Positions 1-45,541 of a stretch of 45,541 nt of DNA are shown one piece after another. The notes under the pieces were generated by a model, which did no database searches, was not told where the DNA came from, and saw only the letters and a list, made by a program, of their open reading frames with translations. Within the stretch, counting starts at the first letter, position 1. Every line of letters begins with the position of its first letter. Both the position numbers and the translations under genes were made by a program. The stretch lies in assembly GCA_015711795.1 (NCBI GenBank), contig JACVJC010000019.1:1-45541 (forward strand). Direction: 5' to 3'. This DNA comes from Candidatus Geothermocultor quzhuomuensis. Lineage in GTDB: Bacteria > Actinomycetota > Aquicultoria > Geothermocultorales > Geothermocultoraceae.

Positions 1-59
1 TCATCTATTTTTAAAAATACGTCGACCACCAATACCTACACGCCATCCCAGATATCTAT

Positions 60-3000
60 ATGTATGACTTATCAACCCAAACTGAAACAGCCATTTGCAC
101 CCAAACCTCTGACCAAGTGTATCCTTCCATCTATCAAGATAAAATTGTCTGGTATGACCGGCGCAACGGCGACTGGGATATCTATATGGCAGTTTTACCA
201 GTTCCACCTCCAAGTCCGCCAACGGTTGTTTTGGGCAATTACAATGCAGGCGAAGTAAGCTCTTATACAATTAATGCTACTTTAACTGCTGGAATATATG
301 GGACGCAAGGCGATTACATTACCATAACCTTTCCAGGTGAAACTAGCCTTCCTGTCAGTTTTAATGTGGCTGATGTCACTATCAATGGAACCAATCCGTC
401 TTCTGTTGATAAATTTAACTGGGATGTTCAGCTCAATCTTGCTCCTAATCAAAGCTTTTCCACTGGAACTCCAATTACAATAGTTTTTGATGCGGTAGCA
501 GGAATTACCAACCCCCTAACGCCCGGCTTTTACCAGTTATGGTTCTCAACTAGCAAAGAGCCAACTTTGCAGTCTGCTCCATATGAAATAACTGGAGGTC
601 CACCGCCATCAGCTTGGATAGATATTGATATCTGGAACGACCATATCGATGTTTGCAATGCGCCACCTAATATGCCAGTAACAGTTGAAGTTAAGGATTC
701 AACTGGGACCGTTAAAGGTTCAACTGTTAAAGTGGCTGACCCAAGCGGTTGGGCAGAAGTTCACTGCTATGAACTTAATAATATTGACATTATCTCAGGC
801 GACATTGTTAGGGCAACTTTCTGGGATGGAAGCTTTGTTGAGATGACCGTAGCTAATATTGATGCTAGTTGCAATATGGCAACTAATGTTGTCTCAGGCA
901 TAGGTTCAGCCAACAGCCCGATTAATTTATGGGCAAGAGGAGTAAATGGAGAATATCAAACCAGTGTCACCAGCACGGCTGGCGGTGCCTTTTCTTATGA
1001 CTTCACTCCTCAGCTCGATATTGTCTATAACTACGAGTACGGAGCAAGCTACACTGATGTTGATGGTAATCAGACTCATGTTACTAAATGGACTCCTGGA
1101 TTAGTCGTTGATGTCAACAATGATTATGTCGATGGAAAAGGAGCGACTCCGAATACAACAGTTACGGTTGAGGTTAGAAATGCAAGCAATGTTTTAAAAG
1201 CGAGCAAGTCTGTAAAAGCTTATCGCAACGGGGATTTCAAGGTTGATCGCTCAACGCTGGGAGAAATTAACATTATTCCTGGTGACAAAGTTAAAGCGAC
1301 CTTCTATGACTCAAGCTATGTTCAAATAACCGTAGCTAACATTACTGCAAGTTGTGATATGGCAACTAATATCGTAAGCGGCAGCGCTCCAGCTAACAGC
1401 ATGGTTCATATCAATGTTGATGGTGTAAGCGGTCATTTTGAAGGTGACACCACAGCGGGTGCCATCGGGTTTTATAGCTTCGATTTCACCCCTCAAGTTG
1501 ATATCCGCTATAACTACTGGTTTGATGCAGTTTACAATCACTCTGATGGCAATGTGACTCATTTTGGCGACAACACTCCAGGTGCAGAGACTAATATCTT
1601 TTATGATGATATTTGGGGCTTTAAAGCTCCTCCTAATTCTTGGATAACAGTTGAACTCAAAGATTCTTTTGATTCTCTAAAGGGGACAGATGTTGTCCAA
1701 GCCGACCAGTATGGTAGCTGGTCCTCTCCTAATTGGATGGGAAGATACCTCACCGATATTGTGCCAGGCGATAAAATAATTGCTACTACTACTGGCTATG
1801 AAGTAACGATGACCGTTGCTAATTTAGATGCAAACTGTGATGTAGAGACTAACATTGTTTCTGGTGTAGGTCCTCCAAATACTTCTCTTGAAGTTCAAGC
1901 TTGGGGGATGAGTGGTGCAGGTGCTGGCGCTCAAGTTATAGCAGATACTTTTGGCAATTTTTCCTATGACTTTTCTAGCCAAAGAGACATTCTCTATAAC
2001 GACTGGTTTGAAGTCATTTACAACGGAAACGATGGCAACAAAACTCACTATCAGCGCCAAGTACCTGGTTTAAGAACTGATATCTTTTGGGATAACATTT
2101 CTGGTCAAAGCCCAGTAGTTAATTCTTATGTTAATATTTACCTTTATGACCAGTCTGACACGACTAAAGCAGTTGCTAGTGTTTGGTCTAATCAACATGG
2201 TGAATTTAGGGCTAGCTCTTGGGATTTAAGCAGCGTAGATGTTGCACCATATGACAAAGTTATAGCTGTTTTTGCTGACTTTTCAGGAGTGATGATGACT
2301 GTTCCTTACCTAACCGCTGAGCTTGACAAGGCAACTAATGTTCTTTCCGGAGATGCTCCAGCCAATAGCTTGATATATGCTTATGTCTCTGACCCAGCTG
2401 GATTCTATGATGGAAATATTTCGGTTAGTAGCTCTGGTACTTATTCCCGCAACCTTACGGGGATATTTGATGTCACTATTGATTCTAATGCTTATTTGAG
2501 GTACCAGAATCTAGAGGGCAATATTGCTGAGACTAATGCTTTCTCATTAGGTTTTGAAGTCAGCTTAAACCCTGACTATGTCCGTGGGCAGGGGCTTTAT
2601 CCTTATCAGAATGTCAGCATTGAAGTTAAGAATGCTTCTAATCTTCTCAAGGGAAGCGGAACAGTCTGGACTGATAGACAAGGCTTCTTCTCAGCTGAAC
2701 CTTATGATTTGGGCTTAATGAATACTGACATGGCGAGTGGAGATAAGGTTTATATGACTTACATGGATTGGAAAACCGAAATGACTACGACTGTTGCCAT
2801 TGCTACTAATCTGACGGGCAAAATTAACATTGATACCGATACGGTCAGCGGCTCAACTTTACCAAATAGCAAGGTAAAGATTGAAGTTTATACTCCAGGC
2901 ACAGAAATTACTACTGCGGTGGCAGCTAATTCTTCTGGCAACTACTCATACTCTGCCCCGGTTAACATTAGAAGAGACGATGAGGTTAATGTTTCTTATC

Positions 3001-6000
3001 TTAATGCTGAGGGCAACCGAGTGAGGTTGGAGATTCCTAACGGAGCGGTTAATGCTAATCTTACCTTTAACATTGTTAAATCAACTAATTTTGCTCTTCC
3101 AGGAACGACTGTTTATGCTGAAGTTAGAGACCAATTTAATAAGTTTAAGGGTGGTGCTGTTATCTCTATAAACCGCTGGAACATGCTCTTAATTGAACCT
3201 TGGCAGTGGAACACAACTGAGCCAATTGACCTTGAGAGCGGTGACACTATCTACCTTACAAGTGATGAGCGAAATGATACGATTCCTACCAACTTGACAG
3301 CTGAGACAAGCTGGACTGCCAATACCGTTTCTGGCTCCAGTGTCCCAAACAGTAATGTCGAGCTATTAATTAAAGAACAAGATCAACCAAGTTGGATGGG
3401 GGAAAGTACAACACTGGCAACTGGATTAGATGGCTCCTTCTTCTATCAATCGTATCAAGACATTGGAGCGGGGTGGGAGGTTCACGCTGCTCATTATAAT
3501 CCTGACAATAATGTAGTGACGGTGGCTAATGTTTATCCGAGCACTCATATCTTAATTACTCAGGATGAAATTTATGGCGTTGGTTATCCAGTGGGAAGGA
3601 AAGTTCAGGTTGATATCTATGATGAGTCCGGGAGTTACAAAGGCTTAGTCTTAACCAATACCGATTCAGGCGGTTCTTACAATGTTCACAAGAGCGACTT
3701 TAGCCCGCCAATTGATATTGTCTCGGGCGACAATGTCTATGTCTTTATTGAAGGCGAGACACCAATTTATATCCCAATTAATTTAACAGGGAGTGTCGAT
3801 TTGGCCTTAGATTATGTTTTTGGGAATAGTACTCCTAATACAACTGTTACAGTTGAGGTTAATGGTTATTATGGGTCGGATAAGCAAACCATCATAACTA
3901 ATCTTGAAGGTTCCTATTTTGCTTCTTTCTTCTTTGACATTATTCCTGGTGACTGGATTAAAGTTAAATACGTTAATCCAGAGGGCAATTTTGTCCACTT
4001 GACTATTCCAACTGGTTTAGAGCCACCAATTATAACTTTTCCTCCTGAAGGCTCAACCATTGATACTTCCTCGACGGTAGTTGAAGGTTTGGCTAGACCA
4101 AATGCCCAAATTCAGATAATTCACGGTTACTATGATGAGTATGGCTACTATCTGTCCGATTTCACCACGGCAACCGCCGATTCCTTAGGTAACATCACGG
4201 CAACTATTCCTGTTTACAATGGCTGGAATGAACTTCATGTTACCCAAAAAGTGGCGTCTGGCGAGGTAAGCGGTCCTGCTTGGACTTACTTCTGGGGAGA
4301 TATTAGCGCCAAAGTTAGAGTTAGCGGAACGGTAAATCAAGGAGGTTTGCCTGTTCAGGACGCCTATGTTTATTTCTGGGATATCTACACCTATCAGTCT
4401 TACGAGACGACATCTAATGCTTTAGGTTTTTATTCTTTGGATGTTCCTCAAGGCAAGAGTTATTCAGGTTACGCGTATAAAGGAGATGACTGGAGCGAAA
4501 CTACAACAACCGGTATTCTCACATCTGACACGACTATTAACTTTGCTTTCATACCTCAACTTCCTGTCATTTCTTATCCTCCTTCTGGAGAATTGATAAC
4601 TAGCTCACCAATAAATGCAACTGGAACTGCTTTTCCTGGTGCTCAAGTAAAGATTCGCCACGCTTGGTGGAATAGTTACGGTTACTATCAGGAAGAAATC
4701 ACAACGACCACGGCTGATGAGTCTGGCAATTGGAGCAAGTCAATCAATGTTTATGATGGAGAAAACGACCTTTATGTCAGCCAGCAAGTTTCTGGCCAGT
4801 GGAGTTACGAGGAATTTAGTTACTTCTTTGGTGATATACCTGAAAACAAGGTTGCTCTTCAAGGAAAAATTACAAAAGGTGTTACACCTCAACCGGACGC
4901 TTATGTCTATTTCTGGGATAATTACACATATGCTTTTTATTCCGCAATAAGTGATAGTAACGGTGATTATTTAGTTCAAGTTCCTTCAGGCTCTTCCTAC
5001 TCAGGTTATGCTTACAAGGGCTATGATTACAGCAACACAACCTCAACCGCAATTATTTCAACTACAACTACTGTCAACTTTGCCTTTAAGCCTGACATGC
5101 CCTTAATTAGTGTGCCCCTCTATGGCCAAACCTTTACCACCTCTTCGGTTGCAGTAAGCGGAACAGCGGTAAACAATGCTGATATATACATTGAATTATA
5201 CGGTTATCCTTATTCTGGAAGTTACATCAGCAAGTCTGTTACCACCACTGCTAATGGCTCCGGTAACTGGTCATACACCTTTAGCGGGCTTAAGGATGGT
5301 TCCTATAACCTCTATGTAAGCCAGAAAGATGTAAGTGGCTTAATGAGTGACTATGCTTACAGCTATTTCTATGTCAATTTAGCAATTTCTGGAACTGTTT
5401 CTCTTTCTGGAAAGGTAACAACCTTTGAGGAAACACCTGTTTCAGCTGCTACCGTTTACATTTGGGGCTATCCTTCAGGAAGTGGTTATTTCAGCACCTA
5501 TAAAGATACTGATGCTGGTGGAAACTACAGCTTTGATGTCCCTCAAGATACTAATTACTATCTTTATGCCTATAAATATGACCCTTCAGCCTATACCTAT
5601 AAGTGGACAGATACTACTTATGTGGCTGTTGAAAGCACCAACGTATCAGGGGTCAATCTTAAGTTTAAACCTAACCCACCAGTGATTATTTCTCCAGCTT
5701 TAGGAGAAACAACAACTCCGCCTAGTGGAGATGAGATTACCCTTGAAGGAACAGCTTTAGCTAATGCTAACATTTATCTCTACAGCTATGCTTATGATGA
5801 CTTTGGCTTCTGGAAGTCCAATTGCTATACTCCTATTGCTGATGGGAGCGGCGCTTTCACTGTTTCCAATTTCAAGGTTTACAATGATAAAAATGACATC
5901 TACATTTATCAGGAAAAAGATGGTATGTGGAGTGATTATGGTTATCATTACTTCTATGGGTTAAATGTCCCTGTTTCTCCCAACTATGCTACTGTTACTG

Positions 6001-9000
6001 GGGAAGTTAAAACTCAAGGCGGTATTCCCATTCAGGGGGCTACAGTTAACTTAGATAACTACCTTTTACACTTTGAGGCAACCACTGATGCTCAAGGCAA
6101 GTACACCATTAAAGGAGTTCCTTACTCCAACTGGACTTACTATACTGCCTTTGCTGATAAGAAAACTGAAGGCTATATGCCCAGTGAAGCTCAGCAAATT
6201 TGGATTTCTCAAGGAACTACTTATACTGCTAACTTTATCTTAACAAAACCTTCATCTGAGAAAGGCATCTTAGCATCAAGCTGGAACTACCGCTTAGGTA
6301 AGATTGACTATCGAATGGTCATTGGTGCCTCACCAGGCATTGGAAATGTTGATGGAAAAACAGCTAACCTAGAAACAGCTTGTGGGAGCGATGAATACTG
6401 GCCTAAACCAGAAACTGAGGTAGTGGGAACTCCTGTCTCAGGTATCTGGCGTCTCTTTAGAGCCAATGGTAACTTAGTTTGGGCGCGGGCAACCGAAAAC
6501 GATGAAGCTCGCTCATCGGTTGCTTTAGTTGATGTTGATGGAGACAAGAAACTGGAAATTGTTGGTGGAACAACCTCTGGCTCAAGTGTTGAAGTAATTG
6601 ACCAAGCTGATACCACTCAACCGACTTTAGCTAAGTTCTACACGGGTGGCTTTGTCCACTCATCACCAGCCGTGGCTGATTTGGACCCATCAAATCCAGG
6701 TCTTGAAATTGTGGCAACCTCATACAGTGGCAAGGTTTACTGCCTTGGAGTAACTACCACTACAGTTGATTCTAACATTGTAGTCGATGACTTAAAAGAG
6801 GCCTGGTCACAACCATTTAACATGGGCGGCTATAACACAATGGTTTCTTCCCCAGCTATTGAAGATATTGATGGAAATGGCAAGAAAGATGTGGTCTTTG
6901 GTACTTCTGATGGTTATGTCTATGTCTTAAATTCTGATGGGACTCTTAAGTGGAAATACAAAACTGGTGGAGGGGTATATGCTTCTCCTGCCTTGTTCGA
7001 TGTTGATGGTGACGGCAACCGTGATGTTATCATTGGTTCGAGCGACACAAAGCTTTATGCCATTAAGTCAACGGTTGGCGGTCCTTCTGTCTTGTGGACT
7101 TACAAAACAGGCGGAGAAATTTATTCCTCACCTGCGGTTGCTGACATTGACTTAGATGGAATCCATGAAATAGTCGTTGGCTCCAATGATGGTAAGGTTT
7201 ATGCTTTTGAGCTAAACGGAACCAAGAAGTGGGAATATAACACGGGCAAAGCTATTTATTCATCTCCTGCTATTGCTTACAGAAACTATGATGGAAGTGG
7301 CAATGTGACATCAGTTGGGGTATATGTTGGAAGCGAAAATGGTGACCTCTATCTCTTAGATGGAGCTGACGGAAAACTAATTGACCGCTTTATGACTGGA
7401 GCTGTAATTCGAACCTCTCCTGCTGTTGCTGACACTGATGGCGATAAGAAACTGGAAGTCTTATTCCAGGACTGGAGAAGCAGTGGCGACCTGGTTTGGT
7501 GTCTGGAAGACGCATCATCGACTGTTCCTTCCTATGCCAATGAATGGCCTCAATTTCGCTATGGTCCAGCTAGAAGGGGAGTTAAGCCTTTAACTCAAGT
7601 TCAAGCAGTGACACCGCCTCCTTTGTCACCAATTATTAAGGGGACTAACCCTGCTAGTCCGTCAAGCACGGGTACAGTTAATGTCTTTGGAATCTCTGAG
7701 GCAGGAACTTTAGTTGAGCTTTTTGATGGAACAATAACAGCTAGCCTTGGAACAACAACAGCAACTGTGATAAATGAGTTTAACAAAACAGTCAGCTTGT
7801 CCGAAGGAAGCCACACTCTTAAAGCTAAAGCAACTGATACAGGAACGGGACTTTCAAGCGACCTTTCCCTTGGTTACACTGTTGTTGTTGATAAAACTGC
7901 TCCCATTATTACTATCACTGGCGTTACTTCTGGCACAACATATGGTGCTTCTGGAGTTACACCAGTCATATCAATTTGTGATGTTTCTTCTTATGATTCG
8001 ACTACTACTTTAAATGGAGCGACATTTGTCAGCGGAACTAAGATAACGGCTGGAGGAGCTTATACCTTAGTAGTTACGGCTAAAGACGGAGCTGGAAATA
8101 CTTCAAGCAAGGAAGTTACATTTGGCATTGACGATACTCCACCAATAACTACTCTTTCGATTATTCCTGACTCACCTGATGGTACTCCCGCTGGTTGGTA
8201 TGCAACTACTCCAACGGTCAATATGTCTCGAAGCGAACCCGGCTCAACCTATTATCAGTGGGATTCAACCTCGGCTACCGGCTGGAAGACTTACTCTACT
8301 TCCATTACTGGTTCTTCTGGTGTTCACACCCTGTATTATTTTAGCAAGGATATTTATGGTAACAAGGAAAATACCAAGTCGTTTGTGTTTAAAGTTGGCA
8401 TGGATAACTCACCACCAGTTGTTAACTTTACTTATCCGCCGGCTGGACTCACTCCTCTTAACAACAAGATTACTTATACTTCATCAGTAACAGTGACAGC
8501 TAATGCAACTGATACGGGCTTAGGTGTGGCTGCGGGAACTATTAACTTCACTCACTTCTATCCAGAAAAAAATACTACTTGCTGCATCGCCACTATAGGT
8601 TCAGGAATAACTCAGGTTGGCGATGAACTCATTATTCCACTCCATGACTTAAGTACGCAGGAAGGGCTTCACATTCTTAAGATAGACCTTAAAGATATGG
8701 CAGGAAATTCAACCCAAGCCACATCGAAGTTCTATTACAAGGCAACTCCACCAAGCATTACTTTAAGCACGACTCAAACTGTTCCCGGAGATTCCCTTGG
8801 AATTGATGGTAGTAACTTTATTCCTAAAGATGTCATCTCGCTCTATCGAGAAACAGCAGCTGGTGCTTCAACTCTTATTGAGAGTACAACAGCTAGTGCT
8901 AGTGGTTCCTTCTCAACTACTGTAACAGTTCCTTCGGGTCTTTCGGTTGGTACTTACAACATTGTTGCAAGAGGTTCTTATGGAACGAGTGCCCAAGCTT

Positions 9001-12000
9001 CCTTTAATGTTAACCTTAAACTACTCTTCTCACCGCCATCAGGTACTTCCTTTAGCCCATCGGATAATCCTAAGATTGGAGTAAAAGCTGATTCCGCTTC
9101 TGTTGCGACGGTTGATGCTTCTTACACTGCTGGAAATGGTCTTTGGTTATCTCTAGGCAAACTTACAAAAGAGGGTTCAACTCCATGGTACTACACTAAC
9201 TGGTCAACTGGCTACTTGGCTGAAGGAACCTATACTGTCTTAGCAGAGGCAAGAGATAAAAATGGTTCCTTAATAACAACTGAAGATGTTACCTACACCA
9301 TTAAGCCTGACTTATCGTTAGAGCTATCGCCAGCTAATTTAGCTAATGTATTCCCCGATTCAACCTTGATGGCTAAAGGAGGAAAGGATGTCTCCACAGT
9401 CCTTTATCAAGTTCAAAAAGATGGGGTTTGGACCAATATTGGATATGCTACTAAGATTTCAGGAACATCCTGGTGGCAGGTGAAGTGGGACACATTAGCT
9501 ACAGTTAGTAATTCTCCTGGAACTTACTACTTAAGAGCTATACCAAATAACCAAGGAGGTAAAGCAGCTTATATCTATTACAAGCTAGTTTCCGACCTCT
9601 TCCTTTCCTTTACACCTGATAGCACTACTTTGGTCAGAAGTGCTTCCCAGTCTCTCATTGTAACAGGTGGAAGCAGTGTTACAACGGTCACCGTTTCTTA
9701 CAAGAAAGAATCTGACCCATCCTGGACAACTATTGGCACTAAGTCAAGACCAACTGGAACAACTGGAAGCTACAACTTTACCTTTAGTTGGAACACTTTA
9801 GGATTGCTTACAAACACTACTTACACAGTGAGAGCTCAACCTAATTTAAGTATCAATCCCTCTGACCTTGCTTACTCGAATTACTGGTTCAAAGAAGATT
9901 TAAGCTTAATTCTTTATCCTGCTGATGGCTCAACTATCAATCCCAATGAGACCTTATCTTGTTATGCTGGACAAGATGTTACAGCTGTTACCTTTGAGTA
10001 TTATGATAAGGGTATCTGGACGACAATTGGTAACGGTGCACAGAGTGGAAGCTGGTTTACGATTACCTTTGATACTTCTCAACTAGCGAGCGGGAGTTAC
10101 TATCAAGTGAGAGCTTATCCAAATGGAGACACTTCTAAAGCTGTAACTGTTACATACTACTATGAAGATACTTTATCCTTATCGATTTACTATCCCCATG
10201 ATGGCTTCTCGGTTACCGCTAACCCAACTATTTGGATGATGGCTGGAAGTGCCGTTAACTACATTGAGATGTTTATTTCAACTGATACTGTAACCTGGAT
10301 CCCAGCTAAATGGTATGATATAGCAGCTGGCTTGGCTGATGCTAATACAACTAGAGCTGCTCAGTACCCTTTAACTAGCGACTGGTACTACTCTTTATCA
10401 ACTCAAGAAATAGCAACTGGTACTTCCTTTATGGTCAAAGCAATCCCTAACGGAAGCCTATCTCATGCGGCAGTAGTTACTTATAACTTAGTTGACTTAT
10501 CTTTAGAGCTCTATCCAGAATCGTCATCAGAAGCAACTACGACCCTTAAAGCTAATCCAGTTATTAAAGCCAAGGGTGGAGCCGGTGTCTATCAAGTTGA
10601 GTTTTACTATCAACAGTTGCTTGATGACGGAAGTTACTCTAGCCTCACTCTCATTCCTGCTTACGTTGGTTATACGAATATTGTAACGAGAACAGCCGGG
10701 TCTGACTGGTTTGAGACAAGAATCGACACCTCTAATTTAGAAGATGGTACCTACAAGATAGTTGCTATTGGTTGGGATGCTTCTTTAACAGTTTTTAATA
10801 CTGTTGAAGCTCCTTACTTACTTGACACTCACCCACCGAAGAAACCAAATATTATTGAAGTTACTTACTCACCACAAAAGGGTGTCGAAATTCACTGGGC
10901 TGACCCACAAAACCAAGCAGAAGATAGAGCCGGCTATAACATTTATCGGGCTGAAAGTACTCCAACTGGATTCCAGAACATTGCTTATGTTGTTTGGGAT
11001 GGACATGACTCAAGCTACTTCTACAATGACTGGAACATCCAAAAGACAACTACTTATTACTATTATGTAACAGCAGTAGATACAGCTGGAAACGAAAGTG
11101 ATGGAAGTGAGATTAAATCTATTACTGTTCATACTCTTCCTGATACTCAATATGGCAAAGGTAAGAAGAAAGGTGGGCCTGACCAAGATACTACTGCAAG
11201 TGCTCAAGGCGATTCCTATATTACTGTTTCCATTCCCAAAGAAGCTCTCCATCAAGATGTCATCATTACTCTGGAAGCTTTGACGACTAAAACAGCTGAT
11301 ACTCCTTTGAAGTTTGAGCTCTTGCAAACTGTTGGAAGTGCTCTTCTTGAGGGAGTTGATGCTTCCAAGCTAGTTGGTTCAGCTTACTCACTTTTAGTTA
11401 TGGATGCCCAAACAGGCCTTGTTGTTTCAGAGTTTGATTCACCAATCACTATCACTATTCACTATACAGAAGAGGAATGGCAAGCAGTTAAAAATACTCT
11501 TTCAGGAACTGTTTCACTCTACTTTACTTACTATCATCCAGCTAAAGGAAAATGGGTTAGTGTTCAAGCGACTCAAGGAACTGATGAGCAAGGTAACAAG
11601 ACTTTAACTGTTCAAATTAGTCATGCCACCTTGTTTGGCTTAACAGCTGGTGCTATTGTGGCTGGTGGCTTTGGAGGAGGTGGAGGTGCAGCTGCTCCAA
11701 GTGCTGGAGCTGCTATTAGCCGGTTGTCTGGGACAAACCGCTATGAGACAGCTGTTTTAATCTCCCGGAAAGGCTGGTCAAGTGCCTCAACAGTTATCAT
11801 TGCTACTGGAAAGAACTTCCCCGATGCCTTAGCTGGAGCACCACTTGCTAAAGCTTACAATGCCCCCATTTTATTAACTGAGCCTGGTTTCTTACCATCA
11901 GTTACTAAAAATGAGATAAACCGCTTGAAGGCAACTAAAGCTATTATCTTAGGTGGAACGGGGGCAGTATCAGATTCTGTTAAGTCGGCTATCATCTCAA

Positions 12001-12635
12001 AAACAACGGTAAATGTGGTTGAAAGAGTTTATGGTTCTAACCGTTATGAAACAGCAGCTGCTATTGCGAGGAAACTCAAGAGCAAACTGGGCTCCGGCTT
12101 ATCAAAATATGCTATTATTGCGACAGGTGAAAACTATCCTGATGCCTTAGCTGTTTCTGGTCTAGCTGGGTATAAGAAGATGGCTATCTTACTGGTTACT
12201 AAAAATTCAATTCCAAGTGCTACCTCAAAAGCTATATCTGACTTAGGCATCACAAGAACCATTATTGTTGGAGGAACTGGTGTTGTTTCAAGTGGTGTTA
12301 AGGCGCAGTTGCCTAATGCGACGAGACTGGCTGGCACCAACAGATACGAGACGGCTAGGGAAATTGCTGAATACGCTATTGACCAGGGAATGAGTTGGAG
12401 TAAAACTCTTATTGCCACTGGTGCTAATTACCCAGATGCTTTAGCTGGTGGTGCCTTAGCAGCTAAGCTAGCTGGGCCAATGCTTTTAGTTCATCCAACT
12501 GACTTAGATAAGTCACCAGCGACTAAGAGCATTTTGGTAGCAAAGAGAGCAAGTATTAATTACATTTACCTCTTAGGTGGAACAGGAGCTGTTTCAACTG
12601 TTGTTCAAGAAGAGATAGATGAGGCAGTGAGCTAA
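60..12635 (+). CDS. Giant multidomain cell-surface protein with three C-terminal CWB2 repeats (5' incomplete)
   Basis: At least 4191 residues, probably exported and wall-bound, acting as adhesin, S-layer-like or scaffold protein; no enzyme domain was recognised. Order (approximate residues): remnant of a TolB/WD40-like propeller blade (1-45); a beta domain seen in S-layer-type proteins (50-180); seven ~163-residue repeats (185-1320); four Ig-like plus carboxypeptidase-regulatory-like units (1322-2065); an FG-GAP/VCBS-type propeller with calcium-type loops such as DVDGDGN (2070-2510); Ig-like domains (2515-2980); six ~100-residue beta repeats (2985-3585); FN3 (3590-3690); a ZU5-like domain (3700-3860); a Gly/Ala linker; three CWB2 repeats (3886-4191) with NRYETA and FPDALA/YPDALA motifs. 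There is no signal peptide, and ATG 60 has no ribosome site and falls mid-blade. An in-frame TAA at 12-14 precedes it, so the true start lies outside the window or the edge carries a frameshift or assembly error. Confidence 0.85.
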   Translation: MYDLSTQTETAICTQTSDQVYPSIYQDKIVWYDRRNGDWDIYMAVLPVPPPSPPTVVLGNYNAGEVSSYTINATLTAGIYGTQGDYITITFPGETSLPVSFNVADVTINGTNPSSVDKFNWDVQLNLAPNQSFSTGTPITIVFDAVAGITNPLTPGFYQLWFSTSKEPTLQSAPYEITGGPPPSAWIDIDIWNDHIDVCNAPPNMPVTVEVKDSTGTVKGSTVKVADPSGWAEVHCYELNNIDIISGDIVRATFWDGSFVEMTVANIDASCNMATNVVSGIGSANSPINLWARGVNGEYQTSVTSTAGGAFSYDFTPQLDIVYNYEYGASYTDVDGNQTHVTKWTPGLVVDVNNDYVDGKGATPNTTVTVEVRNASNVLKASKSVKAYRNGDFKVDRSTLGEINIIPGDKVKATFYDSSYVQITVANITASCDMATNIVSGSAPANSMVHINVDGVSGHFEGDTTAGAIGFYSFDFTPQVDIRYNYWFDAVYNHSDGNVTHFGDNTPGAETNIFYDDIWGFKAPPNSWITVELKDSFDSLKGTDVVQADQYGSWSSPNWMGRYLTDIVPGDKIIATTTGYEVTMTVANLDANCDVETNIVSGVGPPNTSLEVQAWGMSGAGAGAQVIADTFGNFSYDFSSQRDILYNDWFEVIYNGNDGNKTHYQRQVPGLRTDIFWDNISGQSPVVNSYVNIYLYDQSDTTKAVASVWSNQHGEFRASSWDLSSVDVAPYDKVIAVFADFSGVMMTVPYLTAELDKATNVLSGDAPANSLIYAYVSDPAGFYDGNISVSSSGTYSRNLTGIFDVTIDSNAYLRYQNLEGNIAETNAFSLGFEVSLNPDYVRGQGLYPYQNVSIEVKNASNLLKGSGTVWTDRQGFFSAEPYDLGLMNTDMASGDKVYMTYMDWKTEMTTTVAIATNLTGKINIDTDTVSGSTLPNSKVKIEVYTPGTEITTAVAANSSGNYSYSAPVNIRRDDEVNVSYLNAEGNRVRLEIPNGAVNANLTFNIVKSTNFALPGTTVYAEVRDQFNKFKGGAVISINRWNMLLIEPWQWNTTEPIDLESGDTIYLTSDERNDTIPTNLTAETSWTANTVSGSSVPNSNVELLIKEQDQPSWMGESTTLATGLDGSFFYQSYQDIGAGWEVHAAHYNPDNNVVTVANVYPSTHILITQDEIYGVGYPVGRKVQVDIYDESGSYKGLVLTNTDSGGSYNVHKSDFSPPIDIVSGDNVYVFIEGETPIYIPINLTGSVDLALDYVFGNSTPNTTVTVEVNGYYGSDKQTIITNLEGSYFASFFFDIIPGDWIKVKYVNPEGNFVHLTIPTGLEPPIITFPPEGSTIDTSSTVVEGLARPNAQIQIIHGYYDEYGYYLSDFTTATADSLGNITATIPVYNGWNELHVTQKVASGEVSGPAWTYFWGDISAKVRVSGTVNQGGLPVQDAYVYFWDIYTYQSYETTSNALGFYSLDVPQGKSYSGYAYKGDDWSETTTTGILTSDTTINFAFIPQLPVISYPPSGELITSSPINATGTAFPGAQVKIRHAWWNSYGYYQEEITTTTADESGNWSKSINVYDGENDLYVSQQVSGQWSYEEFSYFFGDIPENKVALQGKITKGVTPQPDAYVYFWDNYTYAFYSAISDSNGDYLVQVPSGSSYSGYAYKGYDYSNTTSTAIISTTTTVNFAFKPDMPLISVPLYGQTFTTSSVAVSGTAVNNADIYIELYGYPYSGSYISKSVTTTANGSGNWSYTFSGLKDGSYNLYVSQKDVSGLMSDYAYSYFYVNLAISGTVSLSGKVTTFEETPVSAATVYIWGYPSGSGYFSTYKDTDAGGNYSFDVPQDTNYYLYAYKYDPSAYTYKWTDTTYVAVESTNVSGVNLKFKPNPPVIISPALGETTTPPSGDEITLEGTALANANIYLYSYAYDDFGFWKSNCYTPIADGSGAFTVSNFKVYNDKNDIYIYQEKDGMWSDYGYHYFYGLNVPVSPNYATVTGEVKTQGGIPIQGATVNLDNYLLHFEATTDAQGKYTIKGVPYSNWTYYTAFADKKTEGYMPSEAQQIWISQGTTYTANFILTKPSSEKGILASSWNYRLGKIDYRMVIGASPGIGNVDGKTANLETACGSDEYWPKPETEVVGTPVSGIWRLFRANGNLVWARATENDEARSSVALVDVDGDKKLEIVGGTTSGSSVEVIDQADTTQPTLAKFYTGGFVHSSPAVADLDPSNPGLEIVATSYSGKVYCLGVTTTTVDSNIVVDDLKEAWSQPFNMGGYNTMVSSPAIEDIDGNGKKDVVFGTSDGYVYVLNSDGTLKWKYKTGGGVYASPALFDVDGDGNRDVIIGSSDTKLYAIKSTVGGPSVLWTYKTGGEIYSSPAVADIDLDGIHEIVVGSNDGKVYAFELNGTKKWEYNTGKAIYSSPAIAYRNYDGSGNVTSVGVYVGSENGDLYLLDGADGKLIDRFMTGAVIRTSPAVADTDGDKKLEVLFQDWRSSGDLVWCLEDASSTVPSYANEWPQFRYGPARRGVKPLTQVQAVTPPPLSPIIKGTNPASPSSTGTVNVFGISEAGTLVELFDGTITASLGTTTATVINEFNKTVSLSEGSHTLKAKATDTGTGLSSDLSLGYTVVVDKTAPIITITGVTSGTTYGASGVTPVISICDVSSYDSTTTLNGATFVSGTKITAGGAYTLVVTAKDGAGNTSSKEVTFGIDDTPPITTLSIIPDSPDGTPAGWYATTPTVNMSRSEPGSTYYQWDSTSATGWKTYSTSITGSSGVHTLYYFSKDIYGNKENTKSFVFKVGMDNSPPVVNFTYPPAGLTPLNNKITYTSSVTVTANATDTGLGVAAGTINFTHFYPEKNTTCCIATIGSGITQVGDELIIPLHDLSTQEGLHILKIDLKDMAGNSTQATSKFYYKATPPSITLSTTQTVPGDSLGIDGSNFIPKDVISLYRETAAGASTLIESTTASASGSFSTTVTVPSGLSVGTYNIVARGSYGTSAQASFNVNLKLLFSPPSGTSFSPSDNPKIGVKADSASVATVDASYTAGNGLWLSLGKLTKEGSTPWYYTNWSTGYLAEGTYTVLAEARDKNGSLITTEDVTYTIKPDLSLELSPANLANVFPDSTLMAKGGKDVSTVLYQVQKDGVWTNIGYATKISGTSWWQVKWDTLATVSNSPGTYYLRAIPNNQGGKAAYIYYKLVSDLFLSFTPDSTTLVRSASQSLIVTGGSSVTTVTVSYKKESDPSWTTIGTKSRPTGTTGSYNFTFSWNTLGLLTNTTYTVRAQPNLSINPSDLAYSNYWFKEDLSLILYPADGSTINPNETLSCYAGQDVTAVTFEYYDKGIWTTIGNGAQSGSWFTITFDTSQLASGSYYQVRAYPNGDTSKAVTVTYYYEDTLSLSIYYPHDGFSVTANPTIWMMAGSAVNYIEMFISTDTVTWIPAKWYDIAAGLADANTTRAAQYPLTSDWYYSLSTQEIATGTSFMVKAIPNGSLSHAAVVTYNLVDLSLELYPESSSEATTTLKANPVIKAKGGAGVYQVEFYYQQLLDDGSYSSLTLIPAYVGYTNIVTRTAGSDWFETRIDTSNLEDGTYKIVAIGWDASLTVFNTVEAPYLLDTHPPKKPNIIEVTYSPQKGVEIHWADPQNQAEDRAGYNIYRAESTPTGFQNIAYVVWDGHDSSYFYNDWNIQKTTTYYYYVTAVDTAGNESDGSEIKSITVHTLPDTQYGKGKKKGGPDQDTTASAQGDSYITVSIPKEALHQDVIITLEALTTKTADTPLKFELLQTVGSALLEGVDASKLVGSAYSLLVMDAQTGLVVSEFDSPITITIHYTEEEWQAVKNTLSGTVSLYFTYYHPAKGKWVSVQATQGTDEQGNKTLTVQISHATLFGLTAGAIVAGGFGGGGGAAAPSAGAAISRLSGTNRYETAVLISRKGWSSASTVIIATGKNFPDALAGAPLAKAYNAPILLTEPGFLPSVTKNEINRLKATKAIILGGTGAVSDSVKSAIISKTTVNVVERVYGSNRYETAAAIARKLKSKLGSGLSKYAIIATGENYPDALAVSGLAGYKKMAILLVTKNSIPSATSKAISDLGITRTIIVGGTGVVSSGVKAQLPNATRLAGTNRYETAREIAEYAIDQGMSWSKTLIATGANYPDALAGGALAAKLAGPMLLVHPTDLDKSPATKSILVAKRASINYIYLLGGTGAVSTVVQEEIDEAVS
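614..4015 (+). repeat. Seven tandem ~163-residue protein repeats in the giant surface protein
   Basis: Unit starts are near 614, 1106, 1590, 2073, 2556, 3050 and 3541, a spacing of 483-495 bases. Each unit has two beta-rich halves. The first contains a PN-xx-VTVEV core followed by KGS-like and SGDKV-like segments. The second begins with TN-x-VSG and PNS/ANS and ends with a (D/E)GN turn. The units are diverged in DNA sequence, so this is an old domain duplication rather than a recent satellite. I cannot assign the fold to a named family by eye; an Ig-like or carboxypeptidase-regulatory-like fold is likely. Confidence 0.8.
4024..6250 (+). repeat. Four Ig-like plus carboxypeptidase-regulatory-like protein repeats
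   Basis: Units start near 4024, 4560, 5097 and 5679, a period of about 180-195 residues. Each begins with a YPPSG/FPPEG-type strand and an Ig-like half. A half with the consensus AYVYFWD, a DxxGxY turn, VPQG and GYAYK follows; this resembles carboxypeptidase regulatory-like domains (PF13620 type). The units are unusually rich in tyrosine. The fourth unit has a degenerate second half. Confidence 0.75.
9015..10810 (+). repeat. Six ~100-residue beta-sandwich repeats in the giant surface protein
   Basis: Units start near 9015, 9306, 9591, 9894, 10164 and 10492. The consensus is DLSLELxPxxG, then a central A/T-GG or AG turn with a V-T-x-V-x-Y strand, then a W-T/S-x-IG strand and a closing TYxVRAxPN strand. 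They look like Ig-like spacer domains that hold other parts away from the wall. No characterised family was recognised. Confidence 0.7.
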
Positions 12636-12662
12636 AAATACAGATTGAAGACTGTAGACTGA

Positions 12663-12700
12663 AGAAAAGGTCAGGCTTCTTTGGAAGCGTGACCTTTTCT
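12663..12700 (+). terminator. Rho-independent terminator after the giant surface gene
   Basis: A 17-base arm (12663-12679) pairs with 12684-12700 around a TTTG loop with one mismatch, and a T-rich stretch follows (to about 12715). It starts 28 bases after the stop codon of the giant gene, so the next CWB2 gene is probably transcribed from its own promoter. Confidence 0.8.
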
Positions 12701-12764
12701 GTTGATTTTTCTTCCAAGTTACGGTAATTTTATTTCAGTTCTCTTAAATGAAAAGGAGGTAGAG

Positions 12765-14417
12765 ATGGGAAGAAAGTTTTCTGTGAGGTTGTTACTTCAA
12801 ATTTCTCTCTTTCTTATGGTTTTTCTCTTGATTGGATTATTAACTAAATTACTACCTGTTTTTTCTCAATCAACTACTATAAAAACTCATATTACAACTC
12901 CAACTGCAAATACTACTGTTACTGGCAATACAACTATTACTGCTCTTGCTACTGATACAGCTGGTGAAACTATTACAGCTATGGAGTATTTTATTGATAC
13001 AACAGGAGGGAGTGGAACCACAATGACCTTAACAAATACCCCTTCAGCTTCTGATGAATTCACAACCGGAACAGCTATTTGGGACACTACTAAAGTTGAT
13101 GACGGAACAAGAACCATTTACGTCCATGCTAGAGTAGCTACTAGCACCTGGGGTGATTTTGATTCAACTCCCGTGGTAGTAGATAATCCCCCGCGAGTGA
13201 AATCTCGCACACCAGCTTCCGGCGAGACTAGCGTTTCACTCAGCACAAATGTCACAGTGACCTTCTCAGACGATGTTAAAAATGTTTCTACTAGTACCTT
13301 TTATCTCAAGACTTCTGGGGGGACTACAGTAGCAGCAACCGTCAGTTACGCCAATCGAGTTGCGACCCTTGACCCTTCATCTGATTTAAGCCCTTCAACT
13401 TCTTACACTGCTTATTTAACCAGTTCAATTGAGGATTATACAGGTCATTCCCTTTCTTCAGAAAGTTGGAGTTTTATGACTCGTTCAGCAGCAGCAGCCA
13501 GTCGAATTTATGGTGCCACTCGTTATCAGACGGCCGTTGAAATTTCTAAAAAAGGTTGGTCAAGTGCCTCAACAGTTGTTTTAGCAACTGGTGAAAATTT
13601 CCCTGACGCTTTAGCAGCTGCACCTTTAGCTTATGCTTATGATGGACCGATACTTTTAACCTTGCCCGATTCTTTGCCTTCTGACACTAAGAATGAAATT
13701 ATCCGTTTAGGAGCAACCAAGGTATTTTTAATAGGAGGGACGGGAGCAATATCAGCCACGGTTGAGAGTGCTGTTAAAGCAATTAGTTCGAGCATTTCCG
13801 TTAGTCGAATTGGTGGTTTAGACCGCTATGAGACTGCTTACCTCATTGGTAAAGAACTTAAGTCAAAGAAAGGTTCAGCCATGAGTACTACGGCTGTTAT
13901 TGCTACTGGCTTGAACTTCCCTGATGCTTTAGCTGTTTCATCATTGGCTGCTTATAAGTCAATGCCCATTCTTTTAGTTAAAAAAGATATTATTCCTTGG
14001 TCAACTTCTCAAGGAATATCTGAATTTGGCATAACCAGCACAATTATTATGGGTGGAACAGGAGTTGTTTCTGATGCTGTGGCTGCTAAGCTTCCCTCCT
14101 CAAGTCGCTACTCTGGAGCCAATCGGTTTGAGACAGCCAAAGCTTTGGCAGAGGCAGCTACTTCACTAGGAATGAGCTGGTCAAAAGTTTTAATTGCAAC
14201 GGGGTATAACTTCCCGGATGCTTTAGCAGGTGGTCCCTATGGCGGGAAAACCTCTTCAATTATTTTGCTAGTTTTTCCAACTGATCTTGATTCATCTTTA
14301 GCTACTAAGACTTTTTTAACTAATAACAAAGGTAAGATAAGTGAGATATATATTCTTGGTGGACAAGGAGCTGTTTCCAGCACGGTAGAAACACAGATAA
14401 ATAATGCCCTTAAGTAG
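12765..14417 (+). CDS. Secreted Ig-like/CWB2 cell-wall-binding protein
   Basis: A 550-residue exported protein predicted to attach non-covalently to the wall. The start is ATG 12765 because AAAAGGAGGT (12751-12760) lies just upstream; a start 21 codons earlier would sit inside the preceding terminator. It has a signal peptide (hydrophobic core about residues 9-32), an Ig-like domain (about 37-140), a Big_5-like Ig domain (about 145-240, with TPASGETSVSLSTNVTVTFS) and three CWB2 repeats (PF04122, about 245-550). The CWB2 block resembles that of the giant upstream protein, including shared SSASTV, FPDALA and GGTGAVS-type motifs, so both probably bind the same wall polymer. The Ig domains are spacers or ligand-binding parts of unknown specificity. 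Confidence 0.88.
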   Translation: MGRKFSVRLLLQISLFLMVFLLIGLLTKLLPVFSQSTTIKTHITTPTANTTVTGNTTITALATDTAGETITAMEYFIDTTGGSGTTMTLTNTPSASDEFTTGTAIWDTTKVDDGTRTIYVHARVATSTWGDFDSTPVVVDNPPRVKSRTPASGETSVSLSTNVTVTFSDDVKNVSTSTFYLKTSGGTTVAATVSYANRVATLDPSSDLSPSTSYTAYLTSSIEDYTGHSLSSESWSFMTRSAAAASRIYGATRYQTAVEISKKGWSSASTVVLATGENFPDALAAAPLAYAYDGPILLTLPDSLPSDTKNEIIRLGATKVFLIGGTGAISATVESAVKAISSSISVSRIGGLDRYETAYLIGKELKSKKGSAMSTTAVIATGLNFPDALAVSSLAAYKSMPILLVKKDIIPWSTSQGISEFGITSTIIMGGTGVVSDAVAAKLPSSSRYSGANRFETAKALAEAATSLGMSWSKVLIATGYNFPDALAGGPYGGKTSSIILLVFPTDLDSSLATKTFLTNNKGKISEIYILGGQGAVSSTVETQINNALK

Positions 14418-14529
14418 TAAAGCTGGGAGCATTAAGTAAATTGAAGACAGTAGAACTTTAGTTTTTCAGGTCTGTAAAATACTTTAGTCTAATAGCTTCT
14501 AAGCTTAAGTTCTTGTTCGTTGGTTGTGT

Positions 14530-14535
14530 TATACT
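14530..14535 (+). promoter_or_regulatory. Possible -10 element of a leaderless transcript
   Basis: TATACT ends seven bases before the GTG start of the epimerase-like gene, and no ribosome binding site is visible. Transcription from this element would begin at or next to the GTG, giving a leaderless mRNA, which is common in actinobacteria. The matching -35 is unclear: TTAAGT lies 19 bases upstream. This is only a suggestion. Confidence 0.25.
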
Positions 14536-14541
14536 TGATTT

Positions 14542-15600
14542 GTGTCTTTTTTGAGGATTAATCTGGGAATTACATTTAAGAGAGGCTTCTTTATACTCCC
14601 TTTCTTTTTTTTGTTTTTTTTACTTTCTTCCCTTCCTACTCAAGCCAGCCCTTCTTACTACTATATAAGCCGAAAGAAATTCGTTCTTAATGTAGAGAAA
14701 GGAGCTTTAGCTAATTCTCCTTTTGACGAAAAAGGCATTCCAGTTGTTGAGTACCCCCGAAGGGGTAATCCTAACTCAAAAAGGTATTATAACCCCAGTG
14801 CAGTTGCCCAATATGGATTGGGAGCTTATGAGCTATACTTGGATGGAGATGGTCGTTATTTTCCTATCTTTATCAAGCAGGCAGATTGGTTAGTTAGCAA
14901 CCAGAGAAATGGTTTATGGAGACACAGTAATGCTGTTCAATCCCATTCTTTAAGACCAGGCTGGATTTCAGCGATGACTCAAGGGTTGGGTATATCTCTT
15001 TTAACTCGAGCTTACATTGCAACTAGTGATGAAAAATATTTAAAGGTTGCTAAGATGGCTGTTGCGCCTTTCTGGAAAGATGTAAGGAACGGGGGGGTTG
15101 CTTCTTATGATTATGGAGGGATTTGGTTTGAGGAATACCCTACAAATCCTCCCAGCCATGTTTTAAACGGCTTTATCTTTGCTCTTTTCGGCCTTTACGA
15201 TTACTGCCTTGTTACTCAGGATTTAAAAGCTTATAAGCTTTTAAATCAAGCTGTTATCACCCTCTCCAAGAATCTTCACCGGTATGAGAAAAACGGTAAG
15301 GTTTTGTATCAACTAAAAGGCGAGGTAGTGAAGGATAATTACGATAATCTCATTTTTGAGCAGCTCCACGCTTTAACTCAAATAACTCTTCGGGGAGAAT
15401 TTGGTCAAGCCGCTCTTCAATGGGAAAGAGCAAAGAGCCGCCGACAACTAAGCTTGCCTCACAATTCAATATCACACAAGAGTTTTTTAAAGAAGAGTTC
15501 CACTAAGAAGATTTTCATGGTTGATGAAGATAATAAAATGTCAAAGTGGTGGAAGTCTCTTCAGTTTATGGTAGCAGAGATTTTGGGTGTAACAAGCTGA
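14542..15600 (+). CDS. D-glucuronyl C5-epimerase-like exported protein
   Basis: 352 residues with an N-terminal membrane or signal segment (about 14-33, ending TQA). The body matches the C-terminal catalytic fold of D-glucuronyl C5-epimerases (PF06662), an (alpha/alpha) barrel. It shows GWISAMTQGLGISLLTRAY from residue 140, EEYPTNPPSHVLNGF from about residue 197, and a late DNYDNLIFEQLHAL segment. In animals this family converts D-glucuronate to L-iduronate in heparan sulfate. Bacterial members act on uronic-acid polymers or are uncharacterised. Its place after two CWB2 proteins and before an O-antigen ligase-like gene points to modification of an anionic wall or capsule polysaccharide outside the membrane. 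The GTG start lacks a clear ribosome site; TTG 14551 is an alternative. The last ~60 residues look poorly conserved. Confidence 0.8.
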   Translation: MSFLRINLGITFKRGFFILPFFFLFFLLSSLPTQASPSYYYISRKKFVLNVEKGALANSPFDEKGIPVVEYPRRGNPNSKRYYNPSAVAQYGLGAYELYLDGDGRYFPIFIKQADWLVSNQRNGLWRHSNAVQSHSLRPGWISAMTQGLGISLLTRAYIATSDEKYLKVAKMAVAPFWKDVRNGGVASYDYGGIWFEEYPTNPPSHVLNGFIFALFGLYDYCLVTQDLKAYKLLNQAVITLSKNLHRYEKNGKVLYQLKGEVVKDNYDNLIFEQLHALTQITLRGEFGQAALQWERAKSRRQLSLPHNSISHKSFLKKSSTKKIFMVDEDNKMSKWWKSLQFMVAEILGVTS

Positions 15601-15689
15601 CCAAGCAAGGTAGAGGGTGGGTATCTGTCTGCTAGGCAGTAGTGAGAAGAAAGACTAAGAGATAGCAGGGCTCATTAAATTGGAGGCTA

Positions 15690-15714
15690 GGGTTTAGTCA
15701 AAATTCACTAGACC
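15690..15714. repeat. Intergenic 25-bp repeat, copy 1
   Basis: This segment matches 23648-23672 at 22 of 25 positions, sharing the core AGTCAAAATTCA. Both copies are intergenic and lie near short imperfect palindromes. It looks like a small dispersed element whose genome-wide number is unknown. Confidence 0.5.
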
Positions 15715-15798
15715 TTAGCTACTAAACTAAAATGATATTTATTATATTTTGATTTTTGATTTTGATTGGTTTAATACCAATAGTTACTTTGAGGAGAT

Positions 15799-17748
15799 AT
15801 GGAAATCAAGCAGAGGACTATAATTAACTTTTTTTTGCTTCTTTTCTTATTTTTGGAGCCATTAATTTTTAATCCTTGGGGATATAACATGTTTAATCCT
15901 CCAAAATTAGTCCTTTTTTATCATGTTTTCTTTCTTACTTTCTTTTTCTCTTTATTTTCTTGGGGAAAAGAGGACTTTAAGCTCTTTGGGTCACCGTCTT
16001 TCTTTTTCCTTATTTTATTAACTTTTGTTTTAATTATAGCTACTTTTACCTCTTTACACTTTCCGACCAGCTTCTTTGGGCAGTATTCTCGGTATGAAGG
16101 TTTAACTTCTTGGCTCGGCTATTTCTGGCTAGCTTTTTGTGGGTATTACTTTTTAAGTGATAAAGATAACTTAAATAAATTAATTTGGCTTGTTCCTTTA
16201 AGCCTTTTGCTTGTTTCAATTTATGGGATAGTTCAGCATTTTGGGCTTGACTTTATAAGATGGGCTCAAAGTGTCGATATTACAAGGAGTCGTTCGACTT
16301 TTGGCAACGCTTCTTATTTAGGTGCTTATCTTGCCCTTTTTCTACCAATAATTTTTTCTTTTTTATTTAAAACTCAAAGCAAAGAAACAAAAATTTTGGC
16401 ATTTATTTCTTTTCTAGTCGGTATGGCTTGTCTTTTTTTCACTGATTCTCGGGGGGCTTGGGTTGGTTTAATTGGGGGACTTTTGTTCTTTTCTCTCCTT
16501 TGGAAATTAAAAGATTTTAAAAGGTTTTTTGAGCAGAGAAGGATTTTTCTTTTGATACCTGCTTTATTTATCATTGTAACTTCTCTCTTTGCTTTTTTCT
16601 CCTGGTCATTAAGGAAATATACAGTGAGCGGAAGATTTATTATCTGGAAGGAAAGCCTCAAGATAATAGCTGACCGTCCTATCTCGGGTTGGGGTCTCGA
16701 TTCCTTTCAGATGGTCTTTCCTCGTTACTTAACATCTGACTTTGAAAGGTGGTATGGGCATGGGGTTGTAACTGATAAAGCTCATAATTTCTTGCTAGAT
16801 TTTTCTGCATCAGCTGGCCTCTTTTTTCTCCTCTTTTTTCTTGCCCTGATGCTTTATTTTTTTATCCGAGGATGGATAACTGTGCCGATTGCAAGAGAAA
16901 ATGGTGTCTTGATTAGCGGGATATTGGCCGGGACATTAAGTTATTTATTAACTTTGCTTTTCCATTTTAGCACGATTGAAGTTTCCTCCCTTTTTTGGTT
17001 TATTCTTGGTGTTGGTTTTTACTTGCTCGAGCAAGATGATGAGGCGATAAAAAAACCAGTTCAACTTTTTAATTTTCCTAAAAATTCTCTTTTGTTTGCT
17101 ATTTTTCCTTTAGGTCTTCTCTTAATTTTCCTTTTGTTCCCTCCTTCTCTTTCTTTAGTTGGTGATTATCATTTGCGCCAGGCTTCAATTGCTTTGTCAA
17201 ATGAGGATTTACCAAGGATGGTTTCTCATTTGACTTTCTCTGAAAAAGTTTATCCTTTGGAAAGCGAATACTCTCTAATTAAAGGGAAAATATTGACTGA
17301 GATTGTTGAGCAAACAAAGGAATTGACCTATTTTAACCAAGCAGAACAATCTCTTCAACGGGTGGCTTTGCTCAATCCACACAATGAATATACTTATTTA
17401 TATCTAGGAGACTTATTTTATTCAAAAGGTAAATTAGAACCTAATAGTTTAGATATTGAAAAGGCGGTCAAGTACTATAAACTTCTTTTGTTGATTGATT
17501 CCAATTATTCTTTAGCACGATATAAGTTAAGCTTGGCATATGCTTCGTTGGGAAGATTAGAAGAAGCTCTTGGTGAGCTGATGTTAGCCCTTAGGCTTAA
17601 GCCCAGATCATTAAAGTATCTTATTGAAATTGGAAAAGTGTGTGAAGAAATGGGCAAGAAGGAAGAAGCTATTAGGTACTATCAAAAAGCTTTAAAGCTT
17701 GACCCTCAAAATCCCTTTTTGAAGCAGGCTCTCTTGCGTTTGAGGTAG
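15799..17748 (+). CDS. O-antigen ligase/polymerase-like membrane protein with C-terminal TPRs
   Basis: 649 residues with ten or more hydrophobic segments across residues 8-455, then a soluble C-terminal part. The central region fits the O-antigen ligase/Wzy family (PF04932): a GAWVG motif in a transmembrane segment, then a long extracytoplasmic loop containing RPISGWGLDSFQ and ending in AHNFLLDFSASAG. Such proteins join or polymerise lipid-linked glycans on the outer face of the membrane. The last ~130 residues form TPR repeats (for example EEAIRYYQKALKLDPQN), a known fusion in Gram-positive and candidate-phylum members. GAGGAG precedes the ATG. It probably works with the epimerase-like protein upstream in one surface-polymer pathway, though 198 bases separate them. 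Substrate unknown. Confidence 0.85.
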   Translation: MEIKQRTIINFFLLLFLFLEPLIFNPWGYNMFNPPKLVLFYHVFFLTFFFSLFSWGKEDFKLFGSPSFFFLILLTFVLIIATFTSLHFPTSFFGQYSRYEGLTSWLGYFWLAFCGYYFLSDKDNLNKLIWLVPLSLLLVSIYGIVQHFGLDFIRWAQSVDITRSRSTFGNASYLGAYLALFLPIIFSFLFKTQSKETKILAFISFLVGMACLFFTDSRGAWVGLIGGLLFFSLLWKLKDFKRFFEQRRIFLLIPALFIIVTSLFAFFSWSLRKYTVSGRFIIWKESLKIIADRPISGWGLDSFQMVFPRYLTSDFERWYGHGVVTDKAHNFLLDFSASAGLFFLLFFLALMLYFFIRGWITVPIARENGVLISGILAGTLSYLLTLLFHFSTIEVSSLFWFILGVGFYLLEQDDEAIKKPVQLFNFPKNSLLFAIFPLGLLLIFLLFPPSLSLVGDYHLRQASIALSNEDLPRMVSHLTFSEKVYPLESEYSLIKGKILTEIVEQTKELTYFNQAEQSLQRVALLNPHNEYTYLYLGDLFYSKGKLEPNSLDIEKAVKYYKLLLLIDSNYSLARYKLSLAYASLGRLEEALGELMLALRLKPRSLKYLIEIGKVCEEMGKKEEAIRYYQKALKLDPQNPFLKQALLRLR

Positions 17749-17820
17749 AATAGTCGATAAAGACTTAAGGGCTTGAGGTTTCTAAGAATAAACTAGAAAA
17801 TCAGTGAAGGAGGTTGGGGA

Positions 17821-18177
17821 GTGAAAGGGAATAGCAAATGGTGTTTAATTTATATTACTGCAAGCAATATAGAAGAAGGACGGAAGATTGGACAGCACTT
17901 AACAAAAAAGCGTTTAGCTGCATGTGCTAATATTGTGCCAAAGATTGAATCCTTTTATTGGTGGGAAGGTGAACTTTGCTCTCAAAGCGAAACACTTGTT
18001 TTGGCCAAAACCCGATGTGAACTTGTGAAGAAGCTAATTTCAGAAGTTAAAAAAATTCATTCCTATACTTTACCTTGCATTGTTTCTCTTCAAATTTCAG
18101 GAGGTAATCCCGATTTTTTGAAATGGATTGAAGAAGAGACTGAAATACGAGAGAAATTGGACAGAGGCAAAGGTTGA
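17821..18177 (+). CDS. cutA: CutA-type divalent cation tolerance protein
   Basis: 118 residues, about the usual length for the trimeric CutA1 family. It has the hallmark segments AACANIVPKIESFYWWEG and SETLVLAKT and the late segment HSYTLPCIV. CutA is linked to copper and other divalent-metal tolerance in E. coli, but its exact biochemical role is unsettled. The start is GTG 17821, preceded by AAGGAGG. It is probably cytoplasmic. The neighbours do not suggest a metal operon. Confidence 0.93.
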   Translation: MKGNSKWCLIYITASNIEEGRKIGQHLTKKRLAACANIVPKIESFYWWEGELCSQSETLVLAKTRCELVKKLISEVKKIHSYTLPCIVSLQISGGNPDFLKWIEEETEIREKLDRGKG

Positions 18178-18307
18178 GCGGAGCAGTGAGAGGCGAGTAA
18201 ATAAAAATTCAAAAATAGAAAGAAAGTCCCTTTTCTTTTTGATTTGATTGGCAAGTCGGGTGTGATGATTTCAAGTTACTATATTCCCGATTTGAATGGG
18301 AGGATAG

Positions 18308-19216
18308 ATGCTTGGGGTTTCAACGAGCTGGCTTTCAGAGCAAGTAAATAGCCCTAAGGAATTAGTTGAAAAACTATTGGAGTTAAGTGTTAGCCTAGTT
18401 GAGCTTGAATACCGTCTTTCAGCTAGTTGGGTGGAGGAGTTATTGCCTCTTTTTAAAAAAGAAGCCTTTGAAGTAAAAAGCGTCCATAATTTCCTTCCTA
18501 CTCCCTCTAGTGTTTCTAATGTTAGTGGTAATGCTTTTTCCTTTTCCTCTGAAGACAAGGAGGAAAGGGATTTGGCAGTAAAGTACACTATTTTGACGAT
18601 GGAGCATGCCCTTGATTTTGGAGCTAATATTGTCATTCTCCATTTGGGAAAAGCCCCCCTTAAAGTTGATTTGAAGAGGCTTGAGAAACTTTTTGAAGAG
18701 GGAAAGATTGAGAGTGAAGAAGCAAGGGAAATCATTGAGGAAGTTAGGGAGGAGAGATTGAAGAAAAGCTCCAAGTTTCTTGACTATACCCTTTTGACCC
18801 TTGATAAAATTCTAAAGGTTGCCGAGAAATATCAAATCTTTCTTGGCATTGAAAATCGCTATTTTTATGATGAGATACCCAGTTTTGAGGAAATTAGCTT
18901 TATTTTAAAAGAATTTCAAGGGAGCAACTTGAGGTATTGGCACGATGTCGGGCATGCTAATTCCCTTGAAAAACTTAATCTTCTTGAGCCAGGAAAACTA
19001 CTGAAAAATTATGGTGATCAAATGATTGGTATTCATCTTCATGACTGTATTGGACGCCTTGACCATAGAGTTCCTGGTCAAGGAGAGATTGATTTTCAAT
19101 TAATTAAACCTTATCTCAAGCCGGAAACTATAAAGATAGTCGAGGTTTTTCCTGAATTTTCTGTTGAAGAATTAAGAAAAGGGCTGGATTTTTTAAAAAA
19201 TTTAGGGATTGACTAA
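18308..19216 (+). CDS. Sugar phosphate isomerase/epimerase-like TIM-barrel protein
   Basis: 302 residues of the AP-endonuclease-2/xylose-isomerase-like TIM-barrel family (PF01261). Likely metal ligands fall in the conserved segments VILHLGK, GIENRYFYDEIPS, RYWHDVGHAN and HLHDCIGRLDHRVPG. The family includes sugar isomerases, inosose dehydratases/isomerases and endonuclease IV; the H-D-x-x-G-R-x-D-H pattern favours the sugar-modifying branch. The ATG follows GGGAGG. The substrate cannot be read from sequence. The aldolase and dehydrogenase about 4 kb downstream may belong to a related carbohydrate pathway, but the gene is not in an operon with them. Confidence 0.8.
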   Translation: MLGVSTSWLSEQVNSPKELVEKLLELSVSLVELEYRLSASWVEELLPLFKKEAFEVKSVHNFLPTPSSVSNVSGNAFSFSSEDKEERDLAVKYTILTMEHALDFGANIVILHLGKAPLKVDLKRLEKLFEEGKIESEEAREIIEEVREERLKKSSKFLDYTLLTLDKILKVAEKYQIFLGIENRYFYDEIPSFEEISFILKEFQGSNLRYWHDVGHANSLEKLNLLEPGKLLKNYGDQMIGIHLHDCIGRLDHRVPGQGEIDFQLIKPYLKPETIKIVEVFPEFSVEELRKGLDFLKNLGID

Positions 19217-19259
19217 CTCGTTTTTTAATTTAACTTGTTACTGTGAAGGAGAAATTTTT

Positions 19260-19278
19260 AAAAGTTTGTTAAACTTTT
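19260..19278. promoter_or_regulatory. Palindromic operator candidate upstream of the two-component genes
   Basis: AAAAGTTTGTTAAACTTTT is a perfect inverted repeat of 8-base arms around GTT, 14 bases before the response-regulator start. A related palindrome lies at 22639-22657 (15 of 19 positions identical). The TTAACA/TGTTAA core resembles the hexamers bound by Bacillus PhoP-type OmpR-family regulators. Autoregulation is an inference. Confidence 0.4.
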
Positions 19279-19292
19279 TCTGAAAGCTAAAA

Positions 19293-19976
19293 ATGCAGGA
19301 GAAAATTTTAGTCATCGAAGACGAAGAAAATATTATTGATTTGATAAAACTTTACCTTTCTAATGAAGGATTCCAAGTTGAAGGAGTTTCTGATGGAGGA
19401 AAGGCTCTTGAAGCATTTGAGCTTTTCAAACCCTCTTTGATAATTCTTGATATTATGCTTCCAGGAGTTGATGGCTGGGAAATTTGCCGAGAAATCCGAA
19501 AAAGTTCTCCTGTTCCTATTATTATGTTAACAGCTAAAGAAACTGAAGTCGATAAGGTTTTGGGGTTGGAGTTAGGCGCTGATGATTACATCACCAAGCC
19601 TTTTAGTCCCAGGGAACTAATTGCCAGAGTAAGAGCGGTTTTAAGGAGGTCTCAAGCCCCAATTGAGGAAAAGGAAAAGCTCCAATTTCAAGATTTAACG
19701 ATAGATTTAAAAAGGAGAGAAGTTTGTCGGGCCAATGAAGTGATAACTTTAACAGCCAAAGAATTTGACCTTTTAAAATTTCTTGCTTCAAGCCCAGGTG
19801 TTGTTTTTAGTCGAGATAGACTTTTGGAAAAAGTTTGGGGATATGAATTTTATGGTGATTTACGCACTGTTGATGTTCACATTCGCCATCTGCGGGAGAA
19901 ATTAAAGGATGATGTGGAAAATCCCTCTTTCATTGAAACGATTTGGGGGGTTGGATATAAATTTAAGGGGAAGTAA
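19293..19976 (+). CDS. OmpR/PhoB-family response regulator
   Basis: 227 residues, the standard length. The receiver domain (about 1-118) has the acidic pocket EDEEN, the phosphoacceptor Asp in LDIMLPGVDGW, the switch Thr in MLTAKE and the Lys in ITKPFSP. A winged-helix DNA-binding domain (about 130-227) ends in the typical VDVHIRHLREKL and RTVDVH-type helix and the GVGYKF wing. The stop codon directly abuts the kinase start, so the two are co-transcribed. No strong ribosome site precedes the ATG. A perfect palindrome just upstream may be its own binding site. The signal is unknown. Confidence 0.95.
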   Translation: MQEKILVIEDEENIIDLIKLYLSNEGFQVEGVSDGGKALEAFELFKPSLIILDIMLPGVDGWEICREIRKSSPVPIIMLTAKETEVDKVLGLELGADDYITKPFSPRELIARVRAVLRRSQAPIEEKEKLQFQDLTIDLKRREVCRANEVITLTAKEFDLLKFLASSPGVVFSRDRLLEKVWGYEFYGDLRTVDVHIRHLREKLKDDVENPSFIETIWGVGYKFKGK

Positions 19977-21377
19977 ATGTTTAAATCTCTTAGCTCAAAA
20001 ATTATTTCATCTTATGCTTTAGTGATTTTAATCTCTCTTTTTCTCGTTTCTTTTCTTTTTTTTCGGTTTTTGACTTCTTATGCTATTAAGTCAAAAAGTC
20101 GTGAATTAACTAGCCAAGCTTTGTTGCTTTCTCGCTTTTTGGGAAGGGAAAGGCTTCAAAAAAACCTCATAGTTAATCGAGGAAAGGTAATTTCTTTTGG
20201 GAGTAAGTTTTTGAAAGCTCGATTGATTTTGCTTGGTCCTTATGGAGAAACAACTTTTGACACTCAAGCCTCTCCCTTTAAGAGAAGCTTAGAGCTAGAT
20301 TTACCTTCTTTATATAAAGGTCAGGTTGTTCAAAAGCAAATATTTCTTCCTCAATTGGGAACAAGGGTTTTAATAGTTGGTGCCCCATTAATAAAAGATG
20401 GAGATTTTGATGGGGCAGTTATTTTGATCACCCCTTTAAGAGACTTAGCTAAAGCTCAGCGTCCCCTTTTAACTCTTCTTTTATGGTCGGCTTTAATTTC
20501 CTTTACCTTTTCTATCCTCGTTGGATTATATCTTTCTCTTTCCATTTCCCGACCACTCCAGCGGCTAACCAAAGCCTCTCTCCAGGTAGCCCAAGGAAAA
20601 TTTGACCAAAAAGTTGAGGTACTTTCCTCAGATGAAGTTGGCCAGCTAGCTAGAACCTTTAATTTTATGGCTCAAATGCTTAAGAAGACTTACCAAATGC
20701 AAAAGGATTTTCTTGCTAATGTTGCCCACGAACTTCGCACTCCTTTAACATCAATCGAAGGATTTTCTCAAGCATTGCTCGACGGGGTGACTCGAGGGGA
20801 AGAGGAAGCAAAGAAAGCTCTTTTGATTATAAATGAAGAAAGCAAAAGGTTAATAAGGTTGATAAAGAAATTTTTGGCCCTAGCGACCATCGATGCAGGA
20901 AAAATTCAGTTGACACTTCGAGATGTGGAAATAAGAGAACTTTTTGCTCGGATTTCCGAGAAGTTTGAATCTATTGCTAGAGAGAAGAAAATACTTTTTC
21001 AAGTTGAGTTAGGCAAAGAAGTAAACCGAGTCTTCAGCGATGAAGATCGCCTTGAACAGGTTTTAAGTAACCTTCTAGATAATGCTTTTAAGTATACTCC
21101 TGAGGGTGGCAGGGTTATTTTAAGAGCTTTCCCGGGACGGTTAAGGGAGGTAAAGATTCAGGTTGAGGATAGCGGAATTGGCATTAGCCCGGAGCATTTG
21201 CCCTATATTTTTAACCGCTTCTACTGTGTTGACAAGTCGCGCTCTAAAAAGGCAGGAGGAGCTGGGCTGGGGCTTGCTATCTCCAAAGAGATGATTGAAG
21301 CCCTTGGGGGAAAAATTGAAGTAATAAGTGAGGTCGGCAAAGGAACCGTTTTCACGGTTTCTTTGCCGACCATTTGA
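19977..21377 (+). CDS. Membrane sensor histidine kinase (HAMP-HisKA-HATPase)
   Basis: 466 residues. Two membrane segments (about 9-31 and 163-185) flank an extracytoplasmic sensor region of about 130 residues. HAMP (about 187-240), HisKA with HELRTPLTSIEGF (phosphoacceptor His251), an N box (LSNLLDNAFKYTPEGG) and G boxes (DSGIGIS, GLGLAI, GKGTVF) follow. It resembles PhoR/BaeS/ResE-type kinases paired with OmpR-family regulators. ATG follows the regulator's TAA with no gap. The sensor domain has no motif from which I could name a ligand. The 3' end of the gene also encodes a long hairpin (21332-21371), within the codons for the conserved GKGT terminus. Confidence 0.95.
   Translation: MFKSLSSKIISSYALVILISLFLVSFLFFRFLTSYAIKSKSRELTSQALLLSRFLGRERLQKNLIVNRGKVISFGSKFLKARLILLGPYGETTFDTQASPFKRSLELDLPSLYKGQVVQKQIFLPQLGTRVLIVGAPLIKDGDFDGAVILITPLRDLAKAQRPLLTLLLWSALISFTFSILVGLYLSLSISRPLQRLTKASLQVAQGKFDQKVEVLSSDEVGQLARTFNFMAQMLKKTYQMQKDFLANVAHELRTPLTSIEGFSQALLDGVTRGEEEAKKALLIINEESKRLIRLIKKFLALATIDAGKIQLTLRDVEIRELFARISEKFESIAREKKILFQVELGKEVNRVFSDEDRLEQVLSNLLDNAFKYTPEGGRVILRAFPGRLREVKIQVEDSGIGISPEHLPYIFNRFYCVDKSRSKKAGGAGLGLAISKEMIEALGGKIEVISEVGKGTVFTVSLPTI
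21332..21371 (+). terminator. Strong hairpin inside the 3' end of the histidine kinase gene
   Basis: Arms of 17 bases (21332-21348 and 21355-21371) pair with a single G-T wobble around the loop TTTTCA. The hairpin ends six bases before the TGA codon's last base and has no T-run after it, so it is not a classical terminator. Convergent transcription from the opposite-strand gene ends at 21404, so the hairpin may stop or protect mRNA at this junction. Confidence 0.45.
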
Positions 21378-21403
21378 AAGAGTTTATGGGAGCTATGGGA
21401 AAC

Positions 21404-22000
21404 TTAGATAAACAAATCATCTAAGGAAAGCCCTTCCCCATTCTGGCTTGCGTCTTGATTTCCTATAAAATCAAGAGCTTTTTGAGAGAAGAATATGGCT
21501 TGGTCAAGTTCCTGATTTGCTTTTAATAGAAGCTTTCTGACCCTTTGAAATCCTTTTCTGGCTCCTCTTAAACGATTTAAGATATTTCTTCTGCTCTTGC
21601 CTTTCAGGCGTTCTTTAAGATGTGGAGCCTTTTCTTTTTTTAAGTTCTTTGCCTCCTGTCGCTTTTTCTTTAATTCTTTTAAGATGGCTTTTGCCTTCTG
21701 GAAATGTTGCTTTGCTTTCTCAATAAAGTTTCGGGCATCTTTGGGTGGGTTAGGATTTTCCTTATGCGCTTCTTTAATTTCCTCTTTGAGCTCTTTGAGG
21801 ATTTCTAATTTTTCTTTAATTTTACCTAGTAAACCCCTTAGTTCTTCAATGCCCTTTCTGGGCGCTCCAAAATTGCCTTTGGGAGCCTGTTGAGTTTGGG
21901 GAGATGAGGGCATTTCTGCAAGGGCAATTCCTTCGGTGAGCAACATACCAAAAATTAAGAAATTGACCATTATCTTTTTTAAGATATTCTTTATTTTCAT
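21404..22000 (-). CDS. Small secreted Lys-rich helical protein, unknown function
   Basis: 198 residues. The start is the ATG whose complement is at 21998-22000, because AAGGAGGT stands just upstream; a longer reading frame has no ribosome site. An N-terminal signal peptide (hydrophobic core about residues 10-27, cleavage probably near ALAEM) precedes a short Pro/Gln linker and a long helix-forming region. That region (about 50-180) is very rich in Lys, Glu and Leu and has likely coiled coils. Heptad-like runs such as EKLEILKELKEEIKE and KAKAILKELKKKRQEAK suggest a Spy/LTXXQ-like or stalk-like extracytoplasmic helical protein, but no family hallmark is present. It is probably co-transcribed with the secreted gene at 22068-22541. 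Confidence 0.75.
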   Translation of the reverse strand: MKIKNILKKIMVNFLIFGMLLTEGIALAEMPSSPQTQQAPKGNFGAPRKGIEELRGLLGKIKEKLEILKELKEEIKEAHKENPNPPKDARNFIEKAKQHFQKAKAILKELKKKRQEAKNLKKEKAPHLKERLKGKSRRNILNRLRGARKGFQRVRKLLLKANQELDQAIFFSQKALDFIGNQDASQNGEGLSLDDLFI

Positions 22001-22038
22001 TTTTAATACCTCCTTGTTTTTTAATTTGTTAGGCATTG

Positions 22039-22069
22039 GTTGCCCCGCCAGAGGCGGGGCAACTTTTTT
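22039..22069. terminator. GC-rich hairpin between the two secreted genes
   Basis: A perfect 11-bp stem GTTGCCCCGCC/GGCGGGGCAAC with loop AGA is followed on the + strand by six T. The flanking genes run on the - strand, where the T-run precedes the stem as an A-run, so it would not terminate them in the usual way. It may stabilise or separate the two parts of that transcript. It may also be a dispersed CCCCGCC-type palindrome. Confidence 0.5.
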
Positions 22070-22541
22070 ACTGGCTAGCTGAGTTTGTCGTCTCTTTAGT
22101 CTCGCTCACTTCGATATAGGTACTCCTTAGTGACCATCTGCCTTTCTTTTCATTGACATGGTAAGTTCCTTTGCCTCTCAGGTAGGCTGTTCCTGTGCCC
22201 TTGACGACCATATGAATTCTCCAGCCTCGAATTCTAACCTTGATATTTGAGCCAGAGATTTTGGCATGCCCATGGAAGCCACTATAGCGAACAGTTCCGT
22301 CAGAAAGCACTTTCTTATAACCATAGCCTTTAACATCAATTTGAGCGTCTCCAGCGTTATCCTTAACCCAGAGGACCCCGTTTCCTTTAAGGTTGAGGTC
22401 ACTGCTTCCTTTAAACTTGGCAGTCCCTTGTCCTTTGGCAATCAAGGTGCCGCTTCCTTCCAAAGTAACTGCTTCCGCTAACGGAGCAAACACCATACAA
22501 AAGACAGCCACTAGACTTAAGATTGTTCTCACCTTTTTCAT
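22068..22541 (-). CDS. Small secreted beta-rich protein, unknown function
   Basis: 157 residues. ATG (complement of 22539-22541) is placed seven bases after AAGGAGGTG on the - strand. The signal peptide (about 1-24, ending AEA) is followed by short repeated strands with the pattern G-x-G-T/V-L-x-x-K-G (GSGTLIAKGQGTAKFKGS, LNLKGNGVLWVKD, VVKGTGTAYLRGKG). This suggests a small beta-solenoid or beta-sandwich. The repeating xGxGT-xxxKG pattern recalls exported proteins that sit beside two-component systems in several Gram-positive-type genomes, but I cannot name a family. It is likely the first gene of a two-gene operon with 21404-22000. Confidence 0.75.
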   Translation of the reverse strand: MKKVRTILSLVAVFCMVFAPLAEAVTLEGSGTLIAKGQGTAKFKGSSDLNLKGNGVLWVKDNAGDAQIDVKGYGYKKVLSDGTVRYSGFHGHAKISGSNIKVRIRGWRIHMVVKGTGTAYLRGKGTYHVNEKKGRWSLRSTYIEVSETKETTNSASQ

Positions 22542-22638
22542 CTTAATCACCTCCTTCCTTCAGAGTTTTTACCTTGATTATTGAAAGGTCTACCTCAATT
22601 GTCGGAAGGAGGTGTTAAGCGTTAGTTATGAAAATATT

Positions 22639-22657
22639 AAAAATCTGTTAAATTTTC
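22639..22657. promoter_or_regulatory. Second TGTTAAA palindrome, upstream of the secreted-protein operon
   Basis: AAAAATCTGTTAAATTTTC matches the site at 19260-19278 in 15 of 19 positions. An extra TGTTAAAT occurs on the - strand at 22741-22748. The sites lie between the divergent secreted operon (- strand) and the aldolase gene (+ strand), so the adjacent response regulator could control either. Confidence 0.35.
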
Positions 22658-22762
22658 ATCGAGGCTCTTAATCTCTTCTTTCTCACTAAAGTAAGAAAGT
22701 GTGAAAGCGTTGATGGGCATGAGAGCTTCAAAATTAAATAATTTAACAGGTAGAATCGCTTC

Positions 22763-22792
22763 TTAAAAAATCTTAATAAAATGGTTTATAAT
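22763..22792 (+). promoter_or_regulatory. Predicted promoter of the aldolase gene
   Basis: A consensus -10 TATAAT (22787-22792) lies 18 bases after a weak -35 TTAAAA (22763-22768), 41 bases before the ATG. The rest of the 290-base divergent intergenic region (22542-22832) is AT-rich and holds TGTTAAA motifs. Confidence 0.45.
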
Positions 22793-22832
22793 CTTTAGAG
22801 TTGGTGAAGGAAAAACAAAGGAGGGATTGGAA

Positions 22833-23621
22833 ATGGACTGGGGATTAAGAAACAGATTAGCTCGAATTATCAAACCTGATACGGGGCGGACAGTTATGTT
22901 AGCGGTTGACCATGGATATTTTTTGGGTCCAACAACTGGGCTTGAGGTGCCGCGCAAGACAATCGAGCCACTAATTCCTTATGCGGACACCTTGATGCTT
23001 ACAAGGGGAGTTTTGCGAACTTCAATTGACCCAAGTTTTGACATTCCTATAGTTTTAAGGGTTTCTGGGGGCAATAGCATTCTCAAAGATGACCTTTCTG
23101 ATGAAGGGATTATCACTTCAATGGAAGAGGCAATTCGCCTTAATGCAGCTGGCGTTGCCCTTTCCATTTATGTTGGCTCTCCCCATGAGCATCAAACCTT
23201 GCTTAACCTTTCAAAGCTAGTTGATGAAGGTGAAAAATATGGTATTGCAGTACTTGCGGTTACGGCAGTAGGAAAAGAGATGGCTAGGGATGCTCGTTAC
23301 TTAGGTCTTGCTTGTCGTATTGCTTCTGAGCTGGGAGCTCACCTTGTTAAAACTTACTACTGTGAGGGCTTTGAAAAGGTGGTTGAAAGCACACCTGTTC
23401 CTTTGGTTATTGCTGGTGGCAAAAAAATACCTGAACGCGATGCTTTAGAACTTACTTTTAAAGCAATTCAAGCTGGGGCAGTCGGAGTTGATATGGGAAG
23501 AAATATTTTTCAATCAGATTCTCCAGTAGCTATGATTCAAGCGGTGCGCAAAATTGTCCATGAAAACGCAACTGTTGATGAAGCTTACAACCTTTATGAG
23601 AACATAAAAGCTAGTAGTTAA
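22833..23621 (+). CDS. Class I DhnA/LsrF-type aldolase
   Basis: 262 residues of the DeoC/FbaB/LsrF TIM-barrel aldolase family. The sequence closely follows LsrF (3-hydroxy-5-phosphonooxypentane-2,4-dione thiolase) and related archaeal-type enzymes. Shared segments include AVDHGYFLGPTTGLE, LMLTRGVLR, VLRVSGGNSILK, GKEMARDARYLGLACRIA, AHLVKTYY (likely Schiff-base Lys), VIAGGKK and GVDMGRNIFQS. The start is ATG 22833, with GGAGGGA six bases upstream. No other lsr (AI-2) genes are here, so an AI-2 role is doubtful; fructose-bisphosphate, DKFP/ADH synthase or an inositol/sugar-acid aldolase role are alternatives. The zinc dehydrogenase downstream is a likely partner. Confidence 0.88.
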   Translation: MDWGLRNRLARIIKPDTGRTVMLAVDHGYFLGPTTGLEVPRKTIEPLIPYADTLMLTRGVLRTSIDPSFDIPIVLRVSGGNSILKDDLSDEGIITSMEEAIRLNAAGVALSIYVGSPHEHQTLLNLSKLVDEGEKYGIAVLAVTAVGKEMARDARYLGLACRIASELGAHLVKTYYCEGFEKVVESTPVPLVIAGGKKIPERDALELTFKAIQAGAVGVDMGRNIFQSDSPVAMIQAVRKIVHENATVDEAYNLYENIKASS

Positions 23622-23647
23622 CCTGCCTGCTGACGAGCAGGTGTTCA

Positions 23648-23672
23648 GGGTTCAGTCAAAATTCATTGGACC
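23648..23672. repeat. Intergenic 25-bp repeat, copy 2
   Basis: Matches the copy at 15690-15714 in 22 of 25 positions. A short hairpin (CCTGCT, GACG, AGCAGG; 23626-23641) lies just upstream, directly after the aldolase stop codon. Confidence 0.5.
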
Positions 23673-23710
23673 CGAGACCTGTGGCAATTTGACCTTAGGA
23701 AATTGACTAG

Positions 23711-23742
23711 TCACGAGTGACAAGTTACTATTCACGAGGTGA
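23711..23742. promoter_or_regulatory. Paired TCAC-GTGA palindromes at the dehydrogenase ribosome site
   Basis: TCACGAGTGA (23711-23720) and TCACGAGGTGA (23732-23742) are each palindromic, 21 bases apart start to start, or two helical turns. The second contains the GAGGT ribosome site. Either an operator or part of a dispersed short repeat. Confidence 0.3.
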
Positions 23743-23745
23743 GTG

Positions 23746-24771
23746 ATGCGGGTTGCTATGTATTACAACAACAGCGATGTGAGGCTAGAGGAAATGCCTA
23801 TTCCTGAAATTGGTCCCGGTGAGTTACTGGTAAAAGTAATGGCGAGCGGAATTTGTGGCAGCGATGTTATGGAGTGGTACCGCCTCAAAAAAGCACCCTT
23901 AGTTTTGGGACACGAAATTGCTGGGGAGATTGTTCAGGTCGGAGAAGGTGTTGAGCGATACAAAATTGGTGATCGAGTCTTTGTTTCTCATCATGTCCCC
24001 TGCAACACTTGTCACTATTGCTTAGGAGGGCATCATACCGCCTGTGAAACTCTCCATACAACTAATTATCACCCTGGTGGCTTTGCTGAGTATATCCAAG
24101 TGCCAAGATTGAATGTCGAGAGTGGAGTTTATCTCTTACCTGATGAGGTATCTTTTGAGGAGGGAACCTTTATTGAGCCCCTGGCTTGTGTAATCCGGGG
24201 CCAAAGATTAGCAAAAATAAAATCAGGCAATAGTGTTTTGGTTATTGGAAGTGGTGTTTCTGGTCTGCTTCACATTCAACTAGCTCATTACTTAGAAGCA
24301 GCTCCAATCGTTGCAGTTGATGTCAATGATTATCGCCTTGAAGCGGCTCAAAAGTTTGGAGCAGATGTTACTTTAAAGGCTAGTGAAGATGTGCCTGCTC
24401 GCTTGCGCCAAGTAAACGAAGGGAGGTTGGCAGATAAAGTAATTGTTTGTACAGGAGCCCTTCCTGCTTTTTCTCAAGCACTTCAGTCAATTGACCGGGG
24501 AGGCACTATTTTATTTTTCGCAGTCCCTGAACCAGGCATTAATATTCCCATCCACCTTAATGAACTTTGGCGCAACGAAATTACTCTTTTAACTTCGTAT
24601 GGTGCTGCTCCTGATGACTTGAAGGAGGCACTGGAACTTATTAAAGCAAAGCGGATAAATGTTAAGGATATGATTTCTCATCGCTTAAGTCTTTCGGAAG
24701 CTGGCTTAGGCTTCAGACTTGTGGTTGAAGCTAAGGAATCTCTCAAAGTTATCATCGAACCCCAAAAGTGA
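23746..24771 (+). CDS. Zinc-dependent medium-chain alcohol/polyol dehydrogenase
   Basis: 341 residues of the MDR superfamily. It has the catalytic-zinc segments GICGSD and GHEIAGE and a structural-zinc lobe with four Cys in CNTCHYCLGGHHTAC. The nucleotide-binding motif is VLVIGSGVSGLLH, and Asp in VAVDVND is typical of NAD(H) preference. The subfamily looks like threonine/sorbitol/scyllo-inosose dehydrogenases; the substrate is not clear. ATG 23746 is chosen over the GTG three bases earlier because GAGGT sits at proper distance. It follows the aldolase by 124 bases, and the two may oxidise and then cleave one sugar or polyol. Confidence 0.88.
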   Translation: MRVAMYYNNSDVRLEEMPIPEIGPGELLVKVMASGICGSDVMEWYRLKKAPLVLGHEIAGEIVQVGEGVERYKIGDRVFVSHHVPCNTCHYCLGGHHTACETLHTTNYHPGGFAEYIQVPRLNVESGVYLLPDEVSFEEGTFIEPLACVIRGQRLAKIKSGNSVLVIGSGVSGLLHIQLAHYLEAAPIVAVDVNDYRLEAAQKFGADVTLKASEDVPARLRQVNEGRLADKVIVCTGALPAFSQALQSIDRGGTILFFAVPEPGINIPIHLNELWRNEITLLTSYGAAPDDLKEALELIKAKRINVKDMISHRLSLSEAGLGFRLVVEAKESLKVIIEPQK

Positions 24772-24817
24772 TTGGGTCGCTATAACTCTTCAAAAGGTAG
24801 GGGAAGAATCTTATAAA

Positions 24818-25249
24818 ATGAAGAAAAAACAAATATTTACTGTTGGGACAAGCACTAGGACTTTTAGGGAATTTCTTGAATGCCTTAAAGCTTACCAAAT
24901 AGAAAGTTTAGTCGATGTTAGAAGTTTTCCCACCAGCCGTTTGGGGCATTTTAAACAAGAGAATTTAAGAAAATTACTTGAGGAAGCGGGTATTTCCTAT
25001 ATTTATCTTGGGAAGGAGTTGGGTGGCTATCGCAAGGGAGGATATGAAGCTTACACCCAAACTAGTGATTTTAAAGAAGGGATTAGAAGGCTGGAGAATG
25101 TTGTTAGGAAAGGTAAATTTGCTTTTTTCTGTGCTGAGCGCTTTCCTTGGCGTTGCCATCGCCGTTTTATTGCGCTGGAATTGAAAAAAAAGGGCTGGGA
25201 AGTGGTGCACATCATTGAAAAAGATAAGGTGTGGATTCCGAAAACCTAA
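24818..25249 (+). CDS. DUF488 family protein
   Basis: 143 residues, a normal size for DUF488 (PF04343). Hallmarks are FTVGTSTRTFREF, SLVDVRSFPTSR, the Tyr/Leu-Gly-Lys-Glu-Leu-Gly-Gly turn, and the conserved C-A-E and CHR pattern (CAERFPWRCHRR). The two invariant Cys suggest a thiol or metal role, but no function is established. The ATG at 24818 fits the family N-terminus; the open frame continues upstream into the dehydrogenase gene without a better start. The ribosome site (GGGGAAG) is weak and rather far. Confidence 0.88.
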   Translation: MKKKQIFTVGTSTRTFREFLECLKAYQIESLVDVRSFPTSRLGHFKQENLRKLLEEAGISYIYLGKELGGYRKGGYEAYTQTSDFKEGIRRLENVVRKGKFAFFCAERFPWRCHRRFIALELKKKGWEVVHIIEKDKVWIPKT

Positions 25250-25302
25250 GGGTCAAACTTTTGCTTTCAGGGCTAGTCTTGCAGCAAAGTCTGACCCTTA
25301 GG
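25245..25302 (+). terminator. Long hairpin overlapping the DUF488 stop codon
   Basis: An 11-bp perfect outer stem (CCTAAGGGTCA at 25245, TGACCCTTAGG at 25292) continues, after small mismatches, into an inner AACTTTTGCT/AGCAAAGTC stem. The TAA stop lies in the 5' arm. Only a weak T-rich stretch follows. It probably ends the aldolase-dehydrogenase-DUF488 transcript. Confidence 0.6.
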
Positions 25303-25386
25303 TACTTATTTGTTAAGATGCTAAAATATTGACGAAAGAGCAGCGCGGTACGGTAAATTTATTAGTCCCCTAAGGTGGTCAGGAGT

Positions 25387-26820
25387 ATGAAGGTTTTATT
25401 GGTTAATACTAACTTGATGAAGCCGGTTGTAGCACCAATTGCTCTTGATTATTTAGGGGCAGCTTTAGAGGCAAAGGGTTTTGCTGTTGACACTCTTGAT
25501 TTAGCTTTTGCTAATGATTTTCGAAAAGCTATTATTACTTACTTCAAAGAAAACTCCCCCGATGTTATCGGGATAACCATTAGGAATACTGATGATTGCT
25601 ATTTTACCAGCCAGGATTTTATTATTCCTCAGATTAAAGAGATTGTTGAATGGCTTAAGAAAAAGAGTGATGCTCCAATAATTTTGGGTGGTGTTGGCTT
25701 TTCAGTAATGCCCGATTTAATTCTTAATTATCTCGGATTAGATTTGGGAATAAAAGGTGAAGGAGAAGAAGCTTTTCCTCTTCTTTTGGAGAAAATTTCC
25801 CAAAACGAGAGCTATTTAGAGGTTCCTGGGCTTGTTTTTCGAAGAGGAAATGGCTACTTTTCCAATCCTCCTCAATTTATTGATTTGTCCCAGTTTAATT
25901 TTTTTAGAAGAAGCTTTATCAATAACGAAAGATATTATCGAGAAGGTGGAATGGGGAATGTTGAAACTAAACGGGGTTGCGAAAAAGCTTGTATTTACTG
26001 TGCAGACCCAGTAGGTAGGGGAAGAAAATTCCGTTTGCGTTCGCCTGAATCAGCCGTTGATGAAATTGAAGCCCTCGTGAGTAAGAAAATTTTCCATTTT
26101 CATTTTTGTGATTCAGAATTTAATCTTCCCTATGAGCATGCTGTCGATGTTTGTAAAGAAATTATTCGAAGGAAATTAGGTAAGGAGCTTGCTTGGTATG
26201 CTTATCTTTCTCCTACTCCCTTTGATCTAGAACTCGCAAGACTGATGAAAAAGGCTGGTTGTGCTGGGGTTGACTTTGGAGTCGACTCTGGGAGTGATGA
26301 AATTTTAAAAAATTTAAGACGTGATTTTACTTCAGATGATTTAGTTAAAGTGGCTAAAATTTGCCATCAACTAGAAATTCCCTTTATGTACGATTTACTC
26401 TTGGGCGGACCAGGTGAAACAAGGGAAACGGTTAAAGAAACAATTGCTTTAATGCGGAAAATTAAGCCTTCGAGAGTGGGAATGGCGATTGGAATAAGAA
26501 TTTATCCCGAAACTGCCTTGGGGGAAATGGTACAAAGGGAAGGGGTTACTAAAGATAATCCAAGTTTATTTGGTAAGGTTGAGGGAAATGAAAACCTTTT
26601 TGAGCCAATTTATTACATTTCACCGAGGGTAGGAATGGAGATTATCTCGCTTGCTTACACTGAAGTTGGGGAAAATAGGTCAATGTTTTTTGCTATCTCT
26701 GATGAGTTAGGGAGAAATTATAACTATAATATGAACAAACTCTTAGTTGATGCTATTAAAAAAGGTTATCGAGGTGCCTTCTGGGATATTTTGAGACGAG
26801 TTTCTGAAGGTAAGAAGTAA
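25387..26820 (+). CDS. B12-binding-domain radical SAM protein
   Basis: 477 residues. The N-terminal cobalamin-binding-like Rossmann domain (about 1-145) has LLVNTN, a PIALDYLGAAL helix and ILGGVGFSVMP. The radical SAM domain follows with RGCEKACIYC, giving the CxxxCxxC cluster at Cys198, Cys202 and Cys205, then GVDFGVDSGSDEIL and LLGGPGETRE. The B12 domain lacks the DxHxxG base-on motif, as in many class B enzymes. Members include methyltransferases, hopanoid/lipid modifiers and BchE-like cyclases; the substrate here is unknown. ATG 25387 is preferred, with AAGGTGG about seven bases upstream. It has no clear operon partner. Confidence 0.9.
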   Translation: MKVLLVNTNLMKPVVAPIALDYLGAALEAKGFAVDTLDLAFANDFRKAIITYFKENSPDVIGITIRNTDDCYFTSQDFIIPQIKEIVEWLKKKSDAPIILGGVGFSVMPDLILNYLGLDLGIKGEGEEAFPLLLEKISQNESYLEVPGLVFRRGNGYFSNPPQFIDLSQFNFFRRSFINNERYYREGGMGNVETKRGCEKACIYCADPVGRGRKFRLRSPESAVDEIEALVSKKIFHFHFCDSEFNLPYEHAVDVCKEIIRRKLGKELAWYAYLSPTPFDLELARLMKKAGCAGVDFGVDSGSDEILKNLRRDFTSDDLVKVAKICHQLEIPFMYDLLLGGPGETRETVKETIALMRKIKPSRVGMAIGIRIYPETALGEMVQREGVTKDNPSLFGKVEGNENLFEPIYYISPRVGMEIISLAYTEVGENRSMFFAISDELGRNYNYNMNKLLVDAIKKGYRGAFWDILRRVSEGKK

Positions 26821-26861
26821 AGGAAAGAAATGATGATTGAGTAGCAAGAAGAGAAGAAGAT

Positions 26862-27923
26862 TTGGTAAAATTATTTAATTTATTTAATCTTTATGTCATG
26901 AACCTAAAAGGATCTTTAAGTCAAATATTAAAAAACCCAATTTGGCGAGTTGTCTTTTTTTGCTTGACCTTTTGCCTTGCTAATTTAATTTTAATAGCAT
27001 TGGTTTTTTTAATTGCTTATTTTTTCTTTTCCAGCCGTCAAATTAGTCCCCTTTGGATTTTAATTGCTCTCTACCCCATGTGGTTTGCTCTTGTTTTCTT
27101 TTTCAGACGTAAAATTGAGAAAAGAGATGTAAAGAGCTTAGGATTTTCAAGTGAAGGATGGTTTAAATATTTTGTTCTTGGACTTTTATCAGGTAGCTTG
27201 ATTATTGCTTTCATCTTTTTCGTTAACTTATTGATGGGGGAAATTGCTATTAAAAGCTATGGTTGGGCTGGTGGAAGACCTTTAATAATTAAGAGCCTCC
27301 TTTTTTTCACCGCTGTTGCTTTCATGGAAGAAATTATCTTTAGGGGTTACATTTTTCAAAATCTCCTTGAAGGGGCCAACCCTTTTTGGGCAATTACTAT
27401 TTCTTCCCTTCTTTTTGCTTTAGGTCACATAATTAATGCGGGCTTGAACCCTCTTGGTATCTTTAATATTTTCCTCTTTGGAGTTTTTCTCTGCCTTATC
27501 TATATACTCTTAAGAAATCTTTGGTTCCCAGTAGGCTTTCACCTCACTTGGAATTTTTTTCAAGGCAACATTTTTGGCTTTCCTATTTACAATCTTCCTA
27601 GTCAAAGTTATTTTCAGATTACTCGTCGAGCTGGTTTATATACGGGGGGTGGTTTTGGGCCTGAAGGAAGTATTCTTTGTACTATGATACTTGCAACCAT
27701 GATTTTAATTTTAAGTTACTTAATTGATTGGAGAGTACATCGGTTTATTATGGTGGGTGAAGAAGCTAAGGTGGATTTGACCGGAGAGGGAGTTGAAAAG
27801 GAGGAAAAAGGAGAAGTAAAAGAAGAAATAAAGGTGGAAAAGGAAAAGATTCAGAAGAAAGAGGAAAAGGTAGAGAAAAAAGAAAAAGAGTTTTTTATTG
27901 ACTTTTTTGACCATTTTTCTTAA
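26862..27923 (+). CDS. CPBP-family intramembrane glutamic endopeptidase with charged tail
   Basis: 353 residues with seven or eight membrane segments. The Abi/CAAX (PF02517) core is present: FMEEIIFRG (Glu156-Glu157, Arg161), LGHIIN (His189) and FHLTWN (His227), the catalytic set of Rce1/CPBP proteases. Bacterial members act in prenyl-protein-like processing, bacteriocin self-immunity or sigma-pathway proteolysis; no partner is visible here. The last ~50 residues form a Lys/Glu-rich tail with VEKEKIQKKEEKVEKKEKE, followed by an aromatic end (FFIDFFDHFS). Translation probably starts at TTG 26862 after AAGAGAAGAAGA; ATG 26898 is an alternative without a ribosome site. Confidence 0.87.
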   Translation: MVKLFNLFNLYVMNLKGSLSQILKNPIWRVVFFCLTFCLANLILIALVFLIAYFFFSSRQISPLWILIALYPMWFALVFFFRRKIEKRDVKSLGFSSEGWFKYFVLGLLSGSLIIAFIFFVNLLMGEIAIKSYGWAGGRPLIIKSLLFFTAVAFMEEIIFRGYIFQNLLEGANPFWAITISSLLFALGHIINAGLNPLGIFNIFLFGVFLCLIYILLRNLWFPVGFHLTWNFFQGNIFGFPIYNLPSQSYFQITRRAGLYTGGGFGPEGSILCTMILATMILILSYLIDWRVHRFIMVGEEAKVDLTGEGVEKEEKGEVKEEIKVEKEKIQKKEEKVEKKEKEFFIDFFDHFS

Positions 27924-28023
27924 AGAGCAAATAATTTAGCCATTATTCTCTGAGCAAAGAAGTTTGTGGTGTTTTTCGATTGCTCTTTTGAATATCTCCT
28001 TTACCTACGGAGAGGGTTGGAAG

Positions 28024-29058
28024 GTGAAAAAACGGGTTACTTATAAAGAGTCAGGGGTCAATATCGAAGCAGGAGAAAAAGCGGTAAAGTTAATAAAACC
28101 TTATGTTAAGTCGACCTTTGCTCCTCAAGTTCTCAGTGAGCTTGGTGGTTTTGCGGGTTTATTCTCTTTTGAGAAGGATAAGTACAAGGAACCAGTTTTA
28201 GTAGCAGCGACCGATGGAGTAGGGACAAAACTAAAGATTGCTCAAGCTCTTAATAGTCATAGCACAGTCGGTATTGATCTGGTGGCAATGTGCGTTAATG
28301 ACCTTTTAACCAGTGGAGCCCAGCCTTTATTTTTTCTTGACTATATTGCTTGTGGTAAGCTTATTCCTGAAAGGATTGCTCAAATTGTAAAAGGGATTGC
28401 TGATGGGTGTCGTTTAGCTGGCTGTTCACTTTTAGGCGGTGAAACTGCTGAGATGCCTGATTTTTATGGTGAAGATGAATATGATTTAGCTGGTTTTGCT
28501 GTTGGGGTGGTTGAAAAGAAAAAAATTATTGATGGTTCAGAAATAAGGGAGGGGGATATAGTTTTAGGGATTGCTTCTTCTGGACTCCATAGTAATGGCT
28601 ATTCTCTAGTTCGCAAGATAATTAAGGAAAATAATCTTTCCTTAAAAGAAAAGCCACAAGAACTTGGTCAAGAAATTAGTCAAGAGCTTATGACGCCAAC
28701 TCGAGTTTACTCATTTCCTCTTTTAAAAGTTATAGAAAGTTGTCGTATCCATGGAATAGCTCACATCACAGGTGGGGGTTTAAGTTTAAATCTCCCTCGT
28801 CTTTTAAAAAGTGAACTTTCCTTTTTCATCAAATTATCTGCTTGGAAGCCCCCTCCTATCTTTAGTTTTCTTCAAAAGTTGGGCAACTTAGATTTAAATG
28901 AGATGCTAAGAACTTTTAATATGGGGATTGGCTTAGCCCTTGTACTACCCCTTGAGGAGGTTAAAAGAGCTCAAAGGATTTTGAAAGAAAGTGGCCAAAA
29001 ATCCTTTGAAATTGGTATCGTTAAAAAGGGTAACAAAGGGGTCGTTTATCAAAGATGA
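28024..29058 (+). CDS. purM: Phosphoribosylformylglycinamidine cyclo-ligase (AIR synthetase)
   Basis: 344 residues, the normal PurM length. It converts FGAM to AIR with ATP in de novo purine synthesis in the cytoplasm. Motifs are YKESGVNIEAGE, ATDGVGTKLKIA, MCVNDLLTSGAQPLFFLDY, GGETAEMPDFY, GLHSNGYSLVRK and HITGGGLSLNLPR. The start is GTG 28024 behind GGAGAGG; a longer upstream frame encodes nothing family-like. Its last bases overlap the next gene (ATGA), so translation is coupled to the PfkB kinase. Confidence 0.96.
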   Translation: MKKRVTYKESGVNIEAGEKAVKLIKPYVKSTFAPQVLSELGGFAGLFSFEKDKYKEPVLVAATDGVGTKLKIAQALNSHSTVGIDLVAMCVNDLLTSGAQPLFFLDYIACGKLIPERIAQIVKGIADGCRLAGCSLLGGETAEMPDFYGEDEYDLAGFAVGVVEKKKIIDGSEIREGDIVLGIASSGLHSNGYSLVRKIIKENNLSLKEKPQELGQEISQELMTPTRVYSFPLLKVIESCRIHGIAHITGGGLSLNLPRLLKSELSFFIKLSAWKPPPIFSFLQKLGNLDLNEMLRTFNMGIGLALVLPLEEVKRAQRILKESGQKSFEIGIVKKGNKGVVYQR

Positions 29059-30092
29059 CATCTTTTGGTGAAAAAAAATCTCACTTTCTTAATAAAAATC
29101 GGCCAAAAGATGTCATCGGATTTGGTGCTTTAAATGTCGACTTAATTTACCAAGTCAAAAGTCCTCAATTATTAGGTGAGGAGGAGCAGAAATTTCGACC
29201 AGGGAGGGAAATTTACGGGAGTTATCAGGAATTTGAGACATCTTTAGCTTTATTTAATCGAGTTGGGGAAAAAGTTTGGCAAAGTGGTGGTGGTCAAGCA
29301 GCTAATACTATTTATGCCTTAGCTAAGATGGGTTTCGAAGTTGGATTTGTGGGAAAGGTTGGCAGGGACAAATTTGGTCAATTCTTAATTGAAAGTCTTG
29401 AAGGGATTGATGTTAGTCGGGTTAGAAAAGATAAATTTAGTGGTGTTTGCCTGGTTCTTCTAGATGAGAAGGGAGAAAGATCAAATTTAGTTTTTCCTAA
29501 TGCTAATGATTTTTTAACCTTTAATGAGATAGACCTCTTTTATTTAGAGAAAACTGAGTTTCTTCACCTTAGCTCTTTTGTTGGTGAGATTTCTTTTAGA
29601 ACTCAGAAAAGCGTAGCTGAGATCCTTTCTTCCAAAGTAAAGATTAGCTTTGATTTAGGGGAGTTATACGCAAGGAAAGGCATTAAAGCTTTAAAACCTT
29701 TGATAGAAAGGAGTTACATTTTTTTTGCTACCGACCAAGAAATATCAATTTTAACTGGCCGAAATTATTTAGAAGGAGCTAAGGAGATTTTATCTTTAGG
29801 ACCTGAGATAGTTGTATGTAAAAAGGGAGAAGAAGGCTCCCATATCTTTTCTCAAAGTGAAAATTTTTTAATGCCATCGGAATCAGTTGAAGTAGTTGAT
29901 AAAACGGGAGCTGGTGATGTTTATGCAGCTGGTTTTTTAGCGGGGCTTCTTTTAAAGAAATCTCTTCACGATTGTGCCTTCTTGGCAACAAAGGCAGCTG
30001 CTTTAAGCATATCGGGCTATGGGCGGGAAAATTACCCCGACCATAACTTCTTAGAAATAGTTTTAGCTCAAATTGAAGCAAACAAATCTTGA
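29055..30092 (+). CDS. PfkB-family (ribokinase-like) carbohydrate or nucleoside kinase
   Basis: 345 residues. It has the PfkB signatures SGGGQAANTIYALAKMG near residue 78 and the catalytic DKTGAGDVYAAGF near residue 275, plus a strand IGFGALNVDLIY at the start. It is translationally coupled to purM by a four-base overlap. The family covers ribokinase, fructokinase, adenosine/inosine-guanosine kinases and others. The purine context makes a nucleoside or ribose kinase for salvage plausible, but the insertion at about residues 40-75 is unusual and the substrate is open. Confidence 0.9.
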   Translation: MTSFGEKKSHFLNKNRPKDVIGFGALNVDLIYQVKSPQLLGEEEQKFRPGREIYGSYQEFETSLALFNRVGEKVWQSGGGQAANTIYALAKMGFEVGFVGKVGRDKFGQFLIESLEGIDVSRVRKDKFSGVCLVLLDEKGERSNLVFPNANDFLTFNEIDLFYLEKTEFLHLSSFVGEISFRTQKSVAEILSSKVKISFDLGELYARKGIKALKPLIERSYIFFATDQEISILTGRNYLEGAKEILSLGPEIVVCKKGEEGSHIFSQSENFLMPSESVEVVDKTGAGDVYAAGFLAGLLLKKSLHDCAFLATKAAALSISGYGRENYPDHNFLEIVLAQIEANKS

Positions 30093-30351
30093 AGAATTGT
30101 ACCTTGTCCCTAAAGCTTAGGCATTAATTACCAAAAAATAAACAAAGTTTGCAAGGGGAGAGGATCAAGGAGAAAGGAGTAAAAATTCTAAGCGTCAAAT
30201 CCTAGAAAATGTCAAATGTCTAAAGCAAAAATGACCGAAATGAAGTTATTTTGAGGAGGATTTGTGATTTGAGATTTAGGAATTATGATTTATCAACTTA
30301 TTTTTCCAAGAAATTAACTTAGCATAGAAACTTTTTGGTAAGGGAGCAAAT

Positions 30352-31191
30352 ATGGAGTTTAAGTTTGGTTGGTTTTCAACAGGACGAGACCAAGCTGCTA
30401 TTGATCTTTTTCAAGTTATTTATGATGGGATAAGGAAAAGGGATATTTTAGCTGAGATTTCTTTTGTCTTTACCAATCGTCAAAAAAAAGAAGCATTAAT
30501 AACAGATGAGTTTTTAAAAATTATTGAATGTTATGATCTCCCGCTTCTTTCCCTCTCTTCTCAAAGATTTCTTCCTAACTTAAGAAAGGAAAATCTTGAG
30601 GAGTGGCGAACTCTTTACCATCGGGAGGTTGAGAAACTTATTCAGCCTTACAAACCAAACTTAATTGTTCTAGCTGGTTACATGCTCATTGTCAGCCCAG
30701 AATTATGCCAAAAATATAACATGATTAACCTTCACCCAGCTTTACCAGGGGGTCCTAGGGGGACTTGGCAAGAAGTAATCTGGCAGTTAATTGAGGCAAG
30801 AGCTATTGAAACTGGGGCAATGATGCATTTGGTTACCCCAGAATTGGATGGGGGGCCGCCTATTACATACTATTCTTTCTCTTTAAGAGGTTTATCATTT
30901 GAACCTTTGTGGAATGATTTGGAAAAAAAGTTAAAAGAGAAAAGTTTAAATCAAATTATCGAGGAAGAGGGCGAAAGCAACTTGCTCTTTAATAAGATTC
31001 GGAAGGAAGGGGTCAAGAGAGAACTCCCTTTGATTTATTTTACTTTGAAAGAAATGGCTCAGGGAAAAATTGAAATTAGAGACGGTAAAGTATTTGAGGG
31101 AGGAAAAGAAGTAAAAGGGGGATATTGTTTAAACGAGCAAATTAGTCAGTATTTAAAAGGAGAAGAAAAAAATGAGGCAGTTAAATACTGA
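30352..31191 (+). CDS. purN: PurN-like phosphoribosylglycinamide formyltransferase with C-terminal extension
   Basis: 279 residues against about 200 for standard PurN. The first ~190 residues are a formyltransferase fold with the catalytic Asn-x-His in MINLHPALPGG and the catalytic-type Asp in VTPELDGGPP, plus LIVLAGYMLIVSPEL. The enzyme transfers a formyl group from 10-formyl-THF to GAR. The last ~85 residues are an extension with no recognised domain. The ATG follows AAGGGAG. It overlaps the next gene by 20 bases, and purM and purH flank the cluster, which supports the purine role. The segment before the active site is unlike classic PurN, so a related formyltransferase is not excluded. Confidence 0.78.
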   Translation: MEFKFGWFSTGRDQAAIDLFQVIYDGIRKRDILAEISFVFTNRQKKEALITDEFLKIIECYDLPLLSLSSQRFLPNLRKENLEEWRTLYHREVEKLIQPYKPNLIVLAGYMLIVSPELCQKYNMINLHPALPGGPRGTWQEVIWQLIEARAIETGAMMHLVTPELDGGPPITYYSFSLRGLSFEPLWNDLEKKLKEKSLNQIIEEEGESNLLFNKIRKEGVKRELPLIYFTLKEMAQGKIEIRDGKVFEGGKEVKGGYCLNEQISQYLKGEEKNEAVKY

Positions 31192-32248
31192 TTGCGAAGG
31201 CCCAATTTGTTTAAATGATAATGCTTTTGAGTTATGTGCTCATTTTATTCCCCATGGAGAAGCTTTCTTTACTCGGGTAAGCAAATATGATGATTATTTA
31301 GCTTTAATTGCTAAAAAGCCAGGTTATAAAGCGGGGGATACCCTTAAGCTAATAGCCCCATTTTTAAAAGCTTATGACCTTACCAGTGATAAAGTTAAAG
31401 AATTTTCTCAGAAGAGTCTTCTTTTTGTTCCGGGGGCTCAAGAATGCTTTAGTTATCTCGTTAACAATATACCTACCTATATGATTAGCACTAGTTATGA
31501 GCAGTTTGCCTATGCAGTTGGAGGGAGGATAAACCTCCCTTGGCAAAATATTTATTGCACTAAAATTAATTGGGACAATTACAGTTTAGGTGATAAAGAT
31601 AAGAAGAAACTAAAAATGTGGGTTGATGAGATTGTTTCTTTACCCCTGATTGAATTTAACCCTGAGGCTAAATCACTCTTTGATTTAGAGCCAGCCTCTC
31701 AAGAAGTAGTGAAGAGGATGGATAAGATTTTTTGGTTTGAAGTTCCCTTGCTTCCTTGCGGAAAAATATTTAAAGATTTAAATCCTATTGGAGGAAAGGA
31801 AAAAGCTAAAGCTATTCTTGATAGTCTAAAAAGGACTGGCAATAGTTTAAAAGAAGTAGTATATGTTGGTGACAGCATTACTGATGTTGAAGCTTTTGAA
31901 CTAGTCAGGAGTGGAGGAGGCTTAACCATTTCTTTTAATGGTAATCGTTACGCAGTGAGAGGAGCTGAGATTGCTTGCTTCTCAGAGAGTGCCTTCCCTC
32001 TAGCTATTATAATTAATGTTTTCTTTCAAGCAGGGAAGGGAGAAACCCTAGAGTTGGTTAAAGAGTGGAGCTTTGAGCGAATTAAAAAATTAAGATTGGG
32101 AAAGATAATCCAAGATTTTCTCAATAAAGAAAATAAGCCTTTATCGTCAGTTAGGATTGTTGAAAAAAACAATCTTGATGAGCTGATTGAGTTAAGTGAG
32201 GAAACTAGGAAGAAGATTAGGGGTGAAGCTATTGGAGCTTTGGGTTAA
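31172..32248 (+). CDS. HAD-like protein resembling archaeal EhaR/COG4030-type proteins
   Basis: 358 residues. The N-terminus NTDCEGPICLNDNAFELC carries an atypical HAD motif I (Asp-x-Glu instead of DxDx[TV]); a late GDSITDVEAF gives HAD motifs III and IV. From memory this arrangement matches the archaeal COG4030 family that includes EhaR, an accessory gene of energy-converting hydrogenase; this needs a search to confirm. Here there is no hydrogenase: the gene overlaps purN by 20 bases and is 24 bases from purH, so it is part of the purine operon. A phosphatase acting on a purine intermediate or cofactor is an inference. Glu at the second acidic position may alter catalysis. Confidence 0.65.
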   Translation: MRQLNTDCEGPICLNDNAFELCAHFIPHGEAFFTRVSKYDDYLALIAKKPGYKAGDTLKLIAPFLKAYDLTSDKVKEFSQKSLLFVPGAQECFSYLVNNIPTYMISTSYEQFAYAVGGRINLPWQNIYCTKINWDNYSLGDKDKKKLKMWVDEIVSLPLIEFNPEAKSLFDLEPASQEVVKRMDKIFWFEVPLLPCGKIFKDLNPIGGKEKAKAILDSLKRTGNSLKEVVYVGDSITDVEAFELVRSGGGLTISFNGNRYAVRGAEIACFSESAFPLAIIINVFFQAGKGETLELVKEWSFERIKKLRLGKIIQDFLNKENKPLSSVRIVEKNNLDELIELSEETRKKIRGEAIGALG

Positions 32249-32272
32249 AATTTCTTAGTGAAAGGGGGAAAG

Positions 32273-33823
32273 ATGGTTAAAGTAAAAAGAGCTTTAATTA
32301 GTGTTTCTAACAAGACAGGAATAGTTGATTTTGCCAGGGAGCTTAAGGAATTTGGAGTCGAAATTATTTCAACTGGGGGGACAGCTAAAGTCTTAAGGGA
32401 AGCAGGGGTTGAGGTGGTAGAGGTTTCTAGTGTTACAGGATTTCCAGAAATTTTAGAAGGAAGGGTTAAAACTCTTCATCCAGTTATTTCAGCTGGGATT
32501 TTAGCTGATAAGACTAAGGAATCACACTTGAAGCAACTTGAGGAGCTTAATATCAAACCCATTGATATGATTGTTGTTAATCTTTATCCTTTTAAGGAAA
32601 TAATTGCTAAGGAAGGTGTTACTTTAGAAGAGGCAATTGAAAATATTGACATTGGAGGCCCTACTATGCTTAGAGCAGCCGCTAAGAATTACAATTCTGT
32701 GGTGGTTATTGTTAATCATCATCGCTACACTGAAATTTTAGAAGAGATGAAAAAAAATGATGGTTCAATTTCCACTGAGACTTGTTTTGATTTAGCTAAG
32801 GAGGTTTTTGAGCACACAGCTGATTATGATGAGACAATTCATCATTACTTAATTGGCAAGGAAGCTGAGGAGTTTCCCTCTCTTTTGACTTTTCACTTTG
32901 AAAAAATTCAGGATTTGAGGTATGGAGAAAACCCCCACCAAAGAGCGGCTTATTATCGAGAAATTGGAGCTGATAAATATTCTTTAGTATATGGTGAACA
33001 ACTTCACGGGAAAGAACTTTCTTTTAATAATATTTTAGATATGGAGAGCGGCTGGGGCTTGGTAAAAACTTTTAAAGTTCCTGCTTGTGTTATTATCAAA
33101 CATACCAATCCTTGTGGCGTTGCTTTGGGTAAGAATTTAGTCGAGGCTTATCAAAAAGCCTATGAGTGTGACTCTGTTTCTGCTTTTGGTGGTGTTGTTG
33201 CAGTTAATGAAGTTGTCACTGAAGAATTGGCCCGGCTTTTGACTGAAGTCTTTTATGAGATTGTTATTGCTCCTGCCTTTATTGAGGAAGCTTTGGAGAT
33301 TTTAATGGAAAAGAAGAATTTGCGCCTTATTTATATGGGTGAAGAAAGAGTTCGTGTTTCTCCCACGGGGAAAGATTTAAAGAGAATAGATGGGGGATTG
33401 TTACTTCAAGATTACGATGTTATACAAGATAGTCGGGAAGAAATGAAAGTAGTTACTAAAGTTCAACCAACTAAAGAAGAGTGGGAAAATCTCCTTTTTT
33501 CTTGGCAAGTGGCAAGGTATGTCAAATCTAATGCTATTGTTTTAGCTAAAGGTTTAACAACCGTTGGGGTAGGAGCTGGGCAAATGAGCCGAATTGATTC
33601 AATGAAAATTGCTTTAGAGAAATCGGGTGAGAAAGCAAGGGGCTCAGTTTTAGCTTCTGATGCTTTCTTCCCTTTTAGGGATGTGGTTGATTTAGCCGCT
33701 AAAGCTGGGATTAAAGCGATAATTCAGCCTGGTGGAGCTATGAGGGACCAAGATTCAATTGATGCTTGTAATGAGAATGGTTTAGCAATGGTCTTTACAG
33801 GAAAGCGACATTTCAAGCACTAG
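32273..33823 (+). CDS. purH: Bifunctional AICAR transformylase/IMP cyclohydrolase
   Basis: 516 residues, full length. The N-terminal MGS-like IMP cyclohydrolase domain (about 1-130) has ISVSNKTGIVDFA, STGGTAKVLREAG and GRVKTLHPVISAGILAD. The C-terminal AICAR transformylase domain has RYGENPHQRAAYY, IIKHTNPCGVALG, SAFGGVVAVN and IIQPGGAMRDQDSID. It performs the last two steps to IMP. ATG 32273 is preceded by AAAGGGGG; an upstream GTG in frame lacks a site. It closes the visible purine cluster. Confidence 0.97.
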   Translation: MVKVKRALISVSNKTGIVDFARELKEFGVEIISTGGTAKVLREAGVEVVEVSSVTGFPEILEGRVKTLHPVISAGILADKTKESHLKQLEELNIKPIDMIVVNLYPFKEIIAKEGVTLEEAIENIDIGGPTMLRAAAKNYNSVVVIVNHHRYTEILEEMKKNDGSISTETCFDLAKEVFEHTADYDETIHHYLIGKEAEEFPSLLTFHFEKIQDLRYGENPHQRAAYYREIGADKYSLVYGEQLHGKELSFNNILDMESGWGLVKTFKVPACVIIKHTNPCGVALGKNLVEAYQKAYECDSVSAFGGVVAVNEVVTEELARLLTEVFYEIVIAPAFIEEALEILMEKKNLRLIYMGEERVRVSPTGKDLKRIDGGLLLQDYDVIQDSREEMKVVTKVQPTKEEWENLLFSWQVARYVKSNAIVLAKGLTTVGVGAGQMSRIDSMKIALEKSGEKARGSVLASDAFFPFRDVVDLAAKAGIKAIIQPGGAMRDQDSIDACNENGLAMVFTGKRHFKH

Positions 33824-34011
33824 AGAGTTGGAAAAATTCTGGGCACTTGCCAGCTAAATAGCTGGATAGTTAAAAGGCAAACCAGCGTGCAAGCTTGCTA
33901 TTTTATTAGCCAAGATGTGATTTAATGAACAGACTTATAACATTTTGGAATTCGTATCTCAAATAAAAATTAATATAAAATATAATATTACCGTTTAATT
34001 TGTGAGGATTT

Positions 34012-34722
34012 TTGAAGGAGGAGGTGGTTAAAATTAAGCCAGAAATAAAGGTTTCAAAGAAGAAATTTTTTGTTGCGGGAGTTACCCTTTTTTTAGTTTT
34101 ATCTTTTTTGAGTGGATTGGCAGGTTGTAGGCCACTCTCGATGGCTGGTTATGAAAAGAGGATGAAGCAAGTTCTTGAGGACACTCAAGGAAAGATTGAG
34201 GATTTCCAAAAGGAGCTTGGCATGGCTGGTACCAATCGGGAAAAGATGAAGAAGGTTCAAGAAGAAGAATTGAAGATTCTCGAAGAAGTAAGTGATCAGG
34301 TGAAAAGAATCAATCCTCCAGATCAATTTTTTGTAGGTCATTCTGATTTAGTTGAATTCCTTGAATTAATTGTCGAGTCAAAAAAGCTTTTTCTCCAGGT
34401 AACGGAAAGTTCAACTCAAGGTGCAGCGGGAGGAGAACTTAGATCGAAAGCTTTGGAAAAGATGCAAGCTGGGCTGACTTCCTTTAAAAGAGCCACCAAT
34501 GAACTGCCATTTTTACAGTATGAGCTGGATAAAACTTTTGGCTACTTAACAAGTTCTTTCTATGGGCAACCTTTTGCTCCATCCGGATATCCATCAAACT
34601 ATCCTTTTAGTTATTCACCACGGGGACCATATCCTAGTTACCTTCAACCTGGTCAACCAAGCTATCCTTTTCCCCAAGGGTCTAAGACACGACCTCACCT
34701 TTCAACAGGAACAACCCCTTAA
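34012..34722 (+). CDS. Predicted lipoprotein with Pro/Tyr-rich C-terminus
   Basis: 236 residues. A hydrophobic signal segment (about 23-37) ends in the lipobox LAGC, so it is probably lipid-anchored outside the membrane. Residues about 45-180 are helical and charged, with a coiled-coil-like stretch and a DQVKRINPPDQF turn seen in lipoproteins of unknown function. The last ~50 residues are rich in Pro, Tyr, Ser and Gly (YPSNYPFSYSPRGPYPS). The start is TTG 34012 after GAGGA, or GTG 34024 after AAGGAGG. A TATAAT at 33981-33986 could be the -10. No family recognised. Confidence 0.75.
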   Translation: MKEEVVKIKPEIKVSKKKFFVAGVTLFLVLSFLSGLAGCRPLSMAGYEKRMKQVLEDTQGKIEDFQKELGMAGTNREKMKKVQEEELKILEEVSDQVKRINPPDQFFVGHSDLVEFLELIVESKKLFLQVTESSTQGAAGGELRSKALEKMQAGLTSFKRATNELPFLQYELDKTFGYLTSSFYGQPFAPSGYPSNYPFSYSPRGPYPSYLQPGQPSYPFPQGSKTRPHLSTGTTP

Positions 34723-34804
34723 AAAATTTCTATTACTCTTTTTTGCTGCTAAAATTAGTTAACAAAGTAAGCCAAAGCATAAAGTAAATAAAGAATAAAA
34801 TAAA

Positions 34805-34857
34805 TTGGGGGGAAGGGCCCGCGAGAGGAGCGGAGGTGAGGTACGAACCCTTCCCAA
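34805..34857 (+). ncRNA. Candidate structured RNA in the gap before the metalloprotease gene
   Basis: In an AT-rich 274-base intergenic region (34723-34996), a GC-rich block stands out. Its arms TTGGGG-GG-GAAGGG (34805-34817) and CCCTTCCCAA (34848-34857) pair with a bulge and enclose a smaller CCGC/GCGG stem and a purine-rich segment. There is no T-run. It does not match riboswitches, SRP RNA or 6S RNA that I know. It could be a leader element of the downstream gene or a small RNA. Confidence 0.3.
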
Positions 34858-34996
34858 TGGTTTCCTAATGAGCCTTTAATGTAAAAGTATGAACCAAGTT
34901 TATTTTAAAGAATAGGTATGACAAAATTTAAACTTTTAAAGAAAGAATTTTAAAGAATAATCTTAGAAGTTTTGAATTTTAAGGAGGGTTTTTGTT

Positions 34997-36124
34997 TTGA
35001 ACATTAAGGGATTTTTAAATTCCCATCCTTTTTTAAGCGAGGTTTTAGCTCAAGTTTTCACTCCTTCTGATTCTTTAATTGACTGGGAAATGGCTGCTGG
35101 TATCGCCTTTAATCTTTCTCAAACTGAAACAGTGATTTCTCGAGAACATGAAAAAGAATTAACTGCTAAGTATAAAGAAATATTGAGCTTAATTAGACCT
35201 TTAATTGCTGATTTTGTTGGCAAACCCTGGTTCATAAATAAGGAACCAGTTTTTGTCTTTAATCGTGAAGACTGGATTTTAGCTAATATTGAAACCATTC
35301 AATCTTTAATTAATCCTCTAATTGCTAATTACTGGGAAGCGCTGAAAGAGGATTTTTTACCCTCTTCGCTTATGAGTCGGACTGTAAAAAAAACTAATCA
35401 AACCCTTCTCACAACTCAGATTGGCATTTCCTTAGGTTATTTAGCCACTAAAGTTCTTGCCCAATACGATTTAGCTCTGCCTTGCCCGAGTGAAATTTTT
35501 CCTCAACACTTTTTTTACTTTGTTGAGCCAAATATTTTGAAACTTGAAGAGAGACTTAGTTTAAGCCAAGCACCTTTAAGATTTTGGATTGCTCTTCATG
35601 AAGCTACTCATAGTTTTCAGTTTCATTCTTATCCTTGGATCCGTAACTACTTACATTCACTCTTAAACCAATATGTAGCTCAAGCAAATCAGATTATTGA
35701 TGGAATAAAATGGAAAATTAAGAGAGGTTCAAATAAGGGATATGGGCTTTGGTTTAATTTCTTTCAGCTTAGTTTTAAGGAAGTTATTAAAAAGATTCAA
35801 GCATTTATGAGTCTTCTTGAAGGTTTTAGTGATTATGTAATGTTTAATGTGGGGAAAGAATTTCCTGCTTATGATAGAATGGCTTTAATCTTTCGGGAGA
35901 GATCAAGGAGAATTAGTTGGGCTGAACGCCTTTTGGGAAAGCTTGTTGGGTTTGACTTTAAAGTTCAGCAATATTTTTTAGGAGAAAAGTTTGTTTCTCA
36001 GGTAATTGAGTGGGGGGGAAGGGATTTTTTTAATCAAATTTGGCAAAGTGAGGAAAATCTTCCTCTTCTTGAGGAGATTTCTCAGCCAGAAGCTTGGATT
36101 GAAAGGATGAAGAAGAAAGTCTAA
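34997..36124 (+). CDS. Zinc metalloprotease-like protein, F420-biosynthesis-associated (DUF2342 type)
   Basis: 375 residues with a zincin motif HEATH at 201-205 (LHEATHSFQFHSYPW). Pattern and length fit the family annotated as zinc-dependent metalloprotease/coenzyme F420 biosynthesis-associated uncharacterised protein (DUF2342), known from actinobacteria and Chloroflexi. A second region with LLEGFSDYVMFNVG supplies the likely third ligand (Glu). No F420 gene is in this window, so a link to F420 rests on family co-occurrence only. Start TTG 34997 is set by AAGGAGGG eight bases upstream. Probably cytoplasmic; no signal peptide seen. Confidence 0.82.
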   Translation: MNIKGFLNSHPFLSEVLAQVFTPSDSLIDWEMAAGIAFNLSQTETVISREHEKELTAKYKEILSLIRPLIADFVGKPWFINKEPVFVFNREDWILANIETIQSLINPLIANYWEALKEDFLPSSLMSRTVKKTNQTLLTTQIGISLGYLATKVLAQYDLALPCPSEIFPQHFFYFVEPNILKLEERLSLSQAPLRFWIALHEATHSFQFHSYPWIRNYLHSLLNQYVAQANQIIDGIKWKIKRGSNKGYGLWFNFFQLSFKEVIKKIQAFMSLLEGFSDYVMFNVGKEFPAYDRMALIFRERSRRISWAERLLGKLVGFDFKVQQYFLGEKFVSQVIEWGGRDFFNQIWQSEENLPLLEEISQPEAWIERMKKKV

Positions 36125-36180
36125 GATGTTACTACCTCGTGCTATAATTATAAAAATTTATTGAGAGAAAAGAGGTGGTA

Positions 36181-36225
36181 ATGAAAAAAGAGGGGAAAAT
36201 TAGGGGAAATCAAAGGTTAATTTAA
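36181..36225 (+). CDS. Possible 14-residue peptide ORF
   Basis: ATG 36181 follows AGAGGTGG at good spacing and a TATAAT box (36143-36148). It encodes MKKEGKIRGNQRLI and stops 39 bases before the DUF3048 gene. It may be a leader peptide, a gene remnant or chance. No attenuator hairpin was seen. Confidence 0.2.
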   Translation: MKKEGKIRGNQRLI

Positions 36226-36264
36226 AAAGTAAAGGGGAGAAAGCCGAAAAGGTTGTAACTTAGG

Positions 36265-37332
36265 ATGAAAATAAGGAAAATTTTACTGCTTATTGCCCTC
36301 TTAGCGGTTTTAGTTTCTTCTCTTTTTTATGTTTTAAGGATAAGAGAATTAGAAAGTTCACCCGCTAAAAGGAGATATCCTGAAAGAGCAAAGAAAGAAC
36401 CAAAAGAAAAAATTAAACCTATTTTTTATTATTGTCCTCTTTGTGGTGGGGCTACTCAAAATGAGCATTTAATTAGACGTCGACCACTTATTATAAAAGT
36501 TGAAAACTCTCCATCAGCTCGTCCTCAGTCGGGTTTGGGTAAAGCCTGCGTTGTTTATGAAATGCAAGTTGAAGGGGGAATAACTAGATTTACTGCTATT
36601 TATCTTTGCCAAGAAGCTGATTCGGTTGGGCCAGTGAGAAGTGCTCGTTTAGACGACGCAACTCTTGTTCCTCAGTATGATGGAATTTTTGCTCACTGTG
36701 GAGGACAACTTGCTGTTAAGAGTGCAATTCGAGCGGCTGGGGTTACTGATCTGGATGAAATGGTTTACGGTCCTCCTACTTACTGGCGAGTGAGAAATAA
36801 AAGGGCGCCCCATAATCTTTATACGAGTACTAGACGCTTAAGGGAACTAGCTGAAAGAAAGGGATTTGATGGGGAGATTACTTATCAAGGATTTCTTTTT
36901 AAAGAAGATTCACCTGAAACAACTCCTGCCGCCACTTTAATTACTATTCCTGACTCTCATCTCTGTACTACTCAATACCAATATGATAAGAATTCCAATT
37001 CTTACCTTAGGTTTATTAGGAAAATTCCTCACATAGATGGGGTTACGGGAAACCAAATAAAAGTGAAAAATATTGTTGTCCTTTATACTCAAAAAATAGT
37101 GACTGACTTAAAAGATAAAACGGGCTCCCGTTCTCCCAGATTTCCTTTATCTGGTCAAGGAGAAGCAATTGTCTTTCAAGATGGTCGCCAAATTAAAGGC
37201 TTTTGGGAGGCTGGAACTTTAACTCCTCCTTCTTTCTTTGATGAGAAGGGAAATACTATCTTTTTTAACAGAGGAAATACTTGGATAGAGGTTGTTCCGC
37301 TGGGTGTTAAGGTAATTATAACCTCTCAATAA
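36265..37332 (+). CDS. DUF3048 (YerB-like) membrane-anchored protein
   Basis: 355 residues. An N-terminal membrane anchor (about 5-24) is followed by the DUF3048 N domain: RPLIIKVENSPSARPQSG, VYEMQVEGGITRFTAIY, DSVGPVRSARLDDA and RAPHNLYTS. The DUF3048 C-terminal domain ends with a SGQGEAIVFQDG segment. YerB-like proteins are extracytoplasmic and of unknown function. The usual segment before the domain, N/C-PLTGLP in relatives, reads YYCPLCGGAT here, adding a CxxC pair. No lipobox is present, unlike many homologues. The ribosome site is weak. Confidence 0.9.
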   Translation: MKIRKILLLIALLAVLVSSLFYVLRIRELESSPAKRRYPERAKKEPKEKIKPIFYYCPLCGGATQNEHLIRRRPLIIKVENSPSARPQSGLGKACVVYEMQVEGGITRFTAIYLCQEADSVGPVRSARLDDATLVPQYDGIFAHCGGQLAVKSAIRAAGVTDLDEMVYGPPTYWRVRNKRAPHNLYTSTRRLRELAERKGFDGEITYQGFLFKEDSPETTPAATLITIPDSHLCTTQYQYDKNSNSYLRFIRKIPHIDGVTGNQIKVKNIVVLYTQKIVTDLKDKTGSRSPRFPLSGQGEAIVFQDGRQIKGFWEAGTLTPPSFFDEKGNTIFFNRGNTWIEVVPLGVKVIITSQ

Positions 37333-37360
37333 TCAAGACTAGGAAATAACCATAGTTGGT

Positions 37361-37379
37361 AGCTCCAATAGTTGGAGCT
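37361..37379 (+). terminator. Short hairpin after the DUF3048 gene
   Basis: AGCTCCAA pairs perfectly with TTGGAGCT around the loop TAG, 28 bases after the stop codon. A CAGTTTTCT stretch follows within ten bases. It is a possible weak terminator. Confidence 0.4.
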
Positions 37380-37416
37380 GGGGTCAGTTTTCTAATGCTA
37401 CATTTTCCAATTTAAA

Positions 37417-37439
37417 AACTATCTATATAACTATCTATA
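37417..37439. repeat. Direct repeat AACTATCTATA x2
   Basis: Two copies of AACTATCTATA occur with a 12-base period. They lie in the 689-base stretch between the DUF3048 and nuoA genes, 40 bases before a perfect palindrome. Function unknown. Confidence 0.4.
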
Positions 37440-37478
37440 GATACTCTTTATACTCTTCAATGAGGCACTAAACCAACC

Positions 37479-37506
37479 ATTCTTAAATTCTTAAGAATTT
37501 AAGAAT
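37479..37506. repeat. Perfect 28-bp AT-rich palindrome
   Basis: Positions 37479-37506 read the same on both strands; the half-site is ATTCTTAAATTCTT. It ends two bases from the stop of the small - strand ORF. It could be a terminator-like cruciform, a protein-binding site or a dispersed element. Confidence 0.6.
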
Positions 37507-37508
37507 AA

Positions 37509-37733
37509 CTAGATGGGGGAGCACTCTTTCAAGGAAGATAAGGGTTGAGGATTGATTTTGGGAAGTAGCTTTTCTTGAGTTCTTTTGTTAACTATATAGA
37601 GTTGCCAGTTAGTTTCCTTCTTCAATTTGGGGTTTTCTCTATAAGCCTTGGCGGAAAAATCGGCCAAAAGAATTAAACTGACTTGAAAGATAAGATATAT
37701 TCCAATTAAAGCTCCGCTTAAAATGTTTGTCAT
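37509..37733 (-). CDS. Possible small single-span membrane protein
   Basis: 74 residues, ATG complement at 37731-37733, with AGGTGA six bases upstream on the - strand. One membrane segment (about 5-26, SGALIGIYLIFQVSLILLAD) precedes a basic soluble tail (KKETNWQLYIVNKRTQEKLL). It has a good start and a plausible composition, but no family is recognised. It is the only likely gene in the 689-base gap between DUF3048 and nuoA. Confidence 0.45.
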   Translation of the reverse strand: MTNILSGALIGIYLIFQVSLILLADFSAKAYRENPKLKKETNWQLYIVNKRTQEKLLPKINPQPLSSLKECSPI

Positions 37734-37961
37734 TCCAATTCACCTACCTACTCTTATCTTCGGTAGTTTGCCAAAAATTGGCTATCGCTAAAGAGGAGTA
37801 GAAGGTGTCACTTATATGAGGTAAAATAAAATAGCTATTCTTCTCAGAATACCTAAAAAGTGGGGAAAATTAGTTTGCTACTTAGGCTAAGGGTTGGGAA
37901 GGCATCTCGAAATAAATTAAAATCAGCTAGAGTGAGGTAATAAAATTTTTTTATTTTTTTG

Positions 37962-37990
37962 TTGATAATTATTGTAAGTATTGTTACAAT
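37962..37990 (+). promoter_or_regulatory. Sigma-70-type promoter of the nuo operon
   Basis: -35 TTGATA (37962-37967) and -10 TACAAT (37985-37990) are separated by exactly 17 bases. T/A tracts at 37941-37960 resemble an UP element. Start of transcription is expected near 37997, leaving about a 25-base leader before the nuoA GTG. Confidence 0.7.
37971..37990. promoter_or_regulatory. Rex-like inverted repeat over the nuo promoter
   Basis: ATTGTAA-N6-TTACAAT is a perfect inverted repeat that covers the promoter spacer end and the -10 box. Rex operators have the form TTGTGA-N6-TCACAA with variation; here the half-sites are TTGTAA and TTACAA with the same spacing. Rex senses the NADH/NAD+ ratio and represses nuo in Streptomyces, so repression of this operon at low NADH is a reasonable inference. 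Confidence 0.5.
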
Positions 37991-38021
37991 ACATAGCTAA
38001 CCCTTCCAAAAGGTGGTGAAA

Positions 38022-38387
38022 GTGGAATTTTATCTTTTGGATGTCCTTTTGGTCCTTATTTTTTCTGGTATTGGCATAATCTTAATCGCTCTCATTTTTG
38101 GGCTTTCTAAATTAATTTCTACTGCTAAACCAAGTGAGGTTAAAGAAAGCACTTATGAGTGTGGTAATGTTCCAATTGGAGAATCGTGGATTCAGTTTCG
38201 TGTTCGCTATTATATTTTTGCTCTTCTTTTTGTCATTCTTGATATTGAGATGATTTTCCTTTTTCCTTGGGCAATAGTTTTTCAAAGAATGGGTCTTTTT
38301 GCCCTTATTGAGATGGCAATTTTTGTTGGCCTTTTAGTTGTTGGTTTAGTCTATGCTTGGCGAAAGGGGGCGTTAAAATGGGTTTAA
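38022..38387 (+). CDS. nuoA: NADH-quinone oxidoreductase (complex I) subunit A
   Basis: 121 residues with three membrane helices and the conserved [12 protein letters not shown] loop (Cys in the quinone-chamber loop), [18 protein letters not shown] and FLFPWA. It belongs to the membrane arm near the quinone site. Start GTG 38022 is chosen because AAAGGTGG (38008-38015) lies six bases upstream; GTGs at 38013 and 38016 overlap that site. First gene of the operon; overlaps nuoB by ten bases. Confidence 0.95.
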
Positions 38388-38917
38388 TTAGAAAAGTGAG
38401 CCCTGAGAAGATAATTCCTAAAAAAGTTATTGAAAAAAAGGCTGTGTCTCTCGAAGAAAGGAAATTAGTTGAGGCAAGAGTAAAAATAGTTCCTTTAACT
38501 AAACTTTTAAGCTGGGGTCGCCGCTCTTCCATTTGGCCTTTAGCTTTTGGTTTAGCTTGCTGTGCTATTGAGATGATGGCTACAGCTGCTTCCCATTATG
38601 ACCTTGACCGATTTGGAATTATGTTTCGAGCCTCTCCTCGTCAAGCTGATGCCATGATTGTAGCTGGTACGGTAACTATTAAGATGGCACCCCTTGTTAA
38701 GCGGCTTTACGAGCAACTGGCGGAACCAAAGTTTGTTATTGCTATGGGAAGTTGCGCTATTTCAGGTGGGGCTTTTTTCTATGATTCTTACTCAGTGGTT
38801 AAAGGTGTTGACAAGATTATTCCTGTCGATGTCTATGTGCCAGGATGTCCCCCCAGACCTGAGACATTAATTCAAGGGTTAATGGAATTACAACGAAAGA
38901 TTAAGGAGGGATTTTAA
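38378..38917 (+). CDS. nuoB: Complex I subunit B, N2 iron-sulfur protein
   Basis: 179 residues. It holds cluster N2, the last iron-sulfur centre before quinone; the ligands are the tandem Cys61-Cys62 (LACCAIEMM), Cys126 (GSCAISGG) and Cys157 (GCPPRPE). The first ~50 residues form a longer basic N-terminal arm than in E. coli. ATG 38378 follows AAAGGGGGCG; the open frame before it lies within nuoA. The N2 motif is intact, so this module can reduce quinone. Confidence 0.97.
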
Positions 38918-38923
38918 AGATAA

Positions 38924-39385
38924 ATGAAGAATCCTCAGTTTATCAAGGAGATTAAAAAGAAGTTTGGTAAAGTAATTTTAGATTTCAAATCTTACAATGA
39001 TGAAATTATTTTAACAATTGATAAAACTTCTCTCTTGCCTCTTGCTAAAGAATTGAAAAAAATTGGCTTTGAATATTTTTCTTTTGTTACTGCCGTTGAT
39101 TACCAAGAAAGGATTATTTTGGTTTATCGCCTTTCTTCATTTAAGGACAAAGTTAATTTAATTTTGAAAGCAATTTTGCCCTTAAGTGACTTAAAGATAG
39201 ATTCAGTTTCTTCCATCTGGGGTGGGGCAAATTGGCATGAGCGAGAAGTCTTTGACCTCTTTGGCGTGGTCTTTGATCACCATCCTGACCTTAGGAGAAT
39301 ATTACTTCCAGAGAATTGGTCTGGTCATCCGTTAAGGAAGGATTATAGAGATGAGGATGTAGTTAAGAGAAAAGAATACTTTTAA
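38924..39385 (+). CDS. nuoC: Complex I subunit C (30 kDa)
   Basis: 153 residues with the C-terminal signature of the family: [19 protein letters not shown], the [10 protein letters not shown] segment and the GHPLRKDY end. It binds NuoD in the connecting Q module. It is a stand-alone NuoC (no C-D fusion as in E. coli). The ATG is six bases after the nuoB stop and has AAGGAGG within nuoB's last codons. Confidence 0.95.
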
Positions 39386-39403
39386 TTTTAGGGAGCTTAA
39401 TAA

Positions 39404-40504
39404 GTGATTAGAACAGAAGAACTGCAGTTAAATATGGGTCCTCAACATCCAAGTACTCATGGAGTTTTACGGATTGTTCTTAGGTTGGATGGTGAGGTAA
39501 TAGTGGAAGCTATCCCCCATATTGGTTATTTACATCGGGGAATAGAAAAAATAGCTGAAAATAGAACATATACCCAAGTTATTCCTTTGACTGATCGTTT
39601 AGATTATGTCTCCTCGATGATGAACAACTTTGCTTATGTCTTAGCGGTTGAGGAACTTATGGGCATTGAGGTTCCTGAGCGAGCTAGTTTTATCCGAATC
39701 ATTATGGCTGAGCTACAGCGAATTGCCAGTCATTTAATTGCTTTTGGGACAGGTGGATTGGATGCTGGAGCAATGACCGTTTTTCTTTATTGTTTTCGGG
39801 AAAGAGAAAGAATTTTAGAGCTTTTTGAGATGGTTTGTGGGGCAAGGCTTACCTATAACTATTTCCGTTTTGGAGGAGTTAGCCAAGATTTTCCAAAAGA
39901 GTTTGCCGAGTCAGCTAGGAATTTTATTAAGTACATGAGACCAAAATTGGATGAGTATGAGGATTTACTTTTAAACAACTACATCTTTCAAAAAAGGACT
40001 AAGGGAGTTGGTGTTCTCAAGAAAAAAGATGCCTTGAGTTATGGGGCGAGTGGGCCGGTTTTAAGAGGCTCTGGTATAAAACGAGATATCCGAAAGGAAA
40101 AACCTTATTCCCTTTATGATCGGTTTGATTTCGAGATCCCAGTGGGGAAGAATGGAGATACCTGGGATAGAACCTGGGTTCGGCTTGAGGAGATGAGACA
40201 GAGTTTAAATATTGTTGAACAAGCTTTAGATGGTCTTCCTTCAGGTAAAGTAAAAGCGTGGGGAGTCCCGAGAATGATTAAGCCGCCACCAGGTGAAGTT
40301 TATCGACCAATTGAATCAACCCGTGGTGAACTTGGTTTTTATATTGTAAGTGATGGCTCTGCTCGTCCTTATCGAATGAAAGTACGCAGTCCTGCTTTTT
40401 CTAATTTAAGTCTCATTCCGGTTGTTATAAAAGGTCACCAAATAGCTGATGTGGTTGTTATTTTGGGTAGCTTAGATCCTGTCTTTGGCGAGGTTGATAG
40501 ATGA
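39404..40504 (+). CDS. nuoD: Complex I subunit D (49 kDa)
   Basis: 366 residues starting at GTG 39404 behind AGGGAG. It has the quinone-site loop NMGPQHPSTHGVLR, IGYLHRGIEKIAE, the DRLDYVS segment and the conserved C-terminus ending LDPVFGEVDR. The Cys ligands of NiFe hydrogenase are absent, so it is complex I and not a hydrogenase. nuoH follows with an ATGA overlap. In standard nuo operons nuoE, nuoF and nuoG would stand here, but there is no room for them. Confidence 0.97.
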   Translation: MIRTEELQLNMGPQHPSTHGVLRIVLRLDGEVIVEAIPHIGYLHRGIEKIAENRTYTQVIPLTDRLDYVSSMMNNFAYVLAVEELMGIEVPERASFIRIIMAELQRIASHLIAFGTGGLDAGAMTVFLYCFRERERILELFEMVCGARLTYNYFRFGGVSQDFPKEFAESARNFIKYMRPKLDEYEDLLLNNYIFQKRTKGVGVLKKKDALSYGASGPVLRGSGIKRDIRKEKPYSLYDRFDFEIPVGKNGDTWDRTWVRLEEMRQSLNIVEQALDGLPSGKVKAWGVPRMIKPPPGEVYRPIESTRGELGFYIVSDGSARPYRMKVRSPAFSNLSLIPVVIKGHQIADVVVILGSLDPVFGEVDR

Positions 40505-41499
40505 ACTTTAGTTTTTTGTATTTAATGGGAGTAGCTGGAGTTGGGATTTTTATCTTTATTGCTCTTTCGGTTTTAATTTTAGTTTGGTTAGAAAGGAAAG
40601 TCGCTGGTCATATTCAAAGTCGAATGGGCCCAATGCGAGTTGGCTGGCATGGTTTAGTTCAAACCTTAGCTGACATGGTGAAATTAATTTCAAAAGAAAG
40701 TATTTTACCTGCAAAGGCTGATAAATGGCTTTTTTTCCTTGCTCCTTTTGTTGTCTTTATCCCGGCTTACCTTTCTTACATGGTTATTCCTTTTGCGCCC
40801 AAATTGATCATTAGGGATTTTAATATTGGCCTTCTTTACTTTCTAGCTATTCCTTCAATTAGTGTCGTTGGAATAATTATGGCAGGATGGGGTTCTAATA
40901 ATAAATACGCTCTTTTAGGAGGATTGCGTTCAGCTGCTCAAATTATTAGTTATGAAATTCCTCGAGCTCTCTCAGTCGTTGGGGTTGTAATGTTAGCTGG
41001 TTCAATGAGTACGGTGACCATTGTTAAATCGCAAAGTTCTATTTGGTTTATTCTTTTACAACCTTTGGGTTTTCTCATTTACTTTATATCTACTTTAGCT
41101 GAAGTTAATCGAATTCCTTTTGATTTACCAGAAGCTGAGTCAGAATTAGTCGCTGGTTTTCATACTGAATATAGCGGAATTAAATGGTCAATTTTTATGA
41201 TGTCTGAATATGCAAATGTTTTTGCAGGTTGTGCTCTCTGCGTTGTTTTGTTTTTAGGGGGGTGGCATGGTTTTTTAATTCCTAAGGGAGAACCTTGGTC
41301 AAGTGTGGTTTCTTTAATTTGGTTTATGGTTAAGACATTAATTTTAATCTTTTTGATGATGTGGCTGAGGTGGACATTGCCTCGCTTTCGAGTTGACCAA
41401 TTAATGGATTTAAGTTGGAAAGTATTTTTACCTCTAGCTTTAATTAACATTGGTTTAACTGGACTTTTTATCCTTGGGGCTTTAAAACTTTTTTCTTAG
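40501..41499 (+). CDS. nuoH: Complex I subunit H (quinone-chamber membrane protein)
   Basis: 332 residues with eight membrane helices. It shows ERKVAGHIQSRMGPMRVG near the start, the GLRSAAQIISYEIP segment and PFDLPEAESELVAGF, all typical of NuoH/ND1. It forms the quinone entrance with NuoB and NuoD and begins the proton-translocating axis. Overlaps nuoD by four bases. Confidence 0.97.
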   Translation: MNFSFLYLMGVAGVGIFIFIALSVLILVWLERKVAGHIQSRMGPMRVGWHGLVQTLADMVKLISKESILPAKADKWLFFLAPFVVFIPAYLSYMVIPFAPKLIIRDFNIGLLYFLAIPSISVVGIIMAGWGSNNKYALLGGLRSAAQIISYEIPRALSVVGVVMLAGSMSTVTIVKSQSSIWFILLQPLGFLIYFISTLAEVNRIPFDLPEAESELVAGFHTEYSGIKWSIFMMSEYANVFAGCALCVVLFLGGWHGFLIPKGEPWSSVVSLIWFMVKTLILIFLMMWLRWTLPRFRVDQLMDLSWKVFLPLALINIGLTGLFILGALKLFS

Positions 41500-41508
41500 G
41501 AGAGCTAA

Positions 41509-43491
41509 ATGCTTAAAAAGTTTTGGAAATTTTTTGAAGCTTTTCAAAGTATTTTTATCGGGATGGGGATAACTTTTAAGTATTTAACAAGTAAAGCTGT
41601 AACTTTTCAATATCCTGACCAAAAGAGACCCATTTCTCTCCGCTGGCGAGGCCTTTTGGCTCTTAAAGGTTTTATGGGAGAAACTCCACATCAGTTGTTA
41701 AGAGAAAGTGGGGCTGAGCCTCAAACTTATAAAGCTTATGTTCACAAAAGACTAAAGGAAGATACCCTACCCCACTGCACCGGCGCTTGTCCAGCAAATG
41801 TTGATGTTTCAGGTCAAAATGCATTAGTAGCTGAGGGTAAGTATCTAGAGGCTTTTGAAATTGTTCAAGAGAGAAATATTTTACCTGGTGTTTTAGGTCG
41901 AATTTGCCATCATCCTTGCGAAGGAAGATGTCGGCGTGGTTATTATGACGAGCCTGTATCAATAAAATTTCTTCACAGGTTTATTGCTGAAGAGGCTAGA
42001 AAAACTAGAAGGAAAAATAACCCTAAATTAAAAAGGGAGCTAAAGAAGAGGGAGGAAAAAGTAGCAATTATTGGTTCTGGACCTTCTGGATTAGCGGCTG
42101 CCTTTGATTTAGCTAAGGAAGGCTATCAAGTTACCATTTTTGAGAAGCAAAAATTTCCTGGAGGAATGTTAGCAATTGGAGTCCCCTTATATCGTTTACC
42201 TCGGGATGTTCTTCTTTTTGATATCGAGAGAGTCAAAGGTTTAGGGGTGGAGATAAGAACAGGTGTTGAGGTTGGTAAGGATTTAACGATCAAAGATTTA
42301 AAGAAGCAAGGTTTCAAGGCAATCTTAATTGCCGTTGGTTTGCAAGTTAGCAGAAGTCTCCCTATACCTGGCATTGACCTTGATGGAGTTCTCTTAGCTG
42401 TTCCTTTTTTGAAAGCTGTTAATTCTGGAGAGAAAGTAAAAATAGGTAAGGATGTGATTGTTATTGGAGGGGGAAATGTCGCTGTTGATGTGGCTCGGTG
42501 CGCTCGGCGAGTTGGAGCTGAGAAAGTCAAGATGGTTTGTCTTGAGGCAAGACATGAAATGCCAGCCTTTCCATGGGAAATAGAAGAATCTTTGGAGGAA
42601 GGAATTGAAATTCATTGTTCCTGGGGTCCGAAGCAAATTTTAGGAAAGGATGGTAGGGTAGTGGGCTTAGAGGTTAAAGAGTGTACAGCTGTTTTTGATG
42701 CCCAAGGGAGATTTGCTCCAACTTTTTGCGAGGAGCATACCAAAGTTGTTGAGGGTGATACTGTTATTTTAGCAATTGGACAAGCTTCTGACCTTTCTTT
42801 AGTTGAAGGAACAGAAATAAAGCTGAATGAGAGGAGACAGCTCATTTTTGATAAGGTTACATTAGAAACAACTGAAACTGGTGTTTTTGCTTGCGGAGAG
42901 GTGACAACAGGTCCGAGTACAGCAATTGGTTCTATTGCCACTGGGCATGAGGCAGCTATTTCAATTAGCCGCTTCTTAAGGGGTGAGGATTTAAGAAAGG
43001 GTCGTTTACCAGCAATAAATTTAGAAGAATTTGAGGAGTATCCTCAGGTAGATTTAGAAGATATTGAGGAAGAGCGACTGAGACCAAGACCAGTAAAGCT
43101 TTCAGTTGAAGAAAGAATCGATAACTTTAAGGAAATAGAATTAGGTTTTAAAGAAAAGGTTGCTGTTAAGGAAGCACTTCGCTGCTTAAGGTGCTACAGC
43201 GAAAAGTGTGTTGGCTGTACCTTTTGTGCCCGCACATGCCCTGATTTTTGTATTGAAGTGGAAAGAACAAGGGATGGCAAGAGAGTTGCTAAGTACCAAA
43301 TCGAGATGGGTAAATGCATGTTCTGTGGTTTGTGCTCCGAGCAATGTCCAACTAGATCTTTAGTTATGACACCTCAACATGAATTAGCTTTTTATCAAAA
43401 AGAACTTTTGGAATACGATAAAGAAAAATTGTTAAGAAGTGAAAAAGGATACGCATTTAAAGAAAAAGAGAAGGAGAGAAAATATGCCTAG
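41509..43491 (+). CDS. nuoI: NuoI split by an inserted GltD-type FAD/NAD(P)H oxidoreductase
   Basis: 660 residues against ~150-200 for NuoI. Residues 1-55 match the NuoI N-terminus (membrane-contacting helix, then TFQYPDQKRPISLRWRG). Residues about 60-562 form a full glutamate-synthase-beta-type module. They hold Fe-S ligand Cys (C90, C94, C133, C137, C141) and an FAD Rossmann motif from V185 (IIGSGPSG). A second nucleotide motif starts at V316 (IVIGGGNVAVD) and an FAD-closing GVFACGE at 458. C559-x2-C562 ends this module. Residues about 565-660 are the NuoI ferredoxin domain with two [4Fe-4S] sets, C567-C570-C573-C577 and C603-C606-C609-C613, and the normal NuoI tail (HELAFYQKELLEYDKEKLL). 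The frame is continuous and in register with nuoH before and nuoJ after. It probably accepts NAD(P)H electrons and passes them to N6a/N6b and NuoB. The donor preference is not visible. Confidence 0.93.
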   Translation: MLKKFWKFFEAFQSIFIGMGITFKYLTSKAVTFQYPDQKRPISLRWRGLLALKGFMGETPHQLLRESGAEPQTYKAYVHKRLKEDTLPHCTGACPANVDVSGQNALVAEGKYLEAFEIVQERNILPGVLGRICHHPCEGRCRRGYYDEPVSIKFLHRFIAEEARKTRRKNNPKLKRELKKREEKVAIIGSGPSGLAAAFDLAKEGYQVTIFEKQKFPGGMLAIGVPLYRLPRDVLLFDIERVKGLGVEIRTGVEVGKDLTIKDLKKQGFKAILIAVGLQVSRSLPIPGIDLDGVLLAVPFLKAVNSGEKVKIGKDVIVIGGGNVAVDVARCARRVGAEKVKMVCLEARHEMPAFPWEIEESLEEGIEIHCSWGPKQILGKDGRVVGLEVKECTAVFDAQGRFAPTFCEEHTKVVEGDTVILAIGQASDLSLVEGTEIKLNERRQLIFDKVTLETTETGVFACGEVTTGPSTAIGSIATGHEAAISISRFLRGEDLRKGRLPAINLEEFEEYPQVDLEDIEEERLRPRPVKLSVEERIDNFKEIELGFKEKVAVKEALRCLRCYSEKCVGCTFCARTCPDFCIEVERTRDGKRVAKYQIEMGKCMFCGLCSEQCPTRSLVMTPQHELAFYQKELLEYDKEKLLRSEKGYAFKEKEKERKYA

Positions 43492-43975
43492 TTCAATTGA
43501 GATAGTAATTTTTTCTTTTTTAGCAATCTCAGGTATTGTCTCAAGTTTTTTGGCGGTGACCGGAAGAAATCTTTTCCGTTCTTTCCTTTTTTTTGGCTAT
43601 TTCCTTTTGAGTGTAGCAGGTTTTTACTTTCTTTTAAAGGCAGATTTTATTGCTATGGTTCAAATTATTGTTTATGTTGGGGGTATTCTTGTTCTTATCT
43701 TATTTTTTCTGATGCTCACTCCAAAACTAGCAAGTGAGGAACTGAAAGAGGTAAGATTAAAGGTTTCTTCTATTTTTTTGAGCCTTTTCTTTTTTGGCTT
43801 ACTTGTTTCGGTTCTTTCTAAAATGGCTCCAACTGTAATAGAAAAAGACAGATTTCCGGATGTGTTAACCTTGAGCAAGATACTTTTAACTAAATTTTCT
43901 TTACCTTTTGAGGTTGCTGGGGTTATTTTACTCGTTGCCCTAGTCGGAGTTGTTGTTCTCATTGGGGGGGAATAA
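43484..43975 (+). CDS. nuoJ: Complex I subunit J
   Basis: 163 residues with five membrane helices. It has the family's RNLFRSFLFFGYFLLSVAGFYF stretch in parts and the helix VQIIVYVGGILVLILF, the conserved TM3 with its pi-bulge region. ATG 43484 follows AAGGAGAG and overlaps the nuoI stop by eight bases; an upstream in-frame GTG is inside nuoI and not used. It belongs to the membrane arm. Confidence 0.94.
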   Translation: MPSSIEIVIFSFLAISGIVSSFLAVTGRNLFRSFLFFGYFLLSVAGFYFLLKADFIAMVQIIVYVGGILVLILFFLMLTPKLASEELKEVRLKVSSIFLSLFFFGLLVSVLSKMAPTVIEKDRFPDVLTLSKILLTKFSLPFEVAGVILLVALVGVVVLIGGE

Positions 43976-43976
43976 C

Positions 43977-44297
43977 GTGATACCATTATCTTGGTATTTA
44001 TTTTTAGGAGCTATCTTTTTTTCTTTTGGTCTTTATGGCATTTTGACTAGGCGAAACATCATTAGCATATTAGTCTCAATTGAGATTATGTTTAATGCTG
44101 CTAATTTAAATTTTGTTGCTTTTTCCCGCTACTTCCCTTTAAAATCAATTGGCGACCAAACAACAGGTCCAATCTTTGCTCTTTTTGTTGTTACTGTAGC
44201 GGTTGCTGAAATAGCTATTGGTTTGGCTTTAATCTTAATTGCTTATAGTAAGTTAGGAACTATTAATATTGGTGAAATAAAACTAATGAAAGGCTAA
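43977..44297 (+). CDS. nuoK: Complex I subunit K
   Basis: 106 residues with three membrane helices. The two conserved membrane glutamates are in SIEIMFNAANLNFV and VAVAEIAIGLALI, used in proton transfer. GTG 43977 is two bases after the nuoJ stop; a G-run ending at 43970 serves as ribosome site. Earlier in-frame ATG lies within nuoJ. Very similar in length to other NuoK. Confidence 0.96.
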   Translation: MIPLSWYLFLGAIFFSFGLYGILTRRNIISILVSIEIMFNAANLNFVAFSRYFPLKSIGDQTTGPIFALFVVTVAVAEIAIGLALILIAYSKLGTINIGEIKLMKG

Positions 44298-44307
44298 GGG
44301 GGTTAAG

Positions 44308-45541
44308 TTGACTTCATTTGGTTGGTTAGTGCTAATTTTCCCTTTTATTTCATTTATTATCTTAGTTTTTCTAGGCAAAAAACTTCCTCGAGGTGGGGCA
44401 TTTCTCTCTATCTTAGCTGTTTTTTTCTCTTTCCTTTTATCTCTCTTAATCTTAATTGATGTGGCTGGGGGGGCAAGATTTTATAATTCTATTACTTGGC
44501 TTTCAATTGAAGGCCTTCATCTTAAAATGGGAGTTACCATTGACCCTCTTGCTTCCCTGATGTTAGTTGTTGTTTCTTTTATTTCCCTTCTCGTTCAGAT
44601 TTATTCCCTTTCCTATATGGCAGGGGAAGTGAGATTTTCCTGGTATTATGCTTGTCTTTCACTTTTTTCCGCTGCTATGCTTGGGCTTGTTTTGTCCAAT
44701 AATTACCTTCAAATGTATATGTTTTGGGAATTAGTTGGTTTATGCTCTTATCTTTTAATTGGTTTTTGGTATGAAAAAAAAGAAGCTTCAGCAGCAGCAA
44801 AGAAAGCTTTTATCACAACGAGAATTGGAGACGTTGGTTTTCTTCTCGGTATTTTACTTTTATTTTATGTCACAGGAACCTTCGACATGAAAACAATCTT
44901 TGATGCTAAACTCCTTTCACCTGTAGCTACCATTGCCTCTTTGCTCCTTTTCTCAGGAGCAGTTGGCAAAAGTGCTCAATTTCCCTTACATGTTTGGTTA
45001 CCTGATGCCATGGAAGGCCCCACTCCAGTATCGGCTTTAATCCATGCGGCTACCATGGTTGCTGCTGGTGTCTACCTGGTTGCCCGAAGTTACCCACTCT
45101 TTTCAGCTTCACCCCTTGCCTTACAAATAGTTGCTATTATTGGGACAATAACTGCTTTAATGGCAGCTACTATTGCCATTACGATGAGAGACATTAAAAA
45201 AATCTTAGCTTACTCAACCATTTCCCAACTTGGCTACATGATGCTTGGACTGGGAGTAGGAGGGATGGTTGCTTCCATCTTTCATTTAATGACCCATGCT
45301 TTCTTTAAAGCTTTACTTTTCTTAGGAGCAGGAAGCGTCATCCATGCCACCCATACCAACGATATCTTTGAGATGGGAGGATTAGCCAAAAAGATGAAGA
45401 TAACTACTTTCACTTTTATCTTAGGTGCCTTATCTTTATCTGGCATTCCTCCTTTAGCTGGATTCTTCTCTAAAGATGAGATAATAACTGCTGCCTTTCA
45501 TTCCCATAACTACCTCATCTTTTTGATTGCTTTATTTGTTG
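44308..45541 (+). CDS. nuoL: Complex I subunit L, 5' part (runs off the right edge)
   Basis: At least 411 residues read from TTG 44308 (AAGGGGG upstream) to the window end with no stop. It has the antiporter-like features of NuoL/ND5: FWELVGLCSYLLIGFWYE, the segment VGKSAQFPLHVWLPDAMEGP, TPVSALIHAATMVAAGVYL and KILAYSTISQLGYM. The full gene should be about 600-650 residues. It pumps protons in the distal membrane arm. nuoM and nuoN are expected beyond the edge. Confidence 0.96.
   Translation, partial: MTSFGWLVLIFPFISFIILVFLGKKLPRGGAFLSILAVFFSFLLSLLILIDVAGGARFYNSITWLSIEGLHLKMGVTIDPLASLMLVVVSFISLLVQIYSLSYMAGEVRFSWYYACLSLFSAAMLGLVLSNNYLQMYMFWELVGLCSYLLIGFWYEKKEASAAAKKAFITTRIGDVGFLLGILLLFYVTGTFDMKTIFDAKLLSPVATIASLLLFSGAVGKSAQFPLHVWLPDAMEGPTPVSALIHAATMVAAGVYLVARSYPLFSASPLALQIVAIIGTITALMAATIAITMRDIKKILAYSTISQLGYMMLGLGVGGMVASIFHLMTHAFFKALLFLGAGSVIHATHTNDIFEMGGLAKKMKITTFTFILGALSLSGIPPLAGFFSKDEIITAAFHSHNYLIFLIALFV

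Follow-up and report, generated by a model that had tools for sequence, protein, structure and literature searches.

Complex I operon and gene features

The analyzed stretch of DNA (45,541 nucleotides, henceforth called the window) represents contig C19 in a genome of 1.76 Mb and 38 contigs. Judged by the NuoI sequences typical of its relatives, the window probably belongs to Actinomycetota; no 16S gene was found in the assembly. Positions 38013-45541 hold a complex I operon in the order nuoA, B, C, D, H, I, J, K, L, with nuoL cut by the contig end. The nuoI position is occupied by a single open reading frame of 660 amino acids without internal stop (41509-43491, plus strand), whose product is henceforth called NuoI*. 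The features of the operon are as follows:

38013-38387, plus strand: nuoA, with a homologue at the same position in the operon order of relatives
38357-38917, plus strand: nuoB, C68, C69, C133, and C164 for cluster N2 intact
38924-39385, plus strand: nuoC, from operon comparison with relatives
39404-40504, plus strand: nuoD of the complex I type, ending in DPVFGEVDR and without [NiFe] CxxC pairs
40501-41499, plus strand: nuoH, from operon comparison with relatives
41509-41685, plus strand: NuoI N-terminal segment (residues 1-59), matched by NuoI models
41686-41760, plus strand: linker (residues 60-84), variable among relatives (alignment A1)
41761-42036, plus strand: N-terminal Fe-S domain of the insert (Fer4_20; C90, C94, C133, C137, C141)
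42052-42423, plus strand: FAD Rossmann domain of the insert, part 1 (Pyr_redox_2; GSGPSG; R229)
42433-42786, plus strand: pyridine-nucleotide domain of the insert (GGGNVAVD ... VCLEARHEMPA; NADH-type motif without YRR)
42790-42993, plus strand: FAD domain of the insert, part 2 (Pyr_redox_2)
43084-43194, plus strand: permuted end segment of the insert, LSVEERIDNFKEIELGF...RCLRC (C559, C562; aligned to 4ylf_B and 5jca_L)
43195-43488, plus strand: NuoI 2x[4Fe-4S] domain and NuoI C-terminus (C567, C570, C573, C577, C603, C606, C609, C613; TIGR01971 positions 41-121)
43439-43975, plus strand: nuoJ, true start probably near 43484
43950-44297, plus strand: nuoK, from operon comparison with relatives
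44308-45541, plus strand: nuoL, cut by the contig end and continuing in contig C37 (127-base overlap), followed there by nuoM and nuoN

With the N2 cysteines present in NuoB and the [NiFe] ligands absent from NuoD, both subunits are of the quinone type.

Interruption of NuoI by an insert

Profile searches of NuoI* returned the Pfam domains Fer4_20 (residues 88-166, 1.4e-21), Pyr_redox_2 (184-479, 1.2e-30), and Fer4_7 (566-615), and the NCBIfam models PRK12771 (79-622) and TIGR01971, i.e., NuoI (557-641). Residues 1-85 searched alone matched NuoI models (NF004538, 4e-9) and, apart from one weak NdhI match, nothing else, with residues 18-57 of this piece aligned to positions 1-40 of TIGR01971. 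The C-terminal 99 residues alone matched positions 41-121 of the same model (1.8e-24). Joined without the insert, the NuoI pieces scored 121.1 bits over positions 1-121, compared to 101.3 bits for intact NuoI*, 112.4 bits for the canonical NuoI of a relative (L118), and a curated cut-off of 113.05 bits. Since the spliced score lies above the cut-off and the two pieces occupy adjacent model positions, a complete NuoI is present and is split by an insertion between positions 40 and 41, in the loop ahead of the first CxxC motif. The separate searches thus bear out the sequence-only reading, which had proposed a true insertion between the N-terminal part and the ferredoxin domain of NuoI instead of an end-to-end fusion; the junctions, put there near 41690 and 43195, were located at about 41686 and 43195. 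A free-standing GltD-ferredoxin protein that merely resembles NuoI was rejected because the N-terminal piece matches NuoI models and the C-terminal piece resumes at the next model position. No second NuoI was found in the genome of the window, and NuoI* is encoded within the nuo operon.

Architecture of the insert

The insert comprises an entire GltD-type Fe-S/FAD/NAD(P)H oxidoreductase, with a Fer4_20 Fe-S domain and two Rossmann domains. Its best matches among solved structures were NfnA (9n5u), 9bov, StnC (8oh5), and NfnL-type proteins, and its nearest relatives are proteins of the GltD-MvhD type. The segment SxExRxxNFxExxLGxxxExAxxEAxRCLxC is N-terminal in stand-alone GltD/NfnL and follows the flavin domain in the insert, in StnC, and in PRK12771-type proteins; residues 6-48 of 4ylf_B aligned to residues 527-568 of NuoI*, and residues 10-74 of 5jca_L aligned within about 526-589. 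Because this end segment is permuted, the insert can sit inside another protein. Seven cysteines of the insert (C90, C94, C133, C137, C141, C559, and C562) match the set that binds the cluster pair of GltD, and as both ends of the insert supply ligands of one such pair, they should, judging from the family, be close in space. C562 lies five residues ahead of C567, the first NuoI ligand, and the CA distance between the two is hence at most 19 Å.

In an alignment of 11 proteins (A1), the seven insert cysteines and the eight NuoI cysteines for two [4Fe-4S] clusters (C567-C613) were invariant and the FAD motif was kept, in agreement with the initial description of the cofactor motifs as intact. 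One homologue outside this alignment (G409, L139) has Ser at the position of C559. H156 is a candidate fourth ligand of the FAD-proximal cluster: it aligns with K170 of StnC, which has this role (PMC10482914), and the position is His or Lys in NuoI* homologues. An AlphaFold2 model built from eight sequences had a mean pLDDT of 62, with values below 50 across most of the NuoI part, and was set aside because of this low confidence.

The GltD fold is common to NfnB, and R229, which matches R201 of NfnB, is conserved, so that the inserted flavin might, as in NfnB, bifurcate or confurcate electrons (NAD(P)H with ferredoxin). This appears very improbable, as the operon of the window has no gene for an NfnA-type [2Fe-2S]/FAD partner, and StnC has the same Arg yet does not bifurcate (PMC10482914).

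Occurrence of the fusion in related genomes

Full-length homologues of NuoI* were found in nuo operons of at least 12 other genomes. Those with 37-52% identity belong to family f3 (G117, G049, G095, G138, G061, and G020), G132, G044, and G002; further ones in the same class belong to other families (G421, G409, and G417, with G419 partial). Scoring the best four candidates per genome, no full-length match was obtained in the 297 genomes scanned from the phylum of G151 (Syntrophales) or in the 300 from that of G154 (Cohnella). Most close relatives with the operon keep the fusion. The refuting condition named earlier, relatives with separate genes and no fusion, gave a mixed outcome, as the corresponding operon of two f3 genomes (G035 and G084) contains a canonical NuoI.

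The draft state of the assembly, in which the contig of the window ends inside nuoL, would leave room for an assembly or gene-calling artefact. The probability of such an artefact is negligible, because the same fusion occurs in many independent genomes, one of which (G132, 1.84 Mb) consists of a single contig. Chance and an assembly chimera are rejected on the same grounds: the frame is intact and is matched by the same fusion in nuo operons of relatives. No description of a GltD-in-NuoI fusion was found in the literature searched, which excluded most subscription journals.

Variants of the arrangement were seen at several loci. In G317, from the phylum of the Chloroflexota locus, NuoH and a GltD-bearing NuoI form one frame of 1013 residues (L086:8399-11434). 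G132 carries a second nuo operon with a canonical NuoI beside the fused one (L047, L129). At L126 (2612-4123) and L127 (2557-4068), NuoI bears an insert with Fe-S and FAD domains and without an NAD(P) domain. In G068 and G029 (L124:2592-4397, L128:2586-4391), the NuoI N-terminus and the first cluster motif only are fused to a NuoF-like protein, and a GltD-type protein of about 830 amino acids follows this fusion in the operon.

Nucleotide preference

In NADPH-using GltD, Nfn, and Stn structures, the second Rossmann motif is followed by YRR, whose Arg pair holds the 2'-phosphate. The window has CLE at this place (VCLEARHEMPA), as do G132, G421, and G409, with LE at the same place in G044 and G417, whereas the homologues of f3, G002, and G317 have YRR. 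In a tree of the nucleotide domain, CLE and YRR forms fall into distinct clades (100/99). Because CLE replaces the NADPH-type YRR, NADH is the likelier donor of NuoI* in the window over NADPH. The earlier suggestion that this protein is perhaps NADPH-specific is hence not upheld; by the same motif, the inserts of f3, G002, and G317 do look NADPH-type.

Evolution of the insert

A tree of the whole insert needed four changes, and AU tests ruled against a single origin of all inserts both for the full insert (p = 4e-54) and for the FAD part (p = 0.0028). The two parts of the insert gave conflicting trees. In the FAD-part tree, the f3 inserts grouped with the clade of the window (100/97), and their grouping with the family's own YRR paralogues was rejected (p = 0.0043). 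In the nucleotide-part tree, they fell among the YRR paralogues of their family (93/93), and joining them to the clade of the window was rejected (p = 7e-8). This conflict means that the nucleotide domain was replaced in f3; recombination with a paralogue from its own lineage is the simplest route. Separate origins of the window and f3 inserts, as read from the whole-insert tree, were accordingly overturned by the split trees, f3 being a chimera. In the FAD part, G002 and family f20 formed a separate clade (100/100) and G317 was placed elsewhere, with different junctions. Together with the rejection of a single FAD-part clade, these placements point to two or more, probably three, events of acquisition or wholesale replacement. 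A host tree of NuoA, B, C, D, H, K, and L united the window, f3, G132, and G044 in one group (100/99) with G035 inside, which indicates that the canonical NuoI of G035 and G084 would reflect loss of the insert or replacement of NuoI.

The inserts of f20 (G018 and G033) kept the Fe-S domain, the FAD motifs, and all cysteines, and lost the nucleotide domain, so that the forms across relatives comprise NADH-type, NADPH-type, and nucleotide-free inserts. On balance, we lean towards a scenario in which the NuoI loop before the first cluster motif is a reused slot: GltD-type modules would have been inserted there at least two and probably three times independently and would then have behaved as interchangeable cartridges whose nucleotide domains switched between NADH- and NADPH-type or were deleted, and whole inserts would have been lost, thereby retuning the electron donor of complex I.

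It follows from the f20 inserts that NAD(P)H oxidation is not the only possible role of the insert. It might mainly take electrons from a partner (ferredoxin, an Hdr/MvhD-type or another flavoprotein), with the nucleotide site secondary or lost, as would fit the f20 inserts themselves, the occurrence of close insert relatives as fusions with MvhD/HdrA-type domains, encoded beside MetF-type genes, and the ferredoxin proposed for the published 11-subunit complex I (PMC9686372). We consider this unlikely, though worth bearing in mind, given that the complete second Rossmann motif is kept in the window and in the 11 proteins of A1 and that the nucleotide domain of f3 was exchanged for another intact one.

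Missing NADH module and genome context

The genes nuoE, nuoF, and nuoG were absent from all operons read around NuoI* genes, in the window as well as in relatives. NuoF-type domains elsewhere in the genome of the window were restricted to two genes. The one on contig C15 is RnfC-like and lies in a cluster whose gene sizes and arrangement resemble those of Rnf. The one on contig C17 (L059) is a NuoF-GltD fusion that adjoins nuoE and the alpha subunit of a formate dehydrogenase (FdhA) with a NuoG-like N-terminus. FdhA is split at a TGA, likely a selenocysteine codon, and HdrA2-like, MetF-like, and HdrB/C-like genes are close by; the cluster likely encodes an NAD-dependent formate dehydrogenase near Wood-Ljungdahl genes. 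The only nuoE/F of the genome thus belong to formate dehydrogenase. With the predicted entry site and the first clusters on NuoI*, the insert would stand in for NuoE, NuoF, and NuoG. Of the proposed replacement of the NADH module, the lack of nuoEFG from the operon was found and is conserved in relatives, and from this we strongly infer that the insert replaces the three-protein NADH-oxidizing part.

With its Rnf-like, NAD-type formate dehydrogenase, and HdrA2/MetF genes, the organism may be limited in its NAD(P)H supply. The complex could then run in reverse, with the ion-motive force pushing electrons from a quinol-like donor via NuoI to FAD and so generating NADH or NADPH, and the exchange for a YRR domain would be consistent with production of NADPH; we regard this as rather doubtful. 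A search for MqnA and MqnD found neither in the genome of the window. Quinones were not detected in two Anaerosomatales grown in culture that have an 11-subunit complex I, and for one of them, Parvivirga hydrogeniphila, the authors noted the absence of NuoEFG and suggested ferredoxin as the donor (PMC9686372). G132, which resembles P. hydrogeniphila in G+C and in having two nuo loci, may belong to the Anaerosomatales. If it is the cultured Parvivirga, the fusion went unnoticed in a cultured organism without a reported quinone.

Proposed electron path and comparison with known systems

The gene most probably encodes the NuoI of an 11-subunit complex I with an inserted, permuted GltD-type flavoprotein, which would unite the entry site with the first two Q-module clusters on one polypeptide and let electrons from NAD(P)H reach an acceptor while driving ion pumping. 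NAD(P)H, here probably NADH, would reduce the FAD of the insert, from which electrons would leave singly via the two [4Fe-4S] clusters of the insert. These clusters would hand the electrons straight on to those of NuoI, which correspond to N6a/N6b, and the electrons would next reach N2 in NuoB and then the acceptor in the NuoD/NuoH cavity, and this flow would drive ion pumping. The path from NAD(P)H via FAD, insert clusters, and NuoI clusters to N2 is likely by analogy with StnC, whose GltD domain, beside NuoG-type clusters, transfers electrons one at a time in a linear chain (NADPH to FAD, C7, C6, C5, and onward) without bifurcation (PMC10482914). We infer that NuoI* assembles into a working complex I with electron flow in this direction.

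The GltD domain inside the NuoG-like StnC of the Stn transhydrogenase (PDB 8oh5, 8oh9; PMC10482914) is the closest precedent. In both proteins, a GltD-type FAD domain and two [4Fe-4S] clusters lie within an Fe-S subunit of the complex I type and feed, or in NuoI* would feed, a linear chain, and about the same GltD stretch aligns, permuted end included. StnC differs in having a NuoG-like host, in belonging to a soluble bifurcating enzyme, and in using NADPH (YRR), whereas NuoI* has a NuoI host, a membrane complex I operon, and CLE. Compared to canonical 14-subunit complex I (NDH-1), NuoA, B, C, D, H, I, J, K, and L (and M and N) are homologous and NuoI and the N2 cysteines are intact, but NuoE/F/G are missing and the predicted electron entry lies inside NuoI. 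The 11-subunit complex I and Fpo/Fqo types likewise lack an N-module in the operon; Fpo has a separate F420H2 subunit and ferredoxin is supposed for other 11-subunit forms, whereas in NuoI* the flavoprotein is built in. PRK12771-type GltD-ferredoxin fusions align with the insert and the following ferredoxin over residues 79-622, but are free-standing, with a ferredoxin end that is not NuoI and without a NuoI N-terminus. In the profile of the putative oxidoreductase PRK13984 (NF010590), positions 14-113 form a NuoI-like ferredoxin stretch and positions from about 196 to 609 a GltD stretch; the two stand end to end, in contrast to the insertion in NuoI*.

How NDH-1 without NuoEFG receives its electrons is a question that concerns many anaerobes, and an entry site fused into NuoI is a candidate answer for one little-known group of them. 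Such an enzyme would be a complex I of far smaller size driven by NAD(P)H, would offer a natural switch from NADH to NADPH through domain exchange, and could serve as a model for how the modular enzyme gained or replaced its N-module.

Other features of the window

The last 127 bases of the window (45415-45541), at the contig end within nuoL, are common to contig C37 (L084), which carries a nuoL end, nuoM, nuoN, a gap of nuoJ size, nuoK, and a second nuoL start that is 95% like that of the window. Another nuoL end with nuoM and nuoN lies on contig C6 (L083). The membrane-arm genes of this genome seem to be present in a second, tandem set. At the other end of the window, positions 60-12635 form one open frame of 4191 amino acids that encodes a giant protein.
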